From NCBI GenBank assembly GCA_016214695.1, contig JACRNY010000001.1, positions 744,001-808,000 of the forward strand: DNA of 64,000 nucleotides, read 5' to 3'. This stretch comes from Nitrosomonadales bacterium (GTDB taxonomy: Bacteria > Pseudomonadota > Gammaproteobacteria > Burkholderiales > Gallionellaceae). The notes below the pieces were generated by a model. The model saw only the letters and a list, made by a program, of their open reading frames with translations. It searched no databases and had not been told where the DNA came from. Positions 1 to 64,000 of the stretch are shown here, piece after piece. The position numbers and the translations under genes are program-made. Numbering within the stretch: the first letter of the stretch is position 1; the number at the start of each line of letters is the position of its first letter.

Positions 1-63
1 TTCGTCTGCCGTTGCATTCCTTTCGGAAGATCGAATCTCTTCAGGTGGACGAACGGCTTTTAG

Positions 64-789
64 CTAACATTGATCACGATAGTCATGTACATATATCGAA
101 TTGGGATTCTTGGAATCACCACAGAGCCCTAATGTCAGGAGTGAACAGCAGCGCGCAGCAATTTCAAAATTTTGGAAACCTATGCTTGGAGCAAAGCCGC
201 TAGGAAGTGATTCCCACTGAGGGGTGCTTGATGACCTTGCTTTTACTTTTGACGGAGGACGAACTACAGAAACACCCAGAGCATAACCACATGCCCAAAT
301 TCCTACATTCTTAGGAATGCGCTCTCGTAGTCTATGTGCTAAGTCTGGCGGATTATCACCTGCGCAAATGATCGTATCTGCATTAGCGAGCAATCTGATG
401 GCTTGTTGATTGAGAGCGCTGGCACTCAATTTTTCAATCTCAAAGTCCCCAAATCGATCCTGAAGTGCCGTACTGAGCGAATCGACCTTAGGCTTCCCAA
501 CATCACTAAGTTGGAATAGCACCTGGCGAGTAAGATTCCCTTTTTCCACACGATCAGGGTCAACAAGCATAAACCTTCGTACGCCCATACCCGCAAGCAA
601 ATATGCAATAGTTGAGCCAATGCCTCCGCAACCCACTATGCCGATTCTCAACTTTGCAAGCCGCCCCATAGCCAACAATGCGCGTTGAGGGCCAAGAACC
701 CCGTCCAAAAAAGCAAATGTGCGATTACGCAACGGATCGCTATAAATTTGCTTTACTTGCACAGCAAGCTCGGAAGTTAGGGAGCGCAA
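64..789 (-). CDS. ThiF/E1-like adenylyltransferase domain protein, probably 5'-truncated
   Basis: The protein carries the nucleotide-binding signature of ThiF/MoeB/E1 enzymes, RIGIVGCGGIGSTIAYLLAG, followed by LVDPDRVEKGNLTRQ, as in enzymes that adenylate a ubiquitin-like C-terminus. The only usual start codon in frame is TTG at 789. The same frame stays open and protein-like upstream to about 954 (RVEELVRGLEGANLYPATLV, then GQGIDGQLHSFGPRGW), running into the 3' end of the histone-like gene in another frame. No ATG, GTG or further TTG was seen between 790 and 1020. Many ThiF-like proteins have an N-terminal JAB/Mov34 peptidase domain, and here that part would be missing. I infer that a deletion or insertion fused the remnant to the end of the histone-like gene. 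It may be a pseudogene. The E1-like fold is clear; substrate and activity are unknown. Confidence 0.6.
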   Translation of the reverse strand: MRSLTSELAVQVKQIYSDPLRNRTFAFLDGVLGPQRALLAMGRLAKLRIGIVGCGGIGSTIAYLLAGMGVRRFMLVDPDRVEKGNLTRQVLFQLSDVGKPKVDSLSTALQDRFGDFEIEKLSASALNQQAIRLLANADTIICAGDNPPDLAHRLRERIPKNVGIWACGYALGVSVVRPPSKVKARSSSTPQWESLPSGFAPSIGFQNFEIAARCCSLLTLGLCGDSKNPNSIYVHDYRDQC

Positions 790-938
790 GGCTCCACTTT
801 CTACAAGTACTCGTTGAAGAGTCCGCGCCCCCCCTCTTGTCGCTACCCAACCCCTAGGACCAAAAGAATGAAGCTGCCCATCAATCCCTTGCCCAACTAA
901 TGTGGCAGGGTAAAGATTAGCCCCCTCTAAGCCACGAA

Positions 939-1274
939 CTAATTCTTCAACGCGTGCGCCGAGACAGCTGCCTTTTTTACGGCTACTTTTTTTTTGGCGG
1001 CTGGCTTCTTGGCTGCCACTTTCTTGGCTGCCACTTTCTTGGCTGCCACTTTCTTGGCTGCCGGTTTCTTTGCTGCCGGTTTCTTAGCCGCCACTTTTTT
1101 GGCGGCTGGCTTAGCTGCTACCTTCTTAGCTGCTGGCTTAGCTGCTACTTTTTTAGCAGCTGGCTTTGCTGCCACTTTCTTGGCCGCTACTTTTTTGGCT
1201 GCTGGCTTAGCTGTTGCCTTCTTAGCGGCCGGCTTCTTGGCTGCTACTTTTTTTGCTGCCGGTTTTGTCTTCAT
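939..1274 (-). CDS. Histone H1-like Ala/Lys/Pro-repeat DNA-binding protein
   Basis: About 111 residues made almost wholly of KPAAKK and KVAAKK repeats, giving a very basic, low-complexity chain like the C-terminal tail of eukaryotic histone H1 and the H1-like proteins of betaproteobacteria and Chlamydia. Such proteins bind DNA non-specifically and compact the nucleoid. I chose the ATG at 1274 (MKTKPAAKK) because a purine-rich ribosome binding site (GGGGAAGTA) lies just upstream; a GTG five codons earlier is possible. The repeats are prone to slippage, so length may vary between strains. The gene sits downstream of the BREX-like cluster on the same strand, but a separate gap of about 120 bases precedes it, so membership of that operon is unproven. 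Confidence 0.8.
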   Translation of the reverse strand: MKTKPAAKKVAAKKPAAKKATAKPAAKKVAAKKVAAKPAAKKVAAKPAAKKVAAKPAAKKVAAKKPAAKKPAAKKVAAKKVAAKKVAAKKPAAKKKVAVKKAAVSAHALKN

Positions 1275-1397
1275 TACTTCCCCTTCCACATTTAACTATC
1301 AATATAGGCGATGCATTGTAAATGCATTTATTTAATCAGACCATAAAAGAAATACGCGGGCTTATGCCAAGCCTTACATTTTCCGTATTCAGAACTA

Positions 1398-4172
1398 TTA
1401 TCCTAATGCGATAATTTCCACATACCCAATCAACTCGGCCGAATAGCTCCCATCACCATTCGCCGCCCCTTTGTGCTTAAGCTCACGCTGCAGTGTTGGC
1501 TCTACAGCCCGCGCGAACAGATCGAGACGTTGTTCTGGGGAAAATCTTGGCGAAGCGGTTGGTGCCTGCAAATAGCGCTCGAATTGTCTTTCTACCGCAG
1601 GTACTCGCGTACCATCCTGCTTGACCGCAATCGGCTGTACAGCCACATGACGCTCACCTTTTCCGGCAGTTGCTTCGACCATCCAAAATGAGAGCAACAC
1701 CGGCGCTTCAACATCACCAGAAACCGCAATGCCAAGTTCCTCCGGTGGCAGACTGCGCCAGCGACCCATTTCTTCTTGCACAAGAGGATGATCAAGTCCC
1801 ATCAGCGCCAGATCATCATTCGCGGTGGCTGTATCTCGGTTCAAAGTAAATCGAACTACACGAGCACCATCCACTTTTACCAGATCGTAAGTCTCATCAT
1901 CCACCTTAACCATCCGCTGCTGACGATCTGCCACAGCAGCCGAAGTAAATCGAACCAATCGATCCATGCTCGACGACACATCAGAGAAGGGTTTGTAGTC
2001 GTCGAGGCTGAAGCCAGCCAGGTCTTGGAACAGATCGAACACTACCTGTCGTGCTTCGCGTGAATTCGCAAGTGCGGCCTCAAGCTCCACCTTAGTACGC
2101 TTTAATTCCGGATCGGACAGCGCCTCTTGATAGAGACGGTCGTAGTTGAGTCGTTCAGATAGCTGGCCAAGAATTTGTGCACGCAGGTCTTCGGCAATAT
2201 TGCCTTGCTCATCCACCTTGCCAACCGTTCGCGCAATCTCGGTTAGTTTCTCATCAAGCAGCAGGAAGATGCGCCCTTCTATGGTGTCGGAGAGCACAAG
2301 GTTATAGACCTGTGCCGTATGGTTCTGTCCATAGCGGTGGATGCGCCCTATACGCTGCTCCATGTCCATCGGATTCCACGGCAAATCGAAGTTGAACAGA
2401 ATGCGGGCGAATTGCAGGTTGATACCCTCGCGGCCAGCTGCGGTGCAGACCAGCACGCGCGGCCCGTCCTTCTGCCGGAAGCGACGCTCAGCTGCCAGCT
2501 TTGCACCATGATCACCACCGCGCAATACCGCCACACCTTGTCCGGGGAAAGTCTGCTCTATTTCGCGAGCGATTAAATCCACCGTACCAAGGTAAGTAGC
2601 AAAGATCACGATCTTCTCATTCGGGTTTTGCTTCCACAAAACACCAATACCATCGAGCAGCTTCTGTGCCTTGGTTTCACGTTGCTGCGGAAAGACCGCA
2701 AGCAATTCACCGATGCGCATGCGCTCCTCGGGCAAGTGCAGTTCAACTACTGCCGAAGCTGCTTCCTCAGCATGGCTGGCCGAATACTCGCTGGCATAAG
2801 GATCGGAGGCCAGCTCCAGTGCTTCTTCATCCAGTTTTTTCACCAGTCGATACTTTAGGTCGGCAAGCACACGATCCGCCTCGCTGCGGCCAATGCTGTC
2901 ATAGGGAAGTTTAAATTCCTCATGGATGAGTTTGCGTGCCTCATCTGTCAGTCGCTCGCGGCCTTCAATATCGAGGTCTTTGTCGCGAAGGAAAGCTTCA
3001 TGCAGGGTCAACATTAGCAGTCGGCGTTTTAATGTTCTGCGCACAGCCGAAAAACTCGACGCAGCAATCTTCTGGAAGATCGCCATCAAAAAGCCGAGCG
3101 CGCGACCTTGTCCACCTTGGCGGCGAGCAAGATCGAATCCATCCTCCAGATACTCGCGCAGTTTCTCGTAGAACCGCCGCTCCTCCTCACCCATAACAAA
3201 GGATTCGGTGTGCACCCAGCGCCGCGCAAACAGCGGAGAGCCGTCCGGCTGGCAGGCATCGGCCTTGGTGCGGCGGAACATCACCGTATTCAAACGGTGA
3301 CGGTGCTCTAGCATCTCCTCGGGGCTACCAAATAGCGTTGGATTCAACAGCTGTATCAGCATCCAGAATTGGAAATGGTTCCCTTGGTGAGGTGTCGCTG
3401 ATAGCAACATCAGGTCGCGAGAGTGATCCTTCAAGGCTTCGGCCAACTTGTAGTTCTCTGTTTTTCTGACCTTGCCACCCGTGCGGTATGCAGTCAGGTG
3501 ATGCGCCTCGTCAAACACCACCAAATCCCAGCGCGGAGCAGCCAGCAGACGTTTAATCCGGGCTGGGCGCTTTAACGTATCAATACTGGCAATGAGCCTG
3601 TCGTGCTTGGCAAAGGCATTGGTCTTACGGTCAGTTATGTCACCTTCGGAACCGAACACTTCGAAATCGAGATTGAAAACCTCGTTCAATTCACGGTGCC
3701 AGTTGTTCACGAGACCCGCAGGCACCACCATCAGCGCCCGTTGCAGTTCTCCTCTACTCGCCAGTTCGCGCAGGATTAACGCTGTCTCAATAGTCTTGCC
3801 GAGACCAACTTCGTCCGCTATCAGGTAGCGACGCGGTGAAGCGGTAGCAATTCGGTGAGTCAGAACCACTTGATGCGGGAGCAGATCAATCTTCGCAGAA
3901 GTCAGCGCCGAAGCGCTTTCCATCACAGGCAGGGCGTGAGCTTCGTAGGACAACCATGCTTTTCGCGCCCGGTCGACGCCACCGTCAACGGCACGCAAGA
4001 TGCGCTCGGTTCGGGATACCTGGCGTCGAACTGAAGCAAATGGAACACGACGCTCGCCTATACCAAAAAAAGCTCTTAGATACCCTTCGTGAGGTGCATC
4101 GAGCACGACACCTTGGCCGAATTCGCCGTGTGTAATTCGCTCACCTGGCTGAAATTGCTTCTCTGTTTCCAC
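1398..4172 (-). CDS. SNF2/DEAD-like helicase of BrxHII/DrmD type
   Basis: A 924-residue superfamily 2 helicase. Motif I is DEVGLGKT (residues 120-127), motif II is DEAH (221-224), motif III is SATPHQG (from about 258), and the second RecA domain holds CTAAGREGINLQ and QRIGRIHRYGQ (motifs V and VI), as in SNF2/RapA-like translocases. A short N-terminal module (about residues 7-50, HGEFGQGVV) precedes the motor. Helicases of this shape are the BrxHII subunit of type III BREX and DrmD of DISARM; the neighbouring DUF1156 methylase and PglZ favour the BREX comparison. The GTG start at 4172 has GAGG eight bases upstream, overlapping the stop of the preceding gene, so translation is probably coupled. 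Likely role, by family inference: DNA translocation in phage restriction. Confidence 0.88.
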   Translation of the reverse strand: METEKQFQPGERITHGEFGQGVVLDAPHEGYLRAFFGIGERRVPFASVRRQVSRTERILRAVDGGVDRARKAWLSYEAHALPVMESASALTSAKIDLLPHQVVLTHRIATASPRRYLIADEVGLGKTIETALILRELASRGELQRALMVVPAGLVNNWHRELNEVFNLDFEVFGSEGDITDRKTNAFAKHDRLIASIDTLKRPARIKRLLAAPRWDLVVFDEAHHLTAYRTGGKVRKTENYKLAEALKDHSRDLMLLSATPHQGNHFQFWMLIQLLNPTLFGSPEEMLEHRHRLNTVMFRRTKADACQPDGSPLFARRWVHTESFVMGEEERRFYEKLREYLEDGFDLARRQGGQGRALGFLMAIFQKIAASSFSAVRRTLKRRLLMLTLHEAFLRDKDLDIEGRERLTDEARKLIHEEFKLPYDSIGRSEADRVLADLKYRLVKKLDEEALELASDPYASEYSASHAEEAASAVVELHLPEERMRIGELLAVFPQQRETKAQKLLDGIGVLWKQNPNEKIVIFATYLGTVDLIAREIEQTFPGQGVAVLRGGDHGAKLAAERRFRQKDGPRVLVCTAAGREGINLQFARILFNFDLPWNPMDMEQRIGRIHRYGQNHTAQVYNLVLSDTIEGRIFLLLDEKLTEIARTVGKVDEQGNIAEDLRAQILGQLSERLNYDRLYQEALSDPELKRTKVELEAALANSREARQVVFDLFQDLAGFSLDDYKPFSDVSSSMDRLVRFTSAAVADRQQRMVKVDDETYDLVKVDGARVVRFTLNRDTATANDDLALMGLDHPLVQEEMGRWRSLPPEELGIAVSGDVEAPVLLSFWMVEATAGKGERHVAVQPIAVKQDGTRVPAVERQFERYLQAPTASPRFSPEQRLDLFARAVEPTLQRELKHKGAANGDGSYSAELIGYVEIIALG

Positions 4173-4181
4173 GTAGCAGCC

Positions 4182-4682
4182 TCAGGTAATGCGCAGGTGA
4201 AATAGACCGACAGGCTTTCCACCTTCGTGCAGAATAATTTCTTGGGGGTACTCGCGCGCCTCACCCCATAGCAATCGGCCGAAATCCAGTTGCTGGCCAG
4301 AATGGGGAGCGGCACATCGCCAACCCACGGCATCAGTTGCTGAATTGATCTTGATTCGGCCCTCACCTGAAGGAAGCCAAAAGATCAGGGAGGCTTCGCC
4401 ACCATAGAAATCTTGGAAGGATAGGATCGCAGCTTTGACATCCGCTCCTAGCCAGTTTTCAGCGTCGGGGGGATTGAGCAAATCCAAGCAGCCATCCAGC
4501 CCAGCTACAACCAAGGTTGTTCCATTATTGCTGGGTAAGTCTTCCGGCCAATTTCCTACAGCCAACAAAAATTGGCGCAGGCTCCATACCTCTGGAGTTG
4601 CACATACCTTTGCCAACGCCTCGGCATCCCATATCCAACTGGTGCCACGCCTTTGCCAGACAGAATCCCGTAACTGCTTCAT
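4182..4682 (-). CDS. Unrecognised 166-residue protein of the BREX-like cluster
   Basis: I do not recognise this family. The protein is soluble, has no signal peptide or membrane segment and is rich in tryptophan (WQRRGTSWIWDAEALAK, WSLRQFLLAVGNWP). It has a glycine-rich centre (FYGGEASLIFWLPSGEGRI) and a beta-rich C-terminus (GKPVGLFHLRIT). Its ATG overlaps the TGA of the DUF1156 methylase gene by four bases and its stop lies nine bases before the helicase start, so it is almost certainly translated with them. It has no P-loop, which argues against BrxF, and it does not look like BrxA. A small accessory or specificity factor linking methylase and helicase is an inference from position only. 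Confidence 0.75.
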   Translation of the reverse strand: MKQLRDSVWQRRGTSWIWDAEALAKVCATPEVWSLRQFLLAVGNWPEDLPSNNGTTLVVAGLDGCLDLLNPPDAENWLGADVKAAILSFQDFYGGEASLIFWLPSGEGRIKINSATDAVGWRCAAPHSGQQLDFGRLLWGEAREYPQEIILHEGGKPVGLFHLRIT

Positions 4683-7600
4683 AGCTCATACTCCTCAAAC
4701 AGCGAGCTTTGCTGGGGCTTAGCCGTCTGCGTTGCTGCCCAAGCGTTGTAGATGGATACAGCCCGCGAAGCGGCATTGCGCGTGGGCTGATCTGCACCAC
4801 GTTTTTGCAGCCATTCCAGCAACGGCTTCAAAGCCACATGCGGCTTGAAATTTTCGTTCTTCAACGTGTCGGCGGCATTAATGCCACTGCCATCGAAACA
4901 TGACCCGATCAGTACCAGTGCCTGATCCAAATCAGAGGTAAGTTTGCGCTTGTGCTTTCCATGCCAGTCACGCGCGAATCCGAGCGAGTCAACCAAAGTG
5001 AACACTTTATTTTTCTCGCTGCACCAGCCACGTTGCTCAAATTCGTCTGGTGCAATGCCGGAACCGCGCAGAAACTTCTGTATCTGGTCACGTGCGACCT
5101 CGGTCTTGCCATCAAAAATGCGCAGGAATTGGCGAGTTATTGGCTCAGCATTAACTGGCGGCGGCTCCTGTCCGCCTTTGCCGTCTTCGTCGATCAATTG
5201 GTTAATCCCAACAAGTGCGTCCTTGACCGTGATCGCGCGCCCCTCGTCGACATAAACTTTGCCGTAGTGGCGTGAGAAGTATTCCAGTGCCTTGCCACGC
5301 CGAATCACTTGGATGTCCGCCGAAGGCAAACCCTCCTTAGCGTGGTTTTCCAGCATCGCCTGCAATTGACGAACATCAGCCATCACCTCGCGGCGCATCC
5401 GACCCCAGCTCACAGGCTTGGGCTCTTCGGTACGCTTTCGGCACACATGTATGATGTCGTATTCGATGGTCTTTGAGCCGAACTCGCCCTCACCCTTGGT
5501 CTCATCCGAACGAATCGGGTACGTCGCCTCTAGGTAAAACCCTGCATCGAACAGCGACTCCAGCACGGCCACCCAAGGCTCGTCCTCGCTATGGTGGAAG
5601 GTAAATGCGAGGATGCCGCTTGGCTTAAGGATGCGGTGAGTCTCGCGCCAGCATTGCGTGAGTAGACGCTGGTAGAAACCATCAGCGTCTTCAGGTTCGC
5701 GTGCTCGATTTGCCACAACCTCCATCGCCTTCGGCGTGAACTCCGTTCCAAAGATATCCGGATATTTAGATTTCAGAACAAGGCGCAGCCAGACGTAAAA
5801 GAAATCAGAAAGCTCTGAGTAATGCAGCAACCCGCCGAACGGCGGATCGGTTATAACCAGATCAAGTGAAGCGTCTTGTATTCCTGTCTGCTCGGTCGAC
5901 GATCCCTGCGTAATGTCGGCTAGTGCTAAGTGATCACCCGGAAGCACCTTTTCGCTCTTGCCTGTACATTGCGCAGCTAGTCCAGGATTGATCTTTTTCA
6001 GGTGTTCAATTGCGACTAATTCCCAAGGGGCTTTAGCCCATTCGCCACCTTCGACAATGGGAGTTACAGCCGAACTCCACACACCGTACCCAACCGGACA
6101 AAAGACACCCAGTTCAACTACTGTCGATTTGGGATGAAAGTTGCTGTTCGAAAGGGCGGGTGCAAAGTGATCCTTGCTGAGATGCCAGAAGGAAAACATA
6201 GATTGGTTGCGTAGATAGTTCTGAAAAGCACCTAAGACATACTCACGTGTATCCCACGAGAATGTTCCAACAGTCGCAATGGCTCTAAGCAACTGCGTAT
6301 GAACAAGTAGTTGTCGGGGATTGAACATCGTCCACCAATGAGTGAAGCCATGATTCGGTACTCCCCCCTGAAGGTGATGGGTCATAAATGCATACGGCAG
6401 TTCACTCTTGGGCCAGTAAGGTGACAAGTCTGTATCCTTGCGAGCCTCCCATTCTCTCAATGCAGCATCATACTGTGCGGAAAGTTGCTCATCAAAGGCG
6501 GAAAAGTAACGTCCGTTATATGAATCCCCGCGTTCAGCGGCTTTAGGCGAATAGCCCTGTACAGCATAACCTGCCATCGGAGCAGTCTTGCCCGTGGCCT
6601 TCACCGTCGTAAGTACATCTTGCACCGTGCCACAAGCACCACACGAGTAGTTTGAATTCTTTGGAACAGTTCCACCGTCCTTACCAGTATTGAATGTGAG
6701 CTTAGTTTCCGGGCAGGTTACGTTTTCAGGGAGATCGCCTCGAACCTCCAGCAGTCGAATGTTTCGAGCGCGCTCTAGATTCCAGCGCGCGCTGGCATCG
6801 GCATCATCCTGTGCCGATCCACCAAACGGCAGACCGTTGGCGTCGTTTTTCGGACTACCAGCCAGCCACTGTGGATGTACCAACAGCGACATCTCGACCT
6901 TCTTGTTCTTGCCCTTGCCTAACTTGACAATAGCTGCATGGCCACAATGTGGACAAATGACACCTCGCTTGGGATCGAGGATTGAGAACGGATATTCATC
7001 CGGCGCCACATATAGCGGTACGTCAGGGGCCATCCGTGCGTTGTTTTCCTCAACGTGAAAATCACCGCCGCATTTACTGCAGCTGTTCTCCCAATACTTT
7101 ACGGACAGTGTCTTCACCGCCATCACTGGGCTGGTCATGATTGGCGTGCGATGACCACATCCCGTCACCTGACAAGGGCCGTGCTTGGCCCAAAAGGTAT
7201 GGATAATCTCTGGACCTTCGTAGCTGTATTCTCGACGTTGCTCTGACGTAAGCTTGGTTGGGTCAAAATTTGCCGCCATGACCCTCTGGGTAGGAACGTG
7301 TGTCCATTTCCCTTTCTCACCATTTGGGCCGTCACAGTAGTAATACGGCATGATCTGCGGCTTGACCTCGGCCTCAATTTCGGCGAGCAGGCGCTTTACC
7401 TCCTCAAGATCGACGTTGGCTAGTTCCTGCTTAACGACAAACCATGCCACCGGGTTTAAGTCGTTGCCATACATCTGCATCCCAAGGCGCGAGCCTTCCA
7501 CAAGCGTAGTGCCTCCGCCCATGAAAATATCGGCCACCTTGAGGTGCTTGAACGCACCTTTCTTCTGATGATTAGCGTAGTAGTTGTCCCACACCAGCTT

Positions 7601-7888
7601 GGCCGCGTGCGACTTGTCTTCAGGCGCTTTGGTGGCAGCTGCGATCAACATCGAACGAAAAACGCTAGAGCGTCGCCGCGCCCACCACTTCGACATTTGG
7701 TAGATCGGCTTACCGGCATTGCCTTCTATGATCGCTACTTGATTGACAGGCAGGATCGGAAAATCAACCTCCAGGCAAGTCTTGGGGCGATTCGGATCAT
7801 TGAAGTCGACAGTTTCCATCGCAACAGCTTTGCCTGCACCTACGGCTTTGGCTACTTCTTGTGCCAGGATTTCTTTGTTGGTTGCCAT
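4679..7888 (-). CDS. DUF1156 adenine-specific DNA methyltransferase (PglXI-like)
   Basis: A 1069-residue methylase of the Zn-ribbon type (COG1743, DUF1156). The N-terminus has the DUF1156 signature around SKWWARRRSS (residues 66-75). The S-adenosylmethionine motif is FMGGGTT (122-128), and the catalytic motif is DPPFGG (681-686), as in N6-adenine methylases. Several Cys pairs, CSKCGG (270 on), CPHCGH (312 on) and CGACG (416 on), look like zinc ribbons inserted in the core. In type III BREX a methylase of this class, PglXI, marks host DNA to separate self from phage. The start is the ATG at 7888, two bases after the stop of the preceding gene; the end overlaps the next gene by ATGA. Modification motif unknown. 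Confidence 0.9.
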   Translation of the reverse strand: MATNKEILAQEVAKAVGAGKAVAMETVDFNDPNRPKTCLEVDFPILPVNQVAIIEGNAGKPIYQMSKWWARRRSSVFRSMLIAAATKAPEDKSHAAKLVWDNYYANHQKKGAFKHLKVADIFMGGGTTLVEGSRLGMQMYGNDLNPVAWFVVKQELANVDLEEVKRLLAEIEAEVKPQIMPYYYCDGPNGEKGKWTHVPTQRVMAANFDPTKLTSEQRREYSYEGPEIIHTFWAKHGPCQVTGCGHRTPIMTSPVMAVKTLSVKYWENSCSKCGGDFHVEENNARMAPDVPLYVAPDEYPFSILDPKRGVICPHCGHAAIVKLGKGKNKKVEMSLLVHPQWLAGSPKNDANGLPFGGSAQDDADASARWNLERARNIRLLEVRGDLPENVTCPETKLTFNTGKDGGTVPKNSNYSCGACGTVQDVLTTVKATGKTAPMAGYAVQGYSPKAAERGDSYNGRYFSAFDEQLSAQYDAALREWEARKDTDLSPYWPKSELPYAFMTHHLQGGVPNHGFTHWWTMFNPRQLLVHTQLLRAIATVGTFSWDTREYVLGAFQNYLRNQSMFSFWHLSKDHFAPALSNSNFHPKSTVVELGVFCPVGYGVWSSAVTPIVEGGEWAKAPWELVAIEHLKKINPGLAAQCTGKSEKVLPGDHLALADITQGSSTEQTGIQDASLDLVITDPPFGGLLHYSELSDFFYVWLRLVLKSKYPDIFGTEFTPKAMEVVANRAREPEDADGFYQRLLTQCWRETHRILKPSGILAFTFHHSEDEPWVAVLESLFDAGFYLEATYPIRSDETKGEGEFGSKTIEYDIIHVCRKRTEEPKPVSWGRMRREVMADVRQLQAMLENHAKEGLPSADIQVIRRGKALEYFSRHYGKVYVDEGRAITVKDALVGINQLIDEDGKGGQEPPPVNAEPITRQFLRIFDGKTEVARDQIQKFLRGSGIAPDEFEQRGWCSEKNKVFTLVDSLGFARDWHGKHKRKLTSDLDQALVLIGSCFDGSGINAADTLKNENFKPHVALKPLLEWLQKRGADQPTRNAASRAVSIYNAWAATQTAKPQQSSLFEEYEL

Positions 7889-7890
7889 AG

Positions 7891-8814
7891 TTATTGTTTT
7901 CTCAGTGTAAGCATCAGTTCTAGGTCAGTTAGTCTATTTACCACTTTTGCGAGTGCTCTAAGCTTAGGCATCAAGCTGCGACCGCCAGGGGTTATTAGCT
8001 TGTTAATAGATTCTTCGTAATAAGCTCGAACCTTACCAAAGACCTGCTGTTCTTGGTCACCACCAGCCACAAGCATTAGTATTTTGCTCACGTAACTGTC
8101 AACAGTTTCCTCGGTAATGCCTTGCCTACTATCTGCTAGTCGGATTTGTTCATTTACGACTTCGTATATGGATTTAGCTTCCACCAGAACGGGATCACTG
8201 TGTAGGCTGACTTCGCCGTAACAGTTAAAGCAGAAACGGTGGTCTTCTGGTGGAGCATTGACATCCATATACGGTGGAATGCAAATCAGCCCCATCATCT
8301 GAGGAACGTTTATGCGCTCCAATAATTCAAAATGACTTATGGTCACATGACCCAATATCCAAGGAACCCCTCCTGGCATTAAAGCTCCGCCATACTGAAG
8401 ACGTTCTTGATCAATGAAGGTCGGTGCCACATAGTAGACGCGTTCACCTTTTGCCTCCATCGCAACCAGGAGTTCGTGTTGCGAACGTGGCTCACCTTTT
8501 GCCTTGGCTCTCAGATTGAAATAAAAGAGTCCACCGGTGTCATCAAATTTCCATAGCGATCTATGGGACCAGATTTGTGACTGTGAAGATTTTGGCCGAC
8601 TGGTGAACTCTGGGAGTTTGTATTGGAAGTAAAGTGGTATCGCTTCAACAATAGCAGCATCCCAACCTCGCTTCGCCTCTGCACCTGGCGAAATTGGAAC
8701 AATCTGAAGCTTCCGGCTCGCGTATGGTGGAATCCGAAAAATCGATACTACATAGTCATGGATGGACTGCTCAATAACTGGTGCATCTTCGGGTATTTTC
8801 CACGGCGCTGTCAT
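7891..8814 (-). CDS. Unrecognised 307-residue protein with a possible D-QxK nuclease core
   Basis: No family recognised. The N-terminal third contains GAEAKRGWDAAIVEA and then FQYKLP: E46, D52 and Q64-x-K66, followed by a strand-like FYFNLR near residue 100. The spacing D-(about 11)-QxK between predicted strands resembles the PD-(D/E)XK nuclease variant with QxK, as in DUF4297/Cap4-type nucleases. This reading is a hypothesis from a short motif. A CFNCYGE stretch is present, and the C-terminus is helical. No signal peptide or membrane helix. The gene lies three bases after the PglZ gene and two before the methylase gene, so it is an integral part of the cluster. If it is a nuclease, it would supply a cleavage activity that canonical BREX lacks. 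Confidence 0.75.
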   Translation of the reverse strand: MTAPWKIPEDAPVIEQSIHDYVVSIFRIPPYASRKLQIVPISPGAEAKRGWDAAIVEAIPLYFQYKLPEFTSRPKSSQSQIWSHRSLWKFDDTGGLFYFNLRAKAKGEPRSQHELLVAMEAKGERVYYVAPTFIDQERLQYGGALMPGGVPWILGHVTISHFELLERINVPQMMGLICIPPYMDVNAPPEDHRFCFNCYGEVSLHSDPVLVEAKSIYEVVNEQIRLADSRQGITEETVDSYVSKILMLVAGGDQEQQVFGKVRAYYEESINKLITPGGRSLMPKLRALAKVVNRLTDLELMLTLRKQ

Positions 8815-8817
8815 TGA

Positions 8818-9813
8818 CTATTTACTTTTTGAAATTTCAATAAATGGCGATAAGACCTCTAGCAGCGACAACCCGCCGTGCGTCAATGTTGGATATCCGC
8901 CCTGGCTCTTCCACTTCCAGCGGCCAACAGCCAACAGATGTTTGCCGTGTGGGCTATTAATTTGCATTGCCACTGGAGGAACAAACGGGCCGGTTTCTCC
9001 GATCCCCGCTTTGCTGCGTCCGCTTGAAAAGGTTTTCTTGAGGAACTGCCCAACCTCGCCATCAGCATCAGGAAAAATACCCGTGGCGGCATATCCATGG
9101 TCAGAGGTAATTACCAGCCGCCGTCCGGTTGCCAATTGTTCAACAAAGGCCCAAAAGTCATCACTGCATAATTGCCAGACCGCATCGCGTGTCAGGATAT
9201 CAAGCCCTTGTCCCGCGCCTGAACCTTCGTGTACTTTGCTGTCTGGCCAGTGATGCCAGAACACCAAGTTTGGCGCAGTATTGATCAGTCCTGCACAATC
9301 CTCCCACGCCATATCGACGCTCTCGGTATATGCGGGTTGAAGTTTGTGGGCTAGTCCACCACCGTTATTCTGAAGTTGGCTGCGGCTAGCAAAACCTAGT
9401 GCTTGAGCAAACTCATTGGTTTCACCTGGTAGTTCTGAAGCATTGGCAGAAACCTCGTGAAGGGTAAATCCGCGCTCCTTAGCTCCTTGAAGAAGCCAGG
9501 GCAATTCACGCAGCGATAGCCCATCAAGGATTAATACTGCTTTGGCGCTGTATGGCTCGTTCCACCAGCGCACTAGTCGATCCGAAGTCCGTTCAACCGT
9601 ATCACCGAATGCATGCCATAAATCCCAACCACTGGAAGACAGGAAATTATCTAGTTCGCCAATTTCGCGGTCACGTTTCGTCACCTCGCTTGGGGCATGG
9701 CTAGCGGCTAGGGGTTTAGATGCAATTTCAATTGCCTTGCCGATGATGATGGGCCATGCGTCTTTGGGTGCGTCCTTGGTAAGGCGTTGAAGAACCTCGG
9801 CATCGATAGCCAT
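8818..9813 (-). CDS. pglZ: PglZ-domain protein (alkaline-phosphatase superfamily core), short form
   Basis: 331 residues with PglZ hallmarks: VLILDGLSLRELPWLLQ, in which D97 would bind metal; NLVFWHHWPDS; RLVITSDHGYAATG, in which D238-H239 would be metal ligands; and a C-terminal HGGLSLLEVLSPF typical of the family. PglZ is the phosphatase-fold subunit shared by all BREX types and several related defence systems. Full-length PglZ proteins are usually about twice this size, so this one appears to be the catalytic core alone, without the extra N-terminal region. The start ATG at 9813 shares one base with the stop of the DUF499 ATPase gene, so the two are translationally coupled. Biochemical role in defence unresolved. 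Confidence 0.87.
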   Translation of the reverse strand: MAIDAEVLQRLTKDAPKDAWPIIIGKAIEIASKPLAASHAPSEVTKRDREIGELDNFLSSSGWDLWHAFGDTVERTSDRLVRWWNEPYSAKAVLILDGLSLRELPWLLQGAKERGFTLHEVSANASELPGETNEFAQALGFASRSQLQNNGGGLAHKLQPAYTESVDMAWEDCAGLINTAPNLVFWHHWPDSKVHEGSGAGQGLDILTRDAVWQLCSDDFWAFVEQLATGRRLVITSDHGYAATGIFPDADGEVGQFLKKTFSSGRSKAGIGETGPFVPPVAMQINSPHGKHLLAVGRWKWKSQGGYPTLTHGGLSLLEVLSPFIEISKSK

Positions 9814-12527
9814 CAGTCTTCCTCCTTCTCAAGGTTAAGCTCGAAGGTCATGCCATCGGGCAGCTTCTTTATCAGCTCCTTGAGTTGTGCGCCATTTGCA
9901 GAGGAAACTTTGATGGATACTTCGGCAACCTTCGTCGCTGGGCCTATGCCCCAACCTTCCAGTTTTCCGATTAGATTTAACGGAGATGTGGCTGGGTTGT
10001 TTAAGCTTATGCGTGGCTTACTTCCAGAGGTGTTGCCACCAAAGATACCGCCAGCAACAGGTGCGGCAGGTTCTGCCACACCAGGTGGTGCAGCAGTTGG
10101 TGTTGCACCACCGAACAAACCACCTTCCTCATTCGTAGTAGGTGTTGATGGTGCAGCCCCTCCGGTTGTCGGAACTGAGGACGGTAACAACAAAAATACT
10201 TCATCGAGTTGACGACCAGTATATGAAAGCTTTGGTCGCATACGCCTCCACTCAGTGTCTTCATCTTCACCGGTTTGGGCTTGCAGGTACTCCATTCCTC
10301 TCAAATTGATCGCAATCTTGCCTCGTGCACATAATCGCAAGATGCGCTCCTTCATTGAAGTTTCGCCTAACCACGGGATACAGTCCTGTCCAGACGGACG
10401 CGGTTCCTGCAACTCCCGCAAAAGCTTACCAACGGGGGAGTTTTCACCAGCGGCTTCGAGTACAAATTCTTCAAAATCTTCAGGTACGAACAGATCGTTA
10501 AGCAATGCATCTTCAATCGCTTCGGGTATTTGCGCGCCCTGTTTCTTCAAACTTTCAACGCTGAACACGCACTGATTTGGCTCAGTAAAACTCCAACGAT
10601 GCAGCACCGCAAAACGGTCGAATCGCTTCTTCAAAATGTCGCGCAGTTCACCTTGGTACTTGGTTTGCAGTTTTCTGTATTCAGGATTCTGCCCACTCCA
10701 CTCTTGCGCCTTCATTTCGGCGCGAGCGAGAATCACGAGATCACGATCCTGGAAAGCATTCGACGACCCGAAACGTGGTAGTAGGAAGCGGACAGTATTG
10801 CGACGTTTCTGCAAATGGTCTTTAAGCCAACGGCCTAAACGCTCATTAAGCTTATCCGGCTCTTCCGGCAGCACAAGAATCGGCAGGCGGTCATCCCAGC
10901 GTTCGGGTTGTTCTGTTTCATCGAGCGAAGTCCAAGGATCGGTCAGCCATGACTTTGGCAATACAATGATGCGGAATGTCTTGGCGACCTCTTCGGTGCC
11001 ACCGATGACATAGCGGATTTCCTTGGAGAGTTGAGCAAGGTCAGAACCATCAGAAAATAACCTGTCATTACGGGCACAAGCCATCAGTTTGGCCTGGGGG
11101 TTTTCTTCTTCGCGGAAAACCAGTCGATTCCCGTCCTGATGGATATTGAAGCTGTTCTCGATGATGGTAGATAGTTCGACCTGAAAGCTATTGTCATCTA
11201 CCGCTTTGTCACGAGTAATGTCCGCCTGCAAGGTCGCTGGCTCGGCCCCAGCAAGGTTGCCAACGGCAATCGAGCGAAGCCAAAGGGCCCCTATGATTTC
11301 CTGAAGATGAGGGACGGAAGTGGCATATCCCGGCACCGCCTCGGTCACAGAAATAATGTTTTGCTGAGCCTTGGCGCTAAGCGAACGGTGATGTTCATTT
11401 GATACCGAATCCAGCAACGCTCCAATCCCGGATGCATCGTCATCCAATCTAAAGTCAGCCGCTGTGAGTACTGGTGCAATCTCGCCGCGACTCTTATAGA
11501 GGTTGGCAAGGATGCGAATCATGTCGCGTGTTTCTTGCGCATCCGTCGCGATCAGCACCTGCTCTTCAAGAAGGCGAAGCAGATGTGGCGCATAAGGCCA
11601 AGACTCGCTGAATTCTTTGTGTTTGCGCTCTTGCTCGGACGATGGCACGTCCAGCAAACGAAAATACTCCGATACGTGCGTAGCTACCAATGAATCAATG
11701 TTGTTCGTTGGAATCTGCAGGCGATTGTCGAACAAGCGGTGCAACAGCATCCGCCGACGGTCTTGCTGAATACGTTCAGCGTTGCCACCCGCCTTGAAGT
11801 CGATGGCGATTGGGTTGACGCGATGAACCTGTTGATAGGCGTCACTGCCGCCATTGCGAACCGAGATGACGAGCACAAGAAGATCGGGGTGATCTTTCGC
11901 GATTTCAGAGAGAATCTGAATAAAGTTGAATGCCCATTGCTTCCACGGGTACTGCTTGGTGTTGGTGAGACCGTCGTACCAAGTCTGGAATTCATCCAGC
12001 AACAACATCGTAGGCTTGTTCTGCAACAACTCAATAATCAGCTTGTCGGAAGGAATGTCGGTCTTCGCTGCTCCCATGCCTTCCCACTTGCCCTTAATGT
12101 AGGTGCCGTGAGGGTGACGCTCGAATAACAAGTCCCAAAGAAACTTGTAGCGTTGGCGATGTAGGCTTTCGCCGATAACCAACATGCCACTACGAAGGGG
12201 GATTTTCCCGATTTGGGGTGTACCTAGCGTGGTTGCCCATGAATTGAGCCAAGCGCTAGTGGATGTCGGGTCATTGACGGCGTGGTAAAGAGCAGCCATC
12301 AAGTGAGACTTACCCAGACCGCGTTCGCCGATCACAACGACCGGTCGTCCTTGGTTCGGCCCGACTGCCTCGATGCCTTTCAGCAGATCATGGGTCGGAT
12401 AAGTGATTTCAAGGAATTCTTTAGCCGCAATCTGGGTTGCGCCAGTGTTTGATTCGTTGGACAACTCAATTGCTGTCCCTTTGAGGCGCTTGCCCCTAAA
12501 TTCTTCCCGCAGCGTTAAGCCAAGCAT
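9813..12527 (-). CDS. DUF499 AAA+ ATPase (BrxC/PglY-like)
   Basis: A 904-residue ATPase with Walker A GERGLGKS (residues 67-74) and Walker B LLLDEF (175-180), followed by LVISVRNGG, matching the DUF499 architecture of BrxC/PglY, the large ATPase of BREX. Near the C-terminus a low-complexity Pro/Thr/Gly linker (roughly residues 775-830) separates the body from a small tail domain that ends in EKEED. It is the first gene of the minus-strand cluster, with an AAGGG ribosome site before the ATG at 12527. The presumed promoter lies in the AT-rich stretch at about 12545-12620, where no strong consensus is visible. It probably forms an ATP-driven complex with the PglZ protein encoded next, as in BREX; that is inference. 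Confidence 0.88.
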   Translation of the reverse strand: MLGLTLREEFRGKRLKGTAIELSNESNTGATQIAAKEFLEITYPTHDLLKGIEAVGPNQGRPVVVIGERGLGKSHLMAALYHAVNDPTSTSAWLNSWATTLGTPQIGKIPLRSGMLVIGESLHRQRYKFLWDLLFERHPHGTYIKGKWEGMGAAKTDIPSDKLIIELLQNKPTMLLLDEFQTWYDGLTNTKQYPWKQWAFNFIQILSEIAKDHPDLLVLVISVRNGGSDAYQQVHRVNPIAIDFKAGGNAERIQQDRRRMLLHRLFDNRLQIPTNNIDSLVATHVSEYFRLLDVPSSEQERKHKEFSESWPYAPHLLRLLEEQVLIATDAQETRDMIRILANLYKSRGEIAPVLTAADFRLDDDASGIGALLDSVSNEHHRSLSAKAQQNIISVTEAVPGYATSVPHLQEIIGALWLRSIAVGNLAGAEPATLQADITRDKAVDDNSFQVELSTIIENSFNIHQDGNRLVFREEENPQAKLMACARNDRLFSDGSDLAQLSKEIRYVIGGTEEVAKTFRIIVLPKSWLTDPWTSLDETEQPERWDDRLPILVLPEEPDKLNERLGRWLKDHLQKRRNTVRFLLPRFGSSNAFQDRDLVILARAEMKAQEWSGQNPEYRKLQTKYQGELRDILKKRFDRFAVLHRWSFTEPNQCVFSVESLKKQGAQIPEAIEDALLNDLFVPEDFEEFVLEAAGENSPVGKLLRELQEPRPSGQDCIPWLGETSMKERILRLCARGKIAINLRGMEYLQAQTGEDEDTEWRRMRPKLSYTGRQLDEVFLLLPSSVPTTGGAAPSTPTTNEEGGLFGGATPTAAPPGVAEPAAPVAGGIFGGNTSGSKPRISLNNPATSPLNLIGKLEGWGIGPATKVAEVSIKVSSANGAQLKELIKKLPDGMTFELNLEKEED

Positions 12528-12992
12528 AACCCTTGTTGCCCCTTATAATTGTTCGAAATCCCCCTTGGATACGCTGTCTTTGCAGCATTTTGCAGACGAA
12601 ACAACGCGTCTTGCATAGCATCCATCAATTATTCGCCCAAACTACAGCGGTCTTGCGAATGTTACCAGCAAATAGCCTTTAGCTGATATGGCGTTGGGGG
12701 GCTAAAAAATGTGATTAAGGCGGATCGGTATTCACAAGAAGCCTTCCTGATGACGTGATCACGAAGGCTTATCACGACACCCACACAAATTCGGGGAACT
12801 GCCCCTCCATTCCATTTGCTTGTCATCGTCTTTGGATGGATAATGCGAACGTGGCTGATGCGATTTCTACTCGCGCCTCACGCAGCCTTCACTACCCTCA
12901 CTGAATCAACCATCCGAAATGACCTGCCGATCTTTGGCTAGGGGATACGGCTTTGCTTTTTTCCTGGTCGCTCTGACATAAGGAGCCTTTCA
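12528..12992. other. Intergenic region between the BREX-like cluster and the HD-domain gene
   Basis: No convincing gene is visible in these 465 bases. The stretch must hold the divergent promoters of the minus-strand ATPase gene and the plus-strand HD gene. An inverted repeat, AAGCCTTC at 12739 and GAAGGCTT ending at 12770, encloses a smaller TGATGACGTGATCA palindrome-like core. It has no T-run on either side, so it could be an operator rather than a terminator. Confidence 0.5.
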
Positions 12993-13643
12993 ATGTCTAA
13001 AAAAACCAACCAATGTTTACTTTCGCCGAAGTTCGCTTTGGCGCTTCAGTTCGCCAACGAAATTCACAACACACAGACCCGCAAGGGCTTGGGAGCACCC
13101 TACATTTCACACTTGATGGCAGTGAGTGGCTTGGTGATGGAATACGGAGGCAATGAAACACAAGCAATTGCAGCGTTGTTGCACGATGCCGCCGAGGACT
13201 GCGGTGGGCGCCCTATGCTGGAAACTGTGCGCGTTCTCTTCAGGGGCGACGTGGCCGAGATTGTGGAAGCATGTACCGACACCTTTGACAACCCCAAACC
13301 AGAATGGCAGCCTCGGAAGGAGGCGTATTTGAAGGCAATGACCAAGAAGCCAGGCTTAACCAAACTGGTGTGTTGCGCGGATAAGTTACACAACATCTCC
13401 AATACGTTGCGCGACATCAGGATAGCGGGGGCGGATACATGGAAAGTGCGAATGGAGAAAACCGAGAACAACTCCAGTGCAAAGCAGTGCTGGTATTACC
13501 TTGGCTGCCTTGAGGCGCTTTCTGCTGGATGGAGCAATCCAATCCGCGATGAATTTGCTCGCTCGGTCATCCTGTTGTGCGAACTAGTGGGCACTACAAG
13601 CGATGTATCCAAGGCCCATCAATTGGCGGGAGCTGAGGGATGA
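12993..13643 (+). CDS. HD-domain phosphohydrolase-like protein
   Basis: 216 residues with an HD-domain metal-binding pattern: YISHLMAVSGLV, then AALLHDAAEDCGG and, later, CADKLHNISNTLRDI. This matches the HD domain of RelA/SpoT-like and related phosphohydrolases; no synthetase or regulatory domain is attached. The likely reaction is hydrolysis of a nucleotide or phosphodiester, with substrate unknown. The ATG at 12993 has AGGAG ten bases upstream. It overlaps the next gene by ATGA, so the two form a pair. Stand-alone HD proteins of this kind are common in accessory islands. Defence or stress-nucleotide functions would be speculation here. Confidence 0.75.
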   Translation: MSKKTNQCLLSPKFALALQFANEIHNTQTRKGLGAPYISHLMAVSGLVMEYGGNETQAIAALLHDAAEDCGGRPMLETVRVLFRGDVAEIVEACTDTFDNPKPEWQPRKEAYLKAMTKKPGLTKLVCCADKLHNISNTLRDIRIAGADTWKVRMEKTENNSSAKQCWYYLGCLEALSAGWSNPIRDEFARSVILLCELVGTTSDVSKAHQLAGAEG

Positions 13644-14092
13644 GCATGGTTCTTCGACGAATTCAAAAAACGTCACAGAAAAACCTCGAAGGTATAGGGC
13701 CTGTAGAAATGCCGAAGGATTCACCTTCGCTTCGATTACATACTCCAGCCTATACGAGAATTGATCCGGCTTGGTGGGAGGTTGAGATGGCTGTCGGATC
13801 TTGTCAGGGAGAAATGGATGGAGGATTTGGTGAATTTTGTGTCTTGTCGCAAATCAATTCCAACACGTATGTGCAGACTGCCATTAGTCTCGGAGAACCC
13901 AATTCCTGGCGATTAGAATGGCGAATTACGGAGACGGACGGGACATATTCCCATCTCTTTGCAAGAAATCCATGTGACGACGAATATACGGACACATTGG
14001 ATAACGTCGATGATGTCATTCTGGCGTTTAAGGCGTTTTACCAGAACAAGGGGCTACCCGATTCGTTGACGTGGAAGAGGTATGACTTATAG
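13640..14092 (+). CDS. Hypothetical protein coupled to the HD gene
   Basis: 150 residues, no family recognised. The start ATG overlaps the TGA of the HD gene, so translation is coupled. The sequence is soluble and acidic in its C-terminal half (RNPCDDEYTDTLDNVDDVI), with aromatic-rich beta-like segments (WRLEWRITETDGTYSHLF) and a short C-terminal helix (AFKAFYQNKGLPDS). The linked HD gene suggests a two-gene module, for example enzyme and partner or toxin and antidote; nothing in the sequence decides between these. Confidence 0.65.
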   Translation: MSMVLRRIQKTSQKNLEGIGPVEMPKDSPSLRLHTPAYTRIDPAWWEVEMAVGSCQGEMDGGFGEFCVLSQINSNTYVQTAISLGEPNSWRLEWRITETDGTYSHLFARNPCDDEYTDTLDNVDDVILAFKAFYQNKGLPDSLTWKRYDL

Positions 14093-14229
14093 GGGTAATA
14101 GCCAAAGCTTCATCCGACAGGTATTGACCGATGTTCGGCCTTTGCTGCCAACTCATCATCCAATGAAATCAGGCCGCTTAGCCGACCAAAGCAGACATCA
14201 ATATTGCCTTCAGTGAATGGTTGGGCGAC

Positions 14230-14724
14230 CTACAGAGAGTTTTTAGCATGCTCGATATCCGACTTTAAACGATCCCATTCCCGCTTGAGAATTTGCTGAC
14301 ACAACTGAACGTAGGCCGGGTTGACCCTGTACTTATCCGAAACTTCACCGTTGGCGACATGTAAAAATTCATACATCTTCGCCTGTAGTTCGGGGTAGTC
14401 TGGATCTTGTGGATTCATTAGTAGTTCGATTTTTGTTCCTAACTTGTAGAACTCTCGCTCAGTGGTTGGATCTGCGTTTGGCAAAACTCCAAAGCTCTGA
14501 AAGTTCGCCATTTCATCTCTGAGGCTGTTTATCCATTCCTGCCGGAACTCGGCAATTTTCATAACACCTTCGAAGTTCAACTTTCCCCTCTCGGCCTTGA
14601 GCACTCTACGAGTTGAATACCAAGAAGCAAGTGCCGCGGTTGCCGCACTTATGACAGGTATTAGAACTGACACAACTAGAAGTTGGTGCGTATCAATCCA
14701 TGCTGACAATTCATCTATGCTCAT
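14230..14724 (-). CDS. Small single-pass membrane protein
   Basis: 164 residues. One N-terminal hydrophobic helix (LLVVSVLIPVISAATAALAS, about residues 14-33) is followed by a basic stop-transfer segment (RRVLKAERGK) and a long cytoplasmic helical domain (FRQEWINSLRDEMANFQ, then LKREWDRLKSDIEHAKNSL). No family assigned. The gene is bounded by two GCCCAAC/GTTGGGC heptamers (14220-14226 and 14744-14750), like the core sites that delimit integron cassettes. The start follows the upstream attC-like hairpin closely, as in a cassette gene. Function unknown. Confidence 0.65.
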   Translation of the reverse strand: MSIDELSAWIDTHQLLVVSVLIPVISAATAALASWYSTRRVLKAERGKLNFEGVMKIAEFRQEWINSLRDEMANFQSFGVLPNADPTTEREFYKLGTKIELLMNPQDPDYPELQAKMYEFLHVANGEVSDKYRVNPAYVQLCQQILKREWDRLKSDIEHAKNSL

Positions 14725-14743
14725 CTATGGTGCCCTCTAGGTT

Positions 14744-14815
14744 GCCCAACGTGCTAGCTCAGGGGCGCTAAGCCGGCTTGCCGGTGTAGCGTCCCTCTCG
14801 AGCACCGGGTTACCC
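14744..14815 (-). repeat. attC-like imperfect hairpin (candidate integron recombination site)
   Basis: Between the small membrane-protein gene and the DUF4145 gene lies a long imperfect inverted repeat. The outer GTGCT/AGCAC, the middle GGG-CGCTA/TAGCG-CCC and the inner CCGGC/GCCGG pairs are separated by unpaired bases, as in attC sites. Read on the minus strand it ends in CACGTTGGGC, matching the attC R' consensus GTTRRRY. The opposite end (GGGTAACCC, overlapping the DUF4145 stop codon) is a poor R'' site. The position between two same-strand genes fits a cassette junction. No integrase is in the window. Confidence 0.4.
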
Positions 14816-15460
14816 ATCTCTACGCTCAATGGCATTGCGAGCTCCTTCTGGAAGAGACGCATAAAGTGCCTCGATTCGCTTCGGTTCAGCGATCCTGTTT
14901 TCCATGATGATATTTATTAACCCAAACAGTGCTTGGGCGATTTCAGGGTTGTCATCAACAGATATTTCGCCCGGATGTACCGCATTGTTCCCAATTACAC
15001 GCACCACATCCAATGCCTGCTGTATCTGCACTGGCAGGCCTGATTGAACAAGAACACCAATATCGTCGTTGAGGTTCGCGCCGCTACCACCAAGGTGAAC
15101 GCACAGCTTTTGCAGCGAAAGCCGAAGCAGAGCCGCGGCCCCTCGCGGAGATGCATTGACAATATCTTTTGCTTCGAGATAGTCACGTTTCACATCTTCC
15201 GGCATTTCCAAGTGTGGCAAAGGAGCAGCACTGATACCCGAGGGGTAAAGCACATGTGCTTCGCTATCGTCGAGGAACCAAACCATACGGCCTTTGCAGT
15301 GGTGGCAGTTCGCTATGTGTAAACCAGTGCCCTGATACATCGATCCGCCGCCCGGAGCCGAAACCTGCTTTTTTGTCTCGAGCCACCAGAACTGCGCGTA
15401 GACATCGCAATGGGGGCAGGTAAAGCTCTTTCCATTGAACTGCGGCGGTATGTATGTCAT
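14810..15460 (-). CDS. DUF4145-domain protein with N-terminal zinc ribbon
   Basis: From the ATG at 15460 the protein has 216 residues: an N-terminal zinc ribbon (FTCPHCDVYAQFWW paired with CHHCKGRMVW) and a C-terminal helical DUF4145 domain. The latter includes DYLEAKDIVNASPRGAAALL, the stretch up to LCVHLGGSGANLND and VIGNNAVHPGEI. DUF4145 modules are frequently attached to restriction or defence enzymes but also occur alone; the His in NAVHPG is reminiscent of HEPN-like folds. The frame is open upstream to 15676, but that extra stretch lacks protein-like character, so the later start is preferred although its ribosome site is weak. Role unknown. Confidence 0.72.
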   Translation of the reverse strand: MTYIPPQFNGKSFTCPHCDVYAQFWWLETKKQVSAPGGGSMYQGTGLHIANCHHCKGRMVWFLDDSEAHVLYPSGISAAPLPHLEMPEDVKRDYLEAKDIVNASPRGAAALLRLSLQKLCVHLGGSGANLNDDIGVLVQSGLPVQIQQALDVVRVIGNNAVHPGEISVDDNPEIAQALFGLINIIMENRIAEPKRIEALYASLPEGARNAIERRDG

Positions 15461-15888
15461 GGCGGTTTTCTGGATGGCTACAGTTATTAGACGGACCCAC
15501 CGGTCCGTATTATCAAAAATAGTGAGGCGCGCATTCTTCTCATAACCAATTGGTAATTGTGAATCACCTTTTTTGCCTGCCCGCATATGCATAATAGTAC
15601 AGGCAAAGTGGCTTTGTATAATCTTGCGCGCATTAACCACCATGAAGGGCCGCTTCTGCGCCGGGAGCGGAAGCAAGTGTAAGTTACAGTAGCAGTCCGC
15701 TCAGGCCGACGACTGGACCTCGGCCTTTGCGGTCGTTGTAGTTGCCTGTTGATTTCGTTCCCTTCCATCCCACAACGGTCATAACGACTTCTCTAAAACA
15801 GACATTTAGAATAGTTCGAACCTAGCTCCATAAGTTCGTATCGAATAACGTTCATGATTAGTTCGGCTGGTGAACCATCATGAAATTT
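15461..15888. other. Intergenic region without a convincing gene
   Basis: About 430 bases with no supported coding region; an N-terminal extension of the DUF4145 frame runs into it but looks non-coding. One inverted repeat is visible, AGGCCGA at 15703 and TCGGCCT ending at 15726, with a ten-base loop. It may hold the DUF4145 promoter and the transcription end of the HicA-like gene. Confidence 0.4.
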
Positions 15889-16095
15889 TCATGAGACCCC
15901 ACGCATCACCTTGCGAATATCCCTCAAAAAGTTTTTGTAACTGTGGCAGTCGCCGGGGGTGCCTGGTACCGTCAGAAATGACACCCCGCTGGGAGTAAAC
16001 AGCTTTCCATGTTTCCCGCCCCTGTAGTATTTCCAGTTGGCGCTGACGAGACGCTTCACTTCACGATGAATTTCCTTGCAGTTGCTGTACCTCAT
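15889..16095 (-). CDS. HicA-like toxin (mRNA interferase fold)
   Basis: 68 residues resembling HicA, the small double-stranded-RNA-binding-fold ribonuclease of type II toxin-antitoxin systems. It has an N-terminal helix (CKEIHREVKRLVSANWKYYR), the GGKHGKL segment with the expected catalytic His, a strand pair (FLTVPGTPGD) and a terminal helix (YKNFLRDIRKVM). The start ATG overlaps the stop of the upstream XRE gene by ATGA. No HicB partner is present; the adjacent 587-residue regulator would have to act as antitoxin, which is unusual. The family resemblance is good; toxicity is inferred. Confidence 0.72.
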   Translation of the reverse strand: MRYSNCKEIHREVKRLVSANWKYYRGGKHGKLFTPSGVSFLTVPGTPGDCHSYKNFLRDIRKVMRGVS

Positions 16096-17855
16096 GCCGC
16101 ACCTCCTTTGTTCGAGATGGCTTGTGGCTCTGGCTCAAATGAAGGGATGACTTCATTCTCATGGGGTACATACATGAACTTGTTTTGCAGGTCTTGAGCT
16201 CGTTTAATAAATTCTTCACGTGAAGCTTCTGACCACGTCCCTTCGTGAAATTCACCTTGAGTATCTAACCAGCCAAGGTTAATCCGGCAGTACATATTTT
16301 CAGTTAACTGCATCCGAATGCCACGGAAAACATGGGACTTCGGTGGATCAAAACGCCAATTGGCATTGCCGTATTTCTCAAGAAAAGTTTGGAGCGCAAA
16401 ATGCAATAGAAAGCGGTTTTCAAAAATCACTTTCCTCGATGGAATCCCTTCGTTATTGCACTCGTCGAAAAAACGAACTTGAAAAGTATCACTCGTATTT
16501 TTCGGCGGGAATGGCTCGATTTCGGGCTCCGGTTCGAATGGAGGAATCTCGCCATTTTCATCTGCAATTATCAGACTGTCGCGGGCACCCAAGAAGGACT
16601 CAATAAATTTTTTACGTGAAATTAGCGGCCAGTGGCTTTCATGAAAATCGCCATCAAAATCCCGCCACCCGGTTGTTATTTGGTAGACTTTGATTACAAA
16701 CTCATTCTCCACCAGCGATAACTGAACACCGGGAAAGATCGAGCTAGGCGAAAGCATATCGGGGTTAGTAAATCTCCATTTCCCAGCATCATGCGTCTTT
16801 AATAATTTTTGCAATGAACCACGGAATAGGTAATTGGCATCGATTATCCGCGTTCCAATTTCATGTTGTTCGTCACCATCGACGACATTAAATGATCGGA
16901 CATGAAATACAGCACTTGAATGCTCTGGTGGGAATTGCTCACCCTCAATGATTACTGTGTCGGCATGATCGAAAAGATAGTACTTCAACGATTTCATTAG
17001 CCTCTCTTGTTCCCACTCGGTTGCATTGCGAGATGGCAGTCCAACATTCTCTTTTGTATTGCAAGCGTAAAACAGGCAAGAGAATGAAAGTGAGCTAACG
17101 TTGGAAAACTCAAATCGTAGGCGATACCTAGATTCTTCTTTGAGCACGGTCGTTGTTATCGTTCCAGAACGATAGCCATCGCGGAGCATGTCAGGGAGTT
17201 TTTCCCAATTTTTTTCGATTTCAGCCAAGACTCCGGCATGCCCTGAAACCACTGTGCCAAGTGAAGGGAAGAAGCGATTGGAAGAAGAAAATAACCAGAA
17301 GGATGCCAGCGGTGCAGGGCGCAATTCCTGAGTCGTTACACCAAAAAGTTCTGCATACGACTCAAGCTCTCCAGGTTCGCCAGACAAGTGCAGCCATTCA
17401 ATTTTGTGGGCAAGGCTGGCATACTCGTCGTCTTGCACAGTATCCCATTCGCATGTTGAGTCATCCTGATTAAAACCCAATTCTTTGGCGATACGAGCTA
17501 GTCTGCTCATATCATTGTCCATTTTCATGTTTTCAACGGCACGTTTTATTAGTTCTATTAACCTTTTCTGGCCGACTTCAAAATCTGGCTGTTGAAGGTC
17601 GCTGACCGAAACTCCCAGTGCATTGGCAATCAGCCTTGCCCCTTTGGGACTTGTAATGCCGTCCTCCTCTATCTTTTGATAAGTTCGCAATTGGGAATTT
17701 TCGGAATAGCCTTCGCTCTTGGTAAGTGCTTTTTTAGCTAAGTCCTCTTGAGAGAGACCTGCTGCTTTCCGGTGTTGTTTTAGAAGGCTTGGATTAAGCT
17801 TTTCTCTTGTTCGCATGTCACGTTGTCCTATGGAGGTGAAGACGCGCATACTCAC
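16092..17855 (-). CDS. XRE-family regulator with duplicated C-terminal module, paired with HicA-like gene
   Basis: 587 residues. An N-terminal XRE helix-turn-helix (about 22-90: QHRKAAGLSQEDLAKKAL, then NALGVSVSDLQQ) is followed by a long unfamiliar region. The C-terminal half holds two copies of one module (about 308-440 and 449-580). Both have an N-terminal VRSF/VRFF strand, then KWRF or NWRF, VQLSLVEN or IRMQLTEN, GWRDFDGDFHESHWP or GWLDTQGEFHEGTW, and both end in PPFEPEP or PSFEPEP. The GTG start at 17855 is uncertain; the ATG at 17816 (MRTREK) has AGGA about nine bases upstream. The gene is preceded by a 47-bp palindrome that could be its own operator. It is likely a repressor-type antitoxin for the overlapping HicA-like gene. 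Confidence 0.75.
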   Translation of the reverse strand: MSMRVFTSIGQRDMRTREKLNPSLLKQHRKAAGLSQEDLAKKALTKSEGYSENSQLRTYQKIEEDGITSPKGARLIANALGVSVSDLQQPDFEVGQKRLIELIKRAVENMKMDNDMSRLARIAKELGFNQDDSTCEWDTVQDDEYASLAHKIEWLHLSGEPGELESYAELFGVTTQELRPAPLASFWLFSSSNRFFPSLGTVVSGHAGVLAEIEKNWEKLPDMLRDGYRSGTITTTVLKEESRYRLRFEFSNVSSLSFSCLFYACNTKENVGLPSRNATEWEQERLMKSLKYYLFDHADTVIIEGEQFPPEHSSAVFHVRSFNVVDGDEQHEIGTRIIDANYLFRGSLQKLLKTHDAGKWRFTNPDMLSPSSIFPGVQLSLVENEFVIKVYQITTGWRDFDGDFHESHWPLISRKKFIESFLGARDSLIIADENGEIPPFEPEPEIEPFPPKNTSDTFQVRFFDECNNEGIPSRKVIFENRFLLHFALQTFLEKYGNANWRFDPPKSHVFRGIRMQLTENMYCRINLGWLDTQGEFHEGTWSEASREEFIKRAQDLQNKFMYVPHENEVIPSFEPEPQAISNKGGAA

Positions 17856-17857
17856 TC

Positions 17858-17904
17858 AAATTCATTAGGGCGTAAATGTGCCTTATTTGCGCCCTAATGA
17901 ATTT
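17858..17904. promoter_or_regulatory. Near-perfect 20-bp inverted repeat, candidate operator of the XRE gene
   Basis: Two 20-base arms, each containing ATTCATTAGGGCG or its complement, pair with a single mismatch around a seven-base loop. The repeat lies directly at and upstream of the GTG start of the XRE gene. That is where an autoregulatory helix-turn-helix protein would bind. It lacks a terminal T-run suited to the XRE transcript, so a terminator is less likely. Confidence 0.55.
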
Positions 17905-18026
17905 TGTGTGGATTTTGGCAAGTAGCCCGGATGCAACTCAGCGAATCCTGGGGCTTTATGGCATAGATCAACACGACACAATGGAGTGTGTCTGGAGGCT
18001 GGGCAAGAGAGGCATTGAATATCCCC

Positions 18027-18227
18027 CTATATGTCCAAACTGTTTAAGCGAGTTTCGTGGCATTTGGTGCAGGTCCATCTAACGGAAGTCATTGTCTGTC
18101 CATCCCGATGCCAGTCGTGAGCGCATACAGGATGTTGCGAGAAGCGATTAGGTAAGTCTATTGGCACAGGAGCATTCGTATCACACGGAGCTACCGATTC
18201 GCTCAGTTTACATATGGATTTTTTCAT
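18027..18227 (-). CDS. Small Cys/His zinc-binding-like protein
   Basis: 66 residues with a possible zinc knuckle: CAHDWHRDGQTM followed by WTCTKCHETR, that is C-x-x-x-x-H and C-x-x-C-H. Similar tiny proteins are common in phage and plasmid regions. The ATG at 18227 has only a weak AGG upstream. Thirteen bases before it ends another frame rich in Cys and His (from an internal ATG near 18365, CVHYHCYDQDEFENCGRH), which might be a second small gene. Neither is certain. Confidence 0.35.
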   Translation of the reverse strand: MKKSICKLSESVAPCDTNAPVPIDLPNRFSQHPVCAHDWHRDGQTMTSVRWTCTKCHETRLNSLDI

Positions 18228-18400
18228 GATTTTTTCGCCTCATTTTTGCTGTTTTGCATAGTCAAAGCCAACATGCACACATGCATGGCGTCCGCAATTT
18301 TCGAACTCATCTTGATCGTAACAATGATAGTGCACACATTTCAGTCGTCGCCAATCACTGCGCCACATACGCGGGTTATTGGTAGAGTTACCATGCAAGG

Positions 18401-18613
18401 GCGTCACGCTTTGACTAATAGTCAAATTGGTACCGGAGGTCGGAGGTACTGTCCACTCAAGTCCTGTCGGTCTAATTGCCCAATAAAGCACACGGTTTGA
18501 TGAAAAGCGAATGGCGCACCATCTCAGTGCGAATGCGTCACGCTTTGACTAATAGTCAAAGTGAAACGAAAGCAGCAGACGCTCATTGTTCTACCGTCAC
18601 GGTTTGACTAATA
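18401..18613 (+). repeat. Three dispersed copies of a 22-bp repeat
   Basis: The unit GCGTCACGCTTTGACTAATA occurs at 18401-18420 and 18535-18554. A diverged third copy (CCGTCACGGTTTGACTAATA) lies at 18594-18613. In the first two copies the end extends into the palindrome TTTGACTA-A-TAGTCAAA. Two reverse-oriented copies lie at 19066-19109. The layout suggests protein-binding sites or element ends flanking the gene between them. Confidence 0.75.
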
Positions 18614-18673
18614 CAAGAGGCAAAGATGCCTACGTAAAAATAGCGGGCGTCACGTCGACCAGCCACTGCAAAT

Positions 18674-18973
18674 TTACACGCCCCCACCATAAGCGATGGC
18701 CGCTAGTACTTTTCTGACTTCATCCGCACCTCGATCAGAAGCTAGCATAGATATTGGGGCGCACCCCAAGGCAGCATTCTCCTGCACCATCCAGTTCCTT
18801 GCCATGCTCAGACTGCCAAACGTCGAATCCGCTTCTGCCTCGATCTCGGCTATTCGAACAGATTGCCGATTTCGGATAGCCCCCCAAATCGTCAGCATTC
18901 CCAATCCAATGAAAATCATGACTGAGACAAGTACAGGAAGAAAGCGAAATAATTGATCTGGATATGAAACCAT
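18674..18973 (-). CDS. Membrane-anchored protein with a DUF2384/MbcA-like C-terminal domain
   Basis: 99 residues. An N-terminal hydrophobic helix (LPVLVSVMIFIGLGMLTIWG, about residues 12-31) and a charged connector are followed by a C-terminal segment, NWMVQENAALGCAPISMLAS then DRGADEVRKVLAAIAYG. This matches the toxin-binding domain of Xre/MbcA/ParS antitoxins (DUF2384), which usually neutralise RES-domain toxins. No DNA-binding domain and no RES gene are visible beside it. The gene lies alone between two oppositely oriented clusters of the 22-bp repeat. The domain match is by pattern; membrane tethering of such a domain is unusual. Confidence 0.6.
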   Translation of the reverse strand: MVSYPDQLFRFLPVLVSVMIFIGLGMLTIWGAIRNRQSVRIAEIEAEADSTFGSLSMARNWMVQENAALGCAPISMLASDRGADEVRKVLAAIAYGGGV

Positions 18974-19065
18974 TAGAATCGTTCAACAATGGCCTTGTTC
19001 GTGTATGTCACTCTACCATGACTAATTCACAGGGGATGATGATCTGGTTTCCAGATAGCGTGCCT

Positions 19066-19109
19066 CTATTAGTCAAAGCGTGACGCTCTATTAGTCAAAG
19101 TGTGACGCT
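19066..19109 (-). repeat. Two abutting tandem copies of the 22-bp repeat, reverse orientation
   Basis: Two 22-base units, CTATTAGTCAAAG-C/T-GTGACGCT, stand head to tail with no gap and differ at one base. They are the reverse complement of the dispersed copies at 18401-18613. Tandem contact on one side and spaced copies on the other resemble the transposase-binding sites at the two ends of Tn7-like elements, though nothing here encodes such a transposase. Confidence 0.75.
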
Positions 19110-19137
19110 ACCGAACCGACGACTATTTAGAAATTTA

Positions 19138-19611
19138 TCACCCAGCGATATAAGCTAGCGTCTTAGTCGAAAACTGTTCAGAAGTTCGAATTTCTTGCGC
19201 CAGGCTCATAAACACCCTGTCATTCTCTCCGTACTTGCGGTAGCTGTTGATCAACTCAAGCATGATTCCGTAGTGGTCGTCGTCCATACCTGCGACGTCT
19301 GACAAATCGAATGGGTGCGCATTGCCGTTCCAAAGCCCCATCACGACACGGCGCAGTTTTGCTGCAGTTCCGTAGTAGTCGAAAATGACTGACCGATGCG
19401 TTTCGAAAGGAGAAACCCACGGGCACTTTTCAAGTGAATCGGACAAAGTCATTGCCGCCTCCCATGCTAGTTGAACTGAATCATAGTTCTTTACTTTGAT
19501 ATATCCGTGCTGCATTCCACGCTGTTTTACGACAAATGCACATGGCTCGCTGACCCCGCTTTTATCTGGAGTTGTGACCAGAGTCATAATGTTCACTTTG
19601 TTTTGGCTCAT
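19138..19611 (-). CDS. DUF7673-like hypothetical protein
   Basis: 157 residues, soluble. The central stretch LRRVVMGLWNGNAHPFDLSD, with VAGMDDDHYGIMLELINSY after it, resembles the conserved core of DUF7673-type proteins carried by integrative elements; this is by memory of the pattern, not a search. The start ATG at 19611 is preceded by purine-rich AAGGAAAATAAGGA. It lies between the 22-bp repeats and the kinase gene downstream of the recombinase trio, on the same strand but after a gap of about 90 bases. Function unknown. Confidence 0.65.
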   Translation of the reverse strand: MSQNKVNIMTLVTTPDKSGVSEPCAFVVKQRGMQHGYIKVKNYDSVQLAWEAAMTLSDSLEKCPWVSPFETHRSVIFDYYGTAAKLRRVVMGLWNGNAHPFDLSDVAGMDDDHYGIMLELINSYRKYGENDRVFMSLAQEIRTSEQFSTKTLAYIAG

Positions 19612-19703
19612 TCCTTATTTTCCTTAGGGGCGCATTGACCTTGGGGTACAAACCATTTTTCCATAGCACGTTTAAGATATGTGCAAGCTATGCTAGCCAT
19701 GAA

Positions 19704-20147
19704 CTAATTCACCACACGAATGACTTCAGGGCGATCACACAAACTAAATCTGATAATAACAATTTGATCAAATCCTTCCGATAATGAAAGTGGCTGCATT
19801 TTCCTAAGCGTGCTTTGAATGATACGCTCAGGAATCTTTTCTTGATTGTGTCTAGCGAGGTTTCTAGTAATTGCCCTCACAATCGGAACATCAAGCTGAA
19901 TACCGCACACCTGGTAGCCCATGTTCTTGGCCGGGGCGATGTACTTGGCGCGATCCTGCCTCGTTGGATTGGTGTTATCAATTACAACCCGCCGCCGTTC
20001 TGAAATGATTGATGAATATAGATCCATTTCTTTGCTGCGGGACTTGACCGTATCCAAATTAACTCGGGCATGTGTATCTGCAAACTTTTGCTGATACAAG
20101 GTGCTTTTGCCAGAGCACTGAATACCGCTGAGGATGACTAGCTCCAT
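19704..20147 (-). CDS. P-loop polynucleotide kinase-like ATPase
   Basis: 147 residues from the ATG at 20147. The Walker A motif GIQCSGKST lies at residues 8-16 and is followed by VNLDTVKSRS and a central VVIDNTNPTRQDRAKYI. The ID-NTN-P pattern is that of bacterial and T4-like polynucleotide kinases and related zeta-type P-loop kinases. It begins one base after the stop of the gmtX-like gene, so it is translationally linked to the recombinase trio. DNA-end processing during integration, or a defence cargo, are both possible. The longer frame to 20267 overlaps gmtX and is rejected as the start. Confidence 0.75.
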   Translation of the reverse strand: MELVILSGIQCSGKSTLYQQKFADTHARVNLDTVKSRSKEMDLYSSIISERRRVVIDNTNPTRQDRAKYIAPAKNMGYQVCGIQLDVPIVRAITRNLARHNQEKIPERIIQSTLRKMQPLSLSEGFDQIVIIRFSLCDRPEVIRVVN

Positions 20148-20148
20148 A

Positions 20149-20805
20149 TCAACTCGCCTCTGTTTCGCCGTGCCCAAGCGTTGGAAATGACTTTTTCCAT
20201 TCAAGGTAAAGTTTTGAAATATCCGCCGGCACAATGACACGGTTCTTCTTTGATCTCGCCCATCCATTTACAATTTCGGCTGTGTTTGTATCAACAATAT
20301 ATTGACCAGAACTCGCTTCAAGAATAAGTGAAATTGCGCGCCCGAATTTGTCCACCACCCCTTCACTATTATTTTTCTGTATAAACTTTGGCGGCTCCTC
20401 TGACACATCACGAATATTTTTCTCTATAAAGCTGTTCAGCCGCTTGTTTTCCTCTCGCAACCTATCAAGCTCTTTAAGTTCAAAGTTGGAAATGAGTCTT
20501 TCGACATCACGTTTGTGTGATGAGTCTTTTAATGAGGCTAAATACCCGTCCAGCTGTGTCCTATATCGCGTTGCTCTCAACAATGTTGATGGAAAGATTT
20601 TGTTGCCTTCGCCCGCTCTTCTTTCTGATATCACGGCAGCAACATATGTAGCTAAGTGAGTAATATTGCGAAAACTCACACGCTGAGCGCGCAATACTCC
20701 AAGCACCGCCACAATTTCACCAACGGTGGATCTAATTTTCCCCACCTGATATTTTTCAAAACGATTTTCTCCTAGACTGGCTCCCACTTTCTTATTCTTA
20801 GTCAT
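20149..20805 (-). CDS. gmtX: GmtX-like third protein of a recombinase trio
   Basis: 218 residues, basic and helical, with a clear leucine-rich coiled coil (LKELDRLREENKRLNSFIEK, about 108-128). It begins eight bases inside the end of the preceding recombinase gene and is followed at once by the kinase gene. By size and position it corresponds to GmtX, the non-recombinase member of Gamma-Mobile-Trio elements; it also recalls TnpC of Tn554-like transposons, another small coiled-coil partner of two tyrosine recombinases. Likely role: accessory DNA-binding or complex-forming factor for integration. Assignment rests mainly on context. Confidence 0.65.
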   Translation of the reverse strand: MTKNKKVGASLGENRFEKYQVGKIRSTVGEIVAVLGVLRAQRVSFRNITHLATYVAAVISERRAGEGNKIFPSTLLRATRYRTQLDGYLASLKDSSHKRDVERLISNFELKELDRLREENKRLNSFIEKNIRDVSEEPPKFIQKNNSEGVVDKFGRAISLILEASSGQYIVDTNTAEIVNGWARSKKNRVIVPADISKLYLEWKKSFPTLGHGETEAS

Positions 20806-23800
20806 GAAGCAGCTCCAAAGATTTTAGAATTGGAGTGGGGGCTACTAGAGCCTTCTCCATGTGCTCCGCCAACTCCTTTGGGCGCATTCCTGTCGCAATG
20901 CAGATTCCGCGTATTAACCCTCGAAAATTATCGACCAGTTGATATTGGTCTGTCGGAGCAAAGAGTTCTTCCATTGATCCTGTCATTGCAAGAATACGAG
21001 GCCGCACCATTGCAATATCGGCCAACAACGGTAAATCGGCTAATTCTGGATATGCAACAGCCTCCTCACATTGAATAAGCAGATTTTCCAACTCAGAATC
21101 TGGCACAAGACATTTCTTGAAATCTTTGGAGAGCATTTCTGGATTATTAACTAGCGTCCGGTCCTTTAATTCCTCAACGTTTTTTGCGAGGACCTCCGCC
21201 GTAAGAGTCCAAGCACTGAGTTCCCCAGCAATAAACAGTATTTCATCTTCGAGAGTCTCAAGTACCTCCTCAGAAGCATTTCTATCTCCGACCAACTGTA
21301 ATTGGATCTTTGCTTTATCCAACTTTCTCGACAATGCACGACAATGCGCAAGTATCCTTGGCAAGTGATCAATGGTTTTGATGCTGTAGGGACATTGGCC
21401 GCACGCCCTACGTCCAATCCCAATAGCAATCTCCGGAGGACACTCGTTGCCTACCGGACAAATGTGAGTCGAATTTATTCTGATTTCTTCAAGAGCAATC
21501 CCGCGGATGATGCTCATACCGGATTTAATCTCACCAGAAGCTTCTTCATTTGAACTTGAGAATGCACCATAATCTCTGAGAACATCGCTAATTGGTGACG
21601 TAGCTAAATCCCTTTTCAAACTCGAATTTTCTCTGCCCGCATCAATAGATAACACCTTGCCTTGTCGATATTCACTATGACCACTCCGTTCCCGATTGAA
21701 TGCCTTCACTACCTCCATGTAATCACTATCAACAACTGTGTAATACCTAACCATGTTTTCGCTAGTATGGCCAGTGATGTATTTGCCAATAATGTGCGGC
21801 GGGAGGATCGGTGCATGAACTGATACCACCGTTGCTCGCAAGCCATGGGGAGTGTATTTCGTATCGAATTCACTTCGATATAGCATCGCCTGCTTGAAGT
21901 CTTCTTTTACCTTGAACGAAAGACTAGTCACTTCATAAGGCATGGGGTCAGTCGTAGCCTGCCCTAGGCTTAGTTTAATTTGATTAAAAAAGTAGATGAT
22001 ATTGTGAAAGAATAAAGATAAAGCAGACGCATCATATGTTTGAGCATCATCATATCTCATGAAAACAGGACAAATTTTTCCGAAATCGCTTTGCTCGTGA
22101 TAATCATAATAAAGCTCCGTTTCAAAATGAGGAGCTGATATCCATGACTGACTTTCGATCTGTCTTTCAAGCGCCTTAAGTACTGTCATTGCTGTTGGCC
22201 TAATCCACTCGTAAGTCACCTTATCTGTATTTACAAGCAAGTCAAAACTTGAGTATGCTGGATCGACTGGCTGTGCTTTGAAACTTCTTTTGTCGAGCCA
22301 TCTGATATGAATATGACGAAGACCTGTTTCACTTCCTACGATAACTTGATGGATACCATGCAAATTAATTATTGGTAAAAGCCTTTGGGGTGAGTGATTT
22401 AGCTGGACATACTTTGTTGGCACCACAGTAATCGGAAGCCAAAGCAACTTGAAGCTGACGGGAGTTCCATCCATCTTCGTGAATCTTATGATTGGGACAA
22501 AGCCAAAGTCCTCAGTATTAAGCACTGTATTTTTGGTCTTGTCTTTGAGTATTGAGTACCAACTTTCTGGAGCAGTTCCCTCCCCAATCTTCTGGGCCAA
22601 ATACCAAGAAAATTCTCCTATTGCATGAATCAACTCGTAGAAGAGCCTGTAATCGTTTATGCGGAAAGTTTTTTTCCGCGTTCCACGTGGGCGTCTTTCC
22701 CTTGGCTTATCTATAGACAGTATCGGATTAACAAACCCTCTTAGCTCCTCTTCGTCATTGGAAATATTCTCCAGATAGTCAAAAAATCTCTCAATCGCAG
22801 TTACGCGGTCGCGCTTATAAAGAACTCTTCGCATCGGGGTCACTCCGATCCCCTCCAAATGCTTTCTGCGAAACTCCAGAGGCAGGGGCGGTTTCTCTCC
22901 TTCTTTTGGTAGCACTGAGAAAAGATACTCATTCAACCTACCAAGCGTCTGCTGCTCGGCTTTGGGACTTTTTATCTTCTTAACCTCCACGAGATAGGTG
23001 ATGTAACGTTGTTGATACCGCATCCATACTTCCTTTATTTCTGGATACGATGTTAAATAATTATTTTCCGTTAATTCTTCCTCAAGTTTGGCTGGAGTCT
23101 GAACAAGGGGATGATAGATTGATAACTTTGCGGTATCGAAATGGCAGCGGTCTGGGATCGCTGACAAAATCGGGCCAAGAAACGCTCGAGGAGATAGCGG
23201 ATATGCTGGCAGTTCACTTTCGCCAGACTTCCTTTTAGCCAACTCTGAGAATAATGCAGCCAAATCACCATCATTTATATCTTCGACAGAGTGCCAATCG
23301 CTGGCAAGAATCGGACGCCATGCGTACCAATCGTAGTTCCTCCAGCCTGTCGTTTTTATAAAGCCGGATATGTCTGGTACAGCAAGCTTTTCATCAATGA
23401 AGGGGCTCCTCAATATTGCCAAAAGTTCTGTGTATAGCTGTTTGGAAATATCGCTTCTATATTTGGACGCCGGAAGCGAAAAGCTCATTGGCAACAGTAT
23501 TGCTTTCTTAGTCCATAGCGCAATTAGAAATATTCTTAGCCCTCGCCACACTTCTCTAGCAAGAGTATTGGGAATGTCGCCAGACAGCCCAATGCTCGTC
23601 ATGATTTGACTGTGATTCTTCGTCACCTCACCTCCCGTATGATCGTGAACTGCTGAAAACACAGTATTCACCCATGCTCTGTCCAAAGTAGGACTGTACT
23701 CAGGGAAGTAACGACAAAATGCCAATGCTTTTAGTCTGTTGTTCTTGGTGGCGGTAATAAGATCAGGCGATACGCGCTCTTGTAGCGGGGCGTAAGTTGA

Positions 23801-23899
23801 CAAGAGAACCAGGTGAGTTGCCCTTATTGCATCTTCAATAGCGATGCTCAGCTGCGCATCATCAACAATGATTGCCATGTCCTTGGTGAGATTGATCAC
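20798..23899 (-). CDS. gmtZ: GmtZ-like large tyrosine recombinase
   Basis: 1033 residues. The C-terminal catalytic part of a tyrosine recombinase is seen as HGLRATVVS (H685-x-x-R688), ITGHTSENMVRYY (GH at 710-711 and a Tyr nucleophile at about 719-720). The long N-terminal 600 residues are unlike ordinary integrases. After the catalytic domain comes a Cys cluster, CPVGNEC then CGQCPY (about 814-837), probably zinc-binding, and a long helical tail. The GTG start overlaps the gmtY stop (GTGA). Size, Cys cluster and order fit GmtZ of Gamma-Mobile-Trio islands. It probably acts with GmtY to cut and join the island ends. Confidence 0.72.
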   Translation of the reverse strand: MINLTKDMAIIVDDAQLSIAIEDAIRATHLVLLSTYAPLQERVSPDLITATKNNRLKALAFCRYFPEYSPTLDRAWVNTVFSAVHDHTGGEVTKNHSQIMTSIGLSGDIPNTLAREVWRGLRIFLIALWTKKAILLPMSFSLPASKYRSDISKQLYTELLAILRSPFIDEKLAVPDISGFIKTTGWRNYDWYAWRPILASDWHSVEDINDGDLAALFSELAKRKSGESELPAYPLSPRAFLGPILSAIPDRCHFDTAKLSIYHPLVQTPAKLEEELTENNYLTSYPEIKEVWMRYQQRYITYLVEVKKIKSPKAEQQTLGRLNEYLFSVLPKEGEKPPLPLEFRRKHLEGIGVTPMRRVLYKRDRVTAIERFFDYLENISNDEEELRGFVNPILSIDKPRERRPRGTRKKTFRINDYRLFYELIHAIGEFSWYLAQKIGEGTAPESWYSILKDKTKNTVLNTEDFGFVPIIRFTKMDGTPVSFKLLWLPITVVPTKYVQLNHSPQRLLPIINLHGIHQVIVGSETGLRHIHIRWLDKRSFKAQPVDPAYSSFDLLVNTDKVTYEWIRPTAMTVLKALERQIESQSWISAPHFETELYYDYHEQSDFGKICPVFMRYDDAQTYDASALSLFFHNIIYFFNQIKLSLGQATTDPMPYEVTSLSFKVKEDFKQAMLYRSEFDTKYTPHGLRATVVSVHAPILPPHIIGKYITGHTSENMVRYYTVVDSDYMEVVKAFNRERSGHSEYRQGKVLSIDAGRENSSLKRDLATSPISDVLRDYGAFSSSNEEASGEIKSGMSIIRGIALEEIRINSTHICPVGNECPPEIAIGIGRRACGQCPYSIKTIDHLPRILAHCRALSRKLDKAKIQLQLVGDRNASEEVLETLEDEILFIAGELSAWTLTAEVLAKNVEELKDRTLVNNPEMLSKDFKKCLVPDSELENLLIQCEEAVAYPELADLPLLADIAMVRPRILAMTGSMEELFAPTDQYQLVDNFRGLIRGICIATGMRPKELAEHMEKALVAPTPILKSLELLHD

Positions 23900-25221
23900 T
23901 TTGCCTCCAACTCTTTAATCCGTTGCTGGTAATAACCAATCAGCATTTGTTCTGTAGTGATTGGCCCTAAACCTTTAATGAGTCTGTTCGCATAATCAAG
24001 TTCAGCTCTGATTATTTCCTCTTCATGTCTGGCGTATACTTTTGTGCTCTTAATGTCTGCATGCCCCATCAGATTAGAAACAAGCGCTATGTTCATTCCG
24101 AGCCCGAATGGTGTCGGGAGATAATTAAGCACATAGATTCCATAGCTATGTCTCAAAGAGTGGACAGCATTGCCAATAGGTAATTTCACACTGATCTCGA
24201 CTGCTCGCTTTCGAAACTGTTTTATTCGAGCGCTTCTGTCACTAGCAAAGTACGGCCTTCCTCTTGCCGCACCGGACAGCGTTTGGAATACGAATGGATG
24301 CCCTGTTCCAGGAATATATTCGAAGCGAAAGTAATCAATTAATGCATCAAAAAATCTAGTCGCCCACGGTTCAATAAGGAATGTGTCGGATGTTTCTCTA
24401 CCTTTCCATTTCAAAAGATCGAATTCACTTTCAGTTAAGCCGGGATTTGGTCGATCAAACGGGCTGTATATATGTACTAATCGCTTTTCCACATCGATGT
24501 CCTCCGCCCGAATCTGAGCGGCTTCGGAACCTCGCAAGCCAGATGCCGCTAATAGGGCATATAACGCTCTATCCCTATGGCATTTAGTAACATCAAGAAG
24601 TGCACCGATACGGTTAAGTGGGAACTCAAAATCTGAACGTTTCTGTGCTGAGTTGCGTCGATTTGTCATGCGCTTCTTTGTTGCACGGAAAAGACTAGCT
24701 CGCTTTTTCTTGTTCTTTGCTCCGCCCCTTATCACACCTCCGAGCATTGATCCTCCTCTTATTTTGACGGCTTCTCGGGAGCTAATCGGAACAATGGCAT
24801 TGGGTAGATAACGACTAAAAAGACCGTCCTGACCTGAAGCGCGAGCCAGTGAATCGCTCAATTCTAGAAAATATGTCAAGGCGGCTTCGATCACTGGTAA
24901 AGAAGATGGGCTGCATGTCTTGCTTCTGCCTGTAAGGATTGCTATGTCTTGAGCTAATTTGTCGCTGCTTTCTTGTGCATGAAGCAGATAACTCTCATAG
25001 CTTCTTATGACGACATCTAGGCTTTGTTGTGTGGGTTCAACGCCCACAATTGATGACGCGTAGACGTACTCTATAAAGCGAGCTACATGTCCCAAATAGT
25101 CATGCAGGGTACCGATGCTGACCAAACAGTTTTGAAGCAATTTCTCTTTGTAAACCGCGAAAGGACCAAAGCTATTTCCATCTGGATCAATCAGAACGGC
25201 GTGTTTCCCATACCCAATCAT
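23896..25221 (-). CDS. gmtY: GmtY-like tyrosine recombinase
   Basis: A phage-integrase-fold recombinase of about 441 residues from the ATG at 25221. Catalytic residues are visible in SGLRGSEAAQIRAED (first Arg), HSLRHSYGIYVLN (H-x-x-R), NLMGHADIKSTKVYARHEEE (GH and the Tyr nucleophile). The ATG lacks a suitably spaced ribosome site; AAGGAG at 25243-25248 instead sits six bases before an in-frame ATT at 25236, and the frame is open to 25299 through the upstream dyads. First gene of the trio, overlapping gmtZ by four bases. Domain order and spacing match Gamma-Mobile-Trio elements rather than a single-integrase island. Confidence 0.75.
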   Translation of the reverse strand: MIGYGKHAVLIDPDGNSFGPFAVYKEKLLQNCLVSIGTLHDYLGHVARFIEYVYASSIVGVEPTQQSLDVVIRSYESYLLHAQESSDKLAQDIAILTGRSKTCSPSSLPVIEAALTYFLELSDSLARASGQDGLFSRYLPNAIVPISSREAVKIRGGSMLGGVIRGGAKNKKKRASLFRATKKRMTNRRNSAQKRSDFEFPLNRIGALLDVTKCHRDRALYALLAASGLRGSEAAQIRAEDIDVEKRLVHIYSPFDRPNPGLTESEFDLLKWKGRETSDTFLIEPWATRFFDALIDYFRFEYIPGTGHPFVFQTLSGAARGRPYFASDRSARIKQFRKRAVEISVKLPIGNAVHSLRHSYGIYVLNYLPTPFGLGMNIALVSNLMGHADIKSTKVYARHEEEIIRAELDYANRLIKGLGPITTEQMLIGYYQQRIKELEAK

Positions 25222-25259
25222 TGTGAAGAATCTAATGAATATCTCCTTAATACATAATG

Positions 25260-25280
25260 TGTCAACCAAATTGGTATACA
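25260..25280. promoter_or_regulatory. 21-bp operator-like dyad, copy 1
   Basis: TGTCAACC, five bases, GGTATACA: an imperfect inverted repeat (two mismatches between half-sites) in the divergent region between the gmtY-like and HTH-HNH genes. It is repeated 44 bp to the right. On the minus strand TTGACA within it could be the -35 element of the gmtY promoter. It may be an operator for the HTH-HNH protein or a recombinase-binding site. Confidence 0.6.
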
Positions 25281-25303
25281 GCATACGCAGCCGATCCACT
25301 ATT

Positions 25304-25324
25304 TGTCAACCATGCCGGTATACA
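25304..25324. promoter_or_regulatory. 21-bp operator-like dyad, copy 2
   Basis: Same half-sites and spacing as the copy at 25260 (TGTCAACCA, four variable bases, GGTATACA), same orientation. It lies 24 bp upstream of the HTH-HNH start codon and overlaps a TATACAAT that could be its -10 box, so binding here should repress that gene. Confidence 0.6.
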
Positions 25325-25348
25325 ATGAATGTTGAGGGAGGTATATCT

Positions 25349-25918
25349 ATGCCAAATGAAACGGCGATTCTAAAGGGTACTACACGAGGTACTGGCGTAA
25401 GTGAGGGCTGGGGAAAGATACTCGACGAGCTAAGATCCAAAGAAGGAATTGTTAGTGATTCGGCGCTTGCAGAATCCTTGGGGGTGTCGCGTGCCTTTAT
25501 TTCGGCCATCCGAAAATCAATGAAAAATATGCCCGTCGAACTACTAGAAAAAATTGTTTCTAGACTTGGAAGAAGGTTGAATCAAGATGAACTAACGCTT
25601 CTTACTCCATTACGGATCAAAAGGAGAACTTCAGTTTTAATGGCAACAAAGCCAAGCCATCAGAGGGAGAAGTTAATTTCAATTTCTCGAGGGAAATGCG
25701 AGCTATGCGGTAATGACGCCCCATTCAAAATTCCGGATGGCACTCCTTACCTTGAATTGCATTTCGTTGTTCCAGTAGCTGATGGTGGTAATAATGGAAT
25801 AAAGAACACTGTTGCTCTTTGCCCAAATTGCCATAGAAAGATGGAAATTTGCCCTACTGACGCTGAGACGAAGTTTCTTCTGGCTAAAGCATTAGCTCAT
25901 ACTAAAATAAATAGCTGA
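25349..25918 (+). CDS. HTH-HNH protein divergent from the recombinase trio
   Basis: 189 residues. An N-terminal helix-turn-helix (DSALAESLGVSRAFISAIRK, about 34-53) is joined to a C-terminal HNH nuclease-like module: CELCGNDAP, then HFVVPVADGGNNGIKNTVAL and CPNCHRKM, with two Cys pairs for structural zinc and the His of the HNH motif. The ATG at 25349 has GGAGG seven bases upstream and is preferred over the longer frame from 25223, which crosses the operator-like dyads. Divergent from gmtY with a shared regulatory stretch, it is a good candidate for the local regulator; the nuclease part could also act in excision or defence. Confidence 0.78.
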   Translation: MPNETAILKGTTRGTGVSEGWGKILDELRSKEGIVSDSALAESLGVSRAFISAIRKSMKNMPVELLEKIVSRLGRRLNQDELTLLTPLRIKRRTSVLMATKPSHQREKLISISRGKCELCGNDAPFKIPDGTPYLELHFVVPVADGGNNGIKNTVALCPNCHRKMEICPTDAETKFLLAKALAHTKINS

Positions 25919-25938
25919 CGCGAGCGTCACATATTTTT
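25917..25938 (+). terminator. Weak hairpin plus T-run after the HTH-HNH gene
   Basis: TGACG and CGTCA pair around CGAG directly at the stop codon, followed by ATATTTTT. The stem is short, so termination is plausible but weak. It is also close to the presumed island boundary. Confidence 0.4.
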
Positions 25939-25988
25939 GGATGGGAATGAAGAAGGAAAAGCCCAGCCCAAAGCCAAGCTTTTCGAAT

Positions 25989-26320
25989 TGGTGGGCCCGG
26001 TCGGACTTGAACCGACGACCAAAGGATTATGCTTACCACTACGGCTTTCGCCGCCCCTTTCGGGTTTGCAGTCTGGACTATACCTTCCCATTACAGGCTG
26101 GCCGTCTAGTCTCTACACCTTCCCTCAAACGACTAAGGGCTTGGCTCGGTATTGGCTTATCCGTTAGGACTTAGCTTTCACCGAATTTGACCAGTTCTAC
26201 CTGCCACCAGAGTGAACTTGACGACAGGCAACCCATTAGAAACTTACCATGCACCTGCTTTACCGGTGTTTAGGCTGATTTCATTAAGTCCTCTGCTCTA
26301 ACCAACTGAGCTACAGGCCC
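25989..26320 (-). tRNA. tRNA-Ile2(CAU)-type gene interrupted by a group I intron
   Basis: The 5' exon (26320-26287) begins GGGCCTGTAGCTCAGTTGG and ends GAGGACT. The 3' exon (26031-25989) begins CATAATCCTTTGG and ends with encoded CCA. Joined, they give a 77-nt class I tRNA. The seven acceptor pairs match (GGGCCTG with CGGGCCC), the anticodon stem is GAGGA/TCCTT, and the loop is CTCATAA with anticodon CAT. The body looks like the isoleucine-2 tRNA (CAU, lysidine-modified) that reads AUA, though an elongator Met identity cannot be excluded by eye. Splicing at U33/C34 is required. Confidence 0.88.
26032..26286 (-). ncRNA. Group I intron (IC3-like ribozyme) in the tRNA anticodon loop
   Basis: 255 nt. 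Read on the minus strand it contains conserved group I segments in order: GTCAAATTCGG with GAAAGCTAAG (P4-P5 region), ATACCGAGCCAAGC (P6-P7), GAAGGTGTAGAGACTAGACG (P3/P8/P7, at 26102-26122) and GAAGGTATAGTCCAGACT (P9). These closely match the Azoarcus tRNA-Ile(CAU) intron as I remember it. The last exon base is U and the last intron base is G, as the mechanism requires. No ORF is inside. The internal guide pairing P1 could not be resolved by eye. Confidence 0.88.
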
Positions 26321-26503
26321 GAAACTATTATTTTACCGCCAGTATGTCGAAAGACCTGACTGTCGATAGATTGCCGCCAAATAGTAATTATAAATCTGCC
26401 TTAAGGAATTGAGCTACTCACATCTCTCAAACCTATATAGATAGGGCTAATGCAACCGTCACTATCCACCTACAAATTCGCTATTAAATCCCGTACCACA
26501 TAA

Positions 26504-26560
26504 GAACCGGGGACCAAAGGATTATGAGTCCTCTGCTCTAACCAACTGAGCTAAGGGCCC
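26504..26560 (-). pseudogene. 3'-truncated tRNA-Ile2(CAU)-type relic
   Basis: The minus strand from 26560 reads GGGCCCTTAGCTCAGTTGG through the D-arm, an uninterrupted CTCATAA anticodon loop and the first half of the T-arm (CCCCGGTTC), then departs into unrelated sequence. The distal T-stem, acceptor strand and CCA are missing. Its middle 41 bases equal the exons of the intron-bearing tRNA, but the acceptor and T-stem bases differ, so it is a distinct paralogous gene that was broken. It starts 16 bases after the rpoD stop codon. Confidence 0.8.
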
Positions 26561-26575
26561 GATAAAACATTGCGC

Positions 26576-28537
<1,962 letters not shown>

Positions 28538-28704
28538 TTTGAGGATTCCCAAAGTTGATTCGTACTCTAAATACCGGGCACACATAAAAAAGCGGTGCCC
28601 TAAAAGGGCGCGGATTATACCCGATTCTCATAACTTTTCCGAGGCTTAGCTTCACTCCCCCGGTTCTGCGGCACCTGCAATTACCGTGCCTGCTGCCTGT
28701 TTTT

Positions 28705-30438
28705 TCAGCTGGGCGGCGCCTTCAGCACCTTGCGCTGTTCACACAGCTGCCTGTAACGCTCCTGCTCCGCCGGCGTTTTAAGGCCTCCGGCCTCGAGCAA
28801 GGCGATCTCGGCATCGACCGCCTCGCGCTGCATCTTGCGCAGCAGCCCGCTGAATTCGGCGGCGATATCGAACTCGTCGCCCAGATGCATGATGTCGCCC
28901 TGCGCTGTCGCGAACACCGCCTCATGCACAGTGCCGTGGAAATGCTGGATCAGCGCCGCCATGCTGGTCTCGTCAGCCGATTCGTTGAGCCAGTCGGCCG
29001 CGGCGGCGATGGCCGCACCTTCGGCACCCTCGGCTGCCCAGTCCGGCGGCAGTTCGCGCGCCAGCTCGGGCTTCATCACCAGGCAGCGCAACAGGGGACG
29101 CAAGGCGGACGGCGCGGAACGTCTGGCCTTGGGCGGCGCGGCGACGCTGCGCTGCGGGGTGGCGACCGGTTTGATGGACCAGAGCGCTTCCAGTTCCGCC
29201 TGGGTGACGCCGGCCAGCGCGGCCACTTCCTTGCGCAGCAGCAGGGCGGTGGTCGGCGCGGTGATGGCGGTGAGCAGCGGCTGGGCGTTCTTCAGCAGCG
29301 CGCTCTTGCCTTCCTGTGTCCTCAGATCGACCTGCGCGGTCAGCTCGCGCAGCAGGTAACCGGACAGCGGCAGCGAATTGTCGAGTTCGTGCTCGAAGGC
29401 TTCGTGGCCGTATTCGCGGATGTAGGTGTCGGGGTCGTGCTCTTCCGGCAGGAACAGGAAGCCGAGGCGTTTGCCGTCCTGCAGTTGCGGCAGGGCGTTC
29501 TCCAGTGCGCGCCAGGCGGCTTTCTGGCCGGCGCGATCGCCGTCGAAACAGAACACGATCTGGTCGCACAGGCGCATCAGTTTCTGCACGTGGTATGGCG
29601 TGGTGGCGGTGCCCAGGGTGGCGACGGCATATTCCACACCGTGCTGCGCCAACGCCACCACATCCATATAGCCTTCGACCACGATGACGCGCTGCTGGGC
29701 GCGGATGGCCTTCTGCGCCTGGAACAGGCCGTAGAGCTCGTGGCCTTTCTCGAACAGTGTGGTCTCTGGCGAGTTGAGGTATTTGGGTTCGCCCTTGTCG
29801 AGCACGCGCCCGCCGAAACCGATGACCTGGCCGCGCACGTTGACGATGGGGAACATGATGCGGTCGCGGAAGCGGTCATAGCGCTTGCCCTCTTCGCCCG
29901 CGATCACCAGGCCGGTCTCGACCAGCGAGGCATCCTGATAGTTGGGCACTGCGGCTTTGAGGTTTTGCCAGTCGTCCGGCGCGTAGCCGATGCCGAAGCG
30001 CGCGGCGACTTCACCGGAAAGGCCGCGCCCTTTGAGGTATTCGATGGCGCGCGGGGTCTTTTTGAGTTGTTCGCGGTAGTAGCGCGTGGCGCTCTGCATC
30101 AGGTCGTACAGGTCGGGCGCGACCTTGTGCTGCGGCACGGTGCTGGCTTCCTGCGGCACGGTGACGCCGATGCTCTTGGCCAGATCTTCCACTGCCTCGA
30201 CGAAGCCCATGCCGGTGTGCTCCATGACGAAGCCGATGGCCGTGCCATGCGCGCCACAGCCGAAGCAGTGATAGAACTGCTTGCTCTGGCTGACGGTGAA
30301 CGACGGGGATTTCTCGGTGTGGAAGGGACAGCAGGCGACGTAGTTGGCGCCGGCTTTCTTGAGCGGGACGTAACGCTCGATGACATCGACGATGTCGAGG
30401 CGGTTGAGCAGATCCTGAATGAAACTTTTTGGAATCAC
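28705..30438 (-). CDS. dnaG: DNA primase DnaG
   Basis: 577 residues. The N-terminal CHC2 zinc-binding domain is complete (CCPFHTEKSPSF, then YHCFGCGAHG), followed by the RNA-polymerase domain with TOPRIM motifs (VVEGYMDVVALAQ and FCFDGDRAGQKAA) and a C-terminal DnaB-binding helical region. It makes the RNA primers for replication at the fork. The GTG start at 30438 has GAGGGCGGA immediately upstream. Set between yqeY and rpoD in the standard macromolecular synthesis order, but with a hairpin repeat between it and yqeY. Confidence 0.96.
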   Translation of the reverse strand: MIPKSFIQDLLNRLDIVDVIERYVPLKKAGANYVACCPFHTEKSPSFTVSQSKQFYHCFGCGAHGTAIGFVMEHTGMGFVEAVEDLAKSIGVTVPQEASTVPQHKVAPDLYDLMQSATRYYREQLKKTPRAIEYLKGRGLSGEVAARFGIGYAPDDWQNLKAAVPNYQDASLVETGLVIAGEEGKRYDRFRDRIMFPIVNVRGQVIGFGGRVLDKGEPKYLNSPETTLFEKGHELYGLFQAQKAIRAQQRVIVVEGYMDVVALAQHGVEYAVATLGTATTPYHVQKLMRLCDQIVFCFDGDRAGQKAAWRALENALPQLQDGKRLGFLFLPEEHDPDTYIREYGHEAFEHELDNSLPLSGYLLRELTAQVDLRTQEGKSALLKNAQPLLTAITAPTTALLLRKEVAALAGVTQAELEALWSIKPVATPQRSVAAPPKARRSAPSALRPLLRCLVMKPELARELPPDWAAEGAEGAAIAAAADWLNESADETSMAALIQHFHGTVHEAVFATAQGDIMHLGDEFDIAAEFSGLLRKMQREAVDAEIALLEAGGLKTPAEQERYRQLCEQRKVLKAPPS

Positions 30439-30485
30439 TCCGCCCTCGCACTTTCGCGGCTGGATGCCGCAGGAAAAACTATTTA

Positions 30486-30580
30486 GTCCGCAGATTACAC
30501 AGATTCACGCAGATTCAAGGCCACTACAGCTTTGCCGCCGATACGCAGTTTAATCTGGTTAATCTGCGTAATCTGCGGAC
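30486..30580. repeat. Hairpin-forming intergenic repeat in the dnaG-yqeY gap
   Basis: Two 20-base arms built on CCGCAGATTACxCAGATT (30486-30505 and the complement at 30561-30580) match at 19 positions. The element fills the gap between yqeY and dnaG inside an otherwise conserved operon. It has no T-run typical of a terminator. Confidence 0.8.
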
Positions 30581-30591
30581 AACAGGTTTTG

Positions 30592-31038
30592 CTATTTTGA
30601 AAGTTGTGCCTTGATCAGGCCGGATACCTTGCCCATGTCGGCACGTCCGGCCAGCTTGGGCTTGACCACGCCCATCACCTTGCCCATGTCTTGCGGGCCG
30701 GCGGCACCTGTGGCGGCGATGGCTTCAGCGATGGCGGAAACGATCTCGGCTTCGCTGAGCTGCTGCGGCATGTAGGCCTGCAACACGCTGACTTCAAATT
30801 CTTCGACGTCGACCAGGTCCTGGCGGTTGGCCGCCTTGTACTGGCTGATGGAGTCGCGGCGCTGTTTCAGCATCTTCTCGATGATGGATACCACGTCGGC
30901 ATCGCTGAGCTCGATGCGCTCGTCGACTTCGCGTTGCTTCATCGCGGCGAGCAAAAGCCGGATCGCCCCGAGACGCGCCGTTTCCTTGGCACGCATGGCG
31001 GCTTTCATGTCATCGCTGATCTGCTGTTTCAGGCTCAC
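30592..31038 (-). CDS. yqeY: GatB/YqeY domain protein
   Basis: 148 residues of the YqeY family: MSLKQQISDDMKAAMRAKE, the central MLKQRRDSISQYKAANRQDL and the C-terminal MGKVMGVVKPKLAGRADMG. The family resembles the tail domain of the amidotransferase GatB and may bind tRNA, but its exact role is not settled. It starts at a GTG (31038) with a weak ribosome site and sits between rpsU and dnaG as usual in betaproteobacteria. A terminator between rpsU and this gene should reduce read-through from rpsU. Confidence 0.93.
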   Translation of the reverse strand: MSLKQQISDDMKAAMRAKETARLGAIRLLLAAMKQREVDERIELSDADVVSIIEKMLKQRRDSISQYKAANRQDLVDVEEFEVSVLQAYMPQQLSEAEIVSAIAEAIAATGAAGPQDMGKVMGVVKPKLAGRADMGKVSGLIKAQLSK

Positions 31039-31054
31039 GGGCTATCCCATCGAA

Positions 31055-31091
31055 CAAAAGCAAAACGCCGCAACCCCAAGGATTGCGGCGT
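31055..31091 (-). terminator. Rho-independent terminator downstream of rpsU
   Basis: ACGCCGCAA and TTGCGGCGT form a nine-pair stem around a nine-base loop. On the minus strand it is followed by TTTTGCTTTTG. It lies between the rpsU stop and the yqeY start and probably attenuates transcription into yqeY-dnaG-rpoD, as known for this operon in other bacteria. Confidence 0.8.
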
Positions 31092-31106
31092 CCGGTCAAA
31101 ATTGGA

Positions 31107-31319
31107 TCAATACAGCTTCGGCGGCAGAGTCTGGCTGCGCAGGCGCTTGTAGTGGCGCTTCACGGCAGCGGCCAGCTTGCGCTTGCGCTCTGCTGTGGGC
31201 TTCTCGTAAAACTCGCGGGCGCGCAGTTCGGTCAGCAGACCGGTCTTTTCCACGGAACGCTTGAAACGGCGCATCGCCACTTCGAACGGCTCATTCTCTT
31301 TTACACGTACGGTTGTCAT
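31107..31319 (-). CDS. rpsU: 30S ribosomal protein bS21
   Basis: 70 residues from the ATG at 31319 ([20 protein letters not shown]), ending in [16 protein letters not shown]. Small, very basic and full length for betaproteobacterial S21, which helps the 30S subunit engage mRNA. GAAGG upstream of the ATG supports this start rather than the seven-codon longer frame. It heads the rpsU-yqeY-dnaG-rpoD block. Confidence 0.96.
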
Positions 31320-31584
31320 GAACAAACTACCTTCTACCAAAAATTCGAGGGCGCGATTCTACAAAACAACGGTTTATTACACAACCGATATTTTCCGCCG
31401 ATTTTGCCCGGTAACTGCGCCGGCCGTATAACCACCCCAAAAGTGGTAGGGGTACCCCCACCAAAGTGACAGTCTGATGATAAACCCTTGAGATATGATG
31501 CCGCCCGGAGAGTACAACTCATAAGCCGTTAATAACACCACAATAATTCAGCGATTCGTTTTATTCAGTTAAGCGGAGTGATTT

Positions 31585-32187
31585 ATGGGTAACAAGACAG
31601 GCGTCATGAAACAGGCATGTGATTTTCTGTGCCATCCGAGCACCCGCATCCCGGTGCTGGTGATCGTTGCCGGCAGCTTGCTGGCGGGTGTCATCCTCTG
31701 GGGCGGTTTCAACACCATGATGGAGGAGACGAACGATCTGGAGTTCTGCATCTCTTGCCATGAGATGCGCGACAACGTCTATCCCGAGTACAAGAAGACA
31801 CTGCACTATTCCAACCGCGTCGGCGTGCGCGCCATCTGCTCGGACTGCCATGTGCCGAAGAGCTGGGGCTACAAGCTGGTGCGCAAGATCGAAGCCAGCC
31901 GCGAACTGGTGGCCAAGATGACCGGTGCGGTCGATACGCCGGAGAAATTCGAAGCGCACCGCATGGAGATGGCGACGCGGGAATGGGCGCGCATGAAGGC
32001 TTCGGATTCGCGCGAATGCCGCAACTGCCACTCCTTCGACGCGATGCGCAAACAGGTGGACAAGCTGCCGGTCTACAACAAGCACATGCAGGCGAAAGAA
32101 CAAGGCAAGACCTGTATCGATTGCCACAAGGGCATCGCACATCTGTTGCCGAGGGAATACGAGAACTACGGCGAAGACAACAAGTAA
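31585..32187 (+). CDS. NapC/NirT-family tetraheme cytochrome c
   Basis: 200 residues: an N-terminal membrane anchor (IPVLVIVAGSLLAGVILWGG, about 22-41) and a periplasmic domain with four CxxCH heme sites (C55-H59, C85-H89, C145-H149, C177-H181). Such proteins (NapC, NirT, CymA, ImoA) pass electrons between the quinone pool and periplasmic reductases or oxidases. No partner reductase, nap or mto gene lies beside it, so the acceptor or donor is unknown. GGAG precedes the ATG; a terminator follows. In iron-oxidising relatives a CymA-like homologue may work in the oxidative direction; that is inference. Confidence 0.93.
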   Translation: MGNKTGVMKQACDFLCHPSTRIPVLVIVAGSLLAGVILWGGFNTMMEETNDLEFCISCHEMRDNVYPEYKKTLHYSNRVGVRAICSDCHVPKSWGYKLVRKIEASRELVAKMTGAVDTPEKFEAHRMEMATREWARMKASDSRECRNCHSFDAMRKQVDKLPVYNKHMQAKEQGKTCIDCHKGIAHLLPREYENYGEDNK

Positions 32188-32193
32188 AACTGC

Positions 32194-32221
32194 AAGGGCA
32201 GCCTGTCGGCTGCCCTTTTTT
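32194..32221. terminator. Bidirectional rho-independent terminator
   Basis: GGGCAGCC and GGCTGCCC pair around TGTC. T6 follows on the plus strand after the cytochrome gene, while the convergent tyrS gene ends at the same place on the other strand. Confidence 0.88.
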
Positions 32222-33417
32222 CAACCGACGGTGACGCGGCCGAACTTGCGTTTGCCGACCTGTGCCACCACCACCACACCCGCCTTGAGCTGCAGCGCTT
32301 TGTCGCTGACCTTTTCGCCGTCGAGTTTGACGCCGCCCTGCTCGATCATGCGCAGGGCTTCGGAGGTGCTGGCGACCAGGCCTGCCTGCTTGAGCAGGTT
32401 GGCGATGCCGATGTTTCCACCGCTGCTGGCGACGGATATCTCGGGCATGTCGTCGGGCAGTACGCCTTTCTGGAAGCGTGCTTCGAACTCGGCCAACGCG
32501 TCTTCGGCGGCTTTCTGCGAATGGAAGCGGGCGACGATCTCCTGGGCCAGCAGCACTTTGATGTCGCGCGGATTGCGGCCGCCGCTCACTTCTTCCTTGA
32601 AATTGGCGATCTGCGCCAGGCTGCGGAAGGAGAGCAGTTCGAGGTAGCGCCACATCAGTTCGTCGGAGACGGACATGATCTTGCCGAACATGTCGGTCGG
32701 GGTATCGGTGATGCCGACGTAGTTGCCCAGCGATTTGGACATCTTGTTGACGCCATCCAGACCTTCCAGCAGCGGCATGGTGAGCACGCACTGCGCGGGC
32801 TGGCCGAAGTGACGTTGCAGTTCGCGCCCCATCAGCAGGTTGAATTTCTGGTCGGTGCCGCCCAGTTCGATGTCGGCCTTGAGTGCGACGGAGTCGTAGC
32901 CCTGCACCAGCGGATAGATGAATTCGTGGATGGCGATGGGCTGGCTGGCGCGGTAGCGCTTGCCGAAGTCGTCGCGCTCCAGCATCTGCGCCACGGTGTG
33001 GGTAGCCGCCAGTTTGATCAGGTCGACCGCGCTGAACTTGTCCATCCAGGTGGAGTTGAACACGACTTCGGTCCGTGCCGGGTCGAGCACCTTGAACACC
33101 TGATCCTTGTAGCTCTCGGCATTGGCGAGCACCTGCTCACGCGACAGCGGCGGGCGGGTGGCGTTCTTGCCGGTGGGGTCGCCGATCATGCCGGTGAAGT
33201 CGCCGATCAGGAACAGGGCATGGTGGCCGAGGTCCTGCAGCTGGCGCATCTTGTTGAGCAGCACGGTGTGACCGAGGTGCAGGTCTGGCGCGGTGGGGTC
33301 GAAGCCGGCCTTGATGCGCAGCGGGCGGCCCTGCTCCAGCTTTTTGATCAGTTCCGATTCGAGCAGCAGCTCGTCGCTGCCACGTTTGATTTGATTGAGG
33401 ATTTCTTGTTGACTCAT
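32221..33417 (-). CDS. tyrS: Tyrosyl-tRNA synthetase
   Basis: 398 residues, class I synthetase. The HIGH-type motif is HLGHTVLL within [16 protein letters not shown], the KMSKS loop is intact in [11 protein letters not shown], and a C-terminal S4-like RNA-binding domain follows ([20 protein letters not shown]). It charges tRNA-Tyr in the cytoplasm. The length is that of the TyrZ/bacterial type common in betaproteobacteria. Convergent with the cytochrome gene and divergent from the M23 peptidase gene. Confidence 0.96.
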
Positions 33418-33577
33418 GTCGAAAGACCGCTTGTCCGTATCTCGCCTTATGCCTGAGCGGATTTTGAGGGGTCGCCGCTTTCTGTTAGAGTGGCGTCCTA
33501 AAAATTCAGTAAGTCCTTGTGTTTGCCGCTAAAGATGCATGGCCAATCACAAGCACAGCCCGCCTTGGGAGGCGCGA

Positions 33578-34876
33578 ATGTTACCGCAAAACACCTTGTC
33601 ACACGCGCACAAAATGAAGCTGCGCTGGTTCGTCACCCTGTCCACCGTGCCTTTGCTCGGGGTAGTGACCGCTTTCGGCATCATGCCGCAGACCGATGCC
33701 ATCTCGCGCACCCAGCAAGTGATGATCGAGGATATCGCCCTGCCCTCTTCCACCCCGGTGGCCGGCAACGCCACGACTTTCTGGCACAGCGAACGTATCC
33801 AGCGCGGCGACACCATCGTCGAATTGCTGCGTCGCCTGAATGTGGACGACCAGGCCGCCAGCGATTACCTGCGCAAGCACAGGTCTGCCGAGGCGCTGCG
33901 CCGCCTCCCGGTCGGCAGGGAAGTGCAGGCCGAAACGGACGCCAACGGCGCCCTGCTGGCGCTGCGCTTTCTGGATAACAGCACGAACCAGGTGGTGATC
34001 GAGAAGAGCGGCGACAGTTTCAAGACCCGCGTGCGACCCGCCCAGACCGAACAGCGCGTGCAAGTGCGCACCGGCGAGATCAAGAGCAATCTGTTCGCCG
34101 CGACCGACGAAGCCGGCCTGCCCGACCCGGCGGCCAACCAGCTGGCCGATATCTTCGGCGGCGACATCGACTTCCACCGCGATCTGCGCAAGGGCGACAA
34201 GTTCACGGTGATCTACGAGATGACCTATATCAACGGCGAGCCGGCCCGCACCGGCCGCATCCTCTCCGCCGAGTTCGTCAATCACGGCCAGACCTACCGC
34301 GCGGCATATTTCCAGACCACCGAGTTCACCGGCGACTACTACAGCCCGGACGGCAAGAGCATGCGCAAGGCGTTCCTGCGCTCGCCGATCGAGTTCTCGC
34401 GCGTGAGTTCGGGTTTCAGCAAATCGCGCTTCCATCCGGTGCTGAACAAGTGGCGCGCACACAAGGGCGTCGATTACGCCGCGCCTATGGGCACCAAGGT
34501 CAAGGTCACCAGCGACGGCGTGGTCTCCTTCGTCGGCAAGCAGGGCGGCTACGGCAATGTGGTGATGGTGAGCCACCAGGGCAACTTCACCACGGTGTAC
34601 GGCCACCTGTCGCGCTTCGCCGGCGGCATCCGCAAAGGTCAGCGTCTGGGGCAGGGCGAGATCGTCGGCTACGTCGGCATGTCCGGGCTGGCCAGCGGGC
34701 CGCATCTGCATTACGAATTCAAGCAAAGCGGCATCCAGCGCGACCCGCTGAAAGTGGCGCTGCCCGACGGCAAGCCCGTCCACAAGGATCAGATGGAAGC
34801 CTTCACCGAAAAGACCGGCGAGTTGTTCGCGCGTCTGGATACCTTCCGCAATACGCATGTCGCCAAACTCGACTAA
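33578..34876 (+). CDS. M23-family metallopeptidase (murein endopeptidase, MepM-like)
   Basis: 432 residues from the ATG at 33578, which has GGGAGG just upstream; an ATG 13 codons earlier has none. An N-terminal membrane anchor or signal (LRWFVTLSTVPLLGVVTAFG) and an OapA/LysM-like central region (RGDTIVELLRRLNVDD) precede the LytM catalytic domain, RAHKGVDYAAP (His and Asp ligands) and SGPHLHYEF (HxH). It is expected to cut peptide cross-bridges in murein during wall growth. The anmK gene starts one codon after its stop, linking wall cleavage with wall recycling. Confidence 0.9.
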   Translation: MLPQNTLSHAHKMKLRWFVTLSTVPLLGVVTAFGIMPQTDAISRTQQVMIEDIALPSSTPVAGNATTFWHSERIQRGDTIVELLRRLNVDDQAASDYLRKHRSAEALRRLPVGREVQAETDANGALLALRFLDNSTNQVVIEKSGDSFKTRVRPAQTEQRVQVRTGEIKSNLFAATDEAGLPDPAANQLADIFGGDIDFHRDLRKGDKFTVIYEMTYINGEPARTGRILSAEFVNHGQTYRAAYFQTTEFTGDYYSPDGKSMRKAFLRSPIEFSRVSSGFSKSRFHPVLNKWRAHKGVDYAAPMGTKVKVTSDGVVSFVGKQGGYGNVVMVSHQGNFTTVYGHLSRFAGGIRKGQRLGQGEIVGYVGMSGLASGPHLHYEFKQSGIQRDPLKVALPDGKPVHKDQMEAFTEKTGELFARLDTFRNTHVAKLD

Positions 34877-35977
34877 GTGAAGGCGACGGCGGACCTCTAC
34901 ATCGGCATCATGTCCGGCACCAGCCTGGACGGAATCGATGCCGCGCTGGTGGACCTCTCGCACCCCTCGCCCCGCCTGGTCTCCTCGCATTACCAGCCTT
35001 ATGCCGGGCCTCTGAAAGCGGCTTTGCTCGGTTTGCATCATGCCGGGCATGACGAGTTGCACCAGTCCCAGCTCATCGCCAACCGTCTGGCGCGCGAGTA
35101 TGCCTTTGCGGTGCTGGCCTTGCTGAAGCAAGCCGGCGTGCCGGCCGCACAGGTGCAAGCCATCGGCTGCCACGGCCAGACCATACGCCATCGCCCCGAG
35201 CATGGTTACACCATACAGCTCAACAACGGTGCGCTACTGGCCGAGCTTACCGGCATCCATGTGGTCGGCGACTTCCGCAGCCGCGACATCGCGGCCGGCG
35301 GACAGGGCGCGCCACTGGTTCCGGCCTTCCATGACCGCGTGCTGCGCCACCCCGATATCCACCGCGTCATCCTCAACATCGGCGGCATCGCCAACCTCAC
35401 CGATCTCGCGCCGGGCAGGACCACCATCGGCTTCGACAGTGGCCCCGGTAACCTGCTGATGGATGCTTGGATGATGAAGCATCAGGGCAAGGCCTACGAC
35501 AAGGACGGCGCCTGGGCTGCCGGCGGCAAGGTCGTTCCCGCACTGCTGCAAAGACTGCTGGCCGAGCCTTTCTTCGCTGCCGCCCCGCCCAAGAGCACGG
35601 GGCGCGACCTGTTCAATCTGGATTGGCTGGAAAGACATCTGGCTGGCAACGAGGCGCCGGCAGACGTGCAGGCGACTCTGCTGGCGCTGACCGGCGACAG
35701 CATTGCAGAAGCGCTGCAGCGCTTCTGCAACGGGATGCAGGAGATCTGTCTGTGCGGCGGCGGTGCGCATAACACGGCACTGGTGACTCATCTGCAACGC
35801 AGCCTGCCGCAATGCCGTATCCTGAAGACCGAAGAGCTGGGCATCGCCGCCGACTGGATGGAGGCCATCGCCTTCGCCTGGCTGGCACAGCAGGCCATGC
35901 ACCTGAAGCCGGGCAACCTGCCCGCAGTCACCGGGGCGAAACATCCCTGCGTGCTGGGTGCGATCTATCCCGCGTAA
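34877..35977 (+). CDS. anmK: Anhydro-N-acetylmuramic acid kinase
   Basis: 366 residues with family motifs GIMSGTSLDGIDAALVD, GDFRSRDIAAGGQGAPLVP and GFDSGPGNLLMDAW. It phosphorylates and opens 1,6-anhydro-MurNAc to MurNAc-6-phosphate, a step of cell-wall recycling. The GTG at 34877 immediately follows the stop of the peptidase gene; no separate ribosome site stands out, so coupling is likely. Full length for the family. Confidence 0.95.
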   Translation: MKATADLYIGIMSGTSLDGIDAALVDLSHPSPRLVSSHYQPYAGPLKAALLGLHHAGHDELHQSQLIANRLAREYAFAVLALLKQAGVPAAQVQAIGCHGQTIRHRPEHGYTIQLNNGALLAELTGIHVVGDFRSRDIAAGGQGAPLVPAFHDRVLRHPDIHRVILNIGGIANLTDLAPGRTTIGFDSGPGNLLMDAWMMKHQGKAYDKDGAWAAGGKVVPALLQRLLAEPFFAAAPPKSTGRDLFNLDWLERHLAGNEAPADVQATLLALTGDSIAEALQRFCNGMQEICLCGGGAHNTALVTHLQRSLPQCRILKTEELGIAADWMEAIAFAWLAQQAMHLKPGNLPAVTGAKHPCVLGAIYPA

Positions 35978-36002
35978 GCAACGGACAGCAGAGAAAAACT
36001 TT

Positions 36003-36095
36003 CTCTCGCCAAGACGCCAAGGACGCAAAGACTGCAATTGAGCGAATTTGCGAAAACGGTCGTTTCTCTTCGCGCGCTTGGCGTCTTGGCGAGAG
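36003..36095. repeat. Perfect 19-bp inverted repeat in the anmK-erpA gap
   Basis: CTCTCGCCAAGACGCCAAG at 36003-36021 is repeated in perfect complement at 36077-36095 across a 55-base spacer. It lies at the convergent ends of anmK and erpA and is followed by the erpA terminator. It looks like a dispersed palindromic element. Confidence 0.85.
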
Positions 36096-36109
36096 TCTGA
36101 TGCTTGTCT

Positions 36110-36145
36110 CCAGACAAACAAAACGGGGCGCTTGCGCGCCCCGTT
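36110..36145 (-). terminator. Rho-independent terminator of erpA
   Basis: AACGGGGCGC and GCGCCCCGTT pair perfectly around TTGC. On the minus strand TTTTGTTTGT follows. It lies 22 bases after the erpA stop codon. Confidence 0.85.
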
Positions 36146-36167
36146 CTTGTGACCACTTCCTGCCCGC

Positions 36168-36518
36168 TTATGCCGAGAAGGACGAACCGCAACCGCAGGT
36201 GGTGGTGGCGTTCGGGTTCTTGATGACGAACTGCGAGCCTTCCAGACCTTCGGTGTAGTCGATCTCAGCGCCGACCAGATACTGGAAGCTCATCGGATCG
36301 ATCAGCAGTTGCACGCCGTTCTTGCTCATCACGGTGTCGTCTTCGTTGACCACTTCGTCGAAGGTGAAGCCATACTGGAAGCCGGAGCAGCCGCCGCCGC
36401 TGACGAACACGCGCAGCTTCAGTTCGGCGTTGCCTTCTTCCTCGATCAGTTGTTTCACTTTGTTCGCCGCGCTATCGGTGAACAGCAGCGGGTCTTGCAT
36501 TTCGGTCACTGTATTCAT
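36168..36518 (-). CDS. erpA: Iron-sulfur cluster insertion protein ErpA
   Basis: 116 residues of the A-type carrier family with the three ligand cysteines in [12 protein letters not shown] and the C-terminal TTCGCGSSF. It receives Fe-S clusters from the assembly scaffold and passes them to apo-proteins such as those of respiration and isoprenoid synthesis. The ATG at 36518 has an AGGAGGC ribosome site. It follows the bactofilin gene on the same strand with its own terminator, as in related betaproteobacteria. Confidence 0.95.
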
Positions 36519-36541
36519 ATTGCCTCCTAGAATTGGTTTGA

Positions 36542-36949
36542 TTACGACTCGGCTGTACCGAGCTTGAATGCCACTACTTTGTCTGTTGCTTCTGCCAAAT
36601 GGATCAGCTTGCCTTCCACGATCGCGCCCAACTGTATCTCCAAAGTCTTGTAGTGCACGTCGCCTATGACCTTGGCCTTGCTCTGCAGTTCCAGGTATTC
36701 GGCGACATAGACAGGGCCGACTATCGAGCCGTTCACCACCAGATGGGTGACATTGATCTCGCCCTGTACGCGCGCATGTTCGCTCAACACCAGCGTGCTC
36801 GGCTTGCTGGGATCGGCAATGACCTTGCCGGTGATATCGCCATCAACGCGCAGGCCGCCACTGAAGTTCACATCACCCACGATCTTCGTTCCCAAGCCCA
36901 CCAGGGAGTCGATACGGTTCTGCGGCTTGCTTTGTTTACTGCTGAACAT
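36542..36949 (-). CDS. Bactofilin (polymer-forming cytoskeletal protein)
   Basis: 135 residues from the ATG at 36949 (MFSSKQSKP), with GGAG upstream; the longer frame overlaps the preceding gene. The body is a right-handed beta-helix of short repeats ([20 protein letters not shown], then [20 protein letters not shown]) as in bactofilins, which polymerise without nucleotide and position wall enzymes. It is surrounded by wall-related genes (M23 peptidase, anmK) further on. Confidence 0.92.
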
Positions 36950-36962
36950 GCTTGCTTCTCCT

Positions 36963-37727
36963 TTAGGACAGGGGTAACACGGCGACCGTCTGCTTGATCT
37001 TCGGCTCCTGCATCCCTTTTTCAAACACACGCACCTGGACGCTCTCGATCTGCATCTCGGGCGGGAGCTTAAAGACCTTGTCCACGCGCTGGTAATATTT
37101 GAAGCTCAACTGGTGCGACGCCACATCCGTCGGCGAGTTCTCCTGCGGGAATTGTAGCACTACTTTCCGGCCGTCTTGTTCACCGTTGACCACCAGCTGC
37201 ATATTGCCTTCGAACTGCCTGCCGCGCTGCTGCACGCTCTGCACCAGCAGCATGCGGAAATGGTATTCGCCCGGCAGCACATCCGGCTCGACCTTCAACC
37301 GGTGGATGGAGAGCTCGGCTTCACGCGCGCCGGTGAGCGGCAAGTTTTGAAAGAACAGCAGATCTTCTTTGAGCCGCGCATTCTCCTCGTTCAGGCTGCG
37401 CACCTGCGCATCGACTTCGATATTGACCGCCTGCTCGATCTGCCCCTGCCGTTCGTATGCGGCGAGCTGGTTAGCCTGCTGTGCATTCTCGGCTTCCAGG
37501 AATTGCACGCGTTCGCGCAGTACATTCAGCTCCTGCTCCGCCTGGTTGCGCTTGAAACCGGCCAGTTCCAGTCCCGAACCGTAGGCCCACCAGATCGCAA
37601 ACCCGATCAGCAGCAGGAAGGGCGCGGCGATCGCCCAACGCACATACCAGGGCACGTGCGGCCGCACGGACAATCGCGGCGCAGAGATGCTGAACTTGCG
37701 TCGGAATCTGCGGATGATCGGTTGCAT
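36963..37727 (-). CDS. Membrane-anchored coiled-coil protein (DUF6776-like)
   Basis: 254 residues from the ATG at 37727, which overlaps the argC stop codon by one base (TGATG). A single N-terminal helix (AIAAPFLLLIGFAIWWAYG) precedes a coiled coil (EQELNVLRERVQFLEAENAQ to NEENARLKEDLLFFQ) and a beta-rich periplasmic domain. The conserved position between argC and a bactofilin gene in betaproteobacteria matches DUF6776; function is unknown. Co-transcription with argC and the bactofilin is likely from the spacing. Confidence 0.8.
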   Translation of the reverse strand: MQPIIRRFRRKFSISAPRLSVRPHVPWYVRWAIAAPFLLLIGFAIWWAYGSGLELAGFKRNQAEQELNVLRERVQFLEAENAQQANQLAAYERQGQIEQAVNIEVDAQVRSLNEENARLKEDLLFFQNLPLTGAREAELSIHRLKVEPDVLPGEYHFRMLLVQSVQQRGRQFEGNMQLVVNGEQDGRKVVLQFPQENSPTDVASHQLSFKYYQRVDKVFKLPPEMQIESVQVRVFEKGMQEPKIKQTVAVLPLS

Positions 37728-38755
37728 CAGGGTAACAAAGGAACCACGTTGAGTCCGGTGGCCTCGGGGAGGCCGAACATGATGTTCATGTTCTGCACCG
37801 CCTGGCCCGCCGCGCCCTTGACCAGGTTGTCGATCACCGACAGCACCACCACGGTGTCGCCACCCTGCGGGCGATGCACGGCGATACGGCACAGGTTGGC
37901 GCCGCGCACGGTGCGCGTCTCCGGCATGCTGCCGGCCGGCAACACGTCGACGAAAGGTTCATTGGCATAGCGCTGCTCGAACAGCGCCTGCAGGTCGGCA
38001 TCCTTCTTCAGCCGGCCATAAAGCGTGGCATGGATGCCGCGTATCATCGGCGTCAGGTGCGGCACGAAGGTCAATCCGACCGGCTTGCCGATGACGTTCG
38101 CCAGCCCCTGTCTGATCTCCGGCAGGTGGCGGTGACCGGCCACGCCGTAGGCCTTGAAGTTGTCGGTCGCTTCCGAGAACAGGGTATGCACTTCGGCCTT
38201 GCGCCCGGCTCCGGAGACACCGGATTTGCAGTCGGCGATGAGCGAGCCTTCCTCGACGATGCCCGCTTCGAGCAGCGGAATGAATCCGAGCTGCGCCGCT
38301 GTCGGATAACAGCCGGGGTTGGCCACCAGCCGCGCCTTTTTGATCTGCTCGCGGTTCACTTCGGGCAGGCCGTATACGGCTTCTGCCACCAGATCCGGGC
38401 AGGCATGGGTCATGCCGTACCATTTCTCCCATACCGAGATGTCTTTGATGCGGAAGTCTGCCGCCAGATCGATCACGCGCACGCCGGCATCCAGCAAGGC
38501 GCGCGTCTGCTGCATGGCGATGCCGTTGGGCGTGGCGAAGAACACCACGTCGCATTGCTCCAGGTGCGCTTCGTCGGGATGGGTGAACGCCAGATCGACA
38601 TAGCCGCGCAGGCTGGGGAACATCTGGCTGACCTTGGTGCCGGCATCGGCACGCGAGGTGATGACGCGCAGTTCTGCTTGCGGGTGTCCCGCCAGCAGCC
38701 GCAGCAATTCGACTCCGGTATAACCTGTACCGCCTACGATTCCGATCTTCAGCAC
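37727..38755 (-). CDS. argC: N-acetyl-gamma-glutamyl-phosphate reductase
   Basis: 342 residues. NAD(P)-binding start [19 protein letters not shown], catalytic cysteine in [12 protein letters not shown] and a HRHLPEIRQ segment, as in ArgC. It reduces acetylglutamyl phosphate to the semialdehyde in arginine synthesis. The GTG start at 38755 follows the rpsI terminator, so argC and the two genes behind it seem to form a separate transcription unit. Confidence 0.96.
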
Positions 38756-38785
38756 GATCTATCCTTCGAAAAGAGCCAGCGAATG

Positions 38786-38817
38786 ATAAATGAAAAGGCC
38801 GCCCTCTGGCGGCCTTT
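38786..38817 (-). terminator. Rho-independent terminator of the rplM-rpsI operon
   Basis: AAAGGCCGCC and GGCGGCCTTT form a ten-pair stem around CTCT, seventeen bases past the rpsI stop; on the minus strand TCATTTAT follows. Confidence 0.82.
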
Positions 38818-38834
38818 CCGGTACTGCGACAAGC

Positions 38835-39227
38835 TTAACGCTTGGAGAATTGCTTCCTGCGACGCGCCTTGCGCAAGCCGACTTTCTTACGTTCGACTTC
38901 GCGTGCATCGCGGGTGACCAGACCGGCCTTGCTCAGGGTTGGCTTCAGGTTCGCATCATAGTCGATCAGCGCGCGGGTGATGCCGTGGCGCACTGCACCG
39001 GCTTGACCGGATTCGCCGCCACCGGACACATTCACCAGGATGTCGAACTTGCCGACCATCTCTGTCAGTTCCAGCGGCTGACGCACAACCATGCGTCCTG
39101 TCTCGCGCGAGAAGAACACGTCGATCGGCTTGTCATTGACGATGATGTCGCCCTTGCCGGGCTTGATGAACACACGTGCCACCGCGCTCTTGCGACGGCC
39201 TGTTCCGTAGTTGTAAGTCACGCTCAT
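38835..39227 (-). CDS. rpsI: 30S ribosomal protein uS9
   Basis: 130 residues with the S9 pattern [20 protein letters not shown] and a C-terminus ending in [10 protein letters not shown], which reaches the P-site tRNA in the ribosome. Two bases separate it from the rplM stop, the usual operon. Confidence 0.97.
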
Positions 39228-39229
39228 GA

Positions 39230-39667
39230 TTAAGCCTTCAACAGATCGATGGGTTTGGGTTGCTGTGCGCTGTGCGGATGGGTCGCACCTGCGTACACCT
39301 TCAGCTTGCTCAGCATGGCGTAGCCCAGCGGGCCCTTCGGCAGCATGCCGCGCACGGCCTTTTGCAGAACGCGATGCGGATGGCGCTGTTGCAGCTTGGT
39401 GAAGTTGGTCTCGTACAGGCCGCCCGGATAAGTGGAGTGGCGGTAGTACATCTTGGCCTTGGCCTTGTTACCGGTCACGCGCAGCTTCTCGGCATTGACG
39501 ACGACGACGAAATCGCCGGTGTCGACGTGCGGTGTATAGATGGCCTTGTGCTTGCCGCGCAGACGGGCTGCGATCTGGCTGGCCAGACGGCCCAGCACTT
39601 TGTCGGCTGCATCTACCAAGATCCAGTCATGCTGGACTTCGTGAGACTTGGCGGAAAATGTTTTCAT
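39230..39667 (-). CDS. rplM: 50S ribosomal protein uL13
   Basis: 145 residues: [39 protein letters not shown], then [20 protein letters not shown]. Full-length L13, an early-assembling protein of the large subunit. AGGA lies upstream of the ATG. First gene of the rplM-rpsI pair. Confidence 0.97.
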
Positions 39668-39902
39668 GGCATTTCCTAAAACTAAAAATGGTTAACAGAC
39701 TGCGAAGGGCGCGCATTCTATGTCAGGCATCCACCCCTGTCAAACAAAAGTCTTGCCCCCGCCTACCGAAGCTTCCGGCCCCGCCCCGCCGATAGCGCAA
39801 TACTTGGCTAGCTCAATGTATTCATTACTGATATTGCAAATACACCCGCCGCCTGCGGCCAGCTCCGGTCAACCGGGAAACAATGGCCGGAAGCACCGTC
39901 AC

Positions 39903-41285
39903 TCAGCGCTGCAACAAGCCGTCCAGCCAGTCTTTCCAGCGCCGGTATTTCTCCAATAGTCTTTGCCGACCTGCCATCGCCTCTATCCGCCCGACCTTTC
40001 TCGAATCGGGTGCGCGCAGCCCGGCCGCCAGCCGGGCGGCGCCGGTCAGACTGGCATCCGTCTGCAGCAACCTGAAGGTTTCGGCAGGCACGCAAGCTGC
40101 GATACCTTGCTGCAGGCACGGCAAGCTGGACAGCCCCCCGGAAAGATAGACGCGCGTGATGCCGAATTCGCGCTGCATATCTTCCAGTATGCGGGCCACG
40201 CGGAAGATGATGCCCTCCTGCAACAACAGCGCGATATGCTCTGCCGGCAGCTGCCCGACCGCGGCAGAGAACTTCAGCCCGAGGTCGCCGCGAAAGAACG
40301 GGGCGCCGATACCGCTCGGCTCGGCAAGACAGAATATTTCATCACAAGCCAGGTCTTCGACCCGGCAAGCACCGGCCGGATACGCCGCCAATGCGGCGGC
40401 GATGGAATTGAGCGTGCCTTCGCCAGCCATGGTCGTGCGGCCATCATCATCCTGCCAGACCAGGGTTTGCAGATAGCCGGGCGGCACACGGCGACCTTCA
40501 GGCAGATAAGCGACGACGAAACCGCCCGTACCGAGATTGACCAGCGCCTCCGCTTGACCGGCGGCGATGCTGGCGACAAGTGCCGCCGACTGGTCGCCCA
40601 CGATGGCCTGCAGGACAAGACCGTTGTTCAACATCAACCCAAGACCGACCGAAGGCCGGATCTGCGGCAATATCTGCAGCGGGATGCCGAACAGTTCGCA
40701 CAACTCGGGCGACCATCGCTGCGTGTGCACATCCATCAACAGCGTGCGCGCAGCCATCGATGCATCGGTCAGGTGCGCGGCACCGCCGGTCCAGCGCCAG
40801 ACGAGGAAGGTATCCAGGGTGCCCAGCAACCAGGCACCGCTCTGCAGTCGCTCCCGCCATGCCGGGTTCTCGCGCAACAGCACACGCAGCTTGGGAGCCA
40901 GGTAATAAGGTGTGAGCGGCAGCCCGGCCAGATCGCGAACAAGGCGTTCCTTCTCGCGCAATTCGGCACAACTGGCCGCGCCGCGGTCGTCCTGCCAGGA
41001 GATCAGCGGCGTGACCGGCTTGCCGCTGGCGCGCTCCCAGATCAGGAAGGAAGAGCGCTGGCTGCACAAGCCGAGCGGCGGGCGCACATTAGTCTGCGCC
41101 AGGCAGTCCGCCAGCACCGCCTCGGCAATTTCCGCATAGGCGACAGCATCGCTCTCGTAGCGCCCGCCCTCCGCCACGATGGCGGGTGCCGACCGCGTGA
41201 CGACCCCGCTGAGCGTGCCGTCTTGCGCCAACAACCCGGCTTTGACCGCAGTCGTGCCGAGATCGAGCGCGACGGCAACGATCAT
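39903..41285 (-). CDS. FGGY-family carbohydrate kinase, glycerol-kinase-like by context
   Basis: 460 residues from the ATG at 41285, which overlaps the GlpD-like stop by ATGA. FGGY features: phosphate loop VALDLGTTAVKAGLLAQDG, ISWQDDRG, VGDQSAALVAS and NLGTGGFVVAY. It is about 40 residues shorter than standard GlpK and its motifs are variant, so substrate specificity cannot be read from sequence. Last gene of a four-gene operon whose other members release and oxidise glycerol 3-phosphate, which favours glycerol or a related polyol. No terminator was identified downstream. Confidence 0.82.
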   Translation of the reverse strand: MIVAVALDLGTTAVKAGLLAQDGTLSGVVTRSAPAIVAEGGRYESDAVAYAEIAEAVLADCLAQTNVRPPLGLCSQRSSFLIWERASGKPVTPLISWQDDRGAASCAELREKERLVRDLAGLPLTPYYLAPKLRVLLRENPAWRERLQSGAWLLGTLDTFLVWRWTGGAAHLTDASMAARTLLMDVHTQRWSPELCELFGIPLQILPQIRPSVGLGLMLNNGLVLQAIVGDQSAALVASIAAGQAEALVNLGTGGFVVAYLPEGRRVPPGYLQTLVWQDDDGRTTMAGEGTLNSIAAALAAYPAGACRVEDLACDEIFCLAEPSGIGAPFFRGDLGLKFSAAVGQLPAEHIALLLQEGIIFRVARILEDMQREFGITRVYLSGGLSSLPCLQQGIAACVPAETFRLLQTDASLTGAARLAAGLRAPDSRKVGRIEAMAGRQRLLEKYRRWKDWLDGLLQR

Positions 41286-42841
41286 GACCGGCAAGCCGCC
41301 ACCTCCTGCGCGATCCGCCGCTCATCCCAGCCGAGTAGCGGCGCGACCGCCACGGCGAGGCGCTGCAATGCGGCAGTATCGAGTTTCGCCAGGATCAGCA
41401 GAGGCAGACGACGGCGCAACAGGTCGGAAAGATGCACCACCATCTCGTCGCATGCGCATAACGATAGTTCGGCATGGATGAAAGGTAACTCCGGCACGAT
41501 ACGCGCCGACGATTGCGGTGCCTGTTCGACGAGGCGGAACAACTCGGCGATGCGGACACCGTGGCGACGCTGCAACCATTGCGCGCTCTCGCCATCGATG
41601 CCGAGAGCCTGCGCTCTTGCCGACACCTGCGCCGACCACGCGGAAAAGTCCTGCTGCGGTTTCCACGGCAAGTCGCGTTCCTCGGTCGCACAGGGGGCTG
41701 CCACACCCAGCCGGCGGCACACCGTATCGACGATCACGGCCGCATCCTCGCGCGCCGAAGTGAGCTTGCCGCCGATGGCGTGATGCAGTCCGTTGGGAGC
41801 GGTCTTCAGTTCCCAGTCGCGGCTGGCGGCGGAGGGATGCGCGGCATCGCTCTGCTTCATCACGCGCAGACCGGCGTAACTGCCGATGACGTCAGCGCTC
41901 GTCCACGCCTGTTTGAGATAGCCATTTGCGGCTTCCAGCAGATATTCGACATCCGCTTCATCGACGACGACCTTATCGATGTCGCCGCGATAGTCGGTGT
42001 CGGTGGTGCCGAGCAGCGTGCGTCCATACCACGGGATGATGAAGAACACGCGGCCGTCCTTCTTCGCGGTGAGCAGGATGGCCTCGCTGGTCGGCAAGGC
42101 CGGCAGCACCAGATGGATGCCCTTGCTCAGGCGACACCAGGCGCGCCCCTGCGCGGTCAGCGTCGTCCATTGCCCGGCGGTGCTCACGCATTGCCGGGCG
42201 CTCACTTGCGACGTTCCGCCGCCGACGACATCCTGCACGGTCGCTCCGCACACCTGACCGTCCTGCTCGTTCCAAACGTGCAGCTGCGCATAGTTCACGC
42301 ACACCGCGCCGTGCGCCTGCGCGCCCGCCACCAGCTCCAGCACCAGCCGCGCATCGTCGGTCTGTGCGTCGCCATAGGTGAAACCGCCGTGCAGACCGCT
42401 CTCATTCAAAAAAGGGAAGTGCTGCGAGAATCCCTGCTGCCAGAAATGGTGATGCTGCATGGGCTCGCCGGGAAAGCCGGCCAATGCGTCATACAGCGTG
42501 AGTCCGGCTTTCAGCAACAGCGTGCCGTTGCGGCTGTCGGCATACACCGGCACGCCGAAGCGCAGCGGCCAGACGCGATGCGGCGCGATCCGCAACAACC
42601 GCCGCCGCTCCTTCAGCGCCTTGCGCACCAGCTTGAAATCGTAGGTCTCCAGATAGCGCAGGCCGCCATGGATCAGCTTGCTGGAGCAGGACGAAGTCGC
42701 ACCCGCCCAGTCGCCCTGCTCCACCAGTGCGACCCTGAGGCCGCGCAATGCCGCATCGTATGCGGTCCAGGCGCCGTAGATGCCGCCGCCGCAAACCAGC
42801 AGATCGAACTCGCCCTGCAGCGCCGCAAAGTCACGCTTCAT
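41282..42841 (-). CDS. glpD: GlpD-like FAD-dependent glycerol-3-phosphate dehydrogenase
   Basis: 519 residues from the ATG at 42841. N-terminal FAD site FDLLVCGGGIYGAWTAYDAA, then SSKLIHGGLRYLE, typical of GlpD (S-S-K-L-x-H-G-G-x-R-Y-L), VVDEADVEYLLEAAN and SYAGLRVM. It would oxidise glycerol 3-phosphate to dihydroxyacetone phosphate at the membrane and reduce quinone. Overlaps the glycerophosphodiesterase gene by four bases upstream and the FGGY kinase downstream. Confidence 0.9.
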   Translation of the reverse strand: MKRDFAALQGEFDLLVCGGGIYGAWTAYDAALRGLRVALVEQGDWAGATSSCSSKLIHGGLRYLETYDFKLVRKALKERRRLLRIAPHRVWPLRFGVPVYADSRNGTLLLKAGLTLYDALAGFPGEPMQHHHFWQQGFSQHFPFLNESGLHGGFTYGDAQTDDARLVLELVAGAQAHGAVCVNYAQLHVWNEQDGQVCGATVQDVVGGGTSQVSARQCVSTAGQWTTLTAQGRAWCRLSKGIHLVLPALPTSEAILLTAKKDGRVFFIIPWYGRTLLGTTDTDYRGDIDKVVVDEADVEYLLEAANGYLKQAWTSADVIGSYAGLRVMKQSDAAHPSAASRDWELKTAPNGLHHAIGGKLTSAREDAAVIVDTVCRRLGVAAPCATEERDLPWKPQQDFSAWSAQVSARAQALGIDGESAQWLQRRHGVRIAELFRLVEQAPQSSARIVPELPFIHAELSLCACDEMVVHLSDLLRRRLPLLILAKLDTAALQRLAVAVAPLLGWDERRIAQEVAACRS

Positions 42842-43641
42842 TTGTCTCTCATCTGCAACGCCTTCTGCGGCACGTCGCTGATCAGCACGTCCACGCCCAG
42901 CGTGAGCGCGCGGATGATCTCGGCATCGGTGTTGCAGGTGTAGACGGCGATGGCTTTGCCGCGCTCGCGCACCAGCTTCATCATGTCCACATCCAGCGTG
43001 GAGATATGCACGCACAGGCCGTGCAGGAAGGGCTGTTCGTCCAGCGCATAGCGCGCATCGTTCAGGTTGTGCTCCGGCTCCAGGTTGTACACCAGCGGGA
43101 AAGCGGGCGCGATGCCGTGCGCGTAGACGAGGCTGTCGAGGTTGAAGGACGAGACCAGCACACGGCCATCGAGCGCCCCGGCCAGCGCCAACGTCTGGCG
43201 CACCTTGAGTTCATGACGGGAGACCTGCTCCCAGTCGCGGTTCTTGATCTCCAGCAGCAGGCGGCAGCGCGAGCGATAGGCGGCGATGAAGTCCTGCAGG
43301 GTCATCACGCCTTCGTGTAACGGCATTGCGCGTAGCGCTTCGTTTGCCCCCTCGCCCGCTTGCGGGAGAGGGTTGGGGAGAGGGCGCTCTTCCGCAAAGT
43401 GCGCGGCGAAATCCATCTCGCGCAGCTGCAGGTAATCGTAGTCGTCGATGTGCCGGCCGGGCAGTTTGAGCTTCTTCAGGTCGCGGTCGTGCCACAGCAC
43501 GGCAACCTCGTCGCGGCTGAGCTGCACATCGGTCTCGATGCCGTCTATCGGATAGGCGAGCGCCTTGTCGAAGGCGGTGCGCGTGTTCTCGCCCGCCTCC
43601 CTGTTGGCGCCGCGGTGGGCGTAGATCAGCGTTCTGGTCAT
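42838..43641 (-). CDS. Glycerophosphodiester phosphodiesterase with an in-frame repeat insertion
   Basis: 267 residues from the ATG at 43641. GDPD signature: YAHRGANREAGENTRTAFDK, DGIETDVQLSRDEVAVLWHD, then LLLEIKNRDW and VSSFNLDSL. No signal peptide, so cytoplasmic. It would cut glycerophosphodiesters to glycerol 3-phosphate and an alcohol. Residues about 86-100 (RPLPNPLPQAGEGAN) are encoded by a GC-rich palindromic repeat element inserted in frame; the family lacks this loop. Start and stop overlap the neighbouring genes by ATGA, so translation is coupled along the operon. Confidence 0.9.
   Translation of the reverse strand: MTRTLIYAHRGANREAGENTRTAFDKALAYPIDGIETDVQLSRDEVAVLWHDRDLKKLKLPGRHIDDYDYLQLREMDFAAHFAEERPLPNPLPQAGEGANEALRAMPLHEGVMTLQDFIAAYRSRCRLLLEIKNRDWEQVSRHELKVRQTLALAGALDGRVLVSSFNLDSLVYAHGIAPAFPLVYNLEPEHNLNDARYALDEQPFLHGLCVHISTLDVDMMKLVRERGKAIAVYTCNTDAEIIRALTLGVDVLISDVPQKALQMRDK
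43347..43384. repeat. Intragenic palindromic repeat within the GDPD gene
   Basis: On the minus strand the element reads CCCTCTCCCCAACCCTCTCC and continues into an inner stem around CCCGC-AA-GCGGG. It encodes the peptide PLPNPLPQAGEG, a string recurrent in proteobacterial proteins because this dispersed element has entered many ORFs. Confidence 0.75.
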
Positions 43642-44774
43642 GGCAGTCTCTCGATGAACTTCAGCATGGATGCTTCCATCTGCGCGAAGTGCGGGTTGTA
43701 CATCAGCCTGCGCAGCAGGCCCTGTTTCAGGTTGCGCTCGGTGATCTCGCCCGCCCACGCATCCTGCTGCGCCTGACAGGCACGGAAGGCCGGCTTGTCC
43801 GCGGCAAAATAATGCAGGCAGTTGGCGTAGTTGCCGTGCTCGCCGTAGTGCGCATCGTCGGGCGGGATGACGATGGCGGTATGGGCGCTGGAGAGGATGC
43901 GCTGTTCCGGCACGGCGCTGTCCACCCACTCCACGTTCTGCTGTCCGGGTCTTTCGCTGGAATACCACACCAGCCTGCTGCATGGATGTGTCGCCCGCTG
44001 CATGAAACGCAGAGTGGCGGCGGACTCCACCGTGGCATCGTCCGCACTGGCTGCAGCGAATACCGGGATGTCCAGTTCCCCCTTGGGCAGGGCCTGCGTC
44101 AGCGCGTACATCTGCGCCGCCGCGTTCTTGCAGAACGACTCGTATTTATAGAGGTCGCGGTCCTGCATCGGGTTGACCCAGGCGGCCTTGGGCGACAGCC
44201 AGCTGTAGAGTTTGTGCAGATTGGCCCATCTCGCCCGCGCGGTGATCTGCAAAGCCGGGGAGAACAGGAACAATCCGCGCACCCGCTCGTCACGCGATGC
44301 CTGCAGCACGCTCAGCGCCGCACCGGCCGAGAATCCCGCCAGATACAGTTCGTCCACCTCGTCGGCGAGACGGTCCGCCCCCCAGGCCAGCGTCTTCGCC
44401 CATTCGCGCCAGTGCACATGCAGCAGGTCGCCGGGCTGGGTGCCGTGCCCCGGCAGCAGCAGCGCCATCACGCGGAAACCGCGGCGCTGGAAGAACGCGC
44501 CCAGATGGCGCATGTGATAGGGCGAATCGCTGAGGCCATGGGTAAGCAGCACGCCGCGCCGATAGGGTTTGTCCCGCCCCCTGTCGAAACCTTCCGCCGG
44601 ATGCAGTTCGAACGGCGAGTTGCCGGCGATGATCTGCTCTTCCTCGTTCTTGCAGGCATGCAGCTCGCGCAGTATGTCCTGTGTGGTCTGCACGTACTCC
44701 GCAAACGACAGTCCCGCGCCCGTAAAAAGGGGACTCACCCCGGATGATCGATGCCGCAAGCCCAATAATTCCAT
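43638..44774 (-). CDS. Alpha/beta hydrolase (lysophospholipase-like)
   Basis: 378 residues from the ATG at 44774, preceded by GGGGA; a start 15 codons earlier (44819) is possible. Alpha/beta-hydrolase features: oxyanion HGLSDSPYHM, LLPGHGTQPGD and the nucleophile elbow LAGFSAGAALS, with a C-terminal HTAIVIPPDDAHYG that could give the catalytic His. No signal peptide. As first gene of the operon with a phosphodiesterase, GlpD-like and FGGY kinase, a role in deacylating phospholipids or lysophospholipids is likely by context. Divergent from the EAL-GGDEF gene. Confidence 0.82.
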   Translation of the reverse strand: MELLGLRHRSSGVSPLFTGAGLSFAEYVQTTQDILRELHACKNEEEQIIAGNSPFELHPAEGFDRGRDKPYRRGVLLTHGLSDSPYHMRHLGAFFQRRGFRVMALLLPGHGTQPGDLLHVHWREWAKTLAWGADRLADEVDELYLAGFSAGAALSVLQASRDERVRGLFLFSPALQITARARWANLHKLYSWLSPKAAWVNPMQDRDLYKYESFCKNAAAQMYALTQALPKGELDIPVFAAASADDATVESAATLRFMQRATHPCSRLVWYSSERPGQQNVEWVDSAVPEQRILSSAHTAIVIPPDDAHYGEHGNYANCLHYFAADKPAFRACQAQQDAWAGEITERNLKQGLLRRLMYNPHFAQMEASMLKFIERLP

Positions 44775-44843
44775 CACGTCCCCGTCATATTGGCGTAACA
44801 CGCCCCCGCTATCGTCCATTCCCCGAATCCGCAGGAGGATCCC

Positions 44844-46709
44844 ATGTCTGCCATTCTACCTGTTGAAAAGTACCGCACCACCGCCCGCGCGCAGTTTCTG
44901 GCGAACCTGTTTGCGCCGAGTGCAAAGGAGCACGCCATGTCACCACTCAGGGACATCCTCGAACAACGCCGTTTGAGCGCCCTGTTCCAGCCCATCATCG
45001 ATCTCAGGAGCGGAGAGTTCCTGGGATTCGAGGGTTTGATCCGCGGCCCGGCAAACAGCCCGCTGCATTCGCCCATCAATCTGTTCGGCGCCGCCGAACA
45101 GCAGGGCCTCGAACTGGAACTGGAAATGCTGTCGCGGCAAACCGTGCTGCAGGCGTTCGCCGAGCAGGAACTGCCGGGCAACCTGTTCCTCAATGTCAGC
45201 CCGACCGCGATGACCCACCCCAGTTTCAAGAACGGGCAGACGCTGGCCTTCCTGGACACACTGGGCATCGCGCCCGAGCGCGTGATCATCGAGATCACCG
45301 AGAACCAGCCCACTTTCGATTTTGAAGCCATGCGCGACGCGCTGCTGCACTACCGCGGCATGGGCTTCAAGATCGCCATCGACGATCTGGGCGAGGGCTT
45401 CTCCAGCCTGCGCCTGTGGTCGGAACTGCGCCCCGAGTACATCAAGATCGACATGCATTTCGTGCAGGGCGTGGATCGCGACCCGATCAAGCTGCAGTTC
45501 CTCAAGTCCATCCAGCAGATCGCCGAAAGTTGCGGCACCCAGGTCATCGCGGAGGGCGTGGAGACCGAAGCCGAACTGAAGGTGGTGAAAGACATCGGCA
45601 TCGCCCTCGGTCAGGGCTACTTCATCGCGCGCCCCAGCCCGACCCCGCCGCTGATGGCATCGAGCGAGACCAACCGCATCATCAATGCCTCCAATATCGC
45701 CATCTTCCCCAAGTCCGAACTGAACCGCCGTTCGCAGACGACTGCCCACAAGCTGCTGACCTATGTCGAACCGGCGCATCCCGATACGCTGAACGACATC
45801 ATCTGCGACCGCTTCCACGGCAATCCGTCCTTGCGCGTGATCCCGGTGGTCAAGAACGGCGCGCCGCTCGGCCTCATCAATCGCTATCACTTCATCGATC
45901 GTTTCGCCAAGCCGTTCCAGCGCGAGCTGCACGGCAAAAAGCCGTGCAGCGAACTGATCCAGGGCGAACCGCTGCTGGTGGAGAAGAACATGCCGATCGA
46001 GGAGCTCAGCCATTTCATGGCCGAGGCGGACAGCCGCCACTTCGCCGACGGCTTCATCATCACCGAACACGAACGCTACATCGGCATCGCCTCCGGGCAG
46101 GACCTGCTGCGCGAACTGACCCAGATGCAGCTGGAGGCGGCGCGCTATGCCAACCCGCTCACCCTGCTGCCCGGCAACGTGCCGATCAACGAACACATCG
46201 AGCGCCTGCTGCACGCCAACTCGCCTTTCGTCGCCTGCTATTGCGACCTCGACCACTTCAAGCCCTTCAACGACACCTACAGCTACCGCAAGGGCGACGA
46301 GATGATCCAGCTCACCGGACGCATCCTCAACTGGACCTGCGATCCGAAACTGGATTTCATCGGCCACATCGGCGGCGACGATTTCATCCTGCTGCTGCAG
46401 AGCCGCGACTGGAAGGCGCGTTGCGAACAGGCGTTGCGTTCGTTCGAACAGGCCGCTTCGCTGATGTTCCGCGAGGAGCATCTGGTCGCCGGCGGCTATA
46501 GCAGCGAGGGCCGCGACGGGGCGGTGAAGTTCCATCCGCTCACCAGCCTGTCCATCGGCGCGATCCAGGTGGCGCCCGGACAGTTCCTGTCGCACCACGA
46601 AGTCTCCGCTGCCATGAGCGAGGCGAAGAAGATGGCCAAGAAGATACCGGGCAACAGCCTGTTCATCGAACAACGCAATGCAACCAACCCAGGGAGGATC
46701 GCACAATGA
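44844..46709 (+). CDS. EAL-CBS-GGDEF signalling protein
   Basis: 621 residues, no membrane segment. N-terminal EAL domain (about 30-270) with the catalytic set FEGLIRGP, LNVSPTAM, IEITEN, AIDDLGEGFSSLRL, YIKID and AEGVETEAEL, so cyclic-di-GMP hydrolysis is plausible. A CBS pair (about 300-420) and a C-terminal GGDEF domain (about 440-600) follow, in which the signature is GGDDF, so synthesis is doubtful. AGGAGG precedes the ATG. The stop overlaps a 38-codon ORF leading into the lipid acyltransferase genes, suggesting one transcript. Confidence 0.92.
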   Translation: MSAILPVEKYRTTARAQFLANLFAPSAKEHAMSPLRDILEQRRLSALFQPIIDLRSGEFLGFEGLIRGPANSPLHSPINLFGAAEQQGLELELEMLSRQTVLQAFAEQELPGNLFLNVSPTAMTHPSFKNGQTLAFLDTLGIAPERVIIEITENQPTFDFEAMRDALLHYRGMGFKIAIDDLGEGFSSLRLWSELRPEYIKIDMHFVQGVDRDPIKLQFLKSIQQIAESCGTQVIAEGVETEAELKVVKDIGIALGQGYFIARPSPTPPLMASSETNRIINASNIAIFPKSELNRRSQTTAHKLLTYVEPAHPDTLNDIICDRFHGNPSLRVIPVVKNGAPLGLINRYHFIDRFAKPFQRELHGKKPCSELIQGEPLLVEKNMPIEELSHFMAEADSRHFADGFIITEHERYIGIASGQDLLRELTQMQLEAARYANPLTLLPGNVPINEHIERLLHANSPFVACYCDLDHFKPFNDTYSYRKGDEMIQLTGRILNWTCDPKLDFIGHIGGDDFILLLQSRDWKARCEQALRSFEQAASLMFREEHLVAGGYSSEGRDGAVKFHPLTSLSIGAIQVAPGQFLSHHEVSAAMSEAKKMAKKIPGNSLFIEQRNATNPGRIAQ

Positions 46710-46822
46710 AGAAACGCAATACACCCAGGAACGCACTCAGCCTCCGCGACCTGCTGTTCAGACAGGGCTTCGGCAGGACGCTGGAATATCTCTGCACCTA
46801 TTCCGTCTTTTCCGTGGACTGA
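46706..46822 (+). CDS. Small basic 38-residue ORF between the EAL gene and olsA
   Basis: The ATG at 46706 overlaps the TGA of the EAL-GGDEF gene and has AGGGAGG eight bases upstream, a better ribosome site than that of the next gene. The product starts MKKRNTPRNALSLRDLLFRQ and ends in VFSVD. It is basic with an amphipathic middle. It may be a real small protein or a translational coupler for the TTG-started acyltransferase gene, which begins four bases after its stop. No homologue recognised. Confidence 0.55.
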   Translation: MKKRNTPRNALSLRDLLFRQGFGRTLEYLCTYSVFSVD

Positions 46823-46826
46823 CATC

Positions 46827-47642
46827 TTGATCCGACGACTCATCGCGCTGCTGCGCGGCGCGCGCCTCGCTTTGCATATCGGCTACGGCCTGACGCTGGC
46901 GGTGGCCTACCCCTGGTTCCCGGCCAATATGCGCCGCCGCATCCTGCAAAGCTGGTCGGCCGGCTTGCTGGACATCTTCAACGTGAAGGTGGACATCGCC
47001 GCGGACGATGCACTGCACGGACTGCGCAGCGGCCTCATCGTCACCAACCATATCTCCTGGCTGGATGTGTTCGTGCTCAATGCCATCGTGCCGATGCGCT
47101 TCGTCGCCAAGTCCGAGGTGCGGCGCTGGCCGGCCATCGGCTGGCTGTGCGCCCGCGCGCAGACCCTGTTCATCGAGCGCGGCAAGGCGCGCGCGGCGGC
47201 GCGCATGAACGTGCAGCTGGTCGAACTGCTGCAGCGCGGCGAATGCCTCGCCATCTTCCCCGAGGGCACCACCACCGACGGGGCGCAGGTCGCGCATTTC
47301 CACTCCTCGCTGCTGCAACCGGCCATCGATGCCGGCGCACAGCTGCATCCCATCGCCATCCGCTACCAGGATGAGCGCGGCGCGCGCAGCACCGCCGCCG
47401 CGTATATCGACGAGCTGTCTTTCGGCGCCTCGATGTGGAACATCCTGAGCACGCCGCAACTGCATGTGCGCCTGATCGCCTCGCCCTCGCTGGAGGCCTG
47501 CACACTGGACCGCCGCAGTCTGACGCACAGCGCGCGCGAACAGATCGCCGCCGCGTTGGCCATGGCCGATTCACAGAACTTTCATATCACCTTAACCCCG
47601 GCGCAACAGAGCGACATTAATCTGCTCCCATCAACCCGATAG
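46827..47642 (+). CDS. olsA: 1-acyl-glycerol-3-phosphate / lyso-ornithine-lipid acyltransferase (PlsC/OlsA family)
   Basis: 271 residues. PlsC motifs: NHISWLD (the H-x4-D catalytic pair), IERGKAR and FPEGTTTDG. An N-terminal hydrophobic segment anchors it to the inner membrane. The TTG start at 46827 has no good ribosome site and probably depends on the small ORF before it. The gene directly behind encodes an OlsB-like N-acyltransferase, so I favour OlsA, the second step of ornithine-lipid synthesis, over phosphatidic acid synthesis. Confidence 0.8.
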   Translation: MIRRLIALLRGARLALHIGYGLTLAVAYPWFPANMRRRILQSWSAGLLDIFNVKVDIAADDALHGLRSGLIVTNHISWLDVFVLNAIVPMRFVAKSEVRRWPAIGWLCARAQTLFIERGKARAAARMNVQLVELLQRGECLAIFPEGTTTDGAQVAHFHSSLLQPAIDAGAQLHPIAIRYQDERGARSTAAAYIDELSFGASMWNILSTPQLHVRLIASPSLEACTLDRRSLTHSAREQIAAALAMADSQNFHITLTPAQQSDINLLPSTR

Positions 47643-47652
47643 GAGTGCAGCA

Positions 47653-48420
47653 ATGCTGGATCTGATCCGTCAACAGGAAGCCAACGAGGCACAACGCCGC
47701 CTCACCTTCAACCTGGCGCGCAACGTCGCGGAAGTGACCGAAGCGCAACGCATCCGCTACAAGGTGTTCGCCGAAGAGCTGGGCGCGAAACTGCCCAGCG
47801 CCGAGCTGGGACTGGACATCGACCGCTTCGACCAGTTCTGCGACCACCTGCTGGTACGCGACCACAGCAACGACAAGGTGGTCGGCACCTACCGCATCCT
47901 GTCGCCGGAAAAAGCGCGCGCCGCCGGCGGCTACTACTCCGAGACCGAGTTCGACCTGTCGCGCCTGATCATGCTGCGCAACCGCATGGTCGAGGTCGGC
48001 CGTTCCTGCGTGCATCCCGACTACCGCGACGGCGCCACCATCACCCAATTGTGGGCAGGGTTGGCCGATTACATCGGCAAGCACAACCACGAATACCTGA
48101 TCGGCTGCGCCAGCATCGGCATGGCCGACGGCGGCCACTACGCGGCCAGCGTGTACAACAAGGTGCAAAAGCTGCACGCAGCCCCCGCCGAATACCGCGT
48201 GTTCCCGCGCTGCCGCCTGCCGCTGGAATCGCTGAACCAGGATCTGGATGTGATCGTTCCGCCGCTGATCAAGGGCTATCTGCGCCTCGGCGCCTACATC
48301 GCCGGCGAACCGGCATGGGATCCGGATTTCAACTGCGCCGACCTGTTCATCCTGATGCCGGTGTCGCGCATGAACGCGCGCTACGCCAAACATTTCATGC
48401 GCCAGACGGCCCAGTCTTAG
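47653..48420 (+). CDS. olsB: OlsB-like ornithine N-acyltransferase (GNAT fold)
   Basis: 255 residues of the hemolysin/OlsB acyltransferase family: RIRYKVFAEELGAKLPSAEL, DHLLVRDHSNDKVVGTYRIL, VEVGRSCVHPDYRDGATITQ and CASIGMADGGHYAASVYN. It would attach a 3-hydroxy fatty acid to ornithine from acyl-carrier protein. AGGAGTGCAGC precedes the ATG. With the OlsA-like gene it makes phosphorus-free membrane lipid, useful under phosphate limitation. Confidence 0.85.
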   Translation: MLDLIRQQEANEAQRRLTFNLARNVAEVTEAQRIRYKVFAEELGAKLPSAELGLDIDRFDQFCDHLLVRDHSNDKVVGTYRILSPEKARAAGGYYSETEFDLSRLIMLRNRMVEVGRSCVHPDYRDGATITQLWAGLADYIGKHNHEYLIGCASIGMADGGHYAASVYNKVQKLHAAPAEYRVFPRCRLPLESLNQDLDVIVPPLIKGYLRLGAYIAGEPAWDPDFNCADLFILMPVSRMNARYAKHFMRQTAQS

Positions 48421-48489
48421 GGCATACCGCTTCTCTCCTCCACTCACGCGCATGCACCACGATGCGCGTTCTTTTTTGATACATTCGCC

Positions 48490-48900
48490 ATGAACCAGAC
48501 CCTACCCCAGGAGCAAACTTTGGAAAGTCCCTACAAAGGCAAGACCGGCATCGTGCGTTTATGGAATGCGTTCGGCTATTCGCTCGCCGGATTCCGCGCC
48601 GCCTACAAACATGAGGATGCCTTCCGCCAGGAAGTGCTGCTCGCCGCCATCCTCATCCCGCTGGCGCTGTGGCTGCCGGTGGGCTATCTGGGCAAGGCTT
48701 TGATGATCGGCAGCGTGCTGCTGGTGATCATCGTCGAGCTGGTCAATTCCGCCATCGAGGCCACCGTGGACCGCATCTCGCTGGAGAACCACGATCTTGC
48801 CAAGCGCGCCAAGGACATCGGCAGCTCGGCCGTGCTGGTGAGCCTGATCAATGTGCTGGTGGTGTGGGGATTGGCACTCTGGGAGTATCGCGCCTTCTGA
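48490..48900 (+). CDS. dgkA: Diacylglycerol kinase
   Basis: 136 residues: three predicted membrane helices (QEVLLAAILIPLALWLPVGY, ALMIGSVLLVIIVELVNSAI, VLVSLINVLVVWGLALWEY) and the DgkA catalytic stretch ELVNSAIEATVDRISLENHD. It recycles diacylglycerol to phosphatidic acid in the inner membrane. The gene lies after the ornithine-lipid genes on the same strand with a 69-base gap. Confidence 0.95.
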   Translation: MNQTLPQEQTLESPYKGKTGIVRLWNAFGYSLAGFRAAYKHEDAFRQEVLLAAILIPLALWLPVGYLGKALMIGSVLLVIIVELVNSAIEATVDRISLENHDLAKRAKDIGSSAVLVSLINVLVVWGLALWEYRAF

Positions 48901-48937
48901 CGGTTCGCACCGGCGCGCGCTGCCGGTGCGCCTTGAT

Positions 48938-50806
48938 TCATTGCTCCCGGTTCGGCATCTGCGAGATGGAGAGCCGCCGCAACGTCGGCCGGCGTTTGAC
49001 CTGATGTCCGCTCATGCGGTCCAGCACCCCGCTCAGGAAGCGCACCGTCTCGACGATGTACGGTCCCTTGTTGAGCATGACGCACTCGGCACGGATCGAC
49101 AGCGCGGCATCGGAGACTTCGGCGCGCGAAGGCATGCCGCTCTTGGCCATGCTCTCCAGCACCTGCGTCGCCCAGATCACCGGGATGTGCGCCGCCTCGC
49201 ACATCCAGAGTATCTCTTCCTGCACCTCGGCCAGCCTTTCGAATCCCACCTCCACAGCCAGGTCGCCGCGCGCCACCATCACCCCGACCGGCGGACGGCG
49301 CAGGCTCGCCAGCAGGATCATCGGCAGGTCGTCGAAGGCCTGGGTGGTCTCGATCTTGAGTATCGTGCCCAGATGACGATGCCCCTGCTCTTCCAGCAAC
49401 TGGTGCAGCGACATGACGTCCTGCGGGCTGCGCACGAACGACATGCCGACCAGGTCGATATGCGCTGCCAGCGCCTGCAGGTTGCGGATATCGGCGCCGG
49501 TCAGGGCAGGGATGTCCAGATCGGTCTGGGGCAGGTTGATCCCTTTCTCCGCCGCGAGCTTGCTGCCCTGCGGCGCGGCATGAGTGATCTCCACCCGGAG
49601 ACAGGAACCTTCGTTGGCCCGGATCGTCCCGCCGATCCTGCCGTCATCGAACCAGATCGGCTGCCCCGCCTGCGCCGTGTCGAATACCTCGTCCAGTGTG
49701 CAGGGGATGGCAGCCGGCTGCCGCAGTTCCTCGCCGTCGTATATCGCCGCCGCGCCCAACTCGGTGCTGCGCGTGACCAGCAACTCGTCACCCACATGCA
49801 GCAGGATGGGCTGGAACACCTCCGGGATCGGCGAGACGCTATCCTGTGCCACCAGCTCGCTGCCGCGATAGAGGCCGCACCATGCCCCCTCGGCGATGTA
49901 GGCATGCTGGCGGCAATGCGCGAGCCAGGAACCGCCGCTGTGCTGTACCAGCGTGAGTACGCGGGTCACACCGCGCGTGTCCTCGACGACCAGCCGGTCG
50001 CCCTCGTCCGCCGCGGCCAGCAGCCCGCCATCCACCGGCAGCGTCGCCTTCACCGCAGACGCAGGCAGCTGCGGCTGCGCACGCGGCGTCAGCCAAACCG
50101 CAGTCGGTTCCGGGATATTGCCGCGGATGTCGCGCTTGATCTTTATCTCGACCAGCCGGTCGACCGCGCGGATGCTGCCGGTGCGCAGTTTCGGCCCGGC
50201 CAGGTCGGCCAGTATCTTGCAGCTCCGGCCCAGCTCCTGTTCCGCCTCGCGCAGGTGACCGACCATCGCGAGCCAGGACTGGATGTCGTCATGGGCACAA
50301 TTGATGCGCATGACGTTCATGCCGGCTTGCAGCAGTTCGCGCACCAGCCCCGCGTCATGTGCAGCTTCGCTGGGCATGGTCACCATGATGCGCGTGCCAT
50401 GCTTGCCGGGCGGCTCCCCCAGCAGCCGCCTGGCATGTTCGTTGAGATAGATCTCGCCGGTTTTGATGTCCACCGAGTTCGGCCTGTCCCGGTTGGCGCG
50501 CGGCGCTCCGGCCAGCGCACAGGCGGCATCCAGCACGGCATCGATGCTGCTCAGGGCATGCGCCTCCGACCGCCCCAGCCGGCTCAGTCCCAGCAGCGCC
50601 AGATTCTGCTGCAGATCGCGGATGTCGCTCTGCCGCAATGCCAGATAGTGCAGCAGGTTGCCGGCGCTCGCCCGGTAGCCGGGCGGCACCAGATTGACGT
50701 CGTTCTCAAACACCCGTTCCAGGGTGATCGCTTCCACACGCAGTTCCTTCAGTGCGGGGATGACTTTTTCGCTGATACTGCTCTTGGGAAGTAGTGCTTG
50801 GTACAT
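48938..50806 (-). CDS. Atypical pyruvate kinase-like protein
   Basis: 622 residues. Pyruvate-kinase barrel elements are present: TRIMVTMPSEAAHDAGLVRE, MNVMRINCAHDD, ILADLAGPKLRTG, VGMSFVRSP, GVMVARGDLAVEVG and IWATQVLESMAKSG. Unlike ordinary enzymes it has about 130 N-terminal residues (LRVEAITLERVFENDVNLVP) ahead of the barrel, and it ends after the barrel without the C-terminal allosteric domain. The usual ATQMLESM reads ATQVLESM. Function may be glycolytic or a specialised paralogue. Divergent from the glycosyltransferase gene. Confidence 0.82.
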   Translation of the reverse strand: MYQALLPKSSISEKVIPALKELRVEAITLERVFENDVNLVPPGYRASAGNLLHYLALRQSDIRDLQQNLALLGLSRLGRSEAHALSSIDAVLDAACALAGAPRANRDRPNSVDIKTGEIYLNEHARRLLGEPPGKHGTRIMVTMPSEAAHDAGLVRELLQAGMNVMRINCAHDDIQSWLAMVGHLREAEQELGRSCKILADLAGPKLRTGSIRAVDRLVEIKIKRDIRGNIPEPTAVWLTPRAQPQLPASAVKATLPVDGGLLAAADEGDRLVVEDTRGVTRVLTLVQHSGGSWLAHCRQHAYIAEGAWCGLYRGSELVAQDSVSPIPEVFQPILLHVGDELLVTRSTELGAAAIYDGEELRQPAAIPCTLDEVFDTAQAGQPIWFDDGRIGGTIRANEGSCLRVEITHAAPQGSKLAAEKGINLPQTDLDIPALTGADIRNLQALAAHIDLVGMSFVRSPQDVMSLHQLLEEQGHRHLGTILKIETTQAFDDLPMILLASLRRPPVGVMVARGDLAVEVGFERLAEVQEEILWMCEAAHIPVIWATQVLESMAKSGMPSRAEVSDAALSIRAECVMLNKGPYIVETVRFLSGVLDRMSGHQVKRRPTLRRLSISQMPNREQ

Positions 50807-50970
50807 TTGGTCGTGTGATCCGGAGAGGGCATGCAGATCGCCTGCCGCACAGATTCTAAAGGTGCTGCATTACCCTTTGGTTACAAAACGTTTTTCCTGA
50901 CGGAAGTCTGTCAATAATTCTTCAATTAACATTCATCAAATATTCATATCGGCGCGGCAGGATGCGCGCC

Positions 50971-52185
50971 ATGAACACACCAGACCACATCCCCAGCACA
51001 AGCCAGCCGCTCAACATCGCGCTGGTCACCGAAACCTACCTGCCCGAGGTGAACGGCGTCGCCATCACCATCGGTCGCATGGTGCACGGACTGCGCCAGC
51101 GCGGGCACCGCATCCACATGGTGCGGCCGCGCCAGTTCAAGCAGGATGCGGCGGCGAAGGAAGACGGCTACGAGGAGACGCTGGTCTCCGGCATGCCGAT
51201 CCCCGGCTACCCCGAACTGAAATCCGGCCTGCCGGCAAAAGGCCTGCTGACGAAGCTGTGGAAACAGCAACGTCCCGACATCGTGCACATCGCCACCGAG
51301 GGTCCGCTGGGCTGGTCCGCACTTTCCGCCGCGCACAAGCTGGGCATCCCGGTGAGTACCGATTTCCACACCAACTTCCACAGCTACACGGCGCACTACG
51401 GCATCGGCCTGCTGAAGAAGCCCATCGCCGCCTACCTGCGCCACTTCCACAACAAGGCGGCCTGCACGCTGGTGCCCACCGCATCGCTGCAGCAGCAACT
51501 GGAGTTCGAGGGCTACAAGAACGTGCTGGTGGTCTCGCGCGGAGTGGACGGTTCGTTGTTCCATCCTGCCAAGCGCAGCGCCGAGCTGCGCGCCGCGTGG
51601 AACGCTGACGACGACACGCCGGTGGTCATGCTGGTGAGCCGCATCGCGCCGGAGAAGAACCTGCATGTGGTCATCCAGGCCTTCGAGCAGATGCGCAAGA
51701 TCAACCCGCTGGCACGCCTGGTGATGGTGGGCGACGGCCCCGCCCGCGCCGAACTGGAGAAACAGTATCCGCACGTGATCTTCGCCGGCATGCAGACCGG
51801 CGAACCGCTGGCGCAGCACTACGCCTCCGGCGACATCTTCCTCTACCCCAGCCTGACCGAGACCTACGGCAACGTCACCGTCGAGGCGATGGCGAGCGGT
51901 CTGGCCACCATCGCCTACGACTACGCCGCCGCGCAGCAGCATATCCGCCACGACGTGAACGGCCTGTTGGCGCCGTTCGCCGACACCGACGCCTTCGTCA
52001 CGCAGGCCAAGGGATTGATCTCGGACATGGCGCGCGTGCAACGCATACGCCTGGCTGCGCGCGACACAGTGGAATCGCTGACCTGGGAACACATCATGGG
52101 ACAGATGGAAGCGGTGTTGTTCGACACCGTCCGTGCACAGGGAGTCAAACATGGCCAACCTGAACTTACCCCTGCAACAGATTAA
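50971..52185 (+). CDS. GT4-family glycosyltransferase
   Basis: 404 residues from the ATG at 50971, with AGGA eight bases upstream; an ATG three codons earlier is less well placed. Features: N-terminal LVTETYLPEVNGVAITIGRM, DIVHIATEGPLGWSA, VSTDFHTNFHSY and the donor-site E-x7-E in SLTETYGNVTVEAMASG. These match GDP-mannose-dependent alpha-mannosyltransferases and sulfolipid or glycolipid synthases. Overlaps the PAP2 gene, so the two may act on the same lipid-linked product. Confidence 0.87.
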   Translation: MNTPDHIPSTSQPLNIALVTETYLPEVNGVAITIGRMVHGLRQRGHRIHMVRPRQFKQDAAAKEDGYEETLVSGMPIPGYPELKSGLPAKGLLTKLWKQQRPDIVHIATEGPLGWSALSAAHKLGIPVSTDFHTNFHSYTAHYGIGLLKKPIAAYLRHFHNKAACTLVPTASLQQQLEFEGYKNVLVVSRGVDGSLFHPAKRSAELRAAWNADDDTPVVMLVSRIAPEKNLHVVIQAFEQMRKINPLARLVMVGDGPARAELEKQYPHVIFAGMQTGEPLAQHYASGDIFLYPSLTETYGNVTVEAMASGLATIAYDYAAAQQHIRHDVNGLLAPFADTDAFVTQAKGLISDMARVQRIRLAARDTVESLTWEHIMGQMEAVLFDTVRAQGVKHGQPELTPATD

Positions 52186-52684
52186 GACCTGGGACGCCGA
52201 GCTGTGCGCCTTCTGCAACAGGCGCAGCCGCAACTTCACGGTGCGCAATCTTTTCCGCATCGCCAGCCGCCTCGGTGATGGGGTGTTCTGGTACACCCTG
52301 ATGATTGTGCTGCTGCTGGAAGACGGTGCCACCGCCCTGCCCGCCGTGCTGCACATGATCGTCGTCGGCCTGGTCGGCACGCTGGTATACAAATTCATCA
52401 AGGGCAAGACCCTGCGCCCGCGCCCGTTCAACGTCTACCCCGCCATCAAGTGCGTGGGCAAGACGCTGGACCAGTTCAGCTTCCCTTCCGGCCATACCAT
52501 GCACGCATTTGGCTTCAGCATCGTGGCCGTCGCCTACTACCCCGTGCTGTTCTGGCTGGTGTGGCCCTTCGCACTGCTGGTCGCACTTTCGCGCCCCATC
52601 CTCGGCCTGCACTACCCCAGCGACGTGCTGGCGGGTGCGGCACTGGGCGCGATGATCGCCTCACTGTCCTTCGCATTCATCTGA
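52151..52684 (+). CDS. PAP2-family membrane phosphatase
   Basis: 177 residues from the ATG at 52151, with GGGAG upstream; it overlaps the glycosyltransferase end by 35 bases. The three PAP2 motifs are [17 protein letters not shown] and [16 protein letters not shown], set among four to five membrane helices. Such enzymes dephosphorylate phosphatidate, undecaprenyl pyrophosphate or related lipid phosphates at the membrane; the pairing with a glycosyltransferase suggests a lipid or glycolipid substrate. Confidence 0.9.
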
Positions 52685-52721
52685 CACTCACTTTCCTTTC
52701 GCTTTCCCGGATCTGTTGCTC

Positions 52722-54338
52722 ATGCCAAAAATCTTTTTGCTGAATAAGCTCACCCTGCAGAGACAGCTGCGCCTGATGACGGCCATCTCCCTGTTGGGGA
52801 TGTCCGCCGTGATCTGTTTCGTGATGCTCAACCTCTATCAGCTCCGCAATGAGTTCGGCGCCTACCAGTCACTGCAGCTGACCGACAAGAACCTGATCGA
52901 GATCAAGGCGACCGCGCTGGCGGCCAGCCGTGGCGACCCCATCCTGGGCGAGACTGCGGTGCAACTGGCACAGGCCGACAACCGGATCCGTGAATCGCTG
53001 CTGCGCATCTCCGCGCTGACGACCGATCCGGCCCTGCTTGAACGGATCGAGGGGATGTCGAAGAGATGGGATGCCTACGCGCGCGGCTTCGAGGGGGCGA
53101 TCAAGATCGCCTCCGACAGCCCGGAAGATGCCCTGCAGATCCCGGATGCGATGTACAGCATGCACCTCGCGCCGATGGTTACTGATCTGGATGAACTGGT
53201 CGCCTCGAACAAGAAGATCGAGTCCGCTTCGGAACAGAGCATCGAAGCCGGGATGCGCAGCGTGCTGTGGCTGGTACTGCTGCCGCTGGTGCTGCTCGGT
53301 ATCTTGACCGTGGTGTCGCAGACCCTGTTCGGGCATCATCTGCGCAAACGCCTGGAAGACATCGTCGGCGAGATATCCCACCTGCACAACGGCGATCTGA
53401 GCCGCCGGCTGCCGGTGTACAACAACGACGAGATCAGTCATCTGGCCAGGACGATCAACAATTTCATCGCCCGTTTCGAGGCCATCCTGTACGAAGTGCA
53501 CTCTTCGGCCGACCAGACCCGCAAGACCGCCCACGGCGTCAGCCAGATGGCGCACTCGGTCACCAACAATGCCAAGGAACAATCCGCCAAGGCCTCCCAG
53601 GTGAGCGACGCCATGGAGGACATGGGCAACACCATCAAGACCATTGCCACGAACGCCGCGAATGCCTCCGATGCGGTTCGCCAGACCGTCGAACTCGTGC
53701 GATCGGGCAACGAGACCGGCCGCGCCACCATACTCGCCCTTGGACAGATCGACCAGACAGTCGGCTCATCGGTCACGACCATGGAAGGTCTCAACGTATC
53801 GATCCAGCGTATCGGCAGCGTGAGCCATCTGATCCGTGACATCGCGGAGCAGACCAACCTGCTGGCACTGAATGCCGCCATCGAGGCGGCCCGTGCCGGC
53901 GAGCAGGGACGGGGTTTCGCCGTGGTGGCCGACGAGGTGCGGAAACTGGCGGAGCGGACCGCCAATGCCACCGCGGATATCACCAGGATCGTCCAGCTCA
54001 TCGAGAGCGAGACCGACAAAGCGACTTGTGCGATGGTAGCGGCCAAACAGGAAGTGGCACAGGGCGTGTTGCACGGGGAGGATATGGGACAGCTACTGCA
54101 GCAGATCGAGCGCTCGGTACAGATCGTCACCGAGATGATGCGCCAGATCGCTGCCGCCACCGAAGACCAGTCGGCTGCCGGCGAACACATCTGGCGCAAC
54201 ATCGACACCGTCGCCACCATCAGCGCCGATACGGCCAGCAGCATCGAACAGGCCCGCAATGAGATGCTGACGCTGGCGGATTCCTCCAGAGCCCTGTTTG
54301 AAACGGTCGGCCAGTTCAAACTGGCCAAAGCCGCCTAG
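52722..54338 (+). CDS. Methyl-accepting chemotaxis protein
   Basis: 538 residues from the ATG at 52722. A membrane helix at each end of a short periplasmic helical sensor (about 20-40 and 185-210), a HAMP domain ([20 protein letters not shown]) and the signalling hairpin tip [20 protein letters not shown] with [20 protein letters not shown]. It signals to CheA/CheW to bias flagellar or twitching motility. The ligand is unknown. It ends overlapping by four bases with the convergent phospholipase-like gene. Confidence 0.94.
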
Positions 54339-55183
54339 GCTTGGCTGAACACATCCTGCGGCAGCGGGATGCGGTGCCGCAGACGCTGCGGCGAGATGAG
54401 CGCGATGCGCTGGCGGATCTCCGGATCGTCCGCGTGCGGGTTGGCATCCCACACCGGCTCTTCCCCGCTGAGGATGCGGTCGATGTGGGTCAGCCGCGCG
54501 CTGGTCTCGCTCAGATAGTAGTTGAAGCGGCGCTGCATGCGAACATCCAGCCGGCGCGCGACGTGATAGCACAGCTGCGACAAGCGGCTGCTGCGCAACA
54601 GGTTCTCCGCCCCCGCCAGCATGACCACCCCGCGTCTTGCCACGGCATCCGAGCAGGCGAAATGCTGCGCGACATATTCCGCCAGCTCGTTGCGATGGCT
54701 GACCATCAGATCACCGGGTTCGGCAAAGAGCTGTTCGCGCAGATGCATGTCCATCGCCCACTCGCAGGCGGCATGCGTCAGCACCGGCACGTTGCCCCAC
54801 ATCTTCTCGTGCGCGGGAACGAAGTGGTTATGCGCGATCACATCCACCATCAGATGGCTGACGAATCCGAGCGACAGCGCACGTTCTTCGTCGCTCTGCG
54901 CATCGTCCAGCAGTTTGCGCGCGCGCTGCCACTGGTGCGTGGTGGAGAACGGCTCGCCCCAAGGGCGTTCGCTCAACAAGGCGAGGTCTGGCAGACAGGC
55001 GCCGGCCAGCACCAGTTTGGGGTAGGCGACGACGGCCTTGCGGAAGCGCGGATCGGTGAGCGGCACGGCCCACAGCAGCAGCTGCGCGAAATAGACATGG
55101 GTGTACAGACCCCAGGCAAAGGCATCGCTGCTGAACAACAGCAGCGGAAGCAGAAAGCGCCAATGTCCGAATAGCTTTTTCAT
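54335..55183 (-). CDS. Secreted zinc-dependent phospholipase C-like protein
   Basis: 282 residues with a signal peptide ([20 protein letters not shown]) cut before Trp in [11 protein letters not shown], so the mature N-terminus would be Trp, a zinc ligand in this family. [20 protein letters not shown] supplies the His/Asp cluster and [11 protein letters not shown] further ligands. The fold is that of zinc-dependent phospholipase C/S1-P1 nuclease-like proteins (PF00882). Substrate unknown. Confidence 0.8.
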
Positions 55184-55314
55184 GTCGCGCAGTGTCGCTG
55201 CGGCATGAGAAACTTTAATGACGCAATGATGATTTTATTGTGACGTTACCGACCGGTGCTCCGCCTTCTGCGATAATGCGCCGCAACCGACCCTGACCAT
55301 GGAAGCCGCTATCG

Positions 55315-56064
55315 ATGTCCTGGTTCATCACCAATCTGCTCAGCGCCCTCTTGCTGCCCCCGCTCAGCCTGCTGCTCGTCGCAGCGCTGGGCCTGTGGCT
55401 CTGGCACAAGCGCCCTGTGATCTCCCGCGTACTGCTCACCACTGCGGTCGCCCTGCTGTGGCTGCTCTCCACTCCCTTCGTCGCCGAGACTTTGCTGCAT
55501 GAGCTGGAAGGCGAACCGTATGTCACCGACACCGGGAAACCGCTGGCAGACGCCATCGTGGTATTGGGCGGCGGCACCTATTTCCATGCACCCGAGTACG
55601 AAGGTGACACAGTAAGCGAATACACCTTGCTTCGGCTCCGCTTCGCCGCAAAACTGCAGCGCGAGACCGGCAAGCCGATACTGGTCAGCGGGGGGAAACC
55701 CCTTGGGAACAGCTCGTCCGAGGCTGAACAGATGAAACAGGTGCTGGAGCAGGAATTCAATGTGCCAGTGCAGTGGATAGAAGGCGAATCGGACAATACC
55801 TTCGAGAATGCCCGCCTCAGCCGCGAGATGCTGAAACAGGCCGGCATCAGGCGCATCTATCTGGTCACCCATGCCTGGCACATGGCAAGGACGGTGCAGG
55901 CGTTCCAGGCTGCAGGTTTCCAGATCGTTCCGGCCCCCACTGCCTACACCACGCGCTATCGAACCGATCTGCTCGCCTTCATCCCCAATGCGAAAGCATT
56001 GCGCGACAGCAGGATATTCCTGCACGAGTTGATCGGAATACTCTGGTATCAGTTAAAATCCTGA
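55315..56064 (+). CDS. YdcF/ElyC-type DUF218 membrane protein
   Basis: 249 residues: two N-terminal membrane helices and a DUF218 domain (ADAIVVLGGGTYFHAPEYEG, ILVSGGKPLGNSSSEAEQMK, ESDNTFENARLSREML and YLVTHAWHMARTVQAF). ElyC-type proteins influence envelope polymer synthesis and undecaprenyl-phosphate use. The start ATG at 55315 lies in a divergent gap with the phospholipase-like gene. Confidence 0.88.
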   Translation: MSWFITNLLSALLLPPLSLLLVAALGLWLWHKRPVISRVLLTTAVALLWLLSTPFVAETLLHELEGEPYVTDTGKPLADAIVVLGGGTYFHAPEYEGDTVSEYTLLRLRFAAKLQRETGKPILVSGGKPLGNSSSEAEQMKQVLEQEFNVPVQWIEGESDNTFENARLSREMLKQAGIRRIYLVTHAWHMARTVQAFQAAGFQIVPAPTAYTTRYRTDLLAFIPNAKALRDSRIFLHELIGILWYQLKS

Positions 56065-56258
56065 CCGTCCGTCCCGCAATTGGCTTATTTAACACCAACG
56101 CAACAATAAGTTACGAAGAAGGCGTACCTCTTGCGGGTGATGGCGGATGCGCGATGTTTCGCAGAGAATGCTTCGTTCGTTGCCTTACAGAGTGATGGCA
56201 GTATTTCTTGTTGAGTTCCCCAACGCGGGAAGGTCGGATTCTAATTTCGAGGTGTCAC

Positions 56259-56675
56259 ATGAAAGCACGCATCAAATGGGTTGAAGAAGTCTCGTTCCTG
56301 GGCGAAACCGAGAGCGGCCATGCGGTATTGATGGACGGCCCTCCCGCGGGAGGCGGCCGCAATCTGGGACCACGACCGATGGAAATGCTGCTGATCGGCA
56401 CCGGCGCCTGCACCGCCTACGATGTGGTGCACATCCTCAAAAAAGCGCGCCAGCCGATCACCGACTGCGTGGTGGATATCGAATCCGAGCGCGCACCGAC
56501 TGACCCCAAGGTCTTCACCAAGATCCATCTGCACTTCGTGGTGACCGGCAAGAAACTGCGCCACGAACAAGTGGAACGCGCCATCCTGCTATCGGCGCAG
56601 AAATACTGCTCGGCTTCCATCATGCTGGGAAAAACTGCGGAAGTGACCCATGACTTCGAACTGATCGAAGGGTAA
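56259..56675 (+). CDS. OsmC-family protein
   Basis: 138 residues from the ATG at 56259, with GAGG seven bases upstream. OsmC/YhfA pattern: GRNLGPRPMEMLLIGTGACT with one Cys and QKYCSASIMLGKTAEVTHD with the second Cys, the peroxidatic pair of this family. It probably reduces organic hydroperoxides or stores reactive thiols in the cytoplasm; YhfA-like members are poorly characterised. Confidence 0.9.
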   Translation: MKARIKWVEEVSFLGETESGHAVLMDGPPAGGGRNLGPRPMEMLLIGTGACTAYDVVHILKKARQPITDCVVDIESERAPTDPKVFTKIHLHFVVTGKKLRHEQVERAILLSAQKYCSASIMLGKTAEVTHDFELIEG

Positions 56676-56680
56676 GGGCT

Positions 56681-56746
56681 GTTGATAGTTGATGGCTTAT
56701 GGTTGACCTGAACCAACCCTAAACCATCAACCTTCACCCATCAACG
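56681..56746. repeat. Imperfect hairpin repeat between osmC and coq7
   Basis: GTTGATAGTTGATGG and the complement CCATCAACxxxxxCCCATCAAC face each other across a short A/C-rich loop. Another non-coding palindromic element at a convergent gene junction; it might also act as a terminator for either gene. Confidence 0.6.
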
Positions 56747-56759
56747 GTTTGTTTGTGAT

Positions 56760-57386
56760 TCACACGAAATAAACTGTCTTCGTCATCACCTTCGACATCC
56801 CGCGCATCGCCAGCTTCACCGGCAACGGCAACTCGGCCGCGCCCAGTTCCACCGCCATATCGGAGTGCCCGACTTCATCCACATACATCTGCTGTGCGAT
56901 GGCGCGACTCTTGGCGTCCTGCGGCGGCAATGTATCCAGATGATGCTGCAGATGCGAACCGACCTGACGCTCGGTCTCGGCCAGGAAGCCCAGGTTCCAC
57001 TTGTCGCCCAATGCCCCGGCCAGCGCCCCCAGCGCCAGTGAACCGGTGTACCAGAGCGGATTGAGCAGGCTCAAACGACCGCCCAACTCATGCACGCGGT
57101 GCGAGGTCCACGCCAGATGCTCGGTCTCCTCCCAAGCGGCGTGGTTCAACCGCGCCTCCACTACCGGGTCTTTCGCAGTCAGCGCCTGGCCTTGATATAA
57201 AGCCTGCGCGCAGATCTCGCCGGTATGGTTGATGCGCATCAATGCCGCGGCATGTTTCTTCTCCGCCTCGCTCATCGCCACATCGGCAATGTCGGCATCG
57301 GGATAGGGACGCGCCGTCGGCGCCCTGGCGAACAGGGTGCGCAAGCCCTTGTCGAATTCGATGATCAGCGTATCCAGATTCAGCAT
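56760..57386 (-). CDS. coq7: Demethoxyubiquinone hydroxylase Coq7/UbiF-type
   Basis: 208 residues of the di-iron Coq7 family: RINHTGEICAQALYQGQAL, AAWEETEHLAWTSHRVHELG, HHLDTLPPQ and VDEVGHSDMAVELG, supplying the Glu and His iron ligands. It performs the last ring hydroxylation of ubiquinone synthesis in species lacking UbiF. The ATG at 57386 is preceded by AGGAGGATGT. Confidence 0.95.
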   Translation of the reverse strand: MLNLDTLIIEFDKGLRTLFARAPTARPYPDADIADVAMSEAEKKHAAALMRINHTGEICAQALYQGQALTAKDPVVEARLNHAAWEETEHLAWTSHRVHELGGRLSLLNPLWYTGSLALGALAGALGDKWNLGFLAETERQVGSHLQHHLDTLPPQDAKSRAIAQQMYVDEVGHSDMAVELGAAELPLPVKLAMRGMSKVMTKTVYFV

Positions 57387-57439
57387 GACATCCTCCTGTT
57401 GAGAATAGGGACAATTTTGAGGTTCCGATTATGCGCTCG

Positions 57440-57473
57440 CGCATAAAAAACGGCCACCCGAAGGTGGCCGTTT
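57440..57473 (-). terminator. Terminator of the first porin gene
   Basis: AAACGGCCACC and GGTGGCCGTTT pair around CGAA, and on the minus strand TTTTTTATG follows. It lies 28 bases past the porin stop. Confidence 0.88.
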
Positions 57474-57501
57474 CAGATTCTAAATCGACGGTTAGGTCAG
57501 A

Positions 57502-58569
57502 TTAGAATGCCTTCTTCAGACCAACGGCGATCATGCTGGAGCTGCCGCCCAGATCCAGAGTTCCTGCTGCCAAGGCGTTGCCGATCACGCTGTATGCGCG
57601 AGTAGCGGAGTCCTGGTTCATCTTGGAGTATGCAGCGTACAGCGTGGTGGTCTTGGACATGCCTTGCAGCCATGCCAGAGTCATGCCGTTCGCGCTGTCA
57701 GCAGCTGCTGTGCTGGCGATGGTGTTCTTGGCGTAGGTGAACAGCACTGCGCCAGGACCGACTGGAGCAACAGCGGTAAAGGACATCGCCTTGTCTGTGC
57801 CGGTGCCGTTGTCGACCTTGCTTGTCTGGTAAGTACCCATCAGCTTGGCGACGCCCAGATCGTAGGAAGCACCCAGAGCCATGTCTGTTGTTCCGTTGCC
57901 GGCAGCGCCGGTGCTGGAGTTTGCTGTGTCAGCGTAAACAGCACCAACGACCAGCTTGTCCACGCCGGTGTAGGTGGCAGACAACAGCATCGCTGTGGTC
58001 TTCAGGCCAGTAGTAGCGCCGGAAGCCAGACCCAGATTACCCAGACCACCCAGAGCTGTGGAGTAGTTCACGGCAACGGTCACACCGCCCATGTCAGGAG
58101 AGATGTAAGCCAGAGCGCGCTGGGCACGAGCAGCAACTGCTGCGGTACCGATCAGGAAACGGCCCTTGGTCACGTTCTGCAGCGGGGAAACACTGGAACC
58201 GGAGGTCGGGTCGAACTTGACAGCGAAGTCATAGCCTGTGGTTTGCAGGTAGCCGGTAGCAACGGTACCGAAGCTGCCAGCCAGTGCCAGCATTTCCTGG
58301 CGAGCTGCAACCAGCGTGGCGGAGTCTTGTGTGTCGAGGGAGTATTCCAGTTGAACGACAGCCTTCATGCCGTTGTCCAGGTCTTCAGCACCCTTGGCAC
58401 CGAGACGGGAACCGGACAGGCCACCGGAAACAGCCAGCAGGTCGCTCTTCTGACCGGAAGCGGAAACGCTAGCAACAGCAGCGTCGATGATGCCGTACAT
58501 GGTCACGTCGGCCATAGCCGGAGCGGAGAAAGCAGCAGCAACAGCCAAAGCGATGAGTTTCTTTTGCAT
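57502..58569 (-). CDS. Gram-negative outer-membrane porin (first copy)
   Basis: 355 residues. A signal peptide MQKKLIALAVAAAFSAPAMA precedes DVTMYGIIDAAVASVSASG, the usual first strand of trimeric porins of the betaproteobacterial OmpC-like family (16-strand barrel), and the chain ends with the aromatic VGLKKAF signal for outer-membrane insertion. General diffusion of small solutes. Rich in Ala, Gly and Thr. A second related porin gene lies upstream on the same strand with its own terminator. Confidence 0.92.
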   Translation of the reverse strand: MQKKLIALAVAAAFSAPAMADVTMYGIIDAAVASVSASGQKSDLLAVSGGLSGSRLGAKGAEDLDNGMKAVVQLEYSLDTQDSATLVAARQEMLALAGSFGTVATGYLQTTGYDFAVKFDPTSGSSVSPLQNVTKGRFLIGTAAVAARAQRALAYISPDMGGVTVAVNYSTALGGLGNLGLASGATTGLKTTAMLLSATYTGVDKLVVGAVYADTANSSTGAAGNGTTDMALGASYDLGVAKLMGTYQTSKVDNGTGTDKAMSFTAVAPVGPGAVLFTYAKNTIASTAAADSANGMTLAWLQGMSKTTTLYAAYSKMNQDSATRAYSVIGNALAAGTLDLGGSSSMIAVGLKKAF

Positions 58570-58769
58570 TTGAAAAATCTCCTCAGGGGTTTATCTTCTC
58601 GTCAGGGCCAATCCCTGCCGAAAAATTTTGGCTTGGCGGGATATCCCGTCTAGTCCGAGGCGCAAGGTATCACCCTCCTCGCAGCTGTATCAATGTCTGC
58701 TTCATAATTAAACGTTAATTTGTGTCATTTCTGCGACATATTTATGTAGCGATTTTGTCGGGTTTCAAA

Positions 58770-58799
58770 CGAAAAAAACGGACACCCGAAGGTGTCCGT
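58770..58799 (-). terminator. Terminator of the second porin gene
   Basis: ACGGACACC and GGTGTCCGT pair around CGAA, followed on the minus strand by TTTTTTTC. Stem, tetraloop and layout resemble those of the first porin terminator. Confidence 0.88.
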
Positions 58800-58827
58800 C
58801 GCTTCATCCGTCCTGACAGCAGTCAGA

Positions 58828-59829
58828 TCAGAAGGAGTGCACCAGGCCTGCGCCCAGATACTTGGTGGTCACGGCAGTCGCAGCATTCGCCTTGCTGGAG
58901 GTGTAGGCCGCGAACAGCTCGGTACGCTTGGAAAAGTTGTAGCTGTACTTCAAAGTGGCTTGAGTCACATCGTTGGCAACAACAGGCGCAACGGAAGTGG
59001 AGCCCGCTTTTGCATAATTCACCGCGATGACGCTGGGACCGGACTTGAACTTGCCGACCACTTCCATGTTCTTGCCGGTCACGTTGACGGTGGCGCTGGT
59101 GTTGGTCTTCAGGCTTTCGTACATCGCACCGACGGTGAAGGCGTCGATTTCGAACGCGCCGACCACACGCATGGCGGAATCGCTCTTGCCGGTCGTGGTC
59201 TGATCAGGGCGGCTCTCGTAAGCTGCTGCGACATAGATACCGTCAAGATCATAAGCGGCGGACATGGCCAAATCGGTCTTGTTGGTAGTTGCGGTCTTGG
59301 CTTCATCCGGGGCATACAGCACTGCTACCGTCACTGCGTCAGCGATCTTCGGGGAAGTGTACTGGACCATGTTCTTCAGGCGGGAATTGTAGTTCTTGCC
59401 GGCGGAACGGCCGATCACGTTGGTCGAGCTCCAGGAAGTGGTGTTGTCGAACAGTTCGATCTTGTTGTGCACGACCTTGAAGGGGGTGTCCCAGTTACCG
59501 AACATCACCTGACCGAACTCGCCACCGACACCGGCCCCGCTGTTGCGGGTGCCGTTGCCCAAACCATTGCCGCCGCTACCGTCGGCATCCATCTGTACTT
59601 CAAACTGGTACACGGCCGTCAGGCCGCCACCCAGATCTTCGCTGCCCTTCAGGCCGAAACGAGATGCATTGGTATTCACGCGGGTCTGGCTGACGACAGC
59701 AGGATTGCTGCTGCTCATCTGATCCAGGGTCATGAAGGCCTTGCCGTAAAAGGTCACGTTGGCGTTCTCAGCGAATGCCGGGGCGGAAAATGCTGCAGCG
59801 ATTGCCAGCGCGATCAGTTTCTTTTGCAT
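58828..59829 (-). CDS. Gram-negative outer-membrane porin (second copy)
   Basis: 333 residues. Signal peptide MQKKLIALAIAAAFSAPAFA, first strand NVTFYGKAFMTLDQMSS, then RFGLKGSEDLGGGLTAVYQF and a C-terminal LGAGLVHSF. Same family as the downstream porin, sharing almost the same leader but diverging in the barrel, so a duplicated pair with separate terminators. The two differ in the loops and may favour different solutes or growth conditions. Confidence 0.92.
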   Translation of the reverse strand: MQKKLIALAIAAAFSAPAFAENANVTFYGKAFMTLDQMSSSNPAVVSQTRVNTNASRFGLKGSEDLGGGLTAVYQFEVQMDADGSGGNGLGNGTRNSGAGVGGEFGQVMFGNWDTPFKVVHNKIELFDNTTSWSSTNVIGRSAGKNYNSRLKNMVQYTSPKIADAVTVAVLYAPDEAKTATTNKTDLAMSAAYDLDGIYVAAAYESRPDQTTTGKSDSAMRVVGAFEIDAFTVGAMYESLKTNTSATVNVTGKNMEVVGKFKSGPSVIAVNYAKAGSTSVAPVVANDVTQATLKYSYNFSKRTELFAAYTSSKANAATAVTTKYLGAGLVHSF

Positions 59830-60318
59830 CTTGAAGCTCCTTTAGTTGGGTTGGTTGCGTTGATCGACAGGGCGACCAACGGAATCAGATAAATTCCCCT
59901 GAGTGAGAATTCGGAGCGCATTCTGCCGAAGAAAAAATCCAAACCCGACTTGTAACAAAAAATTCACATGACCGTCTCAAACCCGCTACAGCATTGGGCT
60001 TGTAACGTAATTGCAATAAAAATGAGGTAAGCAAAACGCATATCGAAACAACGTGCCTCCTTGATCACCTCATACCGAATTCAGCGGCACAAAAAAAAAA
60101 GACCCCTCCCCCCAAAAGGGGAGAGTGGGATGGGGGAGGGGCAGAGGAAACAACACTTACCGGGTGATACCTTGCACATTGCGTGCTTGGCGGGAGATTA
60201 CGGCAGCCTGACTCACCCGAATCCGGCTGCCGTGGTCGCCAGGCTTTTAAGGCTTGGCAATTCCTTTTTTGACGTCATTCCCGCGCAGGCCGGAATGACG
60301 GATTATTTTGAATTCCAC
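59830..60318. other. Intergenic region with two palindromic elements
   Basis: No gene is supported here. Two elements are visible: CCCCTCCCCC paired with GGGGGAGGGG (60103-60141) beside an A10 run, and CGTCATTCC paired with GGAATGACG (60273-60300), the latter a string recurrent in many proteobacterial genomes. The right end borders the ppsA stop and the left end holds the second porin's promoter. Confidence 0.6.
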
Positions 60319-62694
<2,376 letters not shown>

Positions 62695-62730
62695 GAACTT
62701 CTCCTGTTTTATTAACTACAAAATCAAAAC

Positions 62731-62856
62731 TAGCCACAGAGATCACAGAGCCCACAGAGAGTGAATCGAAATGTCCAACTATCGCACTTCGAATCGAATG
62801 ATCCACTCTACTAATTAAAGCCGTTTTCTCTGTGATCTCTGTGTCCTCTGTGGCTA
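62731..62856. repeat. Hairpin repeat upstream of ppsA
   Basis: TAGCCACAGAG at 62731 and its complement CTCTGTGGCTA ending at 62856 form the base of a long imperfect stem made of CACAGAGATCACAGAG-type units. It fills the gap between ppsA and the small Cys-rich gene. Confidence 0.75.
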
Positions 62857-62871
62857 TTTGTTTTTCAAGGT

Positions 62872-63057
62872 TTAATGCTTCTCTCTCTTGCACTGATCTT
62901 CGCCGCACTTGTGGTTGCCGCAACCGCAACCTTCGCCCTCTTCGCGATGCGCGCCGAATTCGGGATGCAGCAAGGCGAAGCGGCGCGCGATGGCGCGTAC
63001 CACCAGCCAACCGGCCAGCAGGCCCAGCACGATCAATATCGTCTTTAAATAGATCAT
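62872..63057 (-). CDS. Small Cys-rich single-pass membrane protein beside rnfA
   Basis: 61 residues: an N-terminal helix (YLKTILIVLGLLAGWLVVRA) and a Cys/His-rich tail (GCGCGNHKCGEDQCKREKH) that could hold a metal or cluster. Its ATG overlaps the rnfA stop by four bases, so it is translated with the Rnf operon. It recalls small Cys-rich accessory proteins of NQR/RNF complexes such as NqrM, but the Cys spacing is different and I do not assign it. Possible role in cofactor delivery to the complex. Confidence 0.75.
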   Translation of the reverse strand: MIYLKTILIVLGLLAGWLVVRAIARRFALLHPEFGAHREEGEGCGCGNHKCGEDQCKREKH

Positions 63058-63638
63058 TCGCCCGCTCCCAATCCGGCAAAGCCCATGAAGGTCAGCGACA
63101 ACAGGCCCGCCAGGATCAGCGACAACGCCGTGCCCTGCACCAGCGTCGGCACATTGGAGAGTTGCAGGCGCTCACGCAGCGAGGCCATCAACACCAGCGC
63201 GAGCGTGAAGCCGGCACCGCCGCCGAGCGCGAACACCAGCGATTGCGAAAGGCTGTACTCGCGCGCGGTCTGGAACAGCGCCACCGCCAGCACCGCACAG
63301 TTGGTGGTGATCAGGGGCAGGAAGATGCCGAGCGCGCGGAACAGCGCGGGGCTGTATTTCTTCATCACCATCTCGACCAGTTGCACCGACGAGGCGATCA
63401 CCACGATGTAGGAGATCAGCCGCAGGAACTCGAGCTGAAAGTAGTTCAGCAACAGGTTCAGCGCGTAAGCGCATACCGATGCAACCAGCATCACAAAAGT
63501 GGTCGCCACGCCCATCGGGACAGCGGTGCCCAGCCGGCTCGATACACCGAGGAAGGGGCACAGCCCGAGGAACATTGCCAGCACGAAGTTGTTGGTCAGC
63601 AGCGTGCCGATGAATATCTGGCTCAATGATTCATTCAT
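63054..63638 (-). CDS. rnfA: Electron transport complex subunit RnfA/RsxA
   Basis: 194 residues, six membrane helices, with LLTNNFVLAMFLGLCPFLGV and IFLPLITTNCAVLAVALF, the paired cysteine-bearing repeats that ligate an intramembrane iron site in Rnf and Nqr. RnfA rather than NqrE by the NNFVL and ITTNCAVL pattern. Part of the Rnf complex, which links ferredoxin and NADH oxidation to ion transport. Its start overlaps the rnfE end. Confidence 0.92.
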   Translation of the reverse strand: MNESLSQIFIGTLLTNNFVLAMFLGLCPFLGVSSRLGTAVPMGVATTFVMLVASVCAYALNLLLNYFQLEFLRLISYIVVIASSVQLVEMVMKKYSPALFRALGIFLPLITTNCAVLAVALFQTAREYSLSQSLVFALGGGAGFTLALVLMASLRERLQLSNVPTLVQGTALSLILAGLLSLTFMGFAGLGAGE

Positions 63639-64000
63639 GCCTGCACCTTTCCTTCCTTGCGGCTGCGCAGCAGCGCGAACAGCAACAGCCAGCCGCCCAG
63701 CACGAAGAATCCGCCCGGCGGCAACACCATCACCACCCAGGGTTGGAAGTTATCGCCGAACAGCGTGATGCCGAACAGCTTGCCCGCGCCCAGGATCTCG
63801 CGCGTGGCGCCCAGTGCGAACAGGCCGATGGCGAAGCCGACACCCATGCCCAGCGCGTTCACCACGGCCTTGAGCGGCGGGTTCTTCGACGCGTGCGCTT
63901 CGGCGCGGCCGAGGATGATGCAGTTCACCACAATCAGCTGGATGAACGCGCCCAGCGCCTCGTACAGCGCCAGACTGGCCGCCTGGATCAGGTAGTCGAC
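63635..64000 (-). CDS. rnfE: Electron transport complex subunit RnfE/RsxE (partial, runs off the window)
   Basis: The visible C-terminal part, about 121 residues, begins VDYLIQAASLALYEALGAFI and continues QLIVVNCIILGRAEAHASKN, the RnfE/NqrD hallmark, then GFFVLGGWLLLFALLRSRKE. The frame stays open to the last base, so the N-terminus lies beyond the window. It overlaps rnfA by four bases, in the order expected for rnfGEA. RnfE is the partner of RnfA in the membrane core. Confidence 0.9.
   Translation of the reverse strand, partial: VDYLIQAASLALYEALGAFIQLIVVNCIILGRAEAHASKNPPLKAVVNALGMGVGFAIGLFALGATREILGAGKLFGITLFGDNFQPWVVMVLPPGGFFVLGGWLLLFALLRSRKEGKVQA

Follow-up and report, generated by a model that had tools for sequence, protein, structure and literature searches.

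A probable Type-3 BR defence operon carrying a foreign gene between pglZ and the methylase gene

A 64,000-nt stretch of DNA from a Nitrosomonadales bacterium (the window) contains near its left end six tightly packed genes, which a preliminary description took for a possibly distinct BREX-related defence system with two unrecognised proteins among its parts. The locus raises the question of whether these genes form a new kind of system, a diverged form of a known one or a known one with something added. Our answer, which we consider probable, is the last: a Type-3 BR (DUF499-centred BREX-related) defence operon into which one foreign gene has been inserted. The six close or overlapping minus-strand ORFs were all confirmed and make up the ORF set at 1398–12527 (Table 1). 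Adjacent genes overlap by 1 nt (ATPase/PglZ) or 4 nt (methylase/p166) or are separated by gaps of 2, 3 or 9 nt; p307 starts 3 nt past the pglZ stop codon and ends 2 nt short of the methylase start. No consensus promoter was found in a scan of 12400–13100.

Table 1. Features of the operon and its upstream region in the window
Feature	Coordinates	Strand	Remarks
DUF499-type AAA+ ATPase, BrxC-like, first gene of the operon	9813..12527	-	904 aa; Walker A GERGLGKS, Walker B LLLDE
Standalone PglZ, alkaline-phosphatase-like core, putative nuclease effector	8818..9813	-	331 aa; weak HMM match
p307, embedded cargo gene, candidate PD-(D/E)XK-like nuclease	7891..8814	-	307 aa; no family match
DUF1156 N6-adenine methylase	4679..7888	-	1069 aa; DPPF motif; eight cysteines (two possible 4C zinc fingers)
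p166, conserved core subunit, probable iSTAND (inactive P-loop) sensor	4182..4682	-	166 aa
SNF2/RapA-like helicase, BrxHII/HmaA type	1398..4172	-	924 aa; GTG start; no nuclease domain found
Divergent intergenic region upstream of the operon, presumed promoter region	12528..12992	.	presumed from gene layout

The initial assignments of a DUF499 ATPase, a PglZ core, a DUF1156 methylase and a SNF2 helicase were borne out by HMM matches and conserved residues. The ATPase scored 35.0 bits against Pfam DUF499 (gathering cut-off 23), had no match to Pfam DUF6079 at E ≤ 0.1 and matched the PADLOC HmaC model weakly (E 0.0019); the match of the PglZ protein to the PADLOC PglZ model was also weak (E 0.0012). 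For the methylase we obtained 30.2 bits with Pfam N6_N4_Mtase, 16.6 bits with Pfam DUF1156 (under the cut-off of 24) and 86.6 bits with NCBIfam DUF1156_antiphage (1.2e-24, under the curated cut-off of 1000); judging by its PADLOC matches (HmaB 1.2e-40, PglXI 8.9e-23), it is nearer to HmaB than to PglXI. The helicase matched the PADLOC models BrxHI/BrxHII (1e-100) and HmaA (1.2e-93) as well as Pfam SNF2-rel_dom (78.5 bits), Helicase_C (66.3 bits) and, weakly, RapA_C; no nuclease domain was found on it in Pfam at E ≤ 0.1. Residues were counted in genes matched nearly end to end. With the window included, the Walker A G/G/K/S and Walker B D/E residues of the ATPase are invariant in 81 of 81 aligned sequences, PglZ residues D97, T132, D191, D238, H239 and H312 (our choice of putative catalytic residues and metal ligands) in 87 of 87, and the methylase DPPF motif in 89 of 89; seven methylase cysteines are kept in 89/89 and C419 in 82/89. 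The SNF2 motifs I/II are invariant in 79/79 aligned sequences. The functions attached to the residues chosen in these four proteins are those that we presume for them.

To define the core of the system we collected relatives. A genome scan with the methylase alignment gave 229 relatives, of which the best 80 were kept; plasmid searches gave 42 records with the PglZ query and 181 with the methylase query, from which four representatives of the clade were taken (Klebsiella, Ensifer, Aminobacter and Tenderia); a scan of viral contigs added 8 loci, for a total of 92 counted loci. A distant haloarchaeal locus (L034) and the short loci L001–L029 were excluded from the counts; two of the latter, L003 and L004, contain the same operon, with no gene between pglZ and the methylase gene. 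All five core genes (DUF499 ATPase, PglZ, DUF1156 methylase, p166 and SNF2/BrxHII-like helicase, in this order) were present in 88 of the 92 counted loci, with a single order and strand in 88/88. The four incomplete loci (L088, L098, L102 and L112) lie on short contigs or start within the methylase gene or near it. Because the same order and strand recur in 88/92 loci, the five-gene set is not a product of chance. The ATPase–PglZ spacer is 2 nt in 81 of 88 relatives; the commonest spacers at the PglZ–methylase and p166–SNF2 junctions are 9 and 12 nt, respectively. Since the sample consists of the best genome matches and a few plasmid and viral loci, percentages describe the clade of the window and not all Type-3 BR.

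This core fits the Type-3 BR (BREX-related) system described in January 2026 by Rakesh and Krishnan (PMC12839542), a fit set by the description in the consulted text of that paper and not by sequence comparison with its members. As described there, Type-3 BR consists of a DUF499 ATPase, a DUF1156 methylase, a nuclease-free helicase, a standalone PglZ and a separate iSTAND gene; it occurs in 569 taxa, with an active standalone PglZ near-universal and iSTAND in 82%, and a subset of its methylases has two 4C fingers (PMC12839542). An RRM-like domain at the C-terminus of DUF499 is a further feature of the system. The window has a DUF499 ATPase, a DUF1156 methylase, a nuclease-free BrxHII-like helicase and a standalone PglZ; its separate small gene p166 would be the iSTAND gene, and by sequence the eight methylase cysteines are as expected for that two-finger subset. 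The proposal of a distinct BREX-related system therefore stands in part: the system is BREX-related and not canonical, but it is not new, as it fits the published description of Type-3 BR (PMC12839542). The operon differs from that description in having the extra gene p307.

The two unrecognised proteins turned out to be of different kinds. Neither p166 nor p307 had a match in Pfam, NCBIfam, PADLOC or PHROGs at E ≤ 0.1. Of the 92 counted loci, 91 gave a tblastn match for p166, and the one that did not is a 4-kb contig; p166 is a conserved core subunit. Its AlphaFold2 model, built with 41 sequences, is confident (mean pLDDT 92.3). The Walker A pattern is absent from p166, and a Foldseek search of PDB and BFVD with the model gave no match at E ≤ 0.001; many of the weak matches were P-loop ATPases, and rank 38 (E 2.0) was a chain of the BrxC-BrxB-PglZ entry 9zll. 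A profile comparison of p166 with two BrxF proteins (hhalign) gave a probability of 0.03%, and neither by sequence nor by fold did p166 match BrxF/BrxB significantly. By eye, the fold has a strand at the place of Walker B, then a long helix, a strand and short strands, and resembles the published description of iSTAND as far as the consulted text gives it. Position, size, missing Walker motifs and secondary structure judged by eye suggest that p166 is probably the iSTAND counterpart of BrxF/BrxB. In most of the near clade p166 is 60–75% identical to that of the window; in L035, L056, L097, L116, L117 and L118 the identity is 47–51%, with the other core genes at 72–92%. p166 may be a module that is swapped between operons.

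p307 is not part of the core but a cassette between the PglZ and methylase genes. A relative occurs at this junction in one of 88 loci (L064:9052–9999), with 24% identity over 207 columns (E 4e-9 in a single comparison). The first reading of both small proteins as parts of the system is accordingly corrected: p166 is a core subunit, and p307 stands outside the definition of the system. The GC3 of p307 is 0.42, compared with 0.48–0.57 for the five core genes of the window. Homologues of p307 were sought at several depths in overlapping genome sets, and the bacterium's own genome was the sole match among 61 genomes of the relatives, 369 genomes of the class and 398 genomes of the phylum (the last with alignment A4). 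With the same alignment, 6 of 399 genomes of the order matched at E ≤ 0.1, namely the own genome and five at 0.019–0.097. We took these five for chance matches, three of them crossing a stop codon; the best (L123) lies among genes read as housekeeping (leucyl-tRNA synthetase, peptidase). No homologues were found in the plasmids, phages or viral contigs searched. The family is apparently new.

The function of p307 is conjectural. The PD-(D/E)XK nuclease signature has the form E ... D ... (E/Q)xK, and E15, D52, Q64 and K66 are identical in p307 and its L064 relative. A PD-(D/E)XK-like nuclease is our best single guess from sequence, a tentative one, weakened because the four residues are shared by just two sequences and were chosen after the fact. 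The predicted structure of p307 is of low confidence (mean pLDDT 32.2); searches of PDB sequences with p307 or the L064 relative gave weak, incoherent matches alone, and profile comparison with p166 gave nothing.

The junction occupied by p307 is used by other genes in other genomes. We defined cargo as an insert of more than 300 nt at a core junction and left the window itself outside the counts. The PglZ–methylase junction (slot 1) contains cargo in 23 of 88 relatives and none in 65 of 88; SIR2-HerA and IetAS were found eight times each, a p307-like gene once and other genes six times. At the methylase–p166 junction (slot 2), 8 of 91 loci have cargo, three times Schlafen-type genes and otherwise, among others, lipase-like, nucleotidyltransferase and PIN-like genes. 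Nine of 91 loci have cargo at the p166–SNF2 junction (slot 3), seven HEC-01-like and two Schlafen-type. The ATPase–PglZ junction is free of cargo in all 88 loci. At least one cargo is present in 32 of 88 complete loci. Large cargo clusters were identified by running PADLOC on one representative each, the remaining members being assigned by BLAST clustering; representatives matched SIR2 (9.6e-88) with HerA (1.8e-225), IetA (3e-144) with IetS (E = 0) and HEC-01A (8.3e-124) with HEC-01B (1.8e-67). Two representatives of the Schlafen-type cluster were identified through Pfam. HEC-01A-like genes are present in seven slots, four of which also have the clustered HEC-01B partner. Some cargo is toxin-antitoxin-like: PemK/MazF, a nucleotidyltransferase with a partner that we read as HEPN-like, and DUF5615/PIN. 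The GC3 of cargo ORFs averages 0.10 below that of their own core (58 of 76 picked ORFs, on the plus strand and of at least 150 aa, many of them mutually related and so not independent).

Several pairs of loci allowed us to locate the cassette borders. Two Stutzerimonas loci, L048 with IetAS and L055 with SIR2-HerA, share ~93% identity to either side of slot 1; the alignment breaks off at the final ~19 nt of pglZ and restarts ~5 nt before the methylase ATG, and blastn found no match between the two inside the slot. L041 and L085 have the same pattern at ~86% identity. These are two Type-3 BR operons of a single Hydrogenophaga MAG, with IetAS and SIR2-HerA as slot-1 cargo. When the window is compared with L064 and with L035, L036, L037 and L069, in which the slot is empty, homology stops at 8834–8843, in the last pglZ codons, and restarts at 7888–7889, the methylase ATG.

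To follow cargo turnover we placed slot states on a quick IQ-TREE tree of 93 methylases, with SH-aLRT support alone and with uncertain long branches for L119 and L121. Slot 1 requires 21 changes in 89 loci, compared with a mean of 23.5 (21–24) in 200 label shuffles, 4 of which needed 21 changes or fewer. Slot 3 requires 8 changes in 92 loci compared with 8.8 after shuffling (37 of 200 shuffles at 8 or fewer). The cargo thus tracks the methylase tree slightly in slot 1 and not detectably in slot 3; with 21 changes against 23.5 in slot 1, cargo turnover is nearly independent of the core. Megablast of the Klebsiella operon against E. coli gave matches in 20 of 5426 genomes, none over 80% of the operon; the 15 matches listed cover the SIR2-HerA part alone, and the one locus inspected has SIR2-HerA but none of the core genes in the stretch shown.

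The three cargo sockets are apparently new for Type-3 BR. The literature searched, in which the 2024 embedding preprint of Payne et al. is represented through citations, holds no description of them. In its consulted text, PMC12839542 reports Type-3 BR neighbourhoods without conserved standalone nucleases and auxiliary nucleases as absent or present in limited instances, and the words SIR2, IetA, subtilase and DUF4276 do not occur in its main text. The relatives collected here differ from that account in that 32 of 88 complete loci hold embedded genes, several of them defence systems.

The biochemistry, which we infer from knowledge of the families, would be as follows. The methylase would mark host DNA by N6-adenine methylation, and the ATPase, p166 (the probable iSTAND) and PglZ would form a surveillance complex acting on unmarked invading DNA; the SNF2/RapA-like motor would translocate or remodel, and PglZ would cut or nick. 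p307 would be a second-layer cassette, probably co-transcribed given its 3- and 2-nt spacers, in the place where relatives have SIR2-HerA, IetAS, toxin-antitoxin-like or other genes, and most likely would act as an independent or backup effector. A wider proposal is that Type-3 BR operons are modular hosts whose three fixed sockets exchange complete defence systems as precise cassettes, with cargo functionally coupled to core (sensing by the core, killing or backup by the cargo), and that p307 founds a new effector family confined to the PglZ–methylase socket; we regard it as possible but rather doubtful.

The same tight spacing could indicate a true subunit of this lineage's system, such as an alternative sensor or specificity factor, instead of independent cargo. 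Such a role would agree with the sole known relative (L064) occupying this very slot in another operon of the kind and with the lack of others in the overlapping sets of 369, 398 and 399 genomes. Still, 87 of 88 loci have no relative of p307 at the junction, including L035 with a methylase 88% identical to that of the window; the slot elsewhere holds whole unrelated defence systems and the GC3 of p307 is lower, and we think a subunit unlikely. Somewhat less likely again is a passenger without defence role, i.e. an anti-restriction, toxin-antitoxin-like or DNA-maintenance gene: the toxin-antitoxin-like genes in several slots (PemK/MazF, nucleotidyltransferase with HEPN-like partner, DUF5615/PIN) speak for it, but the commonest cargoes (SIR2-HerA, IetAS, HEC-01 and Schlafen-type) are known or predicted defence genes and p307 sits in its slot without a partner gene.

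The operon lies within a defence island, flanked on the left by type I RM and Fic genes and on the right by PD-T7-4-like and HNH/type IV-like genes. Left of the window, in the same genome, L128:2583–9114 encodes type I RM HsdM, HsdS and HsdR, with a BRO-N gene embedded between HsdS and HsdR. Just downstream of the operon, positions 64–1289 contain an E1/ThiF-like gene of 241 aa and a gene for a 116-aa histone-H1-like KAAKKPA repeat protein. A DUF4145 protein encoded near the operon (14810–15676) matches PADLOC PD-T7-4 at 5.6e-85. The region 19704–28585 contains a tyrosine integrase (23896–25299), neighbours of 1033 and 218 aa that matched nothing in Pfam, a AAA protein resembling zeta toxin and an HNH protein with a match to a type IV restriction model. 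We place the island edge near this region because the integrase is followed by rpoD (26576–28585) and GC climbs from ~0.44 to 0.56–0.64.

For a BREX-related system with PglZ that was reported without conserved nucleases nearby, embedded genes in about one third of complete relatives matter in two ways. Cargo at fixed junctions, swapped between near-identical cores, offers a direct route to new defence candidates, p307 among them, and also to testing joint action of a core immune complex and embedded modules.

Among the known systems considered, DISARM was rejected: the matches to DrmD (313 bits, cut-off 610) and DrmA both fall on the single helicase, and DrmB is not among the matches listed for the six operon proteins. 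Type III BREX has the order BrxF-BrxC-PglXI-BrxHII-PglZ-BrxA. The window has functional counterparts of BrxC, PglXI, BrxHII and PglZ, but its ATPase and methylase are of the DUF499 and DUF1156 (BR) type and its PglZ is short. As was noticed at the outset, no BrxF-like protein is recognisable (model NF033453 has no match in the genome at E ≤ 0.001) and the gene order differs from that of type III, the core order being the same in 88/88 complete relatives; a BrxA model is not among the matches listed for the six operon proteins. We rejected membership in type III BREX on the ATPase type, the BrxF model and the BrxF profile comparison. A divergent or degenerate type III operon with BrxA and BrxF as its two small proteins is highly improbable: the helicase is closest to BrxHI/BrxHII in PADLOC and the methylase does match PglXI, but the ATPase is DUF499 and not DUF6079, the methylase is nearer to HmaB, PglZ is a short standalone protein, p166 gave no alignment with either of two BrxF proteins, and the unknowns did not prove to be diverged BrxA/BrxF in type III order.

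Hma (helicase-methylase-ATPase), counted among BR systems by PMC12839542 in its consulted text, is alike in its homologous helicase and methylase, and also in hosting embedded genes, from which HEC (Hma-embedded candidates) takes its name in the sources consulted. Membership was rejected, as the ATPase matches HmaC weakly and no nuclease domain was found on the helicase, unlike the helicase-nuclease HmaA; PglZ and p166 are additions. Embedding of defence genes in multigene systems is already known from the texts consulted, with Septu in Hma and with TgvAB (PMC11411939) and DarTG2 (PMC12255303) in type I RM. The type I RM cases resemble ours, as far as those texts describe them, in placing whole defence modules between subunit genes of a host system; they differ in that the host here is Type-3 BR and p307 is a single gene of no recognised family.
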